The notes under the pieces: model-generated | The model's input: the letters and a program-made list of their open reading frames with translations, nothing else | Told to the model about the DNA's origin: nothing | Databases searched by the model: none | Shown here: piece by piece, positions 1 through 47,787 of the stretch | How positions within the stretch are numbered: position 1 is the first letter of the stretch | Layout: the number at the start of each line of letters is the position of its first letter | NCBI GenBank assembly: GCA_028820935.1 | Contig: JAPPHZ010000049.1 | Span: forward strand, 1 to 47,787 | Direction of reading: 5' to 3' | Length of the DNA stretch: 47,787 nucleotides | Source of the DNA: a bacterium | GTDB taxonomy: Bacteria; Actinomycetota; Acidimicrobiia; Spongiisociales; Spongiisociaceae | Made by a program: the position numbers and the translations under genes

Positions 1-2
1 AC

Positions 3-280
3 ATGGCCCACACAGCCCGAGCCGAGGGATGGGACCCCCTCGAGCTGTTGGTCAAGGTCCTCGCCGAAGAAGTCACCGCACGGGAAACACACGGCGGCCA
101 AAACCGCATCCGCGCGGCCCGATTCCCCCAGACAAAGACCCTCGACGACTTCGACTTCGCCCACCAACGGTCAGTGTCACGAGCCCAGATCGCGCATCTA
201 CACCAACTCGACTTCGTCCGCGAAGCCCACAACGTGATCTTCCTGGGCCCACCAGGCACCGGCAAAACACACCTCTCCAT
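3..280 (+). mobile_element. istB: IS21-family istB fragment (truncated at both ends)
   Basis: Encodes the early part of IstB, the AAA+ helper ATPase of IS21-family transposition. The reading frame opens about 30 residues inside a normal IstB. It shows the family's conserved run RIRAARFPQTKTLDDFDF, then DFAHQRS, and the Walker A stretch GPPGTGKTHLS. At about base 280 the similarity stops abruptly, right after Walker A. The next bases belong to the minus-strand relaxase gene. No IS terminus is visible at this junction, so this is not a clean insertion end. It may be a deletion, a recombination scar or an assembly join inside a repeated IS. A possible IS21-type end at the other edge of the window (47733 onward) has the same orientation, which would fit one IS copy broken by contig ends. 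Confidence 0.8.
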
Positions 281-3200
281 GAGTACGGGGTCTTTGTCGG
301 TGTAGGTGTCGGCGATGGCCCGGTGGCCGCGGATGCGTTGGTGGATGTCACCGCCGCCGAGGTGTTGTTGGATGTGGGGCCAGGGTTGTGGGAGTCCGTT
401 GCGCCAGTGCTGGAGGAGGGCGGCGGCGCTGAGACTGGCGGGGTCTTCGCCTGGGGGGAAGGTGACGACGGTGGTGGGGACATCGGCGTGGTGGGCTTGG
501 TCCAAGACTTTGCGCTGGGCATCCTGCCCGGATCCATCTCCGTCGAACGCTGCGATGAGGTGGTGGGCGCCGACGGCGAGGATACGGTGGAGGTGGGAGT
601 CGGTGAAGGCGGTCCCGCCGGTTGCGACCACGTTAGTGAGGCCAGCGCGGTGGGCGGCTATGGCGTCAGTGTAGCCCTCAACTATGGCGGCTGTTCCGCT
701 GTTGCGTATTTGGTGGGCGGATTCGGCTATGCCGTAGAGGGTTTCGGTTTTGCGGTAGAGGGAAGTGGTGCGGGTGTTGAGGTATTTAGGGGCCTTGGGG
801 TCGGTGTTGGTGGGGAGTTTGCGCCCGGCGAACCCGATCACGTCTCCGCCCAGGTTCCGGATGGGGAACACGACTCGGCCGCGGAGGACGTCGTAGGTTC
901 GCCCGGTTTTGCGGCTGATAGTAGCGACGCCGGAGGCGACGGCTGTGTCGTCGTCTTGGAGGGTGTTAGTTAGTCCTCTCCATTGGTCGGGCGCCCACCC
1001 GAGCTTCCACTTTTTCCGGTCGTCGGGTCCGATCCCCCGCTCGGTCAGGTATCGGCGGGCGTCTTCGGCGTGGGGTGAGTGGAGGAGTTGTTGGTGGTAC
1101 CAGTCGGCGCTACGGCGGAGCAGGGCTAGTTCGGGTTCGTGGCCGCGGGTATCGGCCCGCCCCGGTGGGGTAGGAGCGGGCAGGGGGATGGGTGGCAGGT
1201 TGGGCGGTTGCCGTGTGACGGCGGCTTGTTGTTGTTGGGTGGCTTGGGTCCAGGGAACCGGGACGGGTGCTGTGGGTGGTTGGGCTGCGCCGGCGATCAC
1301 CTGTGCGGTTTGGTGGTTGGCGTGGTGCCAGACGGCGGTGAGGCGGGCGGCTGTTGCGCCGTCTTCGATCCAGTCTGCTATAGCCTCGTACCAGTGCGCC
1401 CGGTCTGTAGCGGCGAGGTCCGCTCCGGCGGGGTTTGGGGGTAGTTGGGTGTGGAGGCGACTACGGGCGGCGTCCAGGGCTTCGAGGGTGGTTGCCCACC
1501 GCCGGGCACGTTGTGCTCTGAGGGTGGCCCGCACCGCCGATGCCCATTGTGTTTCGTCTTCGCTCAGTTGGTGGTGGCTGTGGGGGGTGAGGAGGTCACG
1601 GAGGGTGGGGTCGGCGACTGCGGCCATGAGAGCGACGGTGTGGTCGGCGGCTGGGCGGGCACCGACCCGGCGTGCGAGTTGGTAGCGGGCGACCAGGTCC
1701 AGGAGAGGACCTGGGTCGTCGAGAGGATGGGGGGCGGGCTGGTTGGCCCAGCTATCAGCCAGCGTCAGGAACGGCTCGAAGTGGTCAGCACCCCACGCAT
1801 CGGCGGCGGCTTGGACGGCGGGGTCGGGCGCGGGTTCCGCCACTGCTGGTGGTTTGTCCGCTTCGGCGACAGGATCCGGATCGGGGGTGGTGTCGTCGCC
1901 GCTGGGGGGTAGGTCGTCGGGATACAACCAGTCGTCGTGGTCGGCTACGGGTGGCCCGAATAGTGCCTCTAGGTCTTCGCCGTCCTCAAGGGCGGCCACG
2001 AGGATGTCCTCCCACTCCCGGGCGGCCTCGTCAGCGGCGGCCTGTTGGTCGAGCCACGCTTCGATATCGGAACTGACCCGAGCCTCGATACCTTCCCGAC
2101 TGGCTGTTGCTGCGGTCGCCTGCCCGAGCGAGGCTCCGCCGAGAACGGCGAGATCCGCAAGGGTGGGCATCGGTGTGGTGTGGGGGCTGTCTGCAATCTG
2201 TCCGAGATGCGCGGCGGCTACGTCAGCTGACACGAGTTGTGATCCTGCGGGCACGGTTAGGGGATGTGCGGAGCCGCGTTTGAGTACGGTTTCGATTATG
2301 TGATCGGGTGGTAGGTGGTCGGGTGGGGTGTCGGGGTCGTACTGTGCTTGGTCGGTGACGACCATTAGGTGGTTCTCGTGGCGGCCGCGGGTGAGCCCCA
2401 CATACAGCTGGGCGCGGCGGCTGTGGACGGTGATGGCGCACAGCGCGGCGTCGGTGGTGAGGGACTGGACACGGGTCTGTGTGGTGGCGTAGCCCAGGTC
2501 GAGGTGGTCGACTGCGTAGGAGGCGGGGAGGACGACCGTGACATCTTCGTGGGCGAGGCGACGGGCGGTCACAGGCCCCTCTTTGTCTGCTCCGGTGATA
2601 ACCCAGCGGTCGCCGTTGCGTACCCACTGCCCATCGGACGCGACGATGCGGCGGTTGTTGCGGCGGGTGGCCACCGTGTCTCCCACCCGGATAACACCGT
2701 TGCCGGCGCCCTGCACTCTGTGCCCGGTTTCGCCCGCCCGGTGGCGGCGGGCGGCGATCTCAGTGTTGATCTCCCCAACCAGGCTGAGAGTGGGGGCAGT
2801 GATGATCGTATCCAGCCCACGGCGTTCCTCCCACCACGCAGCGGCGAAGCCGGCCACTTCCGCTTCGGTGCTGTCATGGACGCGACCCCGCTTGTGGTGG
2901 TAGTCGAGCGCCGTCTTCTGGCCTTGGCGTAGCCCGATCGTGGCGCGGGCCTCGTCATGGTCCGAAAAGCGCCACAGCTCCGACAGCACCGCGGCGGGCA
3001 CCAGGTCAGGCCGATCAGACAGGGCGTGGAACACACCACCGGCGCCGACTGCTCCTTGCTGGGCGGTGTCACCGACGAGGATCATCCGCGCCCCGACCTG
3101 GGCGGCCCGCCCAGCCAATGCGGCGAGGGTGCGGGTGTCCAACTGTCCGGCTTCGTCCACGATCACCCACCCGCCTTGCGGTACCCGGTCGTCGGCTATC

Positions 3201-4867
3201 GCCGCTAGCGCGGCCGTCTCCGCCGCCACATCGAGGGCTTCGCCCAAGTTGGCGGCTGCGGTGGCGGTGGGTGCCACAGCGAGGACCTGGTCGCGGCCGA
3301 CCGCCCCAGCTACCCGGCCCAACATTGCGGTCTTGCCCGACCCGGCAGGGCCCAACACCAGCACCCCGTTGGTGTCCGCCTCGAGGATGGCTGCGACCGC
3401 GGCGGTCTGATCTGATCCAAGCCCATCGGTGTCCGCTTCGGCGCTGTCGGCGTCGGCTTCGCCAGCGAGCCATGACACGGCGGCTACTTCGGCTGCGGCC
3501 AAGCCGGGGGAGTACCAGCGCCCGTCCCGTTCCACCAGCTGGGCGGTGACCCGCTCCCAAAGGCCGGCGGCCAACTGCCCGAGAGTGGTCTGGGGGTCGA
3601 TGTCGCGGCCGTGGAGATCTGCGCTGGCGGACAGGGTGGCCCACACAGTCCGGAGAATGTCGGAACGAGTCAGCCCCCGAGACGCTGTACCCAACTGCTC
3701 CAACTGTGCCACGACCGCGGCGTCCACGGTGTCGGGAAGGCTGGGGGTGGGGTCGGCGACCAATACCTCGACGCGGTCGTATGGGCCGGGCTCCTGCCGG
3801 GGAGTAGAGCGTAGGCCTGCAGCGAGTGTTTCGGGGGTGACCCCGGCGGCTTCGGCTTCGTCCCGCCAGCGGGCATGGGGGTCGCCGTAGGTCTGTTTGG
3901 GGGTGCGAGTGTGACGCTTCGCCCGATCCCAGAGGTCGAGCCGCTCAGCCGGGGTGGGCTCCCGTTTGTGCTCAGCCTCGAAGGCGCGGACCTTGGCTTG
4001 GGCGACCTTGGCGATATCACGGTGGCGGGCGGACCACTCCGCCATCAGACCGTCCGGGCGTCCCGCCAGCTCGGCGTGCCAGTTGTCACCCACACGATCC
4101 CAAACCCAGCCCAACCGCTGCGACAACTCAGCCCGCAACACCGCCGCCCCCACCATCGCCGCCGCAGCCGCGTTCCGATACAACAAACGGCCGTCAAGGG
4201 TCCGCCACTTACCATCCTCACAGCGGACCCGGTTATGGACAATCAAATGCGCATGGACATGAGGATCACCGGCCCGGCTCGTCCAATGGTCGAAACGGGC
4301 GATGGTCGCCCCCTCAGGTACCTCCACCCGGACCACCCCGTTACGACCAGCACGGCTCGCAACAGCCTCCGACTGGAGGAACCCCACCACCGCCCCGGTA
4401 CTGACATCCCAAGCCGCTTCGATCTCCTTACGATCCGCGGCATCCGCCAGCGCCCACGCCGCGCTCACCGACTTCGGAGGCGAATACACCATGTCGAAAG
4501 CCGAGAACTTGCGCCGCCGGCGCACCACCCCCGCCCGATCAACGAAGGACCCGCCCGGCCGGTAACGGCGGCCCAACTGCTCCCCGCTCGAAGGGTCCAC
4601 CGCCGACAGCGACGCCGCCAACTGCTCGGGCGTTACCACCCCACCCTCAGTGACTCCCATCGCCCCGGCTGCGGCCCACCGCCCCGCCAGCTCGCCATGG
4701 TTGCCCGTGTAATACCCGACAGCCGGCGCGACACCCGATCCCGGGCCCGGGCTACTACCGGCCGCCGCCTGCCCTCCGCCGCCAACCGACCCGGCAGCTC
4801 CCGGCTGTTTCCGCCCGGTGTAGTAGGCGACGTGTTCGACCCCGACCTTGGCTATGTAAAGCGACAT
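281..4867 (-). CDS. MobF relaxase fused to RecD-like helicase and DnaG-type TOPRIM primase core (C-terminus truncated)
   Basis: Conjugative relaxase that should nick at oriT, unwind and lead the strand into the recipient. I translated the frame from ATG 4867 and found no stop to the window edge; plasmid-derived sequence runs to about residue 1529. Seen: a Tyr pair at Y15-Y16, the TrwC signature FDMVYSPPKSVS, and the three-His metal site PHVHAH (H203, H205, H207). The helicase follows, with Walker A GPAGSGKTAM (from residue 506), Walker B VIVDEAGQ (568) and a C-terminal YVGLTRGRHENH motif (822). After an acidic/proline linker comes a DnaG-like module: YLTERGI and KLGWAPDQW near residue 1275, EGYTDAI with E1397, and FDGD with D1442 and D1444. 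It has no zinc finger. Helicase fusion is standard for MobF; a TOPRIM primase core behind it is, to my knowledge, unusual. The start has a -10-like CATTAT seven bases upstream, suggesting a leaderless transcript. Confidence 0.9.
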
Positions 4868-4870
4868 GGC

Positions 4871-4910
4871 CGACATAATGCCCCACGACCCCCGAAACCC
4901 GGTCGCGCAT
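4871..4910 (-). promoter_or_regulatory. Relaxase promoter with site B element
   Basis: On the minus strand the element ATGCGCGACCGGGTTTCGG lies at 4892-4910, ending 24 bases before the relaxase ATG. A -10-like CATTAT follows at 4880-4875, with seven bases between it and the ATG. The same element, at the same distance from the ATG, precedes the transfer operon at 17022. Two site A palindromes (4919-4932, 4944-4957) sit immediately upstream. No consensus -35 is visible, so the site B core may stand in for it as an activator site. Confidence 0.55.
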
Positions 4911-4918
4911 CACGTACC

Positions 4919-5048
4919 GGGACATACGTCCCACCACCACCCTGGGACATACGTCCTCATTTCAATGAAAACTTGGCTACGCCCCTCAACCACAGTCCAC
5001 ACCCCCTGCGGGGACATGTGTCCTCTACCCCATTGGGACGTATGTCCC
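4919..5048. repeat. Cluster of four site A palindromes
   Basis: Four 14-bp near-perfect palindromes of the form GGGACATRYGTCCC lie at 4919-4932, 4944-4957, 5011-5024 and 5035-5048. They form two pairs, with 24-25 bp between the starts within a pair. Single-base variants (terminal T for C, or G for A at the centre) leave the arms intact. The inverted symmetry suggests a dimeric DNA-binding protein. The first pair lies just upstream of the relaxase promoter element. Related sites occur at 5310, 5553, 9613 and 47437. Confidence 0.8.
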
Positions 5049-5309
5049 CCTCCCCGCTCCCCCCGATGTCCCGTCCACCACCCGCCCGCTCCAGCTCATC
5101 CCCACCGACCACACCAACACCCTCCTCGCTGCCCACCCACACCCCCACCCTCCTCACCAGACACCGACAAAACCCCAGGTAAACGCCCCAAACGCCACCC
5201 GGCACCCGGACCGTGCCCAAGCAAGCAGGCCTCCCCCACCGCCCGCCGGCCACCCCTCTTCCACCCACACCACCCGGCCAGAACGCAAGTACTACCCCCA
5301 AGCCTGCAA

Positions 5310-5323
5310 AGGACATATGTCCC
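5310..5323. promoter_or_regulatory. Site A palindrome
   Basis: AGGACATATGTCCC, one mismatch from the perfect palindrome. A degenerate relative (CGGACACATGACCC) follows at 5342-5355. It stands between the two site A pairs and the first site B group. Confidence 0.65.
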
Positions 5324-5461
5324 CTAAGCCGGCGTGCGGCCCGGACACATGACCCCCACCACAACAGGGGCTCGCAGTTCGCCGCCTCGCCGCCGACCCC
5401 CCAACTGTCGCAGCCCAGGACGTCTGCCCACCGACGCGCCTGCAAAACCCCAGGTCAGAGG

Positions 5462-5517
5462 GATACGCGACCGCATGCGCGACCGGAAGCGCGACCGGTC
5501 GCGCATAAGCGCGACCG
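5462..5517. repeat. Site B iteron group 1
   Basis: Four copies of the core (G/A)CGCGACCG start at 5465, 5477, 5489 and 5509, so spacing is 12, 12 and 20 bp. The perfect palindrome CGCGACCGGTCGCG spans 5490-5503. The lead-in AGGTCAGAGGGAT is shared with the second group at 5675. Spacing differs from the three promoter arrays (22-22-20-22), so this group could serve another role such as replication initiation. Confidence 0.75.
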
Positions 5518-5552
5518 CGACCACCACTCCCCCTCCCCGGTGACGTAGCGCC

Positions 5553-5566
5553 GGGACACATGTCCC
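5553..5566. promoter_or_regulatory. Site A palindrome
   Basis: GGGACACATGTCCC, a perfect 14-bp palindrome with a centre variant. It lies between the two site B groups upstream of the primase-like gene. Confidence 0.7.
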
Positions 5567-5674
5567 ACTCTCCACAGCCGCCGGCCGCTCCTCGCTGGTT
5601 GGCCCGCAAGCCCCCTCGGCCTCTGTCGGAAGCGTCCGTCCTGTCTAACTGCTTGCGGGGGCCTAGGTCAGAGG

Positions 5675-5772
5675 GATGCGCGACCGCTCGGGGGGAGATG
5701 CGCGACCGCTCGGGGGGAGATGCGCGACCGGTCGCGGTTGAGCGCGACCCCAACGGGGTGGATCCGCGACCG
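5675..5772. repeat. Site B iteron array upstream of the primase-like gene
   Basis: Five iterons of the type GATGCGCGACCG. Cores start at 5678, 5700, 5722, 5742 and 5764, giving spacings of 22, 22, 20 and 22 bp. The third unit contains the palindrome CGCGACCGGTCGCG (5723-5736) followed by GTTGA before the fourth core. The last unit runs into GGGTTTCGG and then GGGTGGCAGTGT, the same order seen before the transfer operon. Unlike the relaxase and transfer operon, the start codon here lies about 66 bases further on, behind a ribosome binding site. Confidence 0.85.
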
Positions 5773-5838
5773 GGTTTCGGTAGGCGGGTGGCAGTGTGGG
5801 TACCGGAGCAAGGGACAACTGGGGCAGGAAGGATCAGC

Positions 5839-7098
5839 ATGGGTTCGAGAGCGGCGGCGCTGGTGCGGGAAGCGACCGATATCGTGTCGCTTTTCGAGGA
5901 GGTGACCGAGGTCACCCGCTCAGGCGCCGCCGCTGCGATGGCGCTCTGCCCCTTTCACTCCGACAAAGACACGCCTTCGCTGAGTATCAGCGCCGACAAG
6001 GGTGTGTACAACTGTTTCGGCTGTGGCGCTCGGGGCGACGCTCTGACCTTCGTCCAACAAGCGCACGGTGTGGGCTTCGCCGAGGCGCTGTCGATGCTGG
6101 CGGCGCGGGCGGGCATCGACCTGGGACCCCAGACGGCCCGCCAGTCTCGGGCGGCGCGGTTGGGCAACATCCGGTGGCAGGCAGCCGAGTTCTATCATGT
6201 GCTGCTCCGCGTGGACCCCACGGCGGCGCCGGCGCGGGGCTACCTCCGCCGTACCCACGGTTTCGGCTCGTCCGACGTGGTCGGCTTCACCGTAGGCTGG
6301 GCTCCGGCGGACCCGTCGGCGGTTACCAGCGCACTCCGGGATGCCGGCGTGTCCGGACGCGACATCGCCGCATCAGGGGTGGCCAACCTCGGCATGGGAC
6401 GGGCAGGCCGGGTGGTGTACCCGGTGGTGACCGGGCCGGATCGGGTGGCCGGTTTCGTCTCCGAAGACTCATCCGGGCGAACGTTCCCTCCGTCCCGTGG
6501 GTCCCGGTTGCTGTTCGGCATGGGCCAGGCACGGTCAGCGATAGCACGGGAGGGCACAACTGTCGTGGTCCCGGACGCGGCCGCGGTGATCGCCTGGCAC
6601 AGGGTCGGGGTAACGAACACCGTAGCGCCGGCCACGCCCCGCCTGAACACCGACCACCTCGCGACGCTGGCCCGGTTCGGCTTGAGGGCGGTGATCGTCC
6701 CACGGGACCCCGACAGCACCCGCGGACTGTTGGCCGACACGCCCACCGTTCGTGGTATCGACGTCTACATCGCAGAAGCTCTCAGCGTGGCCGGCCGCAA
6801 CCTCAGCCAGGCCGACGCTCTAGCCGCCGCAAGATCCGCAGTACCGATCTCCGAAGCCCGGCTAACCACCGCACTGTCCGGCTACCGAACGGCCGCCACG
6901 CCAACAACCCGGCGGGCCCTGCTCGCCAACGCCCGGCAACTCATCGAAGACGAGACGGACGAGCACACACGGTGGGAACTGGCGGCAGTCGCTTCCGGCA
7001 TTACCGGTTTGCCGCTCGAGCGCGTGATGGGGGCGGCGACGCTGCTCCCCCCAAAGGAGGCACAGCGCCCGCTCGCCCGGGCGGCACTGGCGCTGTGA
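5839..7098 (+). CDS. CHC2 zinc-finger primase-like protein with a TOPRIM lacking the catalytic Glu
   Basis: A 419-residue DnaG-like protein. The start at 5839 follows GGAAGG and places ATDIVSLFEEV, typical of a DnaG N-terminus, at residue 12. The zinc finger is complete: C37-x2-H40 and C59-x2-C62, in CPFHSDKDTPSLS and YNCFGCGARGDALTFV. A TOPRIM-N-like segment follows (YLRRTHGF, GFTVGWAPAD), then a degenerate TOPRIM. There the usual EGYxD is replaced by PDAAAV, so the catalytic Glu is gone, while a D-x-D survives as RDPD. Alone it may not prime. The minus-strand relaxase next door has the opposite set of parts, an intact TOPRIM without zinc finger, so the two may work together. It could instead be a replication accessory or DNA-binding regulator. 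Confidence 0.85.
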   Translation: MGSRAAALVREATDIVSLFEEVTEVTRSGAAAAMALCPFHSDKDTPSLSISADKGVYNCFGCGARGDALTFVQQAHGVGFAEALSMLAARAGIDLGPQTARQSRAARLGNIRWQAAEFYHVLLRVDPTAAPARGYLRRTHGFGSSDVVGFTVGWAPADPSAVTSALRDAGVSGRDIAASGVANLGMGRAGRVVYPVVTGPDRVAGFVSEDSSGRTFPPSRGSRLLFGMGQARSAIAREGTTVVVPDAAAVIAWHRVGVTNTVAPATPRLNTDHLATLARFGLRAVIVPRDPDSTRGLLADTPTVRGIDVYIAEALSVAGRNLSQADALAAARSAVPISEARLTTALSGYRTAATPTTRRALLANARQLIEDETDEHTRWELAAVASGITGLPLERVMGAATLLPPKEAQRPLARAALAL

Positions 7099-7101
7099 GA
7101 T

Positions 7102-7722
7102 GTGAGGTGCACCTTGCCCGTGCAGCCGCTCGAAGGCGCTCTTGCTGCCCGGGACGACCAGGAGCGGGGCTGGAACGTGCGGCTCTACGACACGACGGGA
7201 AGACAGGTCGGCGCCTCGGGCGGGTTCGCCACCGTGCACGAGGCAACGCACCTGGCACGTCTCGCTTCCTCGTTGGTGGGCCGCAACCACCCTCTCCGGG
7301 TCCACTTGGACGAGGACCCGCCCCAGCTGCCCGTGGAGGGGAGAACAACGGTGGTGTACCGGGAGCCGGCCCTGCGCCACGATCAGGGCTGGGAGATGAT
7401 CACTGCCCGACCCGACGTCGGGCAGGTGGTCCGTTCCCGGCCGGGGTCGGGCGCCAGTTCGTACAATTCGCTCTGCTTCATCGAGCCGGCCACATACGAC
7501 TGCCGGTACTCCTCCCCGGCTCCCAGTCGTCGACACGCTGGCGGTGGATGCCCCTGGTGCTCAGCAACCGCTACCACGCTCAGCGCCGAACGCAGCGGGC
7601 GGCGGTCAGGCCTCGGAGTTGAAGGGTGGCCGCTTTGCCTGGCACAGTCTCCGCCCATGCTACCTCTTCCTCGGCGGGCGGGATATCTTCGGTCGGGGCT
7701 GGCAGTGCCTCTGCCAGCTTGA
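7102..7722 (+). CDS. Hypothetical protein downstream of the primase-like gene
   Basis: A 206-codon frame beginning with GTG three bases after the primase stop, suggesting translational coupling. The first 130 residues look protein-like (LYDTTGRQVGASGGF, ATHLARLASSLVG, and a Cys pair in CPWC). The last 45 residues, past about 7580, read like non-coding sequence and overlap a better-looking minus-strand frame, so the natural C-terminus may have been lost where the decayed ParB region begins. No family recognised. Confidence 0.45.
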   Translation: MRCTLPVQPLEGALAARDDQERGWNVRLYDTTGRQVGASGGFATVHEATHLARLASSLVGRNHPLRVHLDEDPPQLPVEGRTTVVYREPALRHDQGWEMITARPDVGQVVRSRPGSGASSYNSLCFIEPATYDCRYSSPAPSRRHAGGGCPWCSATATTLSAERSGRRSGLGVEGWPLCLAQSPPMLPLPRRAGYLRSGLAVPLPA

Positions 7723-7792
7723 GGATCGGCTCTATTTCGAGGTGGTGGTACCCCCTGTCCTCGATCAGAACGAGCCACCAGCGGAGCGCCAC
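7580..7792 (-). CDS. Small hypothetical protein after the ParB remnant
   Basis: A 70-residue frame whose ATG overlaps the last 28 bases of the ParB-like remnant in another frame. The middle (IEPILKLAEALPAPTEDI, PPAEEEVAWAETVPG) has a plausible helical, acidic composition, but nothing recognisable. It overlaps the 3' end of the plus-strand frame from 7102, and only one of the two is likely to be real there. It may be a leftover of the decayed partition locus. Confidence 0.35.
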   Translation of the reverse strand: MALRWWLVLIEDRGYHHLEIEPILKLAEALPAPTEDIPPAEEEVAWAETVPGKAATLQLRGLTAARCVRR

Positions 7793-8700
7793 CGAGCGAG
7801 GTCCGCTATGTCGGCGCTATCGATGACCTGGCTGGGGAACATCCACGGTTCGAGCGGGTCCACGACCCCTTCGGGCACCAGCAGTAGTGGGTCATCGAGG
7901 TGTGGCCGCTGTAGCACGGAGCGGGCTTGCCGCCGTACCACCGCAGCGATCACCGCCTCGTCAGGTAGCGCGGTCAACCGGTCGGTCAGGCGCCGGGACT
8001 GTGCTTCCTTCTCCCGGTGCTTCGCCGCCCGGTCCTCCCGAACCTGGAGCGATCCTCGTCGGTCTCCGGGCGGGCTGAGCGGACCATCAGCGCGATTTCC
8101 ATCCTCGCCGTGGCGAGCATGGTCGCTGCAGACCGCGGTCTGTTCGATCTTCGTGAGGCCGCAGTGGCCGTTATGCAGGACGGCTGCATGGTATGGATCC
8201 GCGGAATGCTCTTCGTCCGGACGATCCAGAACAACCGCCGGTAGTACTCGCTGCCAGCCTGCCATAGGCGCTTTACCACGATCTTGACCACACCTCCCCG
8301 CCCGGCTTGTGGAGGATGTGCTCGATCCGCTCCGGCCGCGTCGGTGACGTCCTCGGCGTCCACATCCTGAGCCACGAGCTGCGACAGGGTGTAGGCGTAC
8401 TCGACGGTAAGCGTCCCTCAGAAGACCATTGTCTGACCTTCGTCGGGCAGGGTGAGGATCCGCAACCTGCGGGACGCATGGGCTCTCGAGCGGCCCACCC
8501 GCCGTGCTATCTCCGCCTGCGACCATCCAGCGTCTACCAGACTGCGGCATCCGCCTGCCTCCTCAACCAGGGTCTAGGTCAAGGCGTTGGAGTTCTCTGC
8601 CAGGGTGGCCCGCAGCCGCTCCGACGCGTCCGCGGCTGTGTGCACCGGCGCTGGCGGAGGCCTTCGGGGTCAGCTAGAGGCGGCGTGTTGCGCCGGACTG
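7765..8700 (-). pseudogene. ParB/KorB-like partition protein, decayed
   Basis: Reading the minus strand across frames gives a recognisable ParB-type protein. There is a run SERLRATLAENSNALT, then LVEEAGGCRSLVDA, then the helix-turn-helix GWSQAEIARRVGRSRAH and RILTLPDEGQ. Two in-frame stops are present, one after NALT and one after QTMVF. At least two frameshifts follow (around ERIEHILHKPGG and after YYRRLFWIVRT). The C-terminal part from REDRAAKHREKEAQ to the stop at 7765 is open again. ParB family members bind centromere sites and act with ParA; no parA is present in the window. The decay suggests the element lost or replaced this partition system. Confidence 0.7.
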
Positions 8701-8748
8701 CTAACGCGGCGAGGGGTGTCGTTACTCGGCTTGATCTGCTGTCAGGTT

Positions 8749-9400
8749 TCACGCCGCTTTGTGCTCTATCCGCACCGCGGCGTAGGTGCACCACACGTCC
8801 TCGTTTGGGGTAGCCAGTCCGTGGGGTAGGAGGCCCCTTGGCGGTGTTGGCCGCGGCGCTGACCGCTACCAGCCCGGCGGTGTCGTTGCGAAAGCCTCCA
8901 GGTCCGCTTCGTTCCACATGCGGGCGCCCGACTCCCAAGCCTCAACCAGGGGCACGAGGTGGTCGAATGCGCAGCTTGGCGACGTCGGGCTGCCCTAGGC
9001 ATCGCCGGGCGACCACCACTCCCATCACGACCCGGCACACCCGGGTCCGGATGCATGGTTGGCGTATGGCCGAGTCGCGTGTCAGCACCTATTGGAGAGA
9101 GTGGCATCCATCTCCGTCGCTGTCGCTCCAGTGTGGGAAACAGGTCCCGGTCGTAGCCTCCCCACACCTAAGCAGCTACGGCCAGCCGGGTCGAGTCCAC
9201 CAATTGCGCCTCGGGCGGCGGCGGTGGGGCGGTAGTCGCCGTGGCGAATGTGGTGGAGGTGGCTTCGGTGGTGAAGGAGGGAGGAGGTGCCGGCGCTATT
9301 GGAGTGAGTGTTGTCAGAGGCAACGACTCCGGGGCCGCGTCGGGCGCATCAGGAACTGTCGGGTAGGGAGCGGGCCGCCTCCAAGTGGCGCCGCACACCC
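8749..9400 (-). pseudogene. Secreted HNH endonuclease (DUF1524/GmrSD-like), decayed
   Basis: Across frames the minus strand spells a secreted actinobacterial HNH nuclease. A Pro/Thr linker (9168-9345, ending TRLAVAA) is followed by a stop, GYDRDLFP, a frameshift, HWSDSDGDGC, another stop, then FDHLVPLVEAWESGARMW, NDTAGLVAVSAAANTAKG, SYPTDWLP and NEDVWCTYAAVRIEHK. The DH of DHLVPL and the N...N pattern are the usual catalytic surroundings. At least three frameshifts and two stops make it non-functional. Such nucleases are generally exported, and may serve defence, nutrition or competition. Confidence 0.7.
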
Positions 9401-9588
9401 CGACTGCTTATGCCGAGGGCCTTGGCTACCTGAAGTATTGGCACCTCGTCGGCGACTACGGCGGATACGAGGGCGCGGCGGAACGCTGTGGTCGCCTTGC
9501 GCTGCTCGCGGATGCGGTCCGCCCGGTCCGCCCAGAGGCCGAGCAGGTCCGTGAGCACGAGGCTGTGAGGATCGTCCGCTGGGTACAT
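9349..9588 (-). CDS. Small helix-turn-helix regulator
   Basis: A 79-residue protein starting at ATG 9588 behind GGGGGAGGGGG. Residues about 24-50 are basic and helical (RADRIREQRKATTAFRRA), and the C-terminal half holds a clear helix-turn-helix (PILQVAKALGISSRGVRRHL), as in small plasmid and phage repressors. A longer frame extends upstream through the site A palindrome but has no ribosome binding site. The palindrome at 9613-9626 lies just upstream of the start and downstream of a -10-like TATTAT, so autorepression through site A is a reasonable inference. If so, this protein may also control the relaxase/primase region. It is intact although both neighbours on its 3' side are decayed. Confidence 0.7.
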   Translation of the reverse strand: MYPADDPHSLVLTDLLGLWADRADRIREQRKATTAFRRALVSAVVADEVPILQVAKALGISSRGVRRHLEAARSLPDSS

Positions 9589-9612
9589 CACTCCCCCTCC
9601 CCCACCGTAGGT

Positions 9613-9626
9613 GGGACATATGTCCC
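9613..9626. promoter_or_regulatory. Site A operator of the helix-turn-helix gene
   Basis: A perfect GGGACATATGTCCC palindrome. On the minus strand, TATTAT at 9636-9631 is a good -10, which would place transcription start within the palindrome. A bound dimer would block RNA polymerase, fitting autoregulation by the adjacent 79-residue protein. Confidence 0.65.
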
Positions 9627-9636
9627 GGCGATAATA

Positions 9637-10077
9637 CCCCGTGCATTCCGACAACAAGCGGGGTAGGCGGCGGCGGTCTAGCTCTGACTGACCACACTTG
9701 GCAGCTCCAAAGACCCCTCTGCCGACCGCCGCCCACAAGGCCCGAGCCGTCAGGTCCGTCCTCGACCGCCTCTAAGCACGGGCCCCTGGGAGCCAAGGCC
9801 ACGGTAGGCGTCAACCCCTGTGGCGGCGTTGACCATGATGAACGCACCGCTTACAGGCAGACGACAAAAGACATACCACGTGCCGAACTGGCCTAGCGCC
9901 GTCCATGGGACGACTAGGCAACGCCTCCCGCTACCACGACGAAGGGCAGATGCCTGGGTGGTTGGTGGAGCACATGTTTCCGGTTAGCTCCTGCTGAGTG
10001 GTAGGAGCCCCAACTTAGGCAGCCAGCAGCGGAGGAACCGAGGCGCGATCGGGTAGCTCCTAAGCGGCGCCTACGTG
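9637..10077. other. Intergenic stretch without recognised gene
   Basis: About 440 bp between the helix-turn-helix gene and the AbiE locus, divergently arranged. I see no gene here. It contains an inverted repeat GCTCCT/AGGAGC (9987-9992 and 10003-10008, 10-base loop) and a second TAGCTCCT copy near 10054. Confidence 0.4.
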
Positions 10078-10083
10078 TACCCT
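10078..10083 (+). promoter_or_regulatory. Probable -10 for leaderless abiE transcript
   Basis: TACCCT matches the actinobacterial TANNNT -10 pattern and lies seven bases before ATG 10091. Transcription would start at or next to that codon. No convincing -35 is seen. Confidence 0.4.
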
Positions 10084-10090
10084 GATGGCT

Positions 10091-10978
10091 ATGAGTTCTC
10101 TCACAGTTGAGTTGCGTCCTGACCTGGTGGACTGGCCGCACACGCGGCCGGTTAGGGGCGCGCTCGTCCCGGTTGTCAACACCCTGCGGGAGCAGGACCG
10201 GGTGATCGCCACTCTGGGTGATCTGGCCGAGTTGCTTCCCGACCGGGCGCCGCAGAGTACCGCCCGGGCGTTGCGGGAGGCGGGGTGGCTGTTCCCGATG
10301 CGGACCAGCGGTGTGTGGGGGTTCGCCGGGGCCCGGTTGGGCGCTCCTCGGGCGCCGGGGTATTTGGAGCTGCACGCTCGGATGCGGGTGCGGCCGGACA
10401 CGCCGGCGTGCATCGCTGGCAAGACCGTGGCCATGCTCCATAATTGGCTGTGGCGGCCTGTCGGGTCGGCTATCGGTATGCCTCCGGGAGTCAAGGTTCC
10501 CCGCTGTTTGGGTGACCTCACCGTTCACCGGTGGGATCCGCAGATCGATCTGGACGAGTTCTTGGGGCTGCCGATGTGGAAGCCTGAAACGTTGCTCTGC
10601 TATATGGCAGCCCGACCGTCGCGGATCTCCTGGGAGGACGTACAGGAGTGGTTGTGGGCGGTGTGTGAGAACCTCGAGCTCGATCTGCTGCTGGCCGAGT
10701 TGGAGGGAAGGCCACGGGCGGTGTGGATGAAGACCGGCTACCTCGCGGATGTGGGGGAGCGGCCGCATCTCGGCGAGGCCGTCGTCGCGGCGGCGCCGGC
10801 GGGGGGGCGGGGCCCCTATGTGCTCGGGTGGCGGGAACGCAACTTGCCGTATTCGGTTTGGGACAGCCCGGTGCGGGTACCCAAGTACGGGATCGTCGAT
10901 TACCTGTTGCCGAGACGGTGGTGTCCGAAGCTTGGTTTCGAGCCGTTCGAGCCGCCCAAGACGTGGGAGTTCGACTGA
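10091..10978 (+). CDS. abiEi: AbiEi-type antitoxin, type IV toxin-antitoxin system
   Basis: A 295-residue protein with the layout of AbiEi antitoxins: an N-terminal winged helix (VVNTLREQDRVIATLGDL, then TARALREAGWLFPM) followed by a C-terminal domain with TVAMLHNWLW and PRCLGDLTVHRW. Antitoxins of this family repress their own promoter and counter the nucleotidyltransferase toxin without binding it. An ATG six bases upstream is also possible. I chose 10091 because a -10-like TACCCT stands seven bases before it, which suits a leaderless message. Its stop overlaps the putative GTG start of the toxin gene. The pair probably stabilises the element or gives abortive phage defence. Confidence 0.75.
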   Translation: MSSLTVELRPDLVDWPHTRPVRGALVPVVNTLREQDRVIATLGDLAELLPDRAPQSTARALREAGWLFPMRTSGVWGFAGARLGAPRAPGYLELHARMRVRPDTPACIAGKTVAMLHNWLWRPVGSAIGMPPGVKVPRCLGDLTVHRWDPQIDLDEFLGLPMWKPETLLCYMAARPSRISWEDVQEWLWAVCENLELDLLLAELEGRPRAVWMKTGYLADVGERPHLGEAVVAAAPAGGRGPYVLGWRERNLPYSVWDSPVRVPKYGIVDYLLPRRWCPKLGFEPFEPPKTWEFD

Positions 10979-11961
10979 GCAGCCTCTCCTCAGCGATCAA
11001 GCAGGCGTACCCGGCCGTCACCAAGAGGGGATCGGTTGTTGAGGAAGCGGCGGTGCTGGACGTGGCGTTCGATCATCTCCTCTACGGACTTCACGAGCGG
11101 GGCGTGTATGAAGTGGTCGGCCTGACGCTGAAGGGCGGCACGGCGCTGCGGAAGTACCACCTCGGGCATCGGAGCCGGTTCTCCTTCGATCTTGACTTCG
11201 ACGCTGAGGAAGGCGCTGACGAGTTGGTCGCTGAGGAGATCGACGGGATGGCATTCCGTCACTTCGAGTTCGCAGCGCACGAACGCCGGGGGCACTACAG
11301 CACCCGTGTGGCCACCGACCTACTTCCCGGCGGTGGGTATCTCCAGGCGAAGATAGACTTCTCCACCCGGGGCCTTTGGCTCCCGCCCGAACAACGCAGC
11401 CTCATCCACACGCCCGTCCAGGCCGCCTACCCGTTCGATCCCGGGTTCCCAGTCCCGGTGATGCGCGTGGACGAGAACGTGGCGGAGAAGCTCGGACGCT
11501 GGGAGGGGGAGCCTCTCATCCGTGACCTCTACGACCTGGCCGCTCTCAGCACCAGAATCGCCGACCCGCAGCTCGTCACCCGGATGTGGGTGCTGAAAAG
11601 CTACGCCGGGATGGTGAGCGGCAGCCGCCGCGGGCGCGGCGGGCCTGCTGCCTCGATCGACACGTTGACCGCCGACAAGCGCTCCGCCGGGTTCGTGCTC
11701 GATGACTTGGCGCTGCCCGCAGACCCTCCTGACACAGCCAAGCAGACCCTCGTCGAGAGCTACCTGCCCAAGGTGGACCAGCTGTGCCGCACCGTGGCTG
11801 ACCACATGACCCCCGACCTGTACCGCTACGCCGACGACAGGGGCGCTCTCAGCTGGGAGGTAGGCCAAGAGATCGCCGAGATCGAGCGGCAGGCGCTGGC
11901 CGCCCTCACCCGCGACGACCCGCACAGGAACCCGTCAGATTTGGGGCCGGGCTGGCTCTGA
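10963..11961 (+). CDS. abiEii: AbiEii/AbiGii-type nucleotidyltransferase toxin
   Basis: A 332-residue nucleotidyltransferase-fold toxin. The family motif reads LKGGTALRKYHLGHRSRFSF followed by DLDFDAEEG. The GG-T, the R-S/F context and the D-x-D supply the nucleotide and metal site. A later segment, ENVAEKLGRWEGEPLIRDLY and DLAAL, matches the conserved C-terminal block of the family. I chose GTG 10963, which overlaps the antitoxin stop, because the frame upstream of it lies under the antitoxin gene. Members transfer nucleotides to tRNA or other substrates and arrest growth. Confidence 0.8.
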   Translation: MGVRLSSLSSAIKQAYPAVTKRGSVVEEAAVLDVAFDHLLYGLHERGVYEVVGLTLKGGTALRKYHLGHRSRFSFDLDFDAEEGADELVAEEIDGMAFRHFEFAAHERRGHYSTRVATDLLPGGGYLQAKIDFSTRGLWLPPEQRSLIHTPVQAAYPFDPGFPVPVMRVDENVAEKLGRWEGEPLIRDLYDLAALSTRIADPQLVTRMWVLKSYAGMVSGSRRGRGGPAASIDTLTADKRSAGFVLDDLALPADPPDTAKQTLVESYLPKVDQLCRTVADHMTPDLYRYADDRGALSWEVGQEIAEIERQALAALTRDDPHRNPSDLGPGWL

Positions 11962-12253
11962 AGTGCCAGGGCCCTTTTTTGCGGGCCGCAAATCGGCTCC
12001 TAGCCTTTTGGGTTACGTTGGTTAACGCTCTAGGGGTCCTTTCCAGGCGATTATGGCCGAGTTCTGACAACAACTCTGGAGCGGGGCGGTGTTGGTCCGT
12101 CGCACCGCCCCGGCCGAGTTCAGGGGCGAGCGCAACGCCTCGATGCGGGTGACGGTGCTCAGCGGTGGTGCGCAGTTACCTCCGGGCGGTTTCTACTGCG
12201 CGTTTTAGACGGATGTCATCGCGCGAACTATGACAGCTAAGGGGGGCTGGAGG
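11962..12253. other. Intergenic stretch after the abiE pair
   Basis: No gene seen. Just after the toxin stop a GC stem with T-run (GGCCC, TTTTTTGC, GGGCC, about 11971-11988) and the overlapping TTTGC/GCAAA inverted repeat (loop GGGCC) could end the abiE transcript. The remainder is unremarkable. Confidence 0.35.
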
Positions 12254-12500
12254 CTAGGTGGATGGCTCGGGGTCAAGGCTGCCGAACACGTCCTGTACGA
12301 GAACACGCAGTACCGCGGCGTCCACGCTGAGGTCGCCGACGACCGTCCGGATGGCCCCTACTATGTTGGCGCGGCTGATGGCCACTCTCCCGATGTTGTG
12401 GAACATGTTCTGCTGGGGATCGGCGCTGGTGCCGACGATGACGTACAGGTCGCCGGCGCGGTAGATGTCGATCTGGTAGTGGTCGGGCGGTTGCTCCGGA
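12254..12500 (-). pseudogene. Fragment of an unrecognised protein
   Basis: The minus strand has about 80 codons with convincing protein character (QIDIYRAGDLYVIVGTSA, NIGRVAISRANIVGAIRTVV) ending at the stop at 12254. No start codon with a ribosome binding site precedes it in frame, and the frame further upstream reads as non-coding Pro/Arg/Ser. Either the 5' end has been lost or a rare start is used. The family is not recognised. Confidence 0.35.
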
Positions 12501-12675
12501 TCGTGGTGGCACCGATGCCTGATTGCTTGCGGTGCAGTGGGGGCGAGCCCGCAGGAGGACGGACCTAGTAGGCGGAGCGACTGAGGCAGCAGCCGGGGCA
12601 AGTGGAGCCGGTGGCACCGGCATTGGACTCCGCCAAGTTGGCGGCTGCCTTCCGGATCGGATAACGGAGGGCACT

Positions 12676-12822
12676 GTGAGCGGCTCGGACTTCGACTCCT
12701 TGACGGACCTGCCAGAGGGTGCAGGGTCGGCGGTGGTGTCACTCGATGCGGGAGGTGGGCGTGTGCTGGTGCTGGAACCCGACGGCCACAGGGAGGAGTG
12801 GGGTTCGCCGGTTCTGACGTAG
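12676..12822 (+). CDS. Small acidic hypothetical protein
   Basis: A 48-residue frame starting GTG after GGAGGG at ideal spacing. The product (MSGSDFDSLTDLPEG, then VVSLDAGGGRVLVLEPDG) is acidic with a beta-rich C-terminal half. Nothing recognised. The next small gene begins 45 bases later, so both may form a unit ahead of the ribonucleotide reductase gene. Confidence 0.45.
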   Translation: MSGSDFDSLTDLPEGAGSAVVSLDAGGGRVLVLEPDGHREEWGSPVLT

Positions 12823-12867
12823 CCCGGCGTGAAGGTGGTGTAGCTCCCGGCGGAGGGTTCTAAGTGG

Positions 12868-13140
12868 GTGTGTGACGTTTGTTGCCGCGAGTTGGACAGG
12901 GCGTACCCGATCCCGGTCGAGGACGGCTGGGCGCTGTGTAGAGGCTGCGCCACTGGGTGGGGGGTTCCCGTCCGCCTAGCTGGTCCCTTTAGCGACCGCG
13001 GGACTTGTCCGTGCGTGCCGTGTTCAGTGGTGGCGGCCGGGATGTATGACACCCACTGGCAGGGTCTGGTACTGAACGCAGGCCGACTGGCCGAGCCGCC
13101 CGCTTCCGCGGGACATGCGTTCGCCGCCCTCCAAACCTAG
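12868..13140 (+). CDS. Small zinc-ribbon-like protein
   Basis: A 90-residue frame with GTG start and a GGCGGAGGG upstream. C2-x2-C5 and C24-x2-C27 form a probable zinc knuckle, with a further CPCVPC around residue 48. The stop lies directly against the site B array of the nrdJ promoter. It may be a DNA-binding or accessory protein; no family assigned. Confidence 0.5.
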   Translation: MCDVCCRELDRAYPIPVEDGWALCRGCATGWGVPVRLAGPFSDRGTCPCVPCSVVAAGMYDTHWQGLVLNAGRLAEPPASAGHAFAALQT

Positions 13141-13143
13141 GTG

Positions 13144-13219
13144 GATGCGCGACCGCGGGAGGGTGGATGCGCGACCGGTCGCGGTTGAGCGCGACCGCGG
13201 AGGGGTGGTTGCGCGACTG
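13144..13219. repeat. Site B iteron array upstream of nrdJ
   Basis: Four iterons with cores at 13147, 13169, 13189 and 13211, spacing 22, 20 and 22 bp. The palindrome CGCGACCGGTCGCG lies at 13170-13183, again followed by GTTGA. The last copy is degenerate (GCGCGACTG). This is the three-promoter array minus its first unit. Confidence 0.85.
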
Positions 13220-13223
13220 CTCC

Positions 13224-13243
13224 GAGACCCCCTGTGTGGTCTC
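13224..13243. promoter_or_regulatory. Inverted repeat in the nrdJ leader
   Basis: GAGACC (13224-13229) and GGTCTC (13238-13243) form a 6-bp stem with an 8-base loop, about 30 bases before the nrdJ start. A TATAGC -10-like sequence follows at 13252. It could be an operator or a leader hairpin. I do not see a cobalamin riboswitch or an NrdR box. Confidence 0.35.
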
Positions 13244-13272
13244 ATTCGTGGTATAGCGACGAAAGGTAACGG

Positions 13273-15933
13273 ATGCGGGCGTCGGTTGTGGTGTTGAACG
13301 GTGGAAAGAAGGCTGACCCGGGGGGTGCTTTGGCACGCCGGGTACGTAATGCGGAGCCGGTGGAGTGGTCCCGCCGGGACTTGCGTATCGTGGGCGGCGA
13401 CGGGACGGTGGTGTGGGAGCAGGCAGGTGTCGAGTTTCCCACCGCCTGGTCGCAACAGGCCTGCCAGATCGCGGCGTCCAAGTATTTCTGGGGGAAGGTC
13501 GGCACCGCTGAGCGTGAGACTTCGTGGAGGCAGGTGCTGGAACGTGTGGTGGGGACGATCACCGGTTGGGCGCATGACGCCGGCTATTTCAAGGGGGAGC
13601 AGGCCGACCGCTTCGCCATCGACCTGTGGGAGGTATTAGCCCGGCAGGAGGCGGCGTTCAATTCGCCTGTGTATTTCAACCTCGGCTGTGAAGACCGGGC
13701 ACAACAGGTGTCAGCCTGCTTCATCCTCCCAGTGGGGGACTCCCTGCCGGAGATCCTGGACTGGATCAAGACCGAGGGGCTGATCTTCCGAGGCGGGTCG
13801 GGCGCCGGCGTCAACCTGAGCGCCATCCGGGGCAGCATGGAACAGCTATCCGGCGGCGGGGTAGCGTCCGGGCCTGTGTCCTTTATGGCGGGGGCTGATT
13901 CGAGCGCAGGCGCGATCCGCTCGGGCGGTAAGACACGGCGCGCGGCGAAGATGGTGCTTCTGGACGTAGACCATCCCGACATCGAGGAGTTTATCGCCTG
14001 CAAAGTAACCGAGGAACGCCGCAGCCGCGACCTGGCGGCCGCTGGGTGGGACATGTCCTTGAACGCCGACCGTGGGCTGCGGTACCAGAACGCCAACAAC
14101 TCGGTGCGTGTCAGCGACGCCTTTATGGAGGCGGTGATGGCCGACAGCGAGTTCGAGTTGGTGGCTCGCACGACCGGTGAAGTGACCAAGACGGTACGAG
14201 CTCGGGATGTGTGGCGGCAGGTCGCCGAGGCGGCGTGGGAGTGCGCCGACCCTGGTGTGCAGTACTCCACGACGATCAACCGTTGGCATACCTGTCCTGC
14301 CTCGGGGCCGATCAACGGCTCGAACCCGTGTTCCGAGTATGTCCACCTCGACAACACAGCGTGCAATCTGAGTTCTATCAACCTGCTCCGGTTCGTCGGT
14401 GACGACGGCGCGTTCGACTTGGACGGCTTCGAGTATACGGTTCGGACGATGATCACCGCTATGGACGCTGTGGTGATCCCCGCGGACTACCCGACTAAGG
14501 AGATCGGTGACCGCACCCGCCGGTACCGGCAGCTCGGGCTCGGCTACGCGAACCTCGGCGCGGCGCTGATGGCGTTGGGCCTGCCTTACGACTCGTCCGC
14601 TGGCCGTGCTTGGGCGGCGGCGGTGACCGCGTTGATGTCGGCAGTGGCGTACGACCAGTCGGTGGAACTGGCTGCCGAGCTGGGTCCGTTCGATGGGTAC
14701 GGCGACAATGCCGAGCCGATGCGGGCGGTGCTGGAGATGCATCGGGAAGCCAGTTACAAGATCGGCCCGCTCGCTCCCGCTCAGATCGTTGCGGCGGCTC
14801 AGGCGATGTGGGACCGGGTGGTGGACCGCTCCCGGCTGTACGGGGTGCGTAACAGCCAGATAAGCGTTTTGGCGCCGACGGGGACCATTTCGTTCATGAT
14901 GGATTGTGACACCACCGGGATCGAACCGGACCTGTCCCTCCTCAAGTGGAAGCAGCTGGTCGGCGGCGGGACTCTGCAGATGGTGAATGGGACGGTGGGA
15001 CGTGCGCTCAAGACCTTGGGCTACGGCGAGGCTACGGCCTCGGCCATCGTGAAGCATATCGAGGGTACCGGCTCGGCGGTGGACGCACCGGGTCTGCTGG
15101 GTGAACACCTCGACGTCTTCGCTACCGCGATGGGCGACAACCGTATCTCGCCGCAGGGTCATTTGCGGATGATGGCAGCGGTTCAGCCGTTCCTCTCGGG
15201 GGCGATTTCCAAGACGGTCAACCTCGATGCTGAAGTGACCGTAGAGGACGTGGAGGAACTGTTCCATCTGGGCTGGGAACTCGGGCTGAAGGCGGTGGCA
15301 ATCTACCGGGACGGTTCCAAGTCGGACCAGCCGATGACCATTACCGACACCAGTTCAGGGACGACGGACAGCCCCCCGCAGTTGCCGGAACGCCGGGAAC
15401 TGCCCCGCAGCCGCCAGTCGTGGACGACCGCATGGCGGGTAGCCGATTACTCCGGGTACTTGACCGTCGGCCTATATGACGACGGTCAGCCTGGCGAGGT
15501 TTTCGTTAACGGCGGCAAGCAGGGTTCGACCATGGCCGGCCTGCTGGACTCCTGGGCGATCTCCGTGAGCCACGGACTCCAGCGAGGTGTCCCCCTCGAG
15601 AGCTACGTCCGGGCCTACAAGGGGATGAGCTTCCAGCCAGCTGGGGTCACCGACGACCCTGACGTGAGGGTGGCCACGTCGCTACCCGATTTCCTGATGC
15701 GGATCATGGCCCTGCGGTTCCTGGACGAAGACACGCGTCAGGGACTGGGCGTGCTGTCCACCGCCGAGAGAGGCGCCCGGCCGATCCCCGGTCTGGAGAC
15801 AGCCGGCGTAGTCTCCACCGTGACGGAACACGCATCGACTGCGCCGCTATGCCAGGACTGCGGTATCCAGATGGTCCGGGCTGGCTCATGCTACGCCTGC
15901 GGCCAGTGCGGAACGACGAGCGGCTGCAGCTGA
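13273..15933 (+). CDS. nrdJ: Class II (adenosylcobalamin-dependent) ribonucleoside-diphosphate reductase
   Basis: Reduces ribonucleotides to deoxyribonucleotides with a B12-derived radical, with or without oxygen. The 886-residue protein carries the core of the family: SACFILP with C149, GGSGAGVNLSAIRG, the catalytic NPCSEY (N351, C353, E355), the redox partner C364 in NTACNLSSINL, and the APTGTISFM loop. The C-terminus ends with the reducing Cys pairs CQDCG and CGQCG. The start follows GAAAGG. It is controlled by a site B array, unlike a chromosomal housekeeping copy. A plasmid copy may supply dNTPs in the recipient during strand transfer and replication. The C-terminal region after residue 690 includes a TSCPD-like segment (VNGGKQGSTMAGLLDSWAIS). 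Confidence 0.95.
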   Translation: MRASVVVLNGGKKADPGGALARRVRNAEPVEWSRRDLRIVGGDGTVVWEQAGVEFPTAWSQQACQIAASKYFWGKVGTAERETSWRQVLERVVGTITGWAHDAGYFKGEQADRFAIDLWEVLARQEAAFNSPVYFNLGCEDRAQQVSACFILPVGDSLPEILDWIKTEGLIFRGGSGAGVNLSAIRGSMEQLSGGGVASGPVSFMAGADSSAGAIRSGGKTRRAAKMVLLDVDHPDIEEFIACKVTEERRSRDLAAAGWDMSLNADRGLRYQNANNSVRVSDAFMEAVMADSEFELVARTTGEVTKTVRARDVWRQVAEAAWECADPGVQYSTTINRWHTCPASGPINGSNPCSEYVHLDNTACNLSSINLLRFVGDDGAFDLDGFEYTVRTMITAMDAVVIPADYPTKEIGDRTRRYRQLGLGYANLGAALMALGLPYDSSAGRAWAAAVTALMSAVAYDQSVELAAELGPFDGYGDNAEPMRAVLEMHREASYKIGPLAPAQIVAAAQAMWDRVVDRSRLYGVRNSQISVLAPTGTISFMMDCDTTGIEPDLSLLKWKQLVGGGTLQMVNGTVGRALKTLGYGEATASAIVKHIEGTGSAVDAPGLLGEHLDVFATAMGDNRISPQGHLRMMAAVQPFLSGAISKTVNLDAEVTVEDVEELFHLGWELGLKAVAIYRDGSKSDQPMTITDTSSGTTDSPPQLPERRELPRSRQSWTTAWRVADYSGYLTVGLYDDGQPGEVFVNGGKQGSTMAGLLDSWAISVSHGLQRGVPLESYVRAYKGMSFQPAGVTDDPDVRVATSLPDFLMRIMALRFLDEDTRQGLGVLSTAERGARPIPGLETAGVVSTVTEHASTAPLCQDCGIQMVRAGSCYACGQCGTTSGCS

Positions 15934-15947
15934 GGAGTGCCCACTCC
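15934..15947. promoter_or_regulatory. Inverted repeat over the translation start region
   Basis: GGAGT-GCCC-ACTCC lies 6-19 bases upstream of the ATG at 15953. It includes the only Shine-Dalgarno-like purines, so a hairpin could limit translation of the downstream gene. Confidence 0.3.
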
Positions 15948-15952
15948 ACACA

Positions 15953-16693
15953 ATGGCGATCACCCCGTCACCGTTCATGCTTCTGGAGGCCTCCCCGGGT
16001 GACGGCCCGCTCCACTTCATAGCCTCCACCGATGCCGGCCATGTGCAGATCAGCAGACGAGGTGACCGCTGGGGCACCGCCAACACGGGAGAGGGCGAGC
16101 CGAGAGTGCTGCCCGGGCTGTATCGGACGCCGGCTGCTGCCGCGGCGGTTCTCAGCCGTCATTACGACCTGGTGCCCTACCGTAACGCTGACGAGCTCCA
16201 CCGGTGGCGGGAACGGGAGGCCCGCCGGGCCGCAGCCCGGCGACGATGGGACCGCGGGCAGCCACCTTGGGTCTCCTACCACGTTCCGCTCGCTCCCCGT
16301 GGTTACACACTGTCCACCGACTGGTCTGACAGCAGCTACCGCTTCTGCGCGACCACCGAGGCGGGTCGGGCGCGCCTAGTGGGGGTAAGCACGCACTGGT
16401 CGGCCAGCGTCGTGGACGCCGCGGACCCGTCCAACAGTCGCCGCTACGGAGCGGAGTTCGTGACCGCCGAGGAAGCAGCCGCAGCGATCATCGGTGCCGG
16501 CCATCAGGTGGCACTGTGGGACCGAGCCGCCGAACAGCGTCGGGAACACCCGGACACGATCCCCCTCATCGACGAATACGGCGACACCCTGTGGGTGGTG
16601 GATCGTGTGTGGTACTACGGGCTGGGCGACCTGGCCACCCCCGAGCGCCTCCCCACGGCCCGCCAGATGGGCACAGCCGGCCAGGTGCTCTGA
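15953..16693 (+). CDS. Protein of unknown function downstream of nrdJ
   Basis: A 246-residue soluble protein with no membrane segment. It seems to hold two similar halves, each with a short strand-rich unit ending in an alanine-rich helix followed by GHQVALW or RHYDLVPY: LYRTPAAAAAVLSRHYDLV in the first, FVTAEEAAAAIIGAGHQVAL in the second. This resembles small DNA-mimic or accessory plasmid proteins only in general character. It probably shares the nrdJ transcript (19-bp gap). Confidence 0.6.
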   Translation: MAITPSPFMLLEASPGDGPLHFIASTDAGHVQISRRGDRWGTANTGEGEPRVLPGLYRTPAAAAAVLSRHYDLVPYRNADELHRWREREARRAAARRRWDRGQPPWVSYHVPLAPRGYTLSTDWSDSSYRFCATTEAGRARLVGVSTHWSASVVDAADPSNSRRYGAEFVTAEEAAAAIIGAGHQVALWDRAAEQRREHPDTIPLIDEYGDTLWVVDRVWYYGLGDLATPERLPTARQMGTAGQVL

Positions 16694-16891
16694 CGACACC
16701 GGCAAACCAACCACCCGACCGAACGAACGGTCGCTTTCACCTCCTGCGGCTCCCCTCGATCTCGAGCACAGCTCGGGGTGGGCTCCCGGCCTGAACATCG
16801 CTACCGGACCGCCCCTGAGCGAGCCGACACCGCGTGTGCTAATGGTGACATGTTTCTGGCTGAAACAAACCCTGCGGTGGCCCAGCCGTTG

Positions 16892-16989
16892 GATGCGCGA
16901 CCGCTGAAGGGTGGATGCGCGACCGCGGAGGGGCGGATGCGCGACCGGTCGCGGTTGAGCGCGACCGCGGAGGGGTGGATGCGCGACCG
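16892..16989. repeat. Site B iteron array upstream of the transfer operon
   Basis: Five iterons with cores at 16895, 16917, 16939, 16959 and 16981, spacing 22, 22, 20 and 22 bp, the same as at 5675-5772. The palindrome CGCGACCGGTCGCG lies at 16940-16953. The last core runs into GGGTTTCGGGGG. The 328-bp gap between 16694 and 17021 holds no gene besides this array. Confidence 0.85.
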
Positions 16990-17021
16990 GGTTTCGGGGG
17001 TGGGGTGGCACAGTTGTCTCC
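16978..17021 (+). promoter_or_regulatory. Transfer operon promoter, site B type
   Basis: ATGCGCGACCGGGTTTCGG ends in GGG exactly 21 bases before ATG 17022, the same geometry as the relaxase promoter. A weak -10 (CACAGT) lies seven bases before the ATG. With no Shine-Dalgarno in that gap, the message is probably leaderless. Confidence 0.5.
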
Positions 17022-17783
17022 ATGTCGTACGCGACTATCAGCCCTAGTACCGCTTCCCCGGCCGCTGCCCTGTGCGACGAAATGTTCGAGGCACTTGTGG
17101 CGGCCGTGGAGGTAGCGGCGACCGAGCCCGAGGCAGCGGCGGCTCCCCCGACTATCGGAGGTGACGCTGCTCCGGTCCGGGAGTGGACACCGCCGGCGGA
17201 CGCTCCGTGGAGAGGCGGGACGCTGGACACGGTGGCACAACTGGCGGACATGTGCGGCGGTGTGGTCTCGGACGAACTGCTCGCCCCTGAGGACCGTACC
17301 CGCGTGTTCGCGCGCCGCCTGGCCAGGGCTGGCCAGCTGGCAGGTAGTTCGTACACCGACGGACGGTTGGTGGCCGCTGCCCTCGATCAAGACGGGGATC
17401 CCGGGCTACCAGCCGCACAAACCAAAAAGGAGGAGCCAACCATGGTCGATGTGATAGTGAACCTCATGTACAAGTACCAGGTGCTGGTGATGGTCGGCTT
17501 CGGCTTCGCCACCGCTGGATTGATGCTGTGGGCGTTTGTCAAGACCCGCTCAGCTCCCGCAGTATTGGGCATGGCAGCCGTAGGCATCGGAGCGATGGTA
17601 CTGGTAGCGAACATGACTACGGTCGCCAACCGCTTCGGCGAGGACGTGCTCGGCAACGAGACGATCACCATCGAGCAGGTAACCGGCAGAAGCGCCCCCG
17701 GCCAGTCATCGACCGCGCCCGGAGGCGGCGGCACCCCCACCACCGTCCCCTGCGACGACGAGTTCAGCCCCGGATCCTGCTAG
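17022..17783 (+). CDS. VirB2-like small membrane protein with long N-terminal extension
   Basis: A 253-residue frame. The C-terminal 113 residues start at an internal in-frame ATG (17442) preceded by a strong AAAAAGGAGGAGCC. They have two hydrophobic helices (VLVMVGFGFATAGLMLWAF and PAVLGMAAVGIGAMVLVA) and a polar tail, the layout of VirB2/TrbC-type channel pilins. The first 140 residues are soluble and Ala/Pro-rich. Two products may be made from one frame, or the upstream part may be an independent protein whose stop has been lost. It lies directly before virB4, the usual place of a VirB2 or VirB3 homologue. Confidence 0.7.
   Translation: MSYATISPSTASPAAALCDEMFEALVAAVEVAATEPEAAAAPPTIGGDAAPVREWTPPADAPWRGGTLDTVAQLADMCGGVVSDELLAPEDRTRVFARRLARAGQLAGSSYTDGRLVAAALDQDGDPGLPAAQTKKEEPTMVDVIVNLMYKYQVLVMVGFGFATAGLMLWAFVKTRSAPAVLGMAAVGIGAMVLVANMTTVANRFGEDVLGNETITIEQVTGRSAPGQSSTAPGGGGTPTTVPCDDEFSPGSC
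17442..17783 (+). CDS. Nested VirB2-like protein from an internal start
   Basis: Short form of the preceding gene in the same frame, 113 residues. Its Shine-Dalgarno is the strongest in the operon, while the long form appears leaderless. Two transmembrane helices and a Thr/Gly-rich C-terminal tail ending in CDDEFSPGSC suggest the mature channel subunit. Confidence 0.5.
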   Translation: MVDVIVNLMYKYQVLVMVGFGFATAGLMLWAFVKTRSAPAVLGMAAVGIGAMVLVANMTTVANRFGEDVLGNETITIEQVTGRSAPGQSSTAPGGGGTPTTVPCDDEFSPGSC

Positions 17784-17807
17784 CCGCCTTGGTGGGGAGG
17801 TAACAGA

Positions 17808-20588
17808 ATGGCGAAGAAGGGCAGCCGGACATGCCAATCGTTCACGTCAGCCCGCCGCCGCCCGACCGAGCTGGGCAGGATCCCAGGGCTTACGCTCCCG
17901 TGGACGTTCACGCTCCCGCAGGTGGCCGTGTTCATGGCGGCTCTCATGGTCGGCCTGTTCCTGGTCCGGCTGGGGATGACAGCGTGGGTGCTGGTACCTC
18001 TGTTGGGCGGCGCAGCTGCCGTTGGTCGGGCCTTGCGACGCGTCAGCGTGGACGGCCGCGGGTTCGCTGCGGGGGCTGGCGGCAAGGTGCGTTTCTGGAT
18101 GCACCGCCAGTCCCACAAGGAGTTGACGAACCGTTCCGCCGACTTGGTGGCCGGCAATGTCGCGGTCGGCGACGACCATTCGGTGTGGCTGCTGTTCTCG
18201 GTGGAGCCCGCCAACTACGGGCTGCTGGCTGACACTGCCGAGGGGCTGCAGTCCCTCGGCGCGGTGGAGCAGCTGGTCCTGGCCGTGGGCGGGGAGCGGT
18301 GGCGCCTGCTTTCGACTGTGGAGCAGTTGAGCGCCGGCACGGTCGCCGACCGGATGCGCCGCGCTTCGCAGGCGACGTCGTGGGAGGCCGAGATCGCCGC
18401 TGAGACAGCGCGTATCCGCTCCGCCGAGTTGACGGAGCGGCGCTTCTGGTTGTGGGTGCAGGCCGGGCACGTACCTATGGGTTCCAACCTGGTGGGCTGG
18501 TGGCACCGCGCGCTTCGTACCTTCGGGTACACGCGGGCTGCCCGAGCCGACGCTATCGGCTGGGAGCGTCTGGCGGCCCGGACCGAACAGGTCGTGTCCC
18601 GCGCGGCGGGGTCGGTGCCGCTCCGAGCGGCGACCCTGGACGAGGTGACGGCGTTGTTGGACCGGGTACCTTTCGGGGCTACGACTCCCCGGGAGCCGGC
18701 GGAGCCTGACGATTATCCCCACTTGATGCTTCCCCAGTCGCGACCCGACGCTTTGACAGTCGGTCGGGGCATGGTGGAAGGGGCGTCTGCGTGGCACCGC
18801 GGCGCTGCCGAGTGGTGCGAACCGACCAGTGGTGTGGTGCTGGCCGCTACCCGTCGCGGAACGGTGGCCCACACAACTGCTGCGCTGTCGGAGATCCCGT
18901 TCACGTGGACGGTACCTGGCGGCGGCGAAGTGTTGTGGGCGTTGGACGCCCTCGAGGACCCCTGGGATTGGCTTGTGGACGTGACCGTCACTCCCCACGC
19001 GGTAGCGGCCGCCCGGGCCCGTAACCTGGACCGCCAACTCGCCGGCCAGTGGTCACAGCATGACGGAGACCCTGCCGGGGCCCCACCGGAGCTGCGTCTA
19101 GCTGTCGAGCAGGTGGCAGGTCAGCGGGAGGCGCTGGCGGCACGCACCGACAGCGACGAATACAACATCTGTGTCCTGTTCTCCACGGCGGTGCGGGTGG
19201 TAGGCGACGACGTAGCCGCGGCCGTGGAAACGCTCCGCTCCCGCACGCACCGCCTCGAAGCCCGGGCGGCGGCGGTGGGCATGTCCGTGGCTGTCCCATC
19301 CGGAGACCAGATCGCCGCCCGGGGAGTGTGGCTTCCCCGCGTGTCCTCGGCCCGCTACCTGCATGACTACATGCAGGTGGTGCTTTCCGACGGGCTGGCC
19401 GGGTTAGGTCCGCTGCTCCAATCACGCCTCGGCGACCCGCAGGGCGCGCTGCTGGGCGTGCATGACGAACGCGGCTGGCTGGAACCGATCCTTTTCGACC
19501 CAACGCTGGGTCCCCGTGCCAGATCTGTGGGAGCTGAACCGCAGTCCCCCTCGATCGGCGTGGTCGGCAGCCTGGGGTCCGGCAAGTCCGTGTTCTTGAA
19601 GCGGTGCTTGTGGACGACTCTCGCTGCTGGGGGTCAGTGCGTGGTCGTTGACCGCAGCGAACGCGACGTGGGCGAGTATGTGTCGTTCGCCGAGGTTGTT
19701 GGCCAGGTCACCGACCTGAAGGTGGAGGTGATCGACGTCACTGAGGGGTCGGTCTCCTTGGACCCCCTCCGGACGCTTTCTGATCGGAGGGCCGCAGCCG
19801 AGGTCGCGGTCCGGTTGCTGTCCCACGTTCTGGACCTTGACGCCCGCTCCACGGTGGCTACCCAGCTGGGCCGGGCCGCGGCTCGATGCCACGGCCAGTC
19901 GCTGCTGGAGTTGATGGACAAAGCCGCCGACGGAGACGAGACCACTCCCCCAGCGGTGTGGTCTGAGCACCGCAACCTCATCGCACACCTCGCTGAGAAC
20001 ACAGTCGCTGGGGCATTGTTCGACCCGCGTCGGCGGCCGGCGGACTTGGCCGCCGACTTGGTGGTGCTCCACGCCCCCGGCCTGGCCTTGGCTGACATAA
20101 CGGACACCGCCGCCGACATCGCGGCGGCTGCGGTTGTGTTGGGGACGCTGCTGGTAGGCCACGCCGCGACGTTTGCGCATCCCCGCTTCGCCGCCCTGCT
20201 TCTGGACGAGGCATGGTCGCTGGTTCGGGACCCGAAGGCGCAGGCCTCGGTCGTAGAGGCCTTACGAGACGGGCGTAAGCACAACACGGGCGTGTGGATC
20301 GGCACGCAGTCGGCAAACGACTTCGCCTCCACCGAACTGCGCGAGCTGTTGGGGCAGGTTGCTGTGTTCCGTTCCCGTAACCTGGAGGCGGCGACCGCCG
20401 CCGCCGCACTCGCCGGTGCCGACCCCGACATAGCCGCTCCCCTGCTGACCGACCTGCCTACGGGCACGATGCTCTGGCGGGACATATACGGCCGCCTGGG
20501 CGTAGTCGACGTGCTTCTGCCAGCAGACCCCCGCGCCGCGGCGGCTATCGACACTACACCGGCGCCGGCGCTGGTGACCCAGAGATGA
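17808..20588 (+). CDS. virB4: VirB4-like conjugation ATPase with PrgI-type N-terminus
   Basis: The energising ATPase of the mating channel, 926 residues. Residues 30-75 hold two membrane helices in a PrgI-like (VirB3-like) domain fused to the ATPase, as in many Gram-positive systems. Walker A is GSLGSGKS at 587-594 and Walker B is ALLLDEAW with D800 and E801. RDGRKHNTGVWIGTQS and the late GTMLWRDIYGRLGVV match the family C-terminus. It starts behind GGGGAGG. Its stop overlaps the next start (ATGA). Confidence 0.92.
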   Translation: MAKKGSRTCQSFTSARRRPTELGRIPGLTLPWTFTLPQVAVFMAALMVGLFLVRLGMTAWVLVPLLGGAAAVGRALRRVSVDGRGFAAGAGGKVRFWMHRQSHKELTNRSADLVAGNVAVGDDHSVWLLFSVEPANYGLLADTAEGLQSLGAVEQLVLAVGGERWRLLSTVEQLSAGTVADRMRRASQATSWEAEIAAETARIRSAELTERRFWLWVQAGHVPMGSNLVGWWHRALRTFGYTRAARADAIGWERLAARTEQVVSRAAGSVPLRAATLDEVTALLDRVPFGATTPREPAEPDDYPHLMLPQSRPDALTVGRGMVEGASAWHRGAAEWCEPTSGVVLAATRRGTVAHTTAALSEIPFTWTVPGGGEVLWALDALEDPWDWLVDVTVTPHAVAAARARNLDRQLAGQWSQHDGDPAGAPPELRLAVEQVAGQREALAARTDSDEYNICVLFSTAVRVVGDDVAAAVETLRSRTHRLEARAAAVGMSVAVPSGDQIAARGVWLPRVSSARYLHDYMQVVLSDGLAGLGPLLQSRLGDPQGALLGVHDERGWLEPILFDPTLGPRARSVGAEPQSPSIGVVGSLGSGKSVFLKRCLWTTLAAGGQCVVVDRSERDVGEYVSFAEVVGQVTDLKVEVIDVTEGSVSLDPLRTLSDRRAAAEVAVRLLSHVLDLDARSTVATQLGRAAARCHGQSLLELMDKAADGDETTPPAVWSEHRNLIAHLAENTVAGALFDPRRRPADLAADLVVLHAPGLALADITDTAADIAAAAVVLGTLLVGHAATFAHPRFAALLLDEAWSLVRDPKAQASVVEALRDGRKHNTGVWIGTQSANDFASTELRELLGQVAVFRSRNLEAATAAAALAGADPDIAAPLLTDLPTGTMLWRDIYGRLGVVDVLLPADPRAAAAIDTTPAPALVTQR

Positions 20589-22834
20589 CTATGAGACGTC
20601 CCCTCCTGGGGATCTTGGGTGCGGCGGTGACGGTTGTCCTCCTTGCTGGCGCCGCGCCGGCATCTGCCCAGCCCTCGGGAGTAGCACCGGACGCACCGGC
20701 CGCATCTGCTGCCGCTGCTACGACCACAGATGACGACCCGGCACCGTCCGCCCCGATGACTCAGCGTGACTACAGGTGTTGGGCGGCTGCGATGGCCGGG
20801 GTGACGGTAGGCGAGGAGTGCGACCCGGCCTCTCTCCCTTCGTCCGTTAGGGCACCGGGGGAGAACGGACGGCTGTTGGACTGCTTCTCTACCGCCGTGT
20901 CCGGCAACGACGAGGACTGCGCCATCGGTGCGGGCTCGCCTTCGCCGGCGGCGGCTGAGCTGTCATGCGAGTGGGTGTCGAACGGGCCGGGTATGGGCGG
21001 TCGGGTGGTCTGCCCCCAACAGCTGGCAGGGCTCACCGACATCCCCTCCGAGTGCGGTTATCTGGACACTGCCTGGTGCAACTCCTCGGCAGGTACGCCA
21101 CGGGAGATCCTGATGGAGGAACTGGCGGGCTGCGAGCTACTACCCGAGGACGCCCCGCTTTCGGAAGTGACTACGGTGGCGCCCGGCTACCTCCGTGACG
21201 CCCAAAGCCTGCCGGCGACCGTGAACATGCGCGCCAACTGCGTCCGGAGCACGTACGCGAAGCTGACCACCCTCGAAGCGCCGAGGGGCTGGTTCAACTC
21301 GGCGTCCGCTCCGCGCACCTCGGCTTCGTTCCCGGTGACGACGTACCACATGTTCCACAAGGCGGAGGGGAAGCTGGGGTTGCAAACTCTGACCAGCCCG
21401 TTCCTCGGGTTGGTCCTCACTCTGGTGTGGCAGGCTGGTTTGGTCGCTCTGCGGGTGGCGATGTGGGCGTTCGATTGGGCCACGTCCGGCAGCGTCACCG
21501 CCATCCTGGCCGGGATCCCCGGCGAGTTGGCGCGCCTCCTCCAGACACAGGTGGTGCAGGGGTTGCGCCTTTACGAGGTCGGGCTGCTCCTCCTCGCGAC
21601 TGCGGCAGGATGGAAACTTCTACGCGGCCGGGTGGCCGACGCCGCCAGCTCGGTCGTCTTCGCCCTGCTGGCGTTCTCGTTGGGCTGGTTCCTGTTGACC
21701 CCCGCAGCTTTCTCGGGTTACTACGCCGGAGCTCTCGAGACGAGGCAGTTAATCGCCGACGGGTTGACGTTCGGTGTGATCGCCGACGCCGGCGGCGGAG
21801 GCCTCGACGCCGCTGCGGCTATGCAGGTGGTGTTGGACAGCGTGGTTCACACGCCCTGGGAACACCTCAACTTCGGCCACGCGCTAGACGACCGCTGCCA
21901 CATCGAAGCCGCCCAGAAGCTCCTCATCGACGGTATCCGCTCGCAGGCCGGCACAAACCTGGACGTGCTCCGCGACTGCGGCGCACAGGGCGCGGCCATG
22001 GCAGACTTCGCCTCGAAGGCCACCTCGGAGCGGCTGTTCGGCGCTGTGATGGTTGGCCTCGGACAAGTGGCTGTGGCGGGGCTGGTATTCGTAGCGGCCG
22101 GGCTCGCGTTGGTGTCCGAGGTGCTATTGGGCGCAGCGTTCGCTTCGTTGCCGCTCGCTGTAGCCGGGGTGCTCTGGCCGGGCGGGCGGCGGGTCGCCGG
22201 GGCGTGGTTTGCGCTCCTGTTGCGTGGGTTGGTCGGTTTCGGGGCCGGGATGCTGTTCCTGTCGCTGGTGATGGTCGTCCTCGCTGCCGTCGTAGGCCGC
22301 ACCCAGGGCATGGCCCTCCTCGAGCGGTCGCTGGCTTTCCTGCTGGTCGCGTGGGCGGGCTGGCGGCTCCGCAAAGTCTTCCCGAAGGCGGCTGCGCGGG
22401 TTTCCGCACAGCTGGGCGGGAAGGTGTCCGCAGCGTTCTCCCGGCAAGGAGTCGGCGGCAGCGGAGCCGGGCTAGGGGCGGCCGCCGGGGGGCTGGCGGG
22501 AGGCTTCGCTGCTGCGCATCTCTCCCCTCGTGGTGTCGCTACCGCCGCCAAGATCGGCACGAAGCGCCTCCAAGGCGCAGCTCAGAAGGTGACCGGATTG
22601 ACAGCTGCCGCCGCTGCTGCCGCCGCCAGCCAGAGACCAGGGCTGCGAACCCTCGCCAACGCGGCCGCCAGCACCAAGGGAGGCAGAGCCGCGGTCGAAG
22701 GGAAGCAAGCGAAAGGACTGGCGGGCACTGCATCTCAGGCCGCCGCGGTGGGCATGGCCCAGTGGCTCGCCGGGAGAGGCGGCCGCCCGGCCACAGCTGC
22801 CTACGGGCCTGGCCCCGGATCGGGCAGTGGTTAA
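20585..22834 (+). CDS. VirB6/TrbL-like polytopic membrane protein
   Basis: A 749-residue inner-membrane channel component. An N-terminal signal peptide ends around PASAQPSG. An extracytoplasmic region of about 220 residues with several Cys pairs follows. Then come at least seven hydrophobic segments between about residues 275 and 600 (for example FLGLVLTLVWQAGLVALRVA and FASLPLAVAGVLWPGG), and finally an Ala/Gly-rich basic cytoplasmic tail. This topology matches VirB6-like proteins of actinobacterial conjugation operons, which often carry a long secreted N-terminal part. Its end overlaps the GTG of the next gene by eight bases. Confidence 0.8.
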   Translation: MTMRRPLLGILGAAVTVVLLAGAAPASAQPSGVAPDAPAASAAAATTTDDDPAPSAPMTQRDYRCWAAAMAGVTVGEECDPASLPSSVRAPGENGRLLDCFSTAVSGNDEDCAIGAGSPSPAAAELSCEWVSNGPGMGGRVVCPQQLAGLTDIPSECGYLDTAWCNSSAGTPREILMEELAGCELLPEDAPLSEVTTVAPGYLRDAQSLPATVNMRANCVRSTYAKLTTLEAPRGWFNSASAPRTSASFPVTTYHMFHKAEGKLGLQTLTSPFLGLVLTLVWQAGLVALRVAMWAFDWATSGSVTAILAGIPGELARLLQTQVVQGLRLYEVGLLLLATAAGWKLLRGRVADAASSVVFALLAFSLGWFLLTPAAFSGYYAGALETRQLIADGLTFGVIADAGGGGLDAAAAMQVVLDSVVHTPWEHLNFGHALDDRCHIEAAQKLLIDGIRSQAGTNLDVLRDCGAQGAAMADFASKATSERLFGAVMVGLGQVAVAGLVFVAAGLALVSEVLLGAAFASLPLAVAGVLWPGGRRVAGAWFALLLRGLVGFGAGMLFLSLVMVVLAAVVGRTQGMALLERSLAFLLVAWAGWRLRKVFPKAAARVSAQLGGKVSAAFSRQGVGGSGAGLGAAAGGLAGGFAAAHLSPRGVATAAKIGTKRLQGAAQKVTGLTAAAAAAAASQRPGLRTLANAAASTKGGRAAVEGKQAKGLAGTASQAAAVGMAQWLAGRGGRPATAAYGPGPGSGSG

Positions 22835-24851
22835 GCCAACCTTCCGGAAAGCGCTGGCCGCTACCCGCCGTGGCGTCCGTGTCGTCCGTGCCGCGGCCGG
22901 CGACCCGAAAGCGCTGGCCCGTATCGGTGTCGCTGCGGCCCGGCGGGCCCCCCGGGTGGCCGCTGCCGCGGCGGTGCTGTTCGCCGCCGGTGCCATAGCA
23001 GTGGGCAGCGGATTCGGCACAGCTCCGGGTTCGCCGTTCGGCGCCGGCGACCAAATATGGGCCGCGTACCAACTCGCCGACAGCGTCGTCTGCCACCGGG
23101 GCGGCACAGCCATGCTGTGGCCCCCGGAAGTGGACACCCAGCCGGAGGGAGACCGAATCGATTGGCGTCTGGTCGCCGCCGTGGGTCAGGTCTCGTCCGC
23201 TCACGCCGCCGACGTCGCTATCAACGCGTTCGGGGACACACTCGCCCCACTAGTCGGCCCCCACGAACGCTCAGACACCGACGGGGGCCGGTTCGACGGC
23301 TCCGCAGCCGCCGACGCCCGGGTAGGCCCGCTAGCGCTGTGGCCGGCCGAGATCGCCGCAGAGGGCGTGGACGGGAACTTCGACCAGATCGTGGACCCCC
23401 ACAACGTTTGGGACGCCGCCGTCACCGCAGCGGCCTCGCTTTGCGTCCGCGGCGCAGCCGACGACCCGGTCGGAGCGTTGCTGGAGTGGCGGGGCGACCG
23501 CGCATGGGCCGAGCGGGTACTGGCCGCCTGGGAGGACATCACCTTCCAAGCTGCAGCTGCGACGGGTTCTGTGCCATGGGGGGCGCCGCTCGCGTACACA
23601 CCTAGGTCCGGGAGCGGTGGCGGACCGGTGCTGGCCGCTTTGCTCGACCGCTGGGCGGGGGCGGGTACGGCAGTCACCTGCGAAGGCGGGGTCTGTGGGG
23701 TAAAGCTCGGCTTCGTCCCCGATGACGTGGCCGCCTGGGCAGGGCTGCTGGAAGCCGGATTCGGAGCTCCCGCCGCAGTTCCGAACTGGGGTTTCACCGC
23801 GGCGGGCGACCCCAGCCGCCACACCCGTGTCATGCCCTGGACCGCAGGGCTGTCGTGGCTGTTCCCCGCCACTCCCCCACCTCAGCCGTACCGCTACACG
23901 CCACCGGCCTGGTGGACGTTCACGCTGCCCCCCTCGGCGCCGGCGTGGACGGAACCGACGGAAGGGCACCTGCTGCGCATCCCCGCCGCCGCGGGAACGG
24001 CCGTGTACGCCCCGACCGTGGGTACCGCCGAGTATCACGCCGGCGGTTGTGCCCACATCCACGACCCGGACGGAGCCTTGTGGGAATTGTGCGGCGTGTA
24101 CGCGCACCCGGGCGGGACAGCTCCCCTACCGTCGGGGCCGTTGCAGAGGCTGCTCCGAGACTGGCCCGAACTGGAACGGGCCGCCCGGCTGCCGCCACCC
24201 GCGGTGCTCATCAACCTGGGAACGTTCTCGTGCCGGACGGTGCACGACTCCGACACCTGGTCACCGCACAGTTGGAACAACGCTGTAGACATCGCCGTGG
24301 ACGTGGACGGCGACCTGGACCGAGAGCAGCAGGACATGGATTCCGCCGTCTCCCACGACGCTCTGAGCCGGCTCACTGCGGCGCTGGCCCGGACGATGCA
24401 CAACCCGCGTACGTCTGTCCTGGAGGACGGCTCCACCCTGATCCAGGACCAGGCGCCACAGCGGGGCCGCTACCAGATACGCAAACTCGTATTCAACCTC
24501 GACTACCGGCCGGGCACCGCGGTGTCTGTCGTTCGCCACGACGAGCACCTCCACGTCGACTTCTGGGTCGGACGCCCGCAGCCCGCCGAACCCGACTGCG
24601 CCCCACACGATGTAGCCGCAGGAGAAGGGATCGGTGTGGCTCCGGGCGGGTTCGTCACGGTCGCGGTTAGCGGCCCCGAGGGGCGGCGTCTCTGCCCTCA
24701 GGTGCTGTTTCGCTCCTGGCAGCGGGGCGACCCGCTCACTCCCGCCGCCCTAGAAACCGAGCTGCTGGCCGAGGAGGAAGCTACCGGCGAGGCGGCCAAA
24801 GCAAATGGCGATGCTTCCGAACCCGAGGCGCTGGAGGGGTGCGATGAGTGA
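22827..24851 (+). CDS. Cell-wall hydrolase of the mating channel: transglycosylase-like plus M15-like peptidase domain
   Basis: A 674-residue membrane-anchored protein, probably the VirB1-like enzyme that opens peptidoglycan. Residues about 48-66 form the anchor. Residues about 110-220 resemble a lytic transglycosylase (DWRLVAAVGQ, later DPHNVWDAAVTAAASLC), but the catalytic Glu expected after GQV is a Ser (GQVSSAH). The C-terminal domain has the metal pattern of M15-type D,D/L,D-peptidases: H481 and D488 in SPHSWNNAVDIAV, and H574 and H576 in DEHLHVDFW. So peptide-bond cleavage seems intact while glycan cleavage may be lost. GTG start overlapping virB6; its stop overlaps virD4. Confidence 0.7.
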   Translation: MVKPTFRKALAATRRGVRVVRAAAGDPKALARIGVAAARRAPRVAAAAAVLFAAGAIAVGSGFGTAPGSPFGAGDQIWAAYQLADSVVCHRGGTAMLWPPEVDTQPEGDRIDWRLVAAVGQVSSAHAADVAINAFGDTLAPLVGPHERSDTDGGRFDGSAAADARVGPLALWPAEIAAEGVDGNFDQIVDPHNVWDAAVTAAASLCVRGAADDPVGALLEWRGDRAWAERVLAAWEDITFQAAAATGSVPWGAPLAYTPRSGSGGGPVLAALLDRWAGAGTAVTCEGGVCGVKLGFVPDDVAAWAGLLEAGFGAPAAVPNWGFTAAGDPSRHTRVMPWTAGLSWLFPATPPPQPYRYTPPAWWTFTLPPSAPAWTEPTEGHLLRIPAAAGTAVYAPTVGTAEYHAGGCAHIHDPDGALWELCGVYAHPGGTAPLPSGPLQRLLRDWPELERAARLPPPAVLINLGTFSCRTVHDSDTWSPHSWNNAVDIAVDVDGDLDREQQDMDSAVSHDALSRLTAALARTMHNPRTSVLEDGSTLIQDQAPQRGRYQIRKLVFNLDYRPGTAVSVVRHDEHLHVDFWVGRPQPAEPDCAPHDVAAGEGIGVAPGGFVTVAVSGPEGRRLCPQVLFRSWQRGDPLTPAALETELLAEEEATGEAAKANGDASEPEALEGCDE

Positions 24852-27195
24852 GGGGTCCGACAAGAGGACCATGAAGCCGTCGGCATCTCTTGGGGAGAAC
24901 ATTCCCAACTTTTGGGTGACGGTGGCTGCTGCGGGTATACCGACCGTGTGGCTGGTCTTGGGCGCGGCCCTGGCGACCGGGACCTGGGTGGTGGGTGGCC
25001 GCCCGGGCGGTTGGCCGTCGGTGCCTGCCCTGTGGGATGTCGGGTGGAGGATGGCCTCCGACGGTGCCCGCCTCGACGAGGCGTGGCTGCTGGTGTCTCA
25101 ATCTGACGCGGTAGCTGCTGCCGCGTGGCTGTGGCTACTCGCCTTCGCTTATGCGGCAATGCTCACGTTCGGAGCGTCGGTGCTGTACCGGTGGCGGGAA
25201 GCGGGCTGGCCGACTGCTGCCCTTGCCGGCCTTCTCCGGTTCGGGGGAGACTTGCCTAAGCAGTTCCGCCACAAATCGTGGCCGCTGCCGCCGCCGTACT
25301 CTCCTCAGGTGCCGGGCCCGGGGGTGCTGTTGGGCCAGGACCGGCGCAGCCATGTGGTGTCGGCGGTTGGGCGGCCGGTGTTGGTACTCGGCCCCACCGG
25401 CAGCGGCAAGACCCGCCATGTCATCGCGCCAAACGCGGGTCACTGGCCGGGGCCGGTGGTGGCCACGTCCGTCAAGACCGACCTGGCGGAGTGGACGCTG
25501 GAACACCGGGCAGAGAAGGGCACCTGCTACGGCTATGACCCGACCGGGCGGATGTGGGACTGGATGCGCAGACACGGGATCGTCCCGGTGGTGTGGGACC
25601 CGTTGAGGATGCTGGCCGAAGTGCCCGCTTGTGAACGGCGGGAAGCCGCGACTCTGTTAGCCCAGTTCCTGACTTCGCAGTCGTCTTCGCACGACGCCGG
25701 AGCGCAAGGGATCTGGGCCACCCTCGCGCAGCAATACCTGAGCGAGGTGTTGGTGGTCGCCGCGGAGATGGGCGACACAGGACCCCCCGGCGGCGACCAG
25801 CGAGACGGCGGCGTAGGACTGTCCATCGCGCTGAGCTGGATGATGGACATAAAGGGAATGTCGAAAGACCCGATGCTGAAGGCCGCCAACCTGGGACCGG
25901 AGGGTCAGCGTTCGATGCGGCGGCTGAACACCCTCGCCGGCAAGGACGACCGCTTCCAAGGCTCGGTCGAGATAACCGCCAAAGAGGTCACCGGTGCTCT
26001 CGAGTTCACCGCTGCGGAAGGTGAGGGCCCGAACCCGGCACCGCTGGTACCCGCCGACCTGACCACCTCGGGCGCCGCTCACACCTTGTATATCGCCGCC
26101 GACCATATGTCCGTCGTGACCCACAAGCCGGTGTTCGCGGCGGTGTCACGCTGGCTGTTCCACCTCACGGAGAACCACCAGCCCGACCCGGACAAACGGC
26201 CCCCGCCGCCTTTGTTCGCGTTGGATGAATTGGCCAACATGGCGCGCCTGTCTGACCTGCCTCAGGTGCTGTCGACGGTCCGCACCCGCGCGCAGGTGAT
26301 CTGTGGCATCCAGGAACGCTCCCAGCTCGAGGCGGGCTGGGGACCCGCCGGCGCCCGCACCCTGACAGGCAACTGCCCCGTGAAGATGCAACTCCCCGGA
26401 AGTTCCGACGCCAGCGCCCTGCGCGACTGGGCGATGCTGGCCGGGACTGACGATGACGACGACAGCGACGCCGACCAGGCCGCTTCTTGGCGCACCATCC
26501 CCCAAGGCCATGCCCGCGTCATCGCCGACGAACACCCGGCGTTCACTATCAAGATGGCCGATCCCGACCGCTGGCTGGCGGACACCGTACCCACGGCTCA
26601 GGATACCCCAGGATCCGGAGGCGACGACACGGCCGACCTGCCACCACCCGCCGACCGTCCGTACACGGGCGGTGGGAGCGCCCCCGACGAGCGGCCCCCG
26701 GCCACCATGTTCGACCCCCCGCCGCCCGATCCGATAGCGGACGAGGTGGCCGCGTATGTGACGGTGGGCAACGAAGCCGCCGCCGTGGCAGCCTCACACC
26801 ACGAGCCCCCCACAGACGACACCGCAGGCACCGAAACGGCCCCCACTCCCGACCCGGGAGAACTGGATATAACCGCTCCGCCGCCGGAGCCCCGTGCCGT
26901 TCCTGGCGTTTCAGCCGGAAATACCGACCATGTGGTAGCAGCAGCGCAACCGGTACCGGCTGCCGACCTGAACGGCCAGCCCACCGCCGAAGGCCTGTGG
27001 CTGCCGACGCCGGTCTGGTCACAGGAATCGGACTACTCCGCTGGACTGGCCGAAGCAGCCGAACCGGCCAAGGACAGAGTAGGCGGCGAGGACGGCGAGG
27101 CCTTGGAGGTCTACTACGGCGAAGACGGCAAGAAGTACGCGGTTCACCCGTTCGGGCACACCTACGGATTCGACGACGCACCAGGAGAGATCTGA
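24844..27195 (+). CDS. virD4: VirD4/TraG-type coupling protein
   Basis: Couples the relaxase-bound DNA to the channel. The 783-residue protein has two N-terminal membrane helices, Walker A GPTGSGKT at residues 183-190, the family's VVWDPLRML and ALDELANMARL (D461, E462) and CGIQERSQLEAGWG. The start overlaps the previous gene (ATGAGTGA). The last 170 residues are an acidic, Pro/Ala-rich tail. It ends with YYGEDGKKYAVHPFGHTYGF, a segment also found in the next small protein. Such tails usually contact the relaxase or accessory proteins. Confidence 0.93.
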   Translation: MSEGSDKRTMKPSASLGENIPNFWVTVAAAGIPTVWLVLGAALATGTWVVGGRPGGWPSVPALWDVGWRMASDGARLDEAWLLVSQSDAVAAAAWLWLLAFAYAAMLTFGASVLYRWREAGWPTAALAGLLRFGGDLPKQFRHKSWPLPPPYSPQVPGPGVLLGQDRRSHVVSAVGRPVLVLGPTGSGKTRHVIAPNAGHWPGPVVATSVKTDLAEWTLEHRAEKGTCYGYDPTGRMWDWMRRHGIVPVVWDPLRMLAEVPACERREAATLLAQFLTSQSSSHDAGAQGIWATLAQQYLSEVLVVAAEMGDTGPPGGDQRDGGVGLSIALSWMMDIKGMSKDPMLKAANLGPEGQRSMRRLNTLAGKDDRFQGSVEITAKEVTGALEFTAAEGEGPNPAPLVPADLTTSGAAHTLYIAADHMSVVTHKPVFAAVSRWLFHLTENHQPDPDKRPPPPLFALDELANMARLSDLPQVLSTVRTRAQVICGIQERSQLEAGWGPAGARTLTGNCPVKMQLPGSSDASALRDWAMLAGTDDDDDSDADQAASWRTIPQGHARVIADEHPAFTIKMADPDRWLADTVPTAQDTPGSGGDDTADLPPPADRPYTGGGSAPDERPPATMFDPPPPDPIADEVAAYVTVGNEAAAVAASHHEPPTDDTAGTETAPTPDPGELDITAPPPEPRAVPGVSAGNTDHVVAAAQPVPAADLNGQPTAEGLWLPTPVWSQESDYSAGLAEAAEPAKDRVGGEDGEALEVYYGEDGKKYAVHPFGHTYGFDDAPGEI

Positions 27196-27196
27196 C

Positions 27197-27478
27197 ATGA
27201 CTGGCCACCCGACCCCCAGCCCAACCCCTCAGACCGGAGACGGCCCGGCCGACGTGCTGTCGGACGACTACTACCTGACAGAGCACATCGAGGACGTTCC
27301 CACAGCCGACCTCGACGTTGTGTTGGCGGACGGCCGACCCGTGGACGTCTACCGGGATTCGGTGGACGGCCGCCGTTACGGGAGGCATCCGTACGGGTTC
27401 ACGATCGGATACGACGAGACAGACAACCAGCCGCCGACAACCGCCGAAAGGAGCTCCGATGGGATCGAAGGTAAGTGA
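27197..27478 (+). CDS. Small protein sharing the VirD4 C-terminal motif
   Basis: A 93-residue acidic protein behind AGGAGAG, one base after the virD4 stop. Residues about 50-75 (VDVYRDSVDGRRYGRHPYGF then TIGYDE) match the last 25 residues of VirD4 in pattern: V-Y-x4-DG-x2-Y-x2-HP-x-G-x-T-x-G-x-D. Such a shared tag could be a docking domain recognised by one partner, perhaps the relaxase. It could also be a duplicated fragment of the coupling-protein tail. No known family recognised. Confidence 0.65.
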   Translation: MTGHPTPSPTPQTGDGPADVLSDDYYLTEHIEDVPTADLDVVLADGRPVDVYRDSVDGRRYGRHPYGFTIGYDETDNQPPTTAERSSDGIEGK

Positions 27479-28847
27479 CCTGACGAACGCTATGGCGGCC
27501 ACCCTGGCGGACGCCATCGAACGGGACGACGAAGAGTGGACCAAGCCGTACCACGCGGCGGGCCCGACGGCCCCGCACAATCCGATCACGAACCGGCCCT
27601 ACACGGGCATCAACTGGCTGTTTTTGGCCGCGGCGGCCAACGCTATGGCCATCGACTACGGCGGCTGGGCCACCTACCGCCAATGGCAGAAAGCGGACTG
27701 CCAGGTACGGAAGGGCGAGCGGTCGGTGAGGGTGATCCGCGTGGCCACCTCGAAATGTTGCGACAACAAGCATTGCCGGGAGGGCGAACTCTGCGGCGAG
27801 GCCGTCCGCCGCTGGGTCGTCCCCTACTCGGTGTTCAACGCCACCCAGGTGGACGGAGACGTTCCGGTGGCCGAAGGGTACGAGAGGCCCCCTCGCCTGT
27901 GGTCGGCGCGGGAAGTGACCGACATGTTCGCGATGACAGGCAGCCGCTGGGAGTTCCAGGACGGAGTGATCCCCCACTACTCCCGAGGCCAGGACAAGAT
28001 CGTCACCCCAACCCCGGACGCATTCGACGACGTGGGAGGGTGGGCCAGCACCGTAGCCCACGAGCACGCCCACTGGACCGGCCACCCCAGCCGCACAGGC
28101 CGCCACTCCCGTACAGGCCTCGGCGAAGAAGCACGCCCCCGTGAAGAGTTGGTAGCGGAGCTCGGCGCAGTGGTGATCTGCTCCGCGCTAGGACTGGAGC
28201 ACAGCCCAGTCACCCACCACGCCCGCTACCTGAAATCGTGGGCGGGTCACCTCCGCAGCCAGGAGGGCGGAGCGGCCCTGACAGCGGCCGCCGCGGACGC
28301 CAGCAGAGCAGCCGGCTTCGTGGTGGATGCCATCACCGTGGGCATCCAGAAGAAAGCTACAGCAACCGCCGAGCGGGCCGCCGTGGGTGAGGGCCGCGCA
28401 CCGACCGTGGCGATCGCAGCCAGGGCGCTGCCGGCGCAGCCGGCGGCGGATCCGACATTCGCCGCCCGCCGGGCAGTGGCCGGGTGGCTGGTAGACCGGA
28501 CCGCAAGGAGCGGCACCGTCACCCCAGAGGAAGCTGCCGTCCGTTTCGGCGGGTTGCTGAGCGTTCCCCCGCCTGACCCGACGAGCCGTCCCCCGGACCC
28601 GACTGTCCAAGACCGCCTTGCGGTGCGGGACTGGCTGGTGGCCGCTCAGACGGCGGAGGACCCCACCCAAGTGCGGTTGTCGCTGATTGAGCGCATCGTT
28701 GGGCTCAGCCCCGAAGACATGGAACAAGCCCGCCAAGCTTCCGTCTCAGCTGAGACCCCAGCTCGGGACCGGGAGCAGGCGGCGGTCGCAGCGGACGAGC
28801 GGCAACCCAGCCAAGGAAGGGGAGGCTATGGCAGCTTCGGACTCTGA
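27459..28847 (+). CDS. ardC: ArdC-type antirestriction protein
   Basis: Protects entering single-stranded DNA from host restriction. The 462-residue protein has the N-terminal ssDNA-binding domain (NPITNRPYTGINWLFLAAAA, YRQWQKADCQVRKGERSV) and a zincin-like peptidase domain with HEHAH at 201-205, followed by WTGHPSR. A Cys cluster (CCDNKHCREGELC) is inserted near residue 100 and may bind a metal. ATG 27459 follows AAAGGAG and overlaps the previous gene by 20 bases. A C-terminal third of Ala/Pro-rich sequence holds a LSLIERIVGLSPEDME helix. It would act first in the recipient cell. Confidence 0.88.
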   Translation: MGSKVSDLTNAMAATLADAIERDDEEWTKPYHAAGPTAPHNPITNRPYTGINWLFLAAAANAMAIDYGGWATYRQWQKADCQVRKGERSVRVIRVATSKCCDNKHCREGELCGEAVRRWVVPYSVFNATQVDGDVPVAEGYERPPRLWSAREVTDMFAMTGSRWEFQDGVIPHYSRGQDKIVTPTPDAFDDVGGWASTVAHEHAHWTGHPSRTGRHSRTGLGEEARPREELVAELGAVVICSALGLEHSPVTHHARYLKSWAGHLRSQEGGAALTAAAADASRAAGFVVDAITVGIQKKATATAERAAVGEGRAPTVAIAARALPAQPAADPTFAARRAVAGWLVDRTARSGTVTPEEAAVRFGGLLSVPPPDPTSRPPDPTVQDRLAVRDWLVAAQTAEDPTQVRLSLIERIVGLSPEDMEQARQASVSAETPARDREQAAVAADERQPSQGRGGYGSFGL

Positions 28848-29568
28848 ATACACCGCCCTGAAACGCTCCCTGATGGGAGTTGGCGTAGCGGCCGCACTGG
28901 TCGTGGTCGTGCTGTTGTGGTCTCGGTGCGCTACTCCCTCGACTCTGTATTCGGGGTCGGTGACGGTAGACCCCCAGCAGCTCCTCGGCCCGACCAACGC
29001 TGTCGCGGCCGCCGAGCGGGCGTTACAGGAGTGGGCGCCCGGCTCGGATCCGCAGCTGGTGGAAGTGGCGTGGCGCCGCGGCGGGCGGAGCATAAGAGTG
29101 ACCGCCGACGTGGACGGATCAACCGTGCAGGTCCTGGTCGAGGATCACGGCCCTAACGGGTGGGTGGTACCCCACCCGCCGCGGCCTACGGAGGGGCTCG
29201 CCCCGTCGTCGTGGTGGCCGCTGGACGACCCACCGTCGGCGGCAGCGACCGACGGCCGCTGGCAGACCGCGGTCGGGTTCCTCGACGCCTGGCTTACGGG
29301 CGGCGACACCTCACGGTGGACCGCCACCGAATACCACCCGCCGGCGCTCGCTACCTACTACCCGGACTGGCGGATCACCGGCGCCGACCCCGAGTTCGTT
29401 CCGGTGCCTGGCACCGACCCTGCGGTGTCGGTCGTCACTATCGAGTACGAAGCGGCCACACCCGGCACCGCCACCGCCCGCATCTGGCGGGTGCATCTGG
29501 CGGTCGCTCAGGACGCCACCGGCCGGTGGACGATCACCGCAGTAGCCCATGGCCCTCCGACTGGCTAA
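28828..29568 (+). CDS. VirB8/TcpC-like channel component
   Basis: A 246-residue single-pass membrane protein: helix at residues about 14-33 (LMGVGVAAALVVVVLLW), then an extracytoplasmic domain. Residues 150-240 (VGFLDAWLTGGDTSRWTA, VVTIEYEAATPGTATARIW) have the strand and helix order of the NTF2-like fold used by VirB8 and TcpC. The start behind AAGGGGAGG overlaps the ardC end by 20 bases. It is the last gene of the transfer operon. Confidence 0.65.
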   Translation: MAASDSEYTALKRSLMGVGVAAALVVVVLLWSRCATPSTLYSGSVTVDPQQLLGPTNAVAAAERALQEWAPGSDPQLVEVAWRRGGRSIRVTADVDGSTVQVLVEDHGPNGWVVPHPPRPTEGLAPSSWWPLDDPPSAAATDGRWQTAVGFLDAWLTGGDTSRWTATEYHPPALATYYPDWRITGADPEFVPVPGTDPAVSVVTIEYEAATPGTATARIWRVHLAVAQDATGRWTITAVAHGPPTG

Positions 29569-29585
29569 GAGAAGGAGCGGATACG

Positions 29586-32500
29586 ATGGCTGTAACCGAC
29601 GCTCAACTCTCGCTGTTCGACGATTGGGAGGACACCAACGATGGTCCTGCGGATAGCACTACCAGCCCCGGAGATAGCCCGCCATCGGTGGCCGGAGCCG
29701 GACCTGTCCGGCCACGAGGCGCTGGTACGGCGGGAGTGGGGCATGGCAGCGTGGGGGTGGATGGCGGCGTGGTGTCCGAAGACGCTGGCGGCGATGGAGG
29801 ACCCGGTGGCGCACTTCACGGCGATGGACGACCGGCTGACGGCGGAGCAGCTGCGGGTTCGGGAGGCGACCCCGTTACTTCGGGGGGAGACACCGGGAGA
29901 GTTCCAGTTCCGGGTGTCCGACCTGGTGGAGGCGAAGGCCCGGGCCGAGCGGCCACCGCCGGAGGTGGAACGTCCGGTGTGGGATCGGGAGTGGTCGGAC
30001 GTGATCCGGTACCGGCATCCGCTGGAGCGGGGACCGGACGGGAAGTGGCTGGGGGGCCGGCAGGAGCGGTGCGTGACGACCCTGGGCAGGCTGGCGGCGG
30101 AGATGCTGGGCATGTGGACGCAGGAGGACGACGCCCGGACCCATCTGGTGGCACCGTCGGTGATGCAGTCGATCCTCGACCGGATGGAACCGTTGAGCCG
30201 TCACCTGGTGTGGGACGCGGCGGCGCGCAAGGCACGGAAGGTTCATCCGACGGACCCGGAGTACCAGCAGCTCCGGAACTACCCGTCGCCCCCCTACTAG
30301 CCGCCGACTACCGTCCCCCATCCGGGCAGATCAGCCGGATCGAGGCCAACCTGGAAGCCCTGCGGGTACTGGCCGAGGTGGAGTCGTCCGGCCGGCCCGC
30401 CTCCAACGAACAGCGCCGAGTGCTGGCCCGCTGGTCCGGGTGGGGAGCCGTACCGCAGGTGTTCGACCGAGAACACCAGCTGGGCAAACGGTTCCTGGAG
30501 CAGGCCAAAGAAGCGTTGGGCGACGACGACACCGCCGTCGCCGCGGCCCGCCAGTCCACCCTCAACGCCCACTACACGTCACCGCTGGTAGCCGAAGCGC
30601 TGTGGAAGCTGGCCACCGACTTGGGCTTTGGGGGCGGCGACGTGATCGAGCCGGGCAGCGGACCCGGTGTGTTCTTCGCCGCCGCGCCCGTCGAGGACTT
30701 GGCGGTTCGGATGACAGGTGTCGAGCTGGACCCGACCACAGCCCGGATCTGTGGGGCGATCCACCCCGAGCACACGGTCGTGACCGCTCCACTCCAAGCC
30801 TACAAGGGGTCGGGGTTTTCGGCGGCGATCGGGAACGTGCCCTTCGCCGACGTGCGCACCAAGGACGGCCTCGGCACGGTGGACCAGCCCTTGTCGCTGC
30901 ATAACTACTGCCTCGCCAAATCGCTGGCCGCTCTGGCGCCGGGAGGTCTGCTGGTGGCCCTCACAAGCCGGTACACGCTGGACTCGGTGAGCCCCGCGCA
31001 GCGGAAGCAGATCGCCCGCTGGGGCTGCTTCGTGGGCGCGGTGCGCCTCCCCAACAACACGTTCACCGCGCAGTCGGGAACGTCGGTAGTGACCGACGTG
31101 GTGGTGTTCCAACGCCGCCCCGAACCGTTGAAGACCCAGAACCTACCCGCCCACGAACAATGGTGGGACACCACTGAGTGGTCCACCTCCGACGGTACCC
31201 CGTTCCGCCAGAACGCCTGGTACAGCACCAACCCCGACCTGGTGATCGGCACCCCCGAAAGCGGCGGCATGTGGGGCCGAGACGACATAACACTGGTCAC
31301 CGAAGACCCGCTCGAAGACCTGATCCCCACAGCCCTCGACAACCTGGCCTCCCGTGCTGTGCTGCCGTACCCGCTGCCCGACGCGGCCGGCCGGGCCGAC
31401 CGCACCGCGGTCAGCCCTTACCCGTCGTTCGTGGCTCCCGCCTGGGCTCGGGAGGGATCGATATTCGTCACCCCCAAGGGATTCCTCCAGATCAGCGAAG
31501 GCCTTCCCCGAGAGATCAAACCCCGCCTCGACCCACCCGACCCGGCGCTTCGGAGCGTCCCATCGAGCGTGAAACGGGCCGACCTGAAACGCCGCAGGGC
31601 GGAGGCCAGCACGAAGCTCGCTGCCATGTGCGACCTCAGAGACGTGGCCCGCGAGTTGTTGGCTGCAGAGCAGAGCGGCGCGGAGAACACCGACGACCTC
31701 CGGGCGGAGATGGGCGCCGCCTACGACCGTGCCGTGGCCGTGCTTGGCCACACCCTGATCCGCCGCGACGACGACGGGAACATGCGCCGCCAGTACCTGG
31801 GCGGGTTCATCGCCGATCCTGACTGTGTGTTCCTGATGGGACTCGAGGAGGACGGCCCGGACGGGACCCCGGTGAAGGGACCAGCGTTCCGGCGGGCGAT
31901 GACCACCCCGGTGGTAGCGCCCGCTGAGGTGTCCACCCTCACAGAAGCGGTGATGCAGTCAGTCGGTCGGCTGGGCCGGGTGGACATCGAGTTCATGCGG
32001 TCGGTCACAACGTTCGGCTGGACAGAAGACGACCTGGTGGCCGAAGGGCTCGCCTACAGGAACCCGGACACGATAGGAGCCCCCGGCGAGCAGGAATGGG
32101 TAGCCGGCCCACTGTATTTGGCGGGCGACGTGCGGACCAAACACGCCGAAGCCGCGGCGGTCGCCGCCGACGACGACCGGTACGCCCCGAACGTGGCCGC
32201 CCTCGAGAAGGTCCTGCCACCGTTCGTCGCGGCGGCGGACATCGAGATCAGCTGCGGTACCACCATGTTGGAACCACACGAGGTTGAGGAGATGATCACC
32301 GACACGCTCGGACCCATCAGAGAGCTGCGGGTGACCTATTCGTCTGCGGGCGGCTGGGGAATCAGCGGCCAGGCGGACACCTACTCGGCGGACTTCGTGT
32401 CGGTGTGGGGCACCGCCAGCGCCAGCGCTCTGAGGATCCTCGACGCGGCATGGTCGGGCCGCCAGGTGGTGATCACCCGCCCAGACCCCCGTTACTCCGA

Positions 32501-35426
32501 CGACCCCAAACGCCGCATCGTTGACACCGAGGCCACCGCGCTCGCTGCCGAGAAGGTAGAGAAGTGGCATGACCGTCTCAACGAGTGGATGTTCGACGAG
32601 TCGGTCGCCCGCCGCGAGGAGATGGAGAGACGGTGGAACACGCAGTACAACCGTTTCGTTCCGCCCACCTACCCCGCCGAGTGGATGGAGGAACCGCCCG
32701 GACTGAGCGACGAATTCCGTGAGATGGGACTGTACGAACACCAGAAGACCGCCGCGGCGCGGATCGCCCTCGGCGACGACTTCTTGCTGGGCCATTGCGT
32801 CGGCGCCGGCAAGACCGTCACGATGGCGGCGGGGGTGATGCGGATGCGCCAGTTGGGTATCCGCCAGAAGCCGCTTCTGGTGGTACCGAACCAGGTGGTC
32901 ACACAGTTCGGCGTGGAGTTCATGCGCGCGTTCCCCGACGCGAAGGTGCTGATGCCACCGAAGGGGGACACACCCGGCCGCAAGCAGCGCCGCCAGTTCG
33001 CCTCCCAGAGCCTGTGGGGAGACTGGGACGCTGTGATCGTGCCTCACTCGTTCTTCAATCTGATGCCGCTGCGGCCCGACACGAAGGTGGCTCATCTGCA
33101 GTCGCGACTCGCCGAAGTGCGGGAGGACTACGAACGAGCCAACAACGAGCAGGCTCTGCACGGCGATCACAACACGAGCGGCCAAGCCCGCCGGAAGCGC
33201 ACGATCAAACAGATCGAGAAACAGGTCGCCCGGGCAGAGGAGAGGCTGGGGAAGCTGCTGACCGCCACCAAGGACGACGACGTCTGGTGGGAGGAGTACG
33301 GGTTCGATTACGTGTTGGTGGATGAGGCGCATGAGTTCAAAAATTTGGCGATCCAATCGACCGACCGCTCCGCCAACCTGACGGGCGCTGAGAAGGCCGA
33401 GGACCTGCTGATGAAGATCGAGGTGCTACGGAAGCGGCATCCGGGGAAGGGGGTCGCTACCTTGGCGACGGGCACTCCCGTGTCCAACCGGCCCTCCGAG
33501 CTGTGGGCGATGCTCCGATACCTGGGTCCGGACCTGCTCGAATCGGCAGGTGTGTTGACCTACGACGCCTGGTCTTCGTGGTGCACCACCAAGGCGACGA
33601 ACCTCGAACCGTCACCCCTCGGCGGCGGGTTCGCCCCCCGAACACGGGTGTCGGCATATGTCAACGTGCCGGAGCTGCGGGCGATGATCGACACCCGAGC
33701 CGACATACGCACCGCGGACAGCCTAGGCCTGGTACGCCCACCGCTCGCCGGTGGCGACCGCCAGGACGTCTACGCCCCGGCGTCGAGGCTGCTCAACGGC
33801 TGGATGGACTCTCTGGCGGAGCGGGCTGTGGGCCCCCAGGACAACAAGGACATCCTGATCGCTCTCATCACCTCCGCCCGCCAAGCCGCCGTGGACCTGA
33901 GCACGGTGGGGATCCCACCCAACCCTGAACGTCCCTCGAAGCTGCTCACCGCCGCCGACCACATAGCAGCCCTCCACCGGGAGAAAGCCGACTGGCGGTT
34001 CGCGGACTCGGACACACCGGGCACGCTGCAGCTCGTGTTCTGCGACATCGGTACACCCACCGCGGACGGGCCGAGGACCTACGGCACACTGGCGGACGCT
34101 CTCGTCGATCGGGGTGTGCCCGCCGACCGGATCGAGTTCATCCACGACTACCCGTCGGCCGCTGAGAAACAGGACCTGTTCCGCCGATGCCGGGAGGGGG
34201 ACGTGTCCGTGTTGGTCGGGTCCACATCCAAGATGGGCACCGGCGTCAACGTCCAGACCCGACTCTCCGACGTTCATCACCTCACGCTCGATTGGAAGCC
34301 GGCCCTGATGGAACAGCGGGAGGGGCGGGGCCTGCGGCCGGGGAACCTGTGTCCCGAAGTGGGTGTCTGGTATCACATCGGGGAAGGCACCAGCGACGTG
34401 ATGCAGCTGTGCGTCCTCCGGAACAAGGACGCGTTCATCCGCCAGTTCATCGAGGGCCGCGAACGGGTGATCGACGTGTGCAACACCGACGAGGACACCC
34501 TGACCTACGACGACATGATGGCCCACGCCACCGGCGACAGCCGGGCTGTGGCCCTGTCGGAGGTGGCCGCCGAGGTAGTGACACTCCAACGCCAACGGAA
34601 CGCCGCCCGGGTGGCGGTACGCCAAGCCACCGACCTGCACCGCTACACCGAACAGCGCCTCGCCACGTCACGGTCCGTCTACAACGAACTGGGCGGGTAT
34701 TCGGTGGTGTCCCCCACCGCACCGTTCGTCGAACAAGACGGGCACCGCCCACTCAACCGCCAAGACGCCACCGCCCTCCTCGCCAGGGCCGCGTACCAGC
34801 GCTGGCGGACAGCGAACTACGCCTACACCGACCAGGCCGAAACGATCGCCAAGGTCGGTGACGTTCCGATATGGGTTCGCTCCCATGCGCGCCTGACGAC
34901 GCTCGGGGTCGGCCCGCCCCTGGCGAAGCTGTCAACCAGCCTCCAAGGCGGCCAGGTCATCAACGCCCACAACGCCGCCTGCGGACGCCCCGTGCACGGC
35001 ACCGTCCCTGACCTGGAGCGGAGGGTCCGGAACCTGCTCAAGGAGATCCCTGCTACCCGCGCCGCCGCAGGCCAGCGCATCCCCCAGCTGGAACGCGACC
35101 TCGAATCCACAGCCAAGGCGGTCAACAAGGCATGGCCACATCACCAACTGCTAGCCCGCAAGACGGCCAAGATGGAAGCGATCCGCAAAGACATCAACGA
35201 GAACCCGATAGAGCGGCCCGTACCGGACGTGCCCGTGCCGACACGGGCGATAGCCGGCGCGTTCGCCGCCGGCGAGGACATGGCAGCGCTGCTGGACCGG
35301 CTCGAAGTTGAGCATCGGGGACCGGAGTATCCCGCCGATCTGACACTGGCTGGTGACCATGCTGGCGGCGTAGGCAGCGATTTCATCGACCGGCTAGCCC
35401 ACCGGAGCCTCTCGCTGTCGCTGTGA
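29586..35426 (+). CDS. Giant N6-adenine methyltransferase/SNF2-type helicase with clamp-binding N-terminus
   Basis: A 1946-residue protein common on conjugative elements, thought to modify and remodel DNA after entry. ATG 29586 follows GAAGGAG. Residues 7-11 are QLSLF, the beta-clamp binding pentapeptide. A Gly/Pro-rich part (about residues 20-230) overlaps the 219-codon gene in another frame. The methyltransferase has IEPGSGPG (SAM loop, around 353-361) and NVPF at 417-420 in place of NPPY. The helicase has GAGKT within 1069-1077, DEAH at 1246-1249 in VLVDEAHEFKN, and QREGRGLRPGN near 1577. A coiled-coil region follows. The 3' end overlaps the HigA gene on the other strand by 33 bases. Confidence 0.88.
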   Translation: MAVTDAQLSLFDDWEDTNDGPADSTTSPGDSPPSVAGAGPVRPRGAGTAGVGHGSVGVDGGVVSEDAGGDGGPGGALHGDGRPADGGAAAGSGGDPVTSGGDTGRVPVPGVRPGGGEGPGRAATAGGGTSGVGSGVVGRDPVPASAGAGTGREVAGGPAGAVRDDPGQAGGGDAGHVDAGGRRPDPSGGTVGDAVDPRPDGTVEPSPGVGRGGAQGTEGSSDGPGVPAAPELPVAPLLAADYRPPSGQISRIEANLEALRVLAEVESSGRPASNEQRRVLARWSGWGAVPQVFDREHQLGKRFLEQAKEALGDDDTAVAAARQSTLNAHYTSPLVAEALWKLATDLGFGGGDVIEPGSGPGVFFAAAPVEDLAVRMTGVELDPTTARICGAIHPEHTVVTAPLQAYKGSGFSAAIGNVPFADVRTKDGLGTVDQPLSLHNYCLAKSLAALAPGGLLVALTSRYTLDSVSPAQRKQIARWGCFVGAVRLPNNTFTAQSGTSVVTDVVVFQRRPEPLKTQNLPAHEQWWDTTEWSTSDGTPFRQNAWYSTNPDLVIGTPESGGMWGRDDITLVTEDPLEDLIPTALDNLASRAVLPYPLPDAAGRADRTAVSPYPSFVAPAWAREGSIFVTPKGFLQISEGLPREIKPRLDPPDPALRSVPSSVKRADLKRRRAEASTKLAAMCDLRDVARELLAAEQSGAENTDDLRAEMGAAYDRAVAVLGHTLIRRDDDGNMRRQYLGGFIADPDCVFLMGLEEDGPDGTPVKGPAFRRAMTTPVVAPAEVSTLTEAVMQSVGRLGRVDIEFMRSVTTFGWTEDDLVAEGLAYRNPDTIGAPGEQEWVAGPLYLAGDVRTKHAEAAAVAADDDRYAPNVAALEKVLPPFVAAADIEISCGTTMLEPHEVEEMITDTLGPIRELRVTYSSAGGWGISGQADTYSADFVSVWGTASASALRILDAAWSGRQVVITRPDPRYSDDPKRRIVDTEATALAAEKVEKWHDRLNEWMFDESVARREEMERRWNTQYNRFVPPTYPAEWMEEPPGLSDEFREMGLYEHQKTAAARIALGDDFLLGHCVGAGKTVTMAAGVMRMRQLGIRQKPLLVVPNQVVTQFGVEFMRAFPDAKVLMPPKGDTPGRKQRRQFASQSLWGDWDAVIVPHSFFNLMPLRPDTKVAHLQSRLAEVREDYERANNEQALHGDHNTSGQARRKRTIKQIEKQVARAEERLGKLLTATKDDDVWWEEYGFDYVLVDEAHEFKNLAIQSTDRSANLTGAEKAEDLLMKIEVLRKRHPGKGVATLATGTPVSNRPSELWAMLRYLGPDLLESAGVLTYDAWSSWCTTKATNLEPSPLGGGFAPRTRVSAYVNVPELRAMIDTRADIRTADSLGLVRPPLAGGDRQDVYAPASRLLNGWMDSLAERAVGPQDNKDILIALITSARQAAVDLSTVGIPPNPERPSKLLTAADHIAALHREKADWRFADSDTPGTLQLVFCDIGTPTADGPRTYGTLADALVDRGVPADRIEFIHDYPSAAEKQDLFRRCREGDVSVLVGSTSKMGTGVNVQTRLSDVHHLTLDWKPALMEQREGRGLRPGNLCPEVGVWYHIGEGTSDVMQLCVLRNKDAFIRQFIEGRERVIDVCNTDEDTLTYDDMMAHATGDSRAVALSEVAAEVVTLQRQRNAARVAVRQATDLHRYTEQRLATSRSVYNELGGYSVVSPTAPFVEQDGHRPLNRQDATALLARAAYQRWRTANYAYTDQAETIAKVGDVPIWVRSHARLTTLGVGPPLAKLSTSLQGGQVINAHNAACGRPVHGTVPDLERRVRNLLKEIPATRAAAGQRIPQLERDLESTAKAVNKAWPHHQLLARKTAKMEAIRKDINENPIERPVPDVPVPTRAIAGAFAAGEDMAALLDRLEVEHRGPEYPADLTLAGDHAGGVGSDFIDRLAHRSLSLSL
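29641..30300 (+). CDS. Overprinted 219-residue protein inside the giant gene
   Basis: An ATG at 29641, eight bases after GGGAGG, opens a frame of 219 codons that lies wholly inside the giant gene in another frame. The protein looks natural: LDRMEPLSRHLVWDAAARKA, ERPVWDREWSDVIRYRHP, many Trp and charged residues. Its third codon positions are almost all G or C, as expected for true coding here. The giant frame across the same bases is Gly/Pro-rich with poor codon use, so selection seems strongest on the shorter frame. No family recognised. Confidence 0.65.
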   Translation: MVLRIALPAPEIARHRWPEPDLSGHEALVRREWGMAAWGWMAAWCPKTLAAMEDPVAHFTAMDDRLTAEQLRVREATPLLRGETPGEFQFRVSDLVEAKARAERPPPEVERPVWDREWSDVIRYRHPLERGPDGKWLGGRQERCVTTLGRLAAEMLGMWTQEDDARTHLVAPSVMQSILDRMEPLSRHLVWDAAARKARKVHPTDPEYQQLRNYPSPPY

Positions 35427-35861
35427 ACCCTTAGCCGCCGCGTGCTTCGTCACCACCCGCCGGCGGCGGCCGGGCGCGGCAGACTCACCTTCCACGGCGT
35501 CGGGCTGGGCGCTGCGTTGGCCTTCGCTTTCGGGTCGGGGGCGGGCTGGTGCGACGATGGGGATTCGTTGGTCGTCGAACACAGCGGCCAGTTCGAGGTG
35601 CCCGCCCAGGCTTTCTACTACTGCCCGGACTGTGGACACCAGGTGGTCGTCGGTTCGTTCCATAGCGGAGACGGCCGGTTGTGCCCGATCGAGGCGGCGG
35701 GCGAGCTCGGCTTGGGTCATCTCCCGGGCTCGGCGGAGCTCACGGAGGTTGTGAGCCGCGAGCGCATCCCGCGCCTTCTGTTCGAGGGCATCAACGCGGG
35801 CGCTCCGTTCGGGGTCGTTATCTATGTGGCTTACTAGGTCGGTGAACTTGCGGGCTGCCAT
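35394..35861 (-). CDS. higA: XRE-type antitoxin, HigA-like
   Basis: A 155-residue antitoxin. ATG 35861 follows AGAAGGGGAG. The helix-turn-helix is LRRAREMTQAELARRLDRAQ, followed by PAVSAMERTDDHLVSTVRAV and VESLGGHLELAAVF, the usual XRE antitoxin ending. A basic tail of about 45 residues follows and crosses the 3' end of the giant helicase gene. It lies 44 bases behind the toxin gene, the toxin-first order typical of HigBA pairs. Confidence 0.85.
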   Translation of the reverse strand: MAARKFTDLVSHIDNDPERSARVDALEQKARDALAAHNLRELRRAREMTQAELARRLDRAQPAVSAMERTDDHLVSTVRAVVESLGGHLELAAVFDDQRIPIVAPARPRPESEGQRSAQPDAVEGESAAPGRRRRVVTKHAAAKGSQRQREAPVG

Positions 35862-35905
35862 CAGTGTCTTCTCCCCTTCTTCTCTGAGTTGACTGGTAGC
35901 TCCCT

Positions 35906-36265
35906 TTATGGGTCGTCCAAACCGACCTCCCGGCGGTACCGTTCGTAGCGGCTGTCCGCTTGTGGTACGGCTCGGCGGTACCACCTGTCCCATTGGCCTT
36001 CCTTGTTTCCGCCCAACAGCAGCACAGCGGCGCGTCGGGGGTCGAAGATGAACAGGATCCGTATGTGCTTCGCGCCGCCACGAGGACGCAACTCCTTCAT
36101 GTTGTGGAACTTCGATGTCGTCACCCGGTCCACGAACGGTCTGCCCAGCGTCGGACCCTCAGCGGCCAGAAGCCTCATGACAGCTGTGATCTCGTCCTGT
36201 TCGGTGTCGGTAAGCGCCATAAACCAGATGTCGAACTCGGCGACGGTGAAGATCGACCACCTCAT
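35906..36265 (-). CDS. higB: RelE/ParE-superfamily toxin, HigB-like (Gp49 type)
   Basis: A 119-residue mRNA-interferase-type toxin. The family pattern is clear: LRPRGGAKHIRILFIFDP, RRAAVLLLGGNKEGQWDRWY, and PQADSRYERYRRE near the end. Toxins of this group cleave mRNA at the ribosome. ATG 36265 is preceded by TATAAT six bases upstream, so the message is probably leaderless and the pair forms one transcript. It helps keep the element in the population. Confidence 0.85.
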   Translation of the reverse strand: MRWSIFTVAEFDIWFMALTDTEQDEITAVMRLLAAEGPTLGRPFVDRVTTSKFHNMKELRPRGGAKHIRILFIFDPRRAAVLLLGGNKEGQWDRWYRRAVPQADSRYERYRREVGLDDP

Positions 36266-36271
36266 CTCACC

Positions 36272-36277
36272 ATTATA
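36272..36277 (-). promoter_or_regulatory. TATAAT -10 of the higBA operon
   Basis: A perfect TATAAT on the minus strand (36277-36272), six bases before the toxin ATG, so transcription should begin at or beside the start codon. No clear -35 is present. Confidence 0.65.
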
Positions 36278-36376
36278 AGGCGGACTGTAAGGCCTTCTAC
36301 GCCGGGCCGGGCGGTGGCCCCCCTCGTTTCCGCGGTCTAGCAACTGCAAAAGGAGGGGCGGAGCAACACTCCAGTG

Positions 36377-36423
36377 GTGATATCACAGCCTATTTGCGTT
36401 GCAAAGCGTTGCAGTGTTAGAGT
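36377..36423 (+). promoter_or_regulatory. Control region of the pilus operon
   Basis: Contains a perfect palindrome GTGATATCAC (36377-36386), then two direct GCGTTGCA repeats at 36396-36403 and 36406-36413, ten bases apart (one helical turn). A possible promoter TTGCGT (36394) with TAGAGT (36418), spaced 18 bases, overlaps the repeats. The repeats could be a regulator site for the Tad-like operon. Confidence 0.5.
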
Positions 36424-36473
36424 CTACGGGTAGCAAGGGATGCTCCCTTTCTGTGTGGGTTTCGGAGGTAGGT

Positions 36474-37697
36474 GTGTTCAGTGGTAGAGCCGCACGCCTC
36501 GCAGCGGCGGGTGTGCTAGTCGCCGCGGCGGTGGTGTTGGTGCTGTTGTTCGGCCGTGCTCCGTCACCGGCCGTGGTCGGAGTCCTGTTCGCCTCCGAGC
36601 CGTGGCCGCGTGGGACCGCAGGCGAGGTGGTGGTTATCGACGTCCCCGAGTCCCTCGCCCCGCTGTTCGTGACCCCCGACGGACTGGGCAACAGTGTGGC
36701 CGCACTCGACATACCCCGGGGGACGTTCATCACCGCGGAGATGCTCCGACCGCCGGGGCCGCTCCCCGGCCAAGGAGAGCTGACCAGTCTGCGCCTGGCG
36801 GTCGCGTCGAATCTGTGGCCCGACCCGGGTCCCGCCGGAGGTGACCAGGCAGTGGTCGGCGTAGCCGCCGAAGCGTGCGCCCTCGCTATCACCGAACTGG
36901 TAGACGTAGAGGCCGGTCAAGGCACAGTGACCGTTGCGGTCACACCCGCCGTGGCCGTCCTGCTCATGACCCAACCCGACCTGGCCGTATGGCCCCCGGT
37001 AGGGGAGACATGGCCTGAGTGTCTACGCCCCGAACCCCCCGAACCGATCCGGACGACACCGGCGGGCACTACCAGACTCGCCCTGGCCGCTGCCACGGAC
37101 CTGTGGCCACCGCCGGGGCCACAAACCGGCGACCGGGCCGTGGTCGCGCCCGCCGCCGATGCCTGTGCCCTGGTCGTGACCGACCTGTTGGACGTGAACG
37201 CCGCTACCGGCGCCGTGGTCGTAGCCGCCGACGCCGACGACCTGGCCGCTCTCCGAGCGGCGGGAGACCTCTCTGTGTGGCCGGCGGGCAGCGTGGCTTG
37301 GCCATCGTGCGGACCGGACCGGTGGCGACTCCACTCCGGAGTACCGGAGGGGGCATTCCCGCTCCAGATCCTTGTCAACCCCACCTACTTCCCGCCGCCC
37401 GGACCAGGCGCCGGCGACCTGGTGGCGGTCGGGCCGGCCAGCGAGGGCTGCGCCTGGTTGGTCGCCGAACTACTCGCCGCCGAGGGGGCCGCCATCAGCC
37501 TGTGGGTCACACCGGACGTGGCCATCCAGCTAATGGCTCAACCCGACCTCGCTGTATGGTCACCGACCGCCGACGGCACCTGGGACATGTGCGCCGACCC
37601 TCCCGATGCCCTCGAGCCCGCCCCGGAGCCGACTCCCGAAGCTGCTCCCCCACCGGCCGAGGACACCAATGAGAGTCCCGGCGAGGGGGATGGGTAG
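36474..37697 (+). CDS. CpaB-like SAF-domain protein with three tandem Cys-containing repeats
   Basis: First gene of the pilus operon, 407 residues. GTG 36474 follows GGAGGT. An N-terminal membrane helix (ARLAAAGVLVAAAVVLVLLF) is followed by a SAF domain (VVVIDVPESLAPLF, ALDIPRGTFITAEML), as in CpaB/RcpC, the outer pilus assembly protein. After it three repeats of about 80 residues follow. Each begins LWPDPGPAGGD-like, has a Cys in A-C-A-L/W, and ends with a W-x2-C (WPEC, WPSC, WDMC), so each repeat could close its own disulphide. The unit is probably an extracellular periplasm-like module. Stop and next ATG are directly adjacent. Confidence 0.75.
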   Translation: MFSGRAARLAAAGVLVAAAVVLVLLFGRAPSPAVVGVLFASEPWPRGTAGEVVVIDVPESLAPLFVTPDGLGNSVAALDIPRGTFITAEMLRPPGPLPGQGELTSLRLAVASNLWPDPGPAGGDQAVVGVAAEACALAITELVDVEAGQGTVTVAVTPAVAVLLMTQPDLAVWPPVGETWPECLRPEPPEPIRTTPAGTTRLALAAATDLWPPPGPQTGDRAVVAPAADACALVVTDLLDVNAATGAVVVAADADDLAALRAAGDLSVWPAGSVAWPSCGPDRWRLHSGVPEGAFPLQILVNPTYFPPPGPGAGDLVAVGPASEGCAWLVAELLAAEGAAISLWVTPDVAIQLMAQPDLAVWSPTADGTWDMCADPPDALEPAPEPTPEAAPPPAEDTNESPGEGDG

Positions 37698-39308
37698 ATG
37701 CTGCTGCTTATCAAGGATAAGAGACTCGCCCCGGAGGTGGCTGACTGGATCGCCCGAAGCCTGACTGACGGAGTGCGCCGCAAGGAGCCGGGAGTCGCTT
37801 TGGTCGAAACGATCGGTGACGAGGCGTTGGGAACCGCCCGGGGGCAGGTGCTCGTGGTGTCGTCCGACCTCGACTACGGACGCCTAACCGCCGCTGTGGC
37901 GGGTGCCGCGGCGGTCGCGCTCATCACCGAGGGCACAGCACAGAACGTCAGGGCCTGGCTCGACCTCGACACCAGCGCCGGCTACAGGGTCCCGATCATG
38001 GTCGTGATGGTCACCGACGAGCCCGTGCCGAACGTGCCTCTGCTTGCCGCCACTGCCGGCGTCACCACGATGCGGAACATCCGCCCGGCGGCGCACCGGA
38101 AGGCGATCAGGCAACTGCGGCGCGTGGGCCGCAGCCTGGCCTTCTACGCAATACAGCCCCGACGGTTCGCCGCGTCCGACTCGGCCACGCACCGGGCGGG
38201 AGCCCGCCAGCAAGCCGAGAAGCTGCTGGACAGCCTTCTGAAACGCGACGACGTGGAGGAGTTCCAGGTGTTCGCCGGAGGACGGATGCAGGTCCAGTAC
38301 ACCGACGGTCGCCGTGAGGACCAGAAGTCTCCCTTCGCCACCGACCAGGACCTCGAGGACGGGATCAAGTTCTTGGCCACGTTCGGTGGTGACCGCTCAC
38401 TCCGCTTCGATGAGCAGCACCCGCGCCTTGATCTCCACCTGAAAGACCGATGGAGGCTCCACGCCGAGGGGTTCGTTGTCAAGCCCATGTACCTGGCCTT
38501 GAGGGCGAACATGGGCGGCCGGCTTTCGCTGGCCGAGTTGGGCTTCGCTGATTCGCGGTTGAACGCATTGCTCATAGCAGCGAGCAATGGGACGCACCGA
38601 GCGAACGTGATCATCGCCTCGACGATGTCGGGCGGCAAGACCACGCTGGTCCAGGCGATCCTGGGCCACACACCCCCGCATGAAAGGGTGGACACCATCG
38701 AGGACACCGCTGAGCTGCGCCTCTCCCATTACGGCATTCACCGCCTGACGTTTGAGAGGCTCACCCGTGACGCCAACGCTGACGGTGTGGGGCAGCTCAC
38801 GATGGCCGACCATATCCGCGAGGCCAAACGGGGCAACGCTTCGAAGATCGTCGTGGGGGAGATACGCGGAGAAGGCGCCGACGCTCTTTTCGACGCCATG
38901 TCGTCGGGGATGAACGGATGCCTGTCGACGCTGCACTCCCCGCCCGGTACGGGGGTGCTGGACAAGATGGTGGCCTATGCCGCGGCGGAGGGCTCGCCCG
39001 AACAATACGCCCGCCGTCAGATAGCGGCCGGGGTGCATCTGCTGGTCTGGCTGGGACGCAACAACCGCAACGAGAGGGTGATCGCCGACGTAACAGAGAT
39101 CGTAGACATGGACAGCGCCGGCATGCGGATCCGGACGAATTGCCTGTGGCAGCTGCCCGAAGGGCGCCGGTGGGCGCGGCCCGTCAGCCTCCCGCAGAAC
39201 CCCGTGGTGGCAGCCCTGTACGACTCGGTGGGGGTCTCCCTTGACGACATGATCGAACCGCGCTCCGACCCGAACCTGCGGGTGGTGGACTCTGGGGGCG
39301 GGGAATGA
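37698..39308 (+). CDS. tadA: TadA/CpaF-type pilus assembly ATPase
   Basis: A secretion ATPase of the VirB11/TadA group, 536 residues. Walker A is STMSGGKTTLV. It also has VDTIEDTAELRL, HIREAKRGNASKIVVGEIRG and STLHSPPGTG, the usual Asp box, Walker B and His box regions. The first 140 residues are an extra alpha/beta domain with no clear match (LVVSSDLDYGRLTAAVAGAA), perhaps receiver-like. The adjacent tadB and tadC show it powers the pilus rather than the VirB channel. The VirB-like operon has no VirB11 of its own, so a shared role is possible. Confidence 0.9.
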   Translation: MLLLIKDKRLAPEVADWIARSLTDGVRRKEPGVALVETIGDEALGTARGQVLVVSSDLDYGRLTAAVAGAAAVALITEGTAQNVRAWLDLDTSAGYRVPIMVVMVTDEPVPNVPLLAATAGVTTMRNIRPAAHRKAIRQLRRVGRSLAFYAIQPRRFAASDSATHRAGARQQAEKLLDSLLKRDDVEEFQVFAGGRMQVQYTDGRREDQKSPFATDQDLEDGIKFLATFGGDRSLRFDEQHPRLDLHLKDRWRLHAEGFVVKPMYLALRANMGGRLSLAELGFADSRLNALLIAASNGTHRANVIIASTMSGGKTTLVQAILGHTPPHERVDTIEDTAELRLSHYGIHRLTFERLTRDANADGVGQLTMADHIREAKRGNASKIVVGEIRGEGADALFDAMSSGMNGCLSTLHSPPGTGVLDKMVAYAAAEGSPEQYARRQIAAGVHLLVWLGRNNRNERVIADVTEIVDMDSAGMRIRTNCLWQLPEGRRWARPVSLPQNPVVAALYDSVGVSLDDMIEPRSDPNLRVVDSGGGE

Positions 39309-40126
39309 ACCCGACCGGGTGGATCGTCACGGTGACTGCTCTCGCCGGTGTGGGCCTCATCGTGTGGCCCGACCGCCGGCCGGTTCCCACACTGCTGGTG
39401 ATGCGAGCCGCCCGGGCGCGTCAAATGGTGCGAGAAACCCGCCCGGCGACCGTGCTCGGCCCGGCAGGTGCGGTGACTACGGGAGCCACCGTCGCGGCGC
39501 GGTGGGGTATGGCCCTCGGGCTGGCCGCCATCATCCTCTACGGTGTCGGCTTGTGGGCCGTGGCGTTGCGGACCCGTAGCGCCCGTCGGCGGCGTAGGAC
39601 AGAGCGGATGGCACGGCTGGCGACCGTGCTGCGGAACCAGTCGTCCACGGCGACCACCGTAGGGGAGGCACTGACCCGAGCCGCCCCGCTAGCGGCGGGA
39701 AGTGTCGGAGCGGCCGCCGCGGACCTGGCCCGCGGATATGAGGAAGGGGCCGTAGCCGAAGCCTGCCGTGCGTTCATCGAGGCCGTCCCGGTGACCGCGG
39801 CGGTTTGGCTCACCGACCTGCTGATGGCGTCCAAGCATGGCAGCGGGCAGGTGTCCAAAGTGTTGAGCGCGCTTGAGACCCTGGCCGCCGCGGACGCCGA
39901 CAGCGCCCATCATTTCCACCGTCACGTCGCGGCGCAGATGATCCCCACAGTCATCGCGCTCGGCCTAGCGGTCGGGACCATCCTCGGGCTAGCAATGTGG
40001 CTGCCCTCCTACGGACAGTGGCTGCTGAGCCCCACCGGGCAAACGGCCGCGCTAATGGGGGCCACAGTAGTCGGCCTTATTTGTGCGCCCCTGTTCGCCG
40101 CGGCAGCAGCGGAGATGCGTTCATGA
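39305..40126 (+). CDS. tadB: TadB-like pilus assembly membrane protein
   Basis: A 273-residue polytopic protein of the T2SSF/TadB type. Two N-terminal helices are followed by the cytoplasmic helical domain (ARLATVLRNQSSTATTVGEA, ADLARGYEEGAVAEACRAFI) and two C-terminal helices (MIPTVIALGLAVGTILGLA and GATVVGLICAPLFAAAAA). It overlaps tadA by four bases and tadC by four. Confidence 0.8.
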   Translation: MNPTGWIVTVTALAGVGLIVWPDRRPVPTLLVMRAARARQMVRETRPATVLGPAGAVTTGATVAARWGMALGLAAIILYGVGLWAVALRTRSARRRRRTERMARLATVLRNQSSTATTVGEALTRAAPLAAGSVGAAAADLARGYEEGAVAEACRAFIEAVPVTAAVWLTDLLMASKHGSGQVSKVLSALETLAAADADSAHHFHRHVAAQMIPTVIALGLAVGTILGLAMWLPSYGQWLLSPTGQTAALMGATVVGLICAPLFAAAAAEMRS

Positions 40127-40857
40127 TCTGGCTGGCGGTGGCCGCGCTGGTAGCGCTGGCGGTGGTGCTGGTACTGACCGATCCACCCGTATACCACGAC
40201 GCCGAAGACGTCGCCGCGGCCGGTTGGAACGCCGCTATGTTCACTGCTCTGTCCGCCGTATGCGCCCTAGTCGTGGCTGTGGTCGTGTTCGCCCTCCTGG
40301 CAGCTACCACCGGGTCAAGAGCGGCACCAGCGGTCGGCGTGGCCGCTGGTGCCTGGATGCCGCTGCTGTTGCCCCCAGGGCTGCGGCGCGCGGTCCTCGA
40401 CGCCCACAGTCGCCGCCAGTCCAGCGCTCTCCACTCGTGGCTGCGGCGGGTCCGTCTCTACACCGCCATCGGGATGCCCCTGCGTCAGGCCGCCGTGGAA
40501 GCTGCCCACCAGACCACCGAGCGGGCGTTCACACCCGTGGCGGCGGCTATCGCCACCGCCCTCGAAGGGGGAAGGGACCCCCTGACAGCCGCCGCTCAGA
40601 GAGTGAGCGGCTCAGCCGCCGAGACGTTGGTCGGAACCGTGGACGCGGTAGAGCGCAGCGGCGCCGCCAGCGCCGAACTCATAGACCATGTGATGGACCG
40701 TGCGATCTCCTTATACGCCACCAACGGCGCAGAACGGACCGACCGGCTCGGAAGGAGTACCCAGACACTCGGGACCATCATCGTCGCGGTGGCGGTAGCG
40801 ATACTCATGTTCGGTATAGCCGCATCGGTCAACACCGGCGGCGTGGTGGCACCGTGA
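40123..40857 (+). CDS. tadC: TadC-like pilus assembly membrane protein
   Basis: A 244-residue protein. ATG 40123 overlaps the tadB stop (ATGA). It has hydrophobic segments at residues 1-20, 38-60 and 68-86, then a T2SSF-like cytoplasmic region (HSWLRRVRLYTAIGMPLRQA, AAHQTTERAFTPVAAAIATA) and a C-terminal helix (TIIVAVAVAILMFGIAASV). It forms the inner-membrane platform with TadB. Confidence 0.75.
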   Translation: MIWLAVAALVALAVVLVLTDPPVYHDAEDVAAAGWNAAMFTALSAVCALVVAVVVFALLAATTGSRAAPAVGVAAGAWMPLLLPPGLRRAVLDAHSRRQSSALHSWLRRVRLYTAIGMPLRQAAVEAAHQTTERAFTPVAAAIATALEGGRDPLTAAAQRVSGSAAETLVGTVDAVERSGAASAELIDHVMDRAISLYATNGAERTDRLGRSTQTLGTIIVAVAVAILMFGIAASVNTGGVVAP

Positions 40858-40875
40858 AGTAAGGAAGGAGAGGTA

Positions 40876-41082
40876 GTGGACAGACCAGTCGCGATAGTCC
40901 TGAGCATCGTGGCTGCGGTGGTCGGCATGATCGCCGCCATAGCCATCATGTGGGGCCAAATAGGAGCCGGACAAGAAGACATCGAGGACGTGAACCCATA
41001 CGCGGGGATCACCGTCGAGGCCGTGTGCACCGCGGCGGGGGGAACATGGGACGCCTCCGCTACCGGAGACAAGTGCACCTAG
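40876..41082 (+). CDS. Small pilin-like membrane protein with C-terminal Cys loop
   Basis: A 68-residue protein, GTG start behind AAGGAGAGG. An N-terminal hydrophobic helix is followed by an acidic stretch and a C-terminal pair of Cys (VCTAAGGTWDASATGDKCT). The paired Cys around GGTW resembles the disulphide loop of type IV pilins. It lacks an obvious G|xxxxE prepilin site. It is the best candidate for the structural subunit, given its small size and location after tadC. Confidence 0.55.
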   Translation: MDRPVAIVLSIVAAVVGMIAAIAIMWGQIGAGQEDIEDVNPYAGITVEAVCTAAGGTWDASATGDKCT

Positions 41083-41116
41083 CCTCGGCGACGGTGCAGT
41101 AGGGCGGAGAGCCGGC

Positions 41117-41545
41117 GTGGACACCGCGGTCGCAGTTGTGAAGCTTGGCGCCGTATGGGTGGCGCTGGTGACCATGGTCCTGTCACTGCTCGTGTCGTAC
41201 ACGGCCGGTCTCGACGCCCGCTCCGCCGCCCGCTCCGCCGCGTTCACGGCGGCGGCCGCTCTCGGACGTGACTGGAACTGCCAGGCGACCGGAACGGACT
41301 GGGCCCAGGCCGAGACCGCCGCGGCGGAGGCCTCCGGGACTCGGCTAGCAGGCAACGACCGTCTCATCGTCACCGACTTCGGGCTGACCGCCGACACCGC
41401 CACATGCGCCGTGCTCGCCGCTTTGCAGATAGTCCCCATCAGCGCCGGCCGGTGGTGGTGGACCGACCCCATACACGCTTTGGCCTGCGCCCCGACCCGC
41501 TCAACCGGCCTGCCCCTGCCGACCGCATGCGGACAGGCAACCTGA
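41117..41545 (+). CDS. TadE/pseudopilin-like protein 1
   Basis: A 142-residue protein, GTG start after GGAG. A single N-terminal helix (VWVALVTMVLSLLVSYTAG) is followed by an extracytoplasmic part with several Cys (WNCQATG, ATCAVL, ALACAPT, PTACGQ). The topology matches TadE/TadF pseudopilins, which prime pilus assembly. Confidence 0.55.
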   Translation: MDTAVAVVKLGAVWVALVTMVLSLLVSYTAGLDARSAARSAAFTAAAALGRDWNCQATGTDWAQAETAAAEASGTRLAGNDRLIVTDFGLTADTATCAVLAALQIVPISAGRWWWTDPIHALACAPTRSTGLPLPTACGQAT

Positions 41546-41546
41546 C

Positions 41547-42050
41547 ATGGACGAGATAGTCGGCGCGCTGCTGGCGGTACCTGTCCTCCTTCTCGGGATC
41601 CTGACAATGGCCTCCATCGTCGAGATAGCCGACCGGCGGGAACAACTCGCCACAGCAGCCCATCGAGGAGTTGTGACCGCCTCGGCAGGTGTGTACGCCG
41701 ACGCGTCACCCGGCGAGGTACGAGCCGGGGTTCAAGCAGCCGAGGGCGCAGCCGCAGCCGCGTCGCGGGTATGCGCCGACCAACTGGCCGTGACGGTCCA
41801 GTACTACGACCAGCGGACAGGCGACTGGATGCCTTCCACACGCTACGAGGCGAACACCGTGTGGGTCGGCGCCGCCCCGGACCTGAGCCGGGCACGGGTG
41901 ACAGTGGAGTGCTGGCTCCTGCCCGGACCAGTACCAGGCCTGACCCCCAGGGTCAGCCACCAGTCCGAAGTGCCCCTACCGTCCGCTCCACCGTCCTCCC
42001 CTACCGCCCCCGGCACCGACCCGTTCAGCGGGCTACAGGAGCAGCGGTGA
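41547..42050 (+). CDS. TadE-like protein 2
   Basis: A 167-residue protein, ATG one base after the previous stop. N-terminal helix (LLAVPVLLLGILTMASIV), then an Ala-rich helix (RREQLATAAHRGVVTASAG), a conserved-looking ARVTVECWL and a Pro/Ser-rich tail. The layout is that of TadE. It overlaps the next GTG (GTGA). Confidence 0.6.
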   Translation: MDEIVGALLAVPVLLLGILTMASIVEIADRREQLATAAHRGVVTASAGVYADASPGEVRAGVQAAEGAAAAASRVCADQLAVTVQYYDQRTGDWMPSTRYEANTVWVGAAPDLSRARVTVECWLLPGPVPGLTPRVSHQSEVPLPSAPPSSPTAPGTDPFSGLQEQR

Positions 42051-42385
42051 GCTGGGCGGTCACCACGGTCAGCATGGTCAGCCTGATCGTGTTCTCCATG
42101 CTGTTCCTAGCGGACTACGCCGCGTGGGTCCGAGGCCAAGAACTTGCCTACGAGATAGCAGCCCGCGACTACCGGATCGCCCTAGCGGATTGCGCCGACG
42201 ACCTGGTGTGCTCCCAGCCGCCCCCGACCGCCTGCCGGCACACCAACAACGTGATCGAAGTCACCGCCGACCTCGGCCACCGGCGCCGCTTCCCGTTCGG
42301 GGCTTCCCCCACCAAAGCGTCCCTATGGTTCGACGCCGGCGCCTACTCGGCCGACGTAACAGCCGTACCCGCATGCGCGCCGTAA
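42047..42385 (+). CDS. TadF-like small membrane protein
   Basis: A 112-residue protein starting at GTG 42047 in the GTGA overlap. One N-terminal helix (VSMVSLIVFSMLFLADYAAW), then a short extracytoplasmic part with Cys at ADCADDLVC, TACRH and PACAP. Third of the pseudopilin-type proteins. It overlaps the next start by 13 bases. Confidence 0.55.
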   Translation: MSWAVTTVSMVSLIVFSMLFLADYAAWVRGQELAYEIAARDYRIALADCADDLVCSQPPPTACRHTNNVIEVTADLGHRRRFPFGASPTKASLWFDAGAYSADVTAVPACAP

Positions 42386-43671
42386 CCTACGTCACCCGTC
42401 GGTGGGGCACGGCAGACGGCCGGGCCAATACCTGGCGCTGGGTTGTGTCAGTGGTCATCGTGGCCGGCTACGTCCTAGCAGCCCGCTGGCTGTGGTCCCG
42501 CGACCTCATCCCCTCCCAACTGGCCGACGTGACAACACCTTGGTACCGGATACGCCAACAGGGAGAACCAGACGAGACGCTTATACCCCTCGCCGTAGCC
42601 GTAGCCCTTCTAGCCGCCCTCCCGTTCGTGACCCGAGCCGCCCGGACAATCCACGTCCTTCGCCCCTGGCAGCCGCACAGCGGCGGCGGGTACCTCGCGC
42701 GGGCGGCCGCGCCGGTGCCGATCCCCGCAGCCTCATGGTCCAGGTTCACGCAACAGTTGCTGCTCGACCGATCCCGCGCCGAGTCCGAGAACAGCCGCCA
42801 CCCGGCGGGTTCCGGCTCCGTGCTACGGCTACCCACACCCACGACTGCGACCGAACATCTCGACCCGGCCCCTCCAGACGTAGCGGCCGACGCGTTTCAG
42901 TCAGAAACAGCGGCGCCGGGACCGCCACCGTCACCAACATCCACCCTCACCGACCAGCTCGCCGCCGCCGAAGCCGACCTGAACCTCTCTACCACCGAAC
43001 CGGAACCCGAACCGTCACCAACACGCACCCTCACCGACCGACTCGCCGCTGCTGTCCTCGAGATCTCCCCCGATCCGGATCAGCCTGCGACGTCGCCCGC
43101 CGTATGGCAAGGAGCAGCGGCTGCCGGGGGGCCTGTGGACACGGCGGGTGAGAAGGTAGCCGAGGCGATAGGGATTCCCAAGGTGCGTCTCCTGAGGTTG
43201 TGCGGGAACGAGTGGGGTATGAAGCTTCCAAGGTACAGCTTGCTGGCGCTGATCGCGTACCGGGGGGAGGCGACGGTGGCCGAGACGTATCGGGCGTTGG
43301 GCACGTCCCGGTCCGCGGCGAAGTCGCTGCTATGGCGGGCCCGCAAGGCGGGGTGGGTGACCTGGGACGGCCGCCAGTATTGGCGGCTGGCTGAGGGGGT
43401 CGTCACGGACCTAGCCGCCCTGAACGCTGCTGTGCTGCGCGGCGAGGAGGAGGTAGCGGTGACGCTGGCCGAGGGGCTGGGTCGGCCGTTACATCGGGCA
43501 GAGGGTCCCATGGCTGCTTGGATCGACGACCCGATCTACGCCATCAGACGTTCCGTCCGTGGCGACCTGGTGGAAGAAGCCGCCAACGCGCTGGCCGCCG
43601 CGGTCGAGAAGTGGCCGCACCGTGTGGTGTTCCGGGCTGCTGTGGACAGGATCTACGGTGACGCTGCCTAG
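42373..43671 (+). CDS. Membrane-anchored protein with C-terminal winged-helix domain
   Basis: A 432-residue protein with two hydrophobic segments (residues 21-41 and 72-92), a Pro/Thr-rich linker with a duplicated unit (PSPTSTLTDQLAAA and PSPTRTLTDRLAAA), and from residue 288 a winged-helix-like domain (YSLLALIAYRGEATVAETYR, LGTSRSAAKSLLWRARKAGW). Such layout suggests a membrane-bound sensor/regulator that responds to pilus state. It may act on pilus genes or on site B; the target is unknown. ATG 42373. Confidence 0.6.
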   Translation: MRAVTYVTRRWGTADGRANTWRWVVSVVIVAGYVLAARWLWSRDLIPSQLADVTTPWYRIRQQGEPDETLIPLAVAVALLAALPFVTRAARTIHVLRPWQPHSGGGYLARAAAPVPIPAASWSRFTQQLLLDRSRAESENSRHPAGSGSVLRLPTPTTATEHLDPAPPDVAADAFQSETAAPGPPPSPTSTLTDQLAAAEADLNLSTTEPEPEPSPTRTLTDRLAAAVLEISPDPDQPATSPAVWQGAAAAGGPVDTAGEKVAEAIGIPKVRLLRLCGNEWGMKLPRYSLLALIAYRGEATVAETYRALGTSRSAAKSLLWRARKAGWVTWDGRQYWRLAEGVVTDLAALNAAVLRGEEEVAVTLAEGLGRPLHRAEGPMAAWIDDPIYAIRRSVRGDLVEEAANALAAAVEKWPHRVVFRAAVDRIYGDAA

Positions 43672-43809
43672 CGGAGCCCCCGCCGCGTCTGTGTCGGCCC
43701 GCCCTGCGGGGGATTTGTGGCGCACACGGCGGATTATGTCACTAGCGGTTGTTGCCTCCATCTCCCAAGGCCTTCAGAGGCCCCTGCCGCCCAGACAGGG
43801 AGTCAGAAG

Positions 43810-45498
43810 ATGACCACGAACCGCAACTCCAGATTGTTGATAGCCGTCTTGGTAGTCGGTGTAGTCGCTCTCGCCGCCGGGGCGGTCTGGGTGCTGTTCC
43901 TCCGCACCGCCGACGTAGTGCCAGCGGTGGTAGCGCGGCCGGCACCGACCACCACCGCAGGACTCACCCCGGCCACGACCCGGCTCCACGCGGCTGACCT
44001 GGCCACCACTACCACTACTCCCCCAACCACGACAACCACCACTCCCGTCACCACGCCGACCGCTTCCAGCACTACTCCCCCGACGACAACCATCTCATCC
44101 GCCACTATCACCACATCCACACCGATCGTGTGTGATGACGGTTACCACGCCCACGACGGGGAGTGCCACCCGGACCATCCCGACGAGGCCGATGACGCAT
44201 CTGGCGGCGACGAGAGCACGCAGGCGACCCAGGCGGCTGTGGAAACGGTGTGGTGGCGGCCGGGCCTCGGTGACGAGGCGTTTGCCCTTGTCGATCCGGA
44301 CCAGGTGGGCGCCGATCACGCCCTCGCGATGGGCGAGGACCGCGAATGGGGACCGTACCGGTATTACCTGTTCTATCACGGGACGGTCGAGGGGTCCGCT
44401 GCGGAGGCCGAATTGTTCTGGGATGTGGGGGAAACGTTCCGCCGCGTACATCAGGAAGCAACCCTGTGGGTGTACTACCCGTATCGGTATGACTTGGCGT
44501 GGGTGGAATACCCGACAGCTATGGAGGTCACCGCCACGTGGCCGCTGGGTGAAACGCTCGTAGTGGCGTTCCACCGCGACGGCGAGTATTGGGCGGGCGA
44601 GTGGGACGGCGTGGAGTGGCCCACCGGCCCGCCGATACGGCCCACCACGCCGTTCGCCGAGCCCCGGTACCCCGACACCGCTCAGGCGCTGGGACGGGAC
44701 TGCCCACCTGTCGAGGACCTGTGGGAACAGGGCGCCGACGTGACCGACCCATGCACTGTCGCCGCGGTGAGCACCGCCATCCGGTATGCCGAGGCCGGCC
44801 CCACGCCCCATCGTATGGCAGCGATCCGAGACGGCCACACCCTGGGCGAAGTGTTCGCCTACCAGGACAGCATCGACGACCCGGTCTACGCGATCTCCTT
44901 CGCTGAAGAGTGGAGAGCCCACACGCTGGTGGAGTTCGAGACCATGCAATGGGGAGGATCGTTCCCGCAGGCGTCCATGATCGAAGTCGGCTACCGGGTC
45001 GGGAGACCCCCCGTGAAGTTGACCGACGACCTGCGCCAGGCCTTTACCGCGGACTACGAAGCCATGATCAGGTTCCTCAGCGACAACGACCCGTACTACG
45101 CGGGTCCTCCGTTCACGCTGGAGGAGATGTTTGCCATCATCGAGGCCGGCTGGGCCGAGCAAGCAGGCATAGAACCCTACGTGATCGAGGTGCTGGCTGT
45201 GCGCACCGCTGACGGCACATGGCGGCTGTCCTACAGGTCGTTCTGCGCCGGGTGGATTACTACCTCGTTCGAGTGGAATCCTGCCTGGGCTGATCGGGTG
45301 GTATGCCCGCCCGACCCGACCCCTTGGTTCCCGGACTCGGACGTCTTCGACACCGACATCTACCCACCGAACCATCTGTGGTACTACAACGACCCCCGCG
45401 CGCTCGGCGACGACTCGCACCAGGTGTGGACCTACGACCGGGGCGGGATGGAGAAGCACCGTCTGGCCGGCGAATATTTGGGGGTGCCCCCGTCATGA
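43810..45498 (+). CDS. Threonine-rich cell-surface protein 1
   Basis: A 562-residue protein with an N-terminal membrane anchor (LLIAVLVVGVVALAAGAVWV), a Thr/Pro stalk of about 75 residues (short TTTTTPPTTTTTT-type runs), a CDDGYHAHDGECHPDH motif, and a large C-terminal domain rich in Trp, Tyr and acids. The ATG lies at 43810; the frame extends upstream to 43717 without a better start. Probably displayed outside the cell, perhaps a pilus-associated adhesin or wall protein. The end overlaps the next gene (ATGA). Confidence 0.65.
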   Translation: MTTNRNSRLLIAVLVVGVVALAAGAVWVLFLRTADVVPAVVARPAPTTTAGLTPATTRLHAADLATTTTTPPTTTTTTPVTTPTASSTTPPTTTISSATITTSTPIVCDDGYHAHDGECHPDHPDEADDASGGDESTQATQAAVETVWWRPGLGDEAFALVDPDQVGADHALAMGEDREWGPYRYYLFYHGTVEGSAAEAELFWDVGETFRRVHQEATLWVYYPYRYDLAWVEYPTAMEVTATWPLGETLVVAFHRDGEYWAGEWDGVEWPTGPPIRPTTPFAEPRYPDTAQALGRDCPPVEDLWEQGADVTDPCTVAAVSTAIRYAEAGPTPHRMAAIRDGHTLGEVFAYQDSIDDPVYAISFAEEWRAHTLVEFETMQWGGSFPQASMIEVGYRVGRPPVKLTDDLRQAFTADYEAMIRFLSDNDPYYAGPPFTLEEMFAIIEAGWAEQAGIEPYVIEVLAVRTADGTWRLSYRSFCAGWITTSFEWNPAWADRVVCPPDPTPWFPDSDVFDTDIYPPNHLWYYNDPRALGDDSHQVWTYDRGGMEKHRLAGEYLGVPPS

Positions 45499-46961
45499 GC
45501 ACCCGGCACCGGAGAAGACTGCTCCTGTCCTCCGTGCTCGTCCTGGCCGGGGCGCTGGCACTCGCTGTGGTACTACTCCGGTCCGACCCCTCCCAGGCAC
45601 ACACGCAAACCAGGCCGGGAACATGGACCTGGAAGGTAGTTCAGCAGTGGGGAAAGCAGGAAAGGTACTGCGCTAGGCGAGGCCGCGTCTCGGGAGTGTG
45701 GGTGTGTGTTAGGTGGAGAACGCGTCTGGTCTCCTGTAGTCCGGGATCGGCGGGCTGCGGGGTCGTTAACGAACACCAAGTCCGCGTGTGTTCGGGGTAC
45801 GTATGGGGCGGCTCCTGTTCAGTGAACGTACCCCACACCCACGCCCCGACAACGACGACTACCACCGCTCCCACGACTAAGACGACGGCCGCACCCACCA
45901 CGACCACCGCTCCCACGACTACGGCCGCTACTACGACCACCGCACCCACAACTACGACGACGGCGACCACCGGCGCGCCTACCACGCCTACGACCCGGCC
46001 TCCCCCGCCGCCGCCAACGACGCCCACGACCCGGCCTCCCCCGCCGCCGACGACTACGGCCACCACCACAACGTCCACGACGGTTCCGGCTGGCTGGTCC
46101 GATGTGTGCGATTGGGAGTTTGAGAAGGATGTAGCGGTGACGCGGTTGCTGCCGATTGCGCAGCCCGCCACCCGATATGTGTGGTCGGGGGACGAGCCGA
46201 CCGGGATGCAAATGCGGACGGTGTTCGTTGACGGCGTATGGGCGCAGCAACTGTCGGGCACGCCGACAGCTGTGGGAGTGTGGACGGGAACGCTGACACC
46301 CCGCAGCCCGACCCCTAACGGGGTGGCCGACCTGGATTGCACGTTTGAGGTCACTTCGGGCATCGCGGCGTGTTCACTGACGATCCCGGCCGACCAGATG
46401 CGGTCAGTACGCGCCGCGGTGGGATGGCAGACGGACGTGGCCGGGTCCGGACCCGGCGGTTCCAGCTACACGATCACCACAGGAGACCCGGCCGCTGGGA
46501 GTGGATCACCGCGCATCTGGCCGGTGTGGTCGGCGGATGCCGACTTGACGGTGACGGACACCTCGGGGTGTGTGTGGACGATGACCGAGGTAATATCTTC
46601 GGCGCATCCGCTGTTCGTCTGGTACGCCCCGGATCGGAGCACCGTACGCAACGTGTCCGCAGGCCTCGGCGCGCAGTGGGATGCCATGACCACCGCTCAG
46701 CGGCGAGAGGTCGAGCGGGCGGGCCTGGCGCTGCTGGCCAGGGTAGGGCTAGGCCAACCCGAGGACGACCTTTCGGTGGGCGGCAGCTGCGCGTCGGGCG
46801 ACGACCAGGCGCTGCACTGTGTGTGGGGTATCCCGTTCCCTGGTGTGTGGCAGTGGGCCCTGGTAGTGCGGTATGAAAGTACCCAGGACGGCGCTGCACG
46901 TGACTTGACAGTGATATCAGGAACGTCAAGGTTCTGGAAGTTTGCCGACAGCGCCGGCTAA
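45495..46961 (+). CDS. Threonine-rich cell-surface protein 2
   Basis: A 488-residue protein with a signal/anchor helix (LLLSSVLVLAGALALAVVLL), a short Cys-rich domain (residues 55-115, at least seven Cys), a Thr/Pro stalk of about 90 residues, and a C-terminal beta-rich domain with CDWEF, DCTFEV and GCVWTM Cys. Organised like its neighbour (anchor, stalk, globular part), so the two may form a matched pair on the cell surface. Last gene of the pilus operon. Confidence 0.65.
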   Translation: MSTRHRRRLLLSSVLVLAGALALAVVLLRSDPSQAHTQTRPGTWTWKVVQQWGKQERYCARRGRVSGVWVCVRWRTRLVSCSPGSAGCGVVNEHQVRVCSGYVWGGSCSVNVPHTHAPTTTTTTAPTTKTTAAPTTTTAPTTTAATTTTAPTTTTTATTGAPTTPTTRPPPPPPTTPTTRPPPPPTTTATTTTSTTVPAGWSDVCDWEFEKDVAVTRLLPIAQPATRYVWSGDEPTGMQMRTVFVDGVWAQQLSGTPTAVGVWTGTLTPRSPTPNGVADLDCTFEVTSGIAACSLTIPADQMRSVRAAVGWQTDVAGSGPGGSSYTITTGDPAAGSGSPRIWPVWSADADLTVTDTSGCVWTMTEVISSAHPLFVWYAPDRSTVRNVSAGLGAQWDAMTTAQRREVERAGLALLARVGLGQPEDDLSVGGSCASGDDQALHCVWGIPFPGVWQWALVVRYESTQDGAARDLTVISGTSRFWKFADSAG

Positions 46962-46999
46962 CTCTCAACGGGACGGGCGTGCCTCCCAAGACACTGTTC

Positions 47000-47019
47000 G
47001 TAAGGGGAGTGCGCCTTAC
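47000..47019 (+). terminator. Possible terminator hairpin after the pilus operon
   Basis: GTAAGG and CCTTAC form a 6-bp stem with an 8-base loop, 39 bases after the last stop. There is no T-tract, so this is a weak call. Confidence 0.3.
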
Positions 47020-47094
47020 CCGCCCCTCCCCACCGTCGCTCCTGCTGCTAGGCCGGGTCGGCAGGCTGCTCCACCAAGACGGCTAGGAGAATGA

Positions 47095-47403
47095 TCAGGC
47101 AGGAGCGGCAGCGACCCCCGTGGGCGGGGGATCGCGGTGGCTGGCGGGCTGGTGAATTAGCCCGTCGGGATCGGTTCGGGGTCGGTCACCTGCGCCGCCT
47201 TGAGCAGGGAGGGCTGACCGGGTGGAGGCTCGTGGAAACACACGGTAGGTGGCGATGTGGTCGGGGTTGTGGTGACCTCGTTTGGTTACTCGCAGGCGTA
47301 CCTCGTCCCCGGTGTGATGATCGACCGACCGGAACACTGCGACGGGCCGCCCGTTCGAGATCCCCGGTTCTAGCGTCGCGTCCAGTACCTTGGTGGGGGT
47401 CAT
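47095..47403 (-). CDS. Small hypothetical protein under site A control
   Basis: A 102-residue frame starting at ATG 47403 behind AAAGGAG. The first 60 residues look natural (MTPTKVLDATLEPG, GDEVRLRVTKRGHHNPDHIA); the tail is basic and Pro-rich. A site A palindrome at 47437-47450 lies just upstream, next to a TATGGT -10, so it probably belongs to the same regulon as the relaxase and helix-turn-helix genes. Confidence 0.6.
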   Translation of the reverse strand: MTPTKVLDATLEPGISNGRPVAVFRSVDHHTGDEVRLRVTKRGHHNPDHIATYRVFPRASTRSALPAQGGAGDRPRTDPDGLIHQPASHRDPPPTGVAAAPA

Positions 47404-47436
47404 TGGCGCTCCTTTCCCCCCAGCGTACCATAGAGG

Positions 47437-47450
47437 AGGACATATGTCCC
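47437..47450. promoter_or_regulatory. Site A operator
   Basis: AGGACATATGTCCC, one mismatch from the consensus. On the minus strand it lies four bases upstream of TATGGT (47432-47427), a likely -10, so a bound dimer would cover the promoter spacer and repress the small gene at 47403. Confidence 0.6.
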
Positions 47451-47695
47451 CCTTACCTTGTTGGGTGGCTCGGGTGTGTGAGCATTTGGGCTGGTTGCTC
47501 GCCACGGCGGGTAGGGCCTTGTCCCCCTGTTACCTAGATGGCCTGGGGGGTGTTGCCACCCGCCGTGTGAGGGCGCTGTTGACCTCCAATAGAAACATGC
47601 AAACTCGTGATAGGGCTAGTTCGTAAGGTGGTTGACGGCAACCGCGCCTGTGGGGCGATCTCGATGGTTCAGTCTACCGAAAGGAGAGGGCCCGG
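47451..47695. other. Intergenic stretch before the window edge
   Basis: About 245 bp between the site A operator and the last start codon. Two TTGAC-like hexamers (near 47579 and 47632) could be -35 elements for the truncated gene at 47696. No gene seen. Confidence 0.35.
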
Positions 47696-47785
47696 ATGAG
47701 AGAGCCACAGATCAAGGTGTTTGTCGGGGTGGTGTCAAGGCCGGTTGAAAGTTGCGCGGTTTCGTGGGGGTTGGTTAGTGGGTGA
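47696..47785 (+). CDS. Short reading frame, probably a gene cut by an IS end
   Basis: ATG 47696 follows AAAGGAG at good spacing and opens MREPQIKVFVGVV. The frame stops after 29 codons, and the sequence from about codon 13 looks like the start of a mobile element (TGTCAAGGCCGGTTG). The natural gene was probably longer; its identity is unknown. Confidence 0.4.
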   Translation: MREPQIKVFVGVVSRPVESCAVSWGLVSG

Positions 47786-47787
47786 TC
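47733..47787 (+). mobile_element. Possible IS21-family left end
   Basis: TGTCAAGGCCGGTTGAAAG resembles the terminal sequences of IS21-like elements, which begin with TGT and carry GGTTGAAA-type repeats. Its orientation matches the istB piece at bases 3-280. Only 55 bases are visible, so this remains a suggestion. Confidence 0.4.

Follow-up and report, generated by a model that had tools for sequence, protein, structure and literature searches.

A DnaG-type primase core fused to a MobF relaxase-helicase on a putative conjugative element of the Acidimicrobiia

Introduction

The MobF proteins of F and R388 are textbook relaxase-helicases, and the review consulted likewise describes the family as a relaxase joined to a helicase. 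A gene at one end of the contig analysed here, from a bacterium of the family Spongiisociaceae (JAPPHZ010000049.1; C49, complete at 47,787 nt and referred to below as the window), continues behind the helicase into the catalytic core of a DnaG-type primase. What might a primase core be doing on a relaxase? A recurrent third enzyme on a MobF protein would couple the delivery of a strand to second-strand synthesis in the recipient, and it becomes directly testable whether priming is a step that the relaxase provides for itself. Such a relaxase-borne primase could also help explain how elements of this kind establish themselves in distant hosts.

Results and Discussion

Three enzymes in one open reading frame

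Translation of the minus strand shows a single stop-free frame from 4876/4867 to the window edge. Both positions are candidate ATG starts, the one at 4867 agreeing with the N-termini of homologues. A first-pass annotation, made from the letters alone, had read this frame as an uninterrupted relaxase, helicase and DnaG-type core, a reading which translation, Pfam and NCBIfam all bear out (Table 1). That is, the profiles TrwC (E=8e-61, 206 bits against a cut-off of 25), AAA_30 (aa 483-666, E=6e-38, 131 bits), DNAG_N (E=8.5e-31) and Toprim_2 (E=2e-15) were each matched above cut-off, and the NCBIfam MobF model NF041492 scored 190 bits against a cut-off of 100, values far beyond chance. Sequence matches in the PDB assign the first part of the protein to TrwC/TraI and the last part to DnaG RNA-polymerase domains. 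No MobQ relaxase domain is present; by Pfam and NCBIfam, the relaxase is MobF.

Table 1. Features of the window discussed in the text (aa, residues of the fused protein)
Feature	Position	Strand	Remarks
IS21-type istB fragment in place of the native C-terminus	1-280	+	at the contig edge
MobF relaxase + SF1B helicase + DnaG core fusion	281-4867	-	1529 codons kept; C-terminus truncated
TOPRIM, aa 1395-1477	437-685	-	E1397, D1442, D1444 and third-motif acid kept
DNAG_N, N-terminal subdomain of the DnaG catalytic core, aa 1257-1382	722-1099	-	
Linker	1100-2350	-	no Pfam match, no CHC2 zinc finger; partly conserved in homologues
RecD/TraA-like SF1B helicase, aa 474-839	2351-3448	-	Walker A 506-513; Walker B D571 E572
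TrwC relaxase domain, aa 49-340	3848-4723	-	H194/H205/H207 metal ligands; Pfam, NCBIfam, TrwC alignment
MobF motif I region	4709-4825	-	Y15/Y16 and Y52/Y53; sequence and alignment
DnaG paralogue (pseudo-primase): CHC2 zinc ribbon intact, RPD/TOPRIM degenerate	5839-7098	+	divergent from the fused gene
CHC2 zinc ribbon of the paralogue	5863-6123	+	Zn_ribbon_DnaG, E=2e-23
VirB4/TraC-like conjugation ATPase	17808-20588	+	
VirD4/TraG-type coupling protein	24805-27195	+	
ArdC-like anti-restriction protein (ArdcN + MPTase)	27318-28847	+	without primase domain
TadA/VirB11-type ATPase	37698-39308	+	

At the level of single residues, the relaxase assignment needed one correction. The metal site had been placed at H203, H205 and H207; alignment with TrwC retains the latter two, at TrwC spacing, and replaces H203, which is Gln in a second copy of the gene in the same genome (contig C47), by H194 as the third ligand. 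The two tyrosine pairs of motif I are both kept in the C47 copy, and nearly so in the homologue from a related metagenome-assembled genome (MAG; G003, see below); a Gly/Ala-rich insert separates the pairs in the window copy and is missing from the second copy. The RecD-like helicase, with Walker A (GPAGSGKT) and Walker B (VDEAG), was found as originally noted.

The primase core, too, has an intact active site, the three TOPRIM acids claimed for it being in place. All nine residues corresponding to K229, Y230, N232, K241, E265, D269, D309, D311 and D345 of Escherichia coli DnaG, which we take to be active-site residues, are present in the window core and conserved in all fused proteins with a complete core. 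By simple counting, dN/dS of the core is 0.21 (against G006), 0.43 (against G003) and 0.40 (against the C47 copy), values well under 1 and compatible with purifying selection. What the description as DnaG-like did not convey is that the zinc-binding domain is absent: Pfam detects no CHC2 domain (PF01807) in the window fused protein, none of the fused proteins examined has a zinc-binding domain, and a zinc-finger pseudo-primase is instead encoded next door. Nor did the untruncated C47 copy show a DnaB-binding domain. The NCBIfam model for the replicative enzyme, dnaG, scored 200.6 bits, below its cut-off of 283.6 bits.

The window copy is truncated at the contig edge

The frame had been followed to the window edge, and it is indeed free of stops that far; beyond 281, it runs antisense to an IS21 istB fragment and lies outside the gene. 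The interval from 1 to 280 shares 87% identity with part of contig C37, from the same genome, and also matches istB genes. With an insertion sequence (IS) fragment and the contig end occupying this interval, the native C-terminus of the window copy has been cut off. What was lost may be read from a same-genus fragment (L017/L028), which is 78-80% identical to the C-terminal part of the fused protein, continues across the window junction and reaches a stop about 40 residues on. Judged by this comparison, the window copy is short of its last ~40-45 residues, lacking its native end yet retaining TOPRIM. As a consequence of the truncation, function of this particular copy may be impaired.

The fusion recurs on other contigs and on closed plasmids

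The window is a draft-genome contig that ends in an IS, which is what would be expected to favor an assembly or annotation artefact, that is, a chimeric frame. Several independent full-length homologues argue otherwise. The second fused gene of the same genome, on C47, is untruncated, encodes 1590 aa and shares 46% identity with the window protein; the MAG RHO1_bin_3 (G003), of the same family, carries a fused homologue with 65% identity; and the fusion is also found as one gene on closed plasmids of Pimelobacter, Nocardioides (pNOCA01, pCHL), Miniimonas, Dermacoccus, Variovorax PBS-H4 and Nocardiopsis, and on pTC1. These homologues refute a chimeric assembly, and we regard an artefact of any kind as having practically no chance of being the explanation. 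In particular, the frame is open between 2340 and 1150, the interval in which a frameshift or stop would have separated the two halves, and the homologues are fused there as well; neither do homologues stop short of TOPRIM. The 65% homologue and the C47 copy establish the fusion as genuine and show that the protein ends soon after the TOPRIM domain.

A scan of genome contigs found only the G003 contig, no further fusion appeared among the matches listed for 40 genomes of the same class, and the patterns used found no relatives on viral contigs. Many MobF proteins are without a primase core, even long ones such as that of Rhodococcus fascians (2063 aa). In Ornithinimicrobium and Ruania, the corresponding region is broken up among several annotated genes, while pTC1 (L052, 3901-10230; L009, 7617-13584) holds two MobF-primase modules, one fused into a protein of 2109 aa and the other spread over three adjacent genes. 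The Variovorax plasmid (L011, 7443-14528) is a betaproteobacterial one with an actinobacterial-type fused gene.

Most of the plasmid fusions are named just "MobF family relaxase" in the databases, so that some entries of that name conceal a primase. The suggestion that the arrangement is undescribed needs dividing: the fusion is not a one-off, occurring in several lineages and already deposited, and we found no description of it in the literature searched, mostly open-access papers, although the supplements of PMC5512222 may list it.

Fused cores probably arose more than once

We also considered whether the fused primase cores all go back to one event, which the primase-core tree rejects: a single clade of all fused proteins was rejected by the AU test (p=1.7e-6, and 2e-4 with more rows), with stand-alone plasmid Toprim proteins falling among the fused cores. 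The relaxase-helicase tree likewise places the fused proteins in separate positions, requiring at least three state changes when only starred branches are counted. In Nocardiopsis, the domain order is relaxase-primase-helicase, with the DnaG core between the two domains that are adjacent in TrwC and TraI. Since the fused cores do not form one clade and this order differs, the fusion probably arose repeatedly.

Related cores have been joined to another transfer protein as well. Genomes of the same order encode zinc-less cores, ~40-45% identical to that of the window, which are fused not to a relaxase but to the N-terminal domain of ArdC. At three loci (L065, L066, L067), such an ArdC-core fusion is divergently adjoined by an unfused MobF relaxase-helicase; all three lie in one genome (G024), which with L070 has at least four ArdC-DnaG-core fusion genes, and a further example is found in G090 (L068). 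G024 thus combines several related conjugative modules within a single cell. Support for grouping the ArdC-fused with the window-type cores is weak (73/35). With the core joined to ArdC there and ArdC encoded separately in the window, related cores have been attached to different transfer proteins.

A candidate relaxase-borne primase for the transferred strand

The fused protein resembles the MobF relaxase-helicases TrwC of R388 and TraI of F in its TrwC domain, three-His site, paired tyrosines and C-terminal SF1B helicase, the difference being that those proteins end without a primase where the DnaG core follows in the window. Like TraC of RP4 and Sog of ColIb/R64, the core is a TOPRIM/DnaG-type primase of a conjugative element; TraC and Sog act in the recipient and are separate from the relaxase, whereas the window core belongs to the pilot itself. 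MobA-RepB' of RSF1010/R1162 (MobQ) also combines relaxase and primase in one polypeptide, but belongs to another relaxase family and has no helicase. Its primase is not of the DnaG/TOPRIM class. Finally, chromosomal DnaG shares the RPD/TOPRIM catalytic core at ~37% identity, but has a CHC2 zinc finger and a DnaB-binding domain, neither of which is found in the fused protein. TraC1 and SogL are Toprim primases that are transferred in conjugation and then start replication by priming in the new host, full-length transfer being described for TraC1 and ArdC of pSa (PMC5512222); there are also MobQ relaxases in which transfer requires a C-terminal primase (PMC12857230). Transferred TOPRIM primases and MobQ relaxase-primase fusions are therefore known, and what appears to be new is a DnaG core on MobF.

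With three enzymes in one frame and their active sites intact, and by analogy with these systems, we infer that the protein most likely functions as a pilot which, once delivered, primes synthesis in the recipient. The fused core would be a plasmid primase for complementary-strand synthesis, comparable to RP4 TraC, ColIb Sog and RSF1010 MobA-RepB' and carried in by the relaxase, a reading to which we give a probability of roughly 0.6. As in other MobF relaxases, the protein would nick oriT, remain on the 5' end of the strand and be drawn as pilot through the type IV secretion channel, taking the primase core along; that a protein of this size can be transported is an assumption drawn from the same relaxases. 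Once in the recipient, the core might synthesise RNA primers on the single strand as it arrives, much as TraC and Sog do, such that host priming is not required; being tethered, it would act close to where the DNA enters or on a DNA loop.

One element of the initial proposal has to be modified here. Priming had been placed at the 5' end of the transferred strand, and a primase core is indeed fused to the MobF protein; a primer near that end, though, would cover only the stretch up to the relaxase, making a single start inadequate. Since primers are extended toward the template 5' end, new ones would be needed as more of the strand enters, making synthesis discontinuous. What speaks against priming in the recipient is that the fused protein lacks two domains of DnaG, the zinc-binding one, by which the template is recognised, and the one that binds DnaB.

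The same two missing domains would suit a core that is no working primase at all, serving the helicase instead as an accessory that binds DNA or synthesises RNA, for instance to load or regulate it. Yet the examined catalytic and metal-binding residues are kept in every fused protein with a complete core, and dN/dS of the core lies well below 1, making this quite improbable. Somewhat less far-fetched, but still unlikely, is a role in the donor or in vegetative replication: the core would prime the single strand that arises when the relaxase starts rolling-circle replication, standing in for a single-strand origin and having no particular task in the recipient. The paired tyrosines of MobF suit rolling-circle cycles, both pairs being kept in the aligned copies, and the helicase-mode copy of a MobF protein such as F TraI acts in the donor, which we count in favor of this alternative. 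The company kept by related zinc-less cores fits transfer better, as they are attached to ArdC or stand alone beside coupling proteins and transfer genes.

A zinc-finger pseudo-primase is encoded next to the fused gene

Divergently from the fused gene, the window encodes a DnaG paralogue which has kept its zinc ribbon and lost E265, D269, K229, Y230, N232, K241 and D345 of the polymerase core (E. coli numbering). The divergent pair is also present in G003 (contig C88; 55% protein identity), where a second copy of the neighbour gene on contig C16 (L045) has no fused relaxase within the surrounding 19 kb. With dN/dS at 0.11 for the zinc domain (against G003) and 0.12 overall between both G003 copies, the neighbour gene evolves under purifying selection.

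PMC6783573 assigns template recognition to the zinc-binding domain of DnaG and, citing Corn 2005, refers to evidence that this domain can act in trans on the polymerase domain of another molecule. It is possible, as a specific but unproven proposal, that the neighbour is a trans partner of the fused core and may supply template recognition in the lineage of the window element. Taken further, the two would form a split primase, the zinc-less core on the relaxase and the zinc-finger dead DnaG jointly priming the transferred strand in the recipient and licensed only when both are present; we consider this extended version tentative and, on balance, doubtful. AlphaFold2 models built from two-sequence alignments reached a mean pLDDT of 35 for the primase half and 47 for the neighbour, and were set aside.

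A competing explanation, to which we would give a reasonable chance though one short of even, is that the pseudo-DnaG is unrelated to the fused core and targets the host replisome, for instance as a decoy or dominant-negative form of DnaG. In the tree it falls closest to chromosomal DnaGs from the host family (with weak support when more rows are included), the neighbour gene was not found with the fused element on C47, and none of nine plasmids encodes a CHC2 (PF01807) protein. Against this stand the divergent adjacency kept between the window and the G003 pair, and the combination of catalytic loss with zinc retention, the exact complement of the fused core. Either way, the alternative bears on the partner alone and can hold together with recipient priming by the fusion. 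The neighbour's absence from the C47 element does indicate that it is not a general requirement. Its position beside the fused gene makes the pair a natural system in which to test whether a zinc domain acts in trans.

The short stretch at ~5560-5805, upstream of the gene for the zinc-finger protein, resembles a dispersed repeat together with 16879-17022, with translated matches on contigs C8, C22, C37, C5, C34 and C7.

Conjugative setting

Further along the window, VirB4-like, VirD4-like and TadA/VirB11-like ATPases together with ArdC are as expected of a conjugative element. The window also encodes an AbiEii-type nucleotidyltransferase (10723-11961) of the type IV toxin-antitoxin toxin family and a class II (B12-dependent) ribonucleotide reductase (13273-15933). 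The latter has a counterpart (L027, 9973-13173) beside the fused relaxase on C47, accompanied by an SNF2-type protein and ArdC. An SNF2/helicase-like protein of 2088 aa (29160-35426) in the window is 42% identical over 1429 aa to one encoded on C47.

Follow-up and report, generated by a model that had tools for sequence, protein, structure and literature searches.

Element-specific repeat arrays place a class II ribonucleotide reductase gene in the putative transfer regulon of a family of conjugative elements

In three diverged elements of one kind, the same promoters carry different repeat arrays, each exclusive to its own element type in a comparison of ten contigs, and a gene for a B12-dependent ribonucleotide reductase (nrdJ) is among the genes marked in all three. 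By this comparison, the regulon membership of nrdJ is well supported, and it is likely that nrdJ is a transfer-regulon member of a conjugative element that supplies dNTPs for conjugative DNA synthesis; the regulator, activation as opposed to repression, the timing and the effect on dNTPs are what we infer. The window, i.e. the whole stretch of DNA that was analysed, is the entire 47,787-bp contig C49 of genome G000 (3.30 Mb, 51 contigs).

Results

The element and its reductase

The window unites the gene set of a conjugative element on one contig, namely a MOBF relaxase, a VirD4-type coupling protein, and VirB4-like and VirB11-like ATPases (Table 1), and from these genes C49 is predicted to be such an element. 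The relaxase fusion matches the Pfam families TrwC (8.3e-61), AAA_30 (6.2e-38), DNAG_N (8.6e-31) and Toprim_2 (2.3e-15), and it scores above the cut-off of the NCBIfam model MobF. The contig ends without overlap and is not visibly circular, and phage-type integrases are encoded by both diverged relatives described below (contig C88 of genome G010, and contig C47), so that the element may be an ICE rather than a plasmid. Its cargo includes an ArdC-type anti-restriction protein (27459-28847), an AbiEii toxin-like gene (10828-11961) and a giant SNF2/helicase protein (29586-35426); MmeI-type and DndB-like genes are found in the G010 element.

Table 1. Transfer genes, nrdJ and repeat arrays of the window
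Feature	Coordinates	Strand	Remarks
Relaxase-helicase-primase fusion (MOBF/TrwC relaxase, RecD-like helicase, DnaG core, Toprim)	2..4876	-	open at left contig end
Single putative operator unit GATGCGCGACCG before relaxase gene	4900..4911	-	
Putative operator array, relaxase-primase intergenic region	5462..5517	+	
Putative operator array before primase gene	5675..5772	+	
Separate DnaG-like primase, CHC2 zinc ribbon	5839..7098	+	Pfam Zn_ribbon_DnaG 1.6e-23
Putative operator array before nrdJ	13140..13219	+	three exact CGCGACCG units and one degenerate unit
nrdJ, class II B12-dependent ribonucleotide reductase	13273..15933	+	886 aa, ATG start, intact
Orphan protein after nrdJ	15953..16693	+	246 aa; same place in G001:C13 and G010:C88
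Putative operator array before T4SS operon	16888..16989	+	
First frame of T4SS operon: conserved leader segment and small membrane segment (VirB2-like by position)	17022..17783	+	
VirB4-like T4SS ATPase	17808..20588	+	Pfam AAA_10 1.7e-30; NCBIfam TcpF/TraC/VirB4 models below cut-off
VirD4/TraD-type coupling protein	24916..27195	+	Pfam T4SS-DNA_transf 3.7e-15, TraG-D_C 4.4e-13 (longer frame 24805-27195)
TadA/VirB11-type ATPase	37698..39308	+	Pfam T2SSE 4.1e-18; NCBIfam TIGR03819 1.9e-37, below cut-off

The nrdJ frame of the window is intact and codes for a class II NrdJ in which the catalytic Cys, Asn and Glu are all present, and B12-dependent activity is predicted. The RNR barrel (6.4e-138), the class II N domain (Ribonuc_red_2_N, 3.8e-14) and the TSCPD domain (1.6e-12) all exceed the curated Pfam cut-offs, and the NCBIfam model PRK06556 ('vitamin B12-dependent ribonucleotide reductase') gives 1178.8 bits against a cut-off of 859. 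When aligned with PDB 1xje, N351, C353, E355, C149 and C364 correspond to chain residues 320, 322, 324, 134 and 333, which we take to be the radical cysteine with the neighbouring Asn and Glu and the redox cysteine pair; the tail is rich in cysteines (C860, C863, C873, C876, C879, C885). A preliminary description of this DNA had stated that the catalytic Cys and Glu are complete, which the alignment bears out, and had placed the gene between an array and a protein of no assignment, as is indeed the case; the position it gave as the start, 13144, marks the first repeat unit of the array that precedes the gene. The orphan protein on the other side has no Pfam match at 0.01. Compared with its counterpart in G001, the nrdJ of C49 shows a dN of 0.0055 and a dS of 0.045. 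Chromosomal-type NrdJ frames of 1572-1999 aa occur in G001:C152, G007:C83, G034:C1, G043:C105 and G050:C40, and since their matches are interrupted near query residue 354 or in the range 539-577, the sequences suggest inteins in these five frames; the window NrdJ has no intein-like insert.

Repeat arrays in the window

With up to three mismatches allowed, the 16-mer GGTGGATGCGCGACCG is found at 14 sites of the window where 2.2 would be expected, a number reached by 0 of 100 shuffles. Arrays of at least two CGCGACCG units occur four times against 0.06 expected (300 Markov sequences, largest count 2), and none of the four lies inside a called gene. The distance between array and start codon is 4-76 bp and therefore compatible with an operator role, and in several cases -10-box-like sequences were recognised by eye between the two. 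A box CCCAGGTCAG, or a close variant of it, is found ahead of many arrays in each of the three operator types discussed below (window 5449 and 5662, and also the control regions of G010:C88 and C47) and may be a conserved second site. Between relaxase and primase (window 4924-5565), palindromes like GGGACATACGTCCC were seen by eye to be repeated several times; these sequences could possibly be a second operator or an origin repeat. Parts of this intergenic region (window 4880-5840) recur at 65-91% identity beside the same arrays on contigs C5, C7, C8, C22, C34 and C37 of genome G000 and at L088-L103. Transfer genes are lacking from most of the small contigs that share the intergenic region and the arrays, an alpA-like gene is frequently present on them, and it is possible, going by these sequences, that they are satellite elements that share origin region and operator.

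Different arrays at the same promoters of diverged elements

The element G010:C88 belongs to another genus of the same family and is collinear with much of the window, the identities being 73% for NrdJ and 71% for the element ATPase, and C47, a 55.6-kb contig of genome G000 itself, is another element of the C49 kind, diverged from it. G010:C88 has no CGCGACCG arrays; there, GAGTACGCG arrays stand before relaxase, primase, nrdJ, the T4SS operon and one unknown gene, and GAGTACGCG units lie upstream of an alpA-like gene at the left end. C47 has neither CGCGACCG nor GAGTACGCG, and CGTTCG-n-CGTTCG pairs precede its relaxase, nrdJ and T4SS genes, with a further array before an alpA-like gene. When ten contigs were tested, each of the three units formed arrays exclusively in its own element type. 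The array sites common to the three elements are thus relaxase, nrdJ and T4SS, together with the primase in the two elements that have one, the C49 relaxase being preceded by one unit. The array of the C47 nrdJ lies about 165 codons of open frame ahead of the point at which NrdJ becomes recognisable; this stretch may be a leader, or it may extend the protein at its N terminus.

Array-bearing heads amount to 3 of 13 in C49, 5 of 26 in G010:C88 and 3 of 18 in C47, the head counts being approximate because the gene caller is simple. The expected promoters are covered completely in G010:C88 (4 of 4, hypergeometric 3.3e-4) and in C47 (3 of 3, 1.2e-3), where the unit had been spotted by eye ahead of the contig-wide scan. 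An unbiased ranking of 7-mers puts array 7-mers on top in all three elements; the number of array heads alone (3, 5 and 3 in C49, G010:C88 and C47) lies within shuffles, the maxima of which are 4, 6 and 3.

Among 138 genomes of the order, the element ATPase has four full-length relatives, all of them in elements with nrdJ; at 1e-100, a 396-genome sample of the phylum gave a match only in the window's own genome, and no relatives of the ATPase were found on viral contigs. Seven distant T4SS loci from four genomes of the order have no NrdJ match within the 5-20 kb read (0 of 7). In genome G013, GAGTACGCG arrays occur on several contigs, some of them before primase-like or alpA-like genes; this genome has no element-ATPase match, and its one listed long NrdJ is on a contig that has no GAGTACGCG arrays. 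Upstream of one alpA-like gene in G010 (L218, 8278-8451) there is a repeat of yet another, fourth kind, which does not resemble the GAGTACGCG arrays present in this genome.

Control signals and candidate regulators

Genes of the nrd type are usually controlled by NrdR or by a cobalamin riboswitch. Rfam, cobalamin riboswitch included, gave no match in the window, the region of the nrdJ on contig C38 and two related stretches, and a consensus of the NrdR box, searched with up to four mismatches, has no plus-strand match in four sequences, that near the window nrdJ among them. As regulators, AlpA-like proteins and the T4SS leader protein are the only candidates. AlpA was not accepted as a clear cognate regulator because its recognition-helix region is nearly constant across the operator types; moreover, one AlpA that is 78% identical to the copy on C8 has a different array upstream. 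The model of the leader protein has a mean pLDDT of 40.9, and its order of elements is wHTH-like.

Host reductases and origin of the element enzymes

Is the window nrdJ simply a gene of the host? That the window is chromosomal and its nrdJ the host's only copy, the objection that the preliminary description had itself raised, is ruled out by two further nrdJ in the same genome, one on the 121-kb contig C38 and the other on C47. The C38 NrdJ groups with the NrdJ of a 3.0-Mb contig of the same family. No array lies within 1 kb upstream of the C38 nrdJ, and where C38 does match the C49 unit, it does so at isolated sites in other places.

The proteins of the element family come from two sources, phage enzymes in case of the window and host-order chromosomal enzymes in case of C47, as the trees indicate. 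For these, 112 proteins were extracted, the viral set being the best 80 of 102 and the chromosomal set 27 loci from those returned (58 of 59 genomes matched) and the host copy, and 91 were used after manual removal of 9 rows that were short or odd and of 12 that nearly duplicated others. In the resulting 91-row tree, the NrdJs of the window, G001 and G010 fall within a viral group (SH-aLRT 100) with L179, L189 and L175 as nearest relatives, viral contigs that carry terminase, tail, and tape-measure and tail genes, respectively, and the C47 NrdJ falls within the host-order chromosomal clade (100). A careful 32-row tree, a subset that we chose from the 91 rows, agrees on both placements. The proposed comparison of the window NrdJ with host chromosomal copies thus sets it apart from the host-order clade and among phage enzymes. 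Forcing the four element NrdJs into one clade costs 383.8 log-likelihood units (AU p 1.03e-7; LG+G4, no mixture), and a single origin is thereby rejected; the family therefore acquired the gene on two or more occasions, and in each case it came under the putative transfer operator of the element concerned. The history would be two gains or one gain with a later replacement, and under both the reductase and its array were kept. The occurrence of a class II reductase on mycobacteriophages and the horizontal transfer of reductase genes are described in passages of PMC4428469, which name no conjugation regulon.

Discussion

In the mechanism that we propose, a DNA-binding regulator, probably encoded by the element, would bind the short direct-repeat arrays upstream of the relaxase-helicase-primase fusion, of the second, separate primase, of nrdJ and of the T4SS operon, at a distance of 4-76 bp from the start codon, and common arrays would thereby place transfer, priming and dNTP synthesis under joint control. 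NrdJ would reduce ribonucleotides with adenosylcobalamin, and the dNTPs would feed replacement-strand synthesis in the donor as well as complementary-strand synthesis in the recipient. The preliminary description had tied nrdJ to priming and transfer by its array, and this holds in that matching arrays stand before primase and T4SS, with a single unit at the relaxase, and that element-specific arrays stand at the same promoters in two diverged relatives. Counting against a transfer regulon are the arrays before non-transfer genes (the unknown gene in G010:C88, and alpA-like genes on small contigs) and the fact that the C49 relaxase has one unit instead of an array.

The co-regulation could also be real and NrdJ could nevertheless serve not mating but the element's own vegetative replication, or the maintenance of its copy number. 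The separate primase belongs to the same array set, one array lies in the relaxase-primase intergenic region, which could be an origin, and the nearest relatives of the window NrdJ are from phages, which use NrdJ for genome replication. However, each of the three elements has the same arrays ahead of its relaxase and T4SS genes too, and we consider a role in replication or maintenance rather than mating unlikely.

If nrdJ were instead passenger cargo, its array would be incidental, i.e. would represent iterons, partition sites or a dispersed repeat. The C49-type unit is indeed present on six small contigs of genome G000, mostly before an alpA-like gene, and the longer array pattern occurs in five of the ten genomes of the genus, the reversed control pattern having 0 matches. 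But all arrays scored on four elements lie between genes, either immediately ahead of a start codon or within the control region of relaxase and primase or of alpA, the unit has changed together at corresponding promoters of three elements, and other cargo such as the AbiEii and MmeI-type genes is absent from the array-bearing heads, all of which makes incidental arrays quite improbable. It is very improbable that NrdJ is a backup for entering hosts that have no suitable reductase or no B12-independent route: class II reductases do work without oxygen, which the preliminary description had considered an advantage for the element, but the class I beta subunit (PF00268) is found in none of ten genomes of the genus, compared with 7 of 14 control genomes, and NrdJ has a match in all nine other members. 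Because of these two counts, which cover class I beta and NrdJ, the hosts probably already rely on a class II enzyme, and oxygen independence is therefore not newly brought by the element, which weakens the argument.

For nrdJ as a transfer-regulon member, a wider interpretation can be offered tentatively, as a possibility that we would not yet favour: the element family may treat dNTP synthesis as a transfer function, the reductase having been recruited on two or more occasions, with the phage pool as one source and the host lineage as another, and on each occasion brought under a transfer operator that belongs to the element and changes fast. NrdJ, the T4SS and the primase linked to the relaxase would then form one transfer-and-synthesis programme. 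Perhaps NrdJ even acts in the recipient while the entering single strand is converted. The supply of dNTPs is seldom considered a limit on conjugation, and repeated acquisition of a reductase wired to transfer would make such a limit testable. If the proposal is true, a phage-type auxiliary metabolic gene has been drawn into conjugation as one of its regulated components, and the operators of an element have been re-specified in concert.

Comparison with known systems

Global transfer regulons of conjugative elements are known from RK2 (KorA/KorB), IncC (AcaCD) and the Ti plasmid (TraR), and the likeness to these is that one operator type stands before several transfer operons; as far as seen, the sequences and the regulator of C49 are different. 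RSF1010 MobA/RepB' resembles the window in that a relaxase carries its own primase, but the C49 fusion is a MOBF relaxase-helicase with a DnaG-type core and Toprim. We know of no ribonucleotide reductase that is a member of a global transfer regulon. Likewise, a literature search on reductases or dNTPs with conjugation, plasmids or mobile elements found no reductase in a conjugation regulon, as judged on titles, the openings of abstracts and passages of PMC4465626. The phage class II enzymes, for example the mycobacteriophage NrdJ treated in parts of PMC4428469, are alike in that the window NrdJ groups with the NrdJ of tail- or terminase-bearing contigs; the window nrdJ, in contrast, sits in a conjugative element beneath that element's putative transfer operator. 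A link between the large subunit of a ribonucleotide reductase and a conjugative channel is also seen in the F conjutome, where, according to passages of PMC11288057, NrdE is among the proteins moved through the F T4SS; this NrdE is a class Ib host protein of E. coli, whereas the window NrdJ is encoded by the element.
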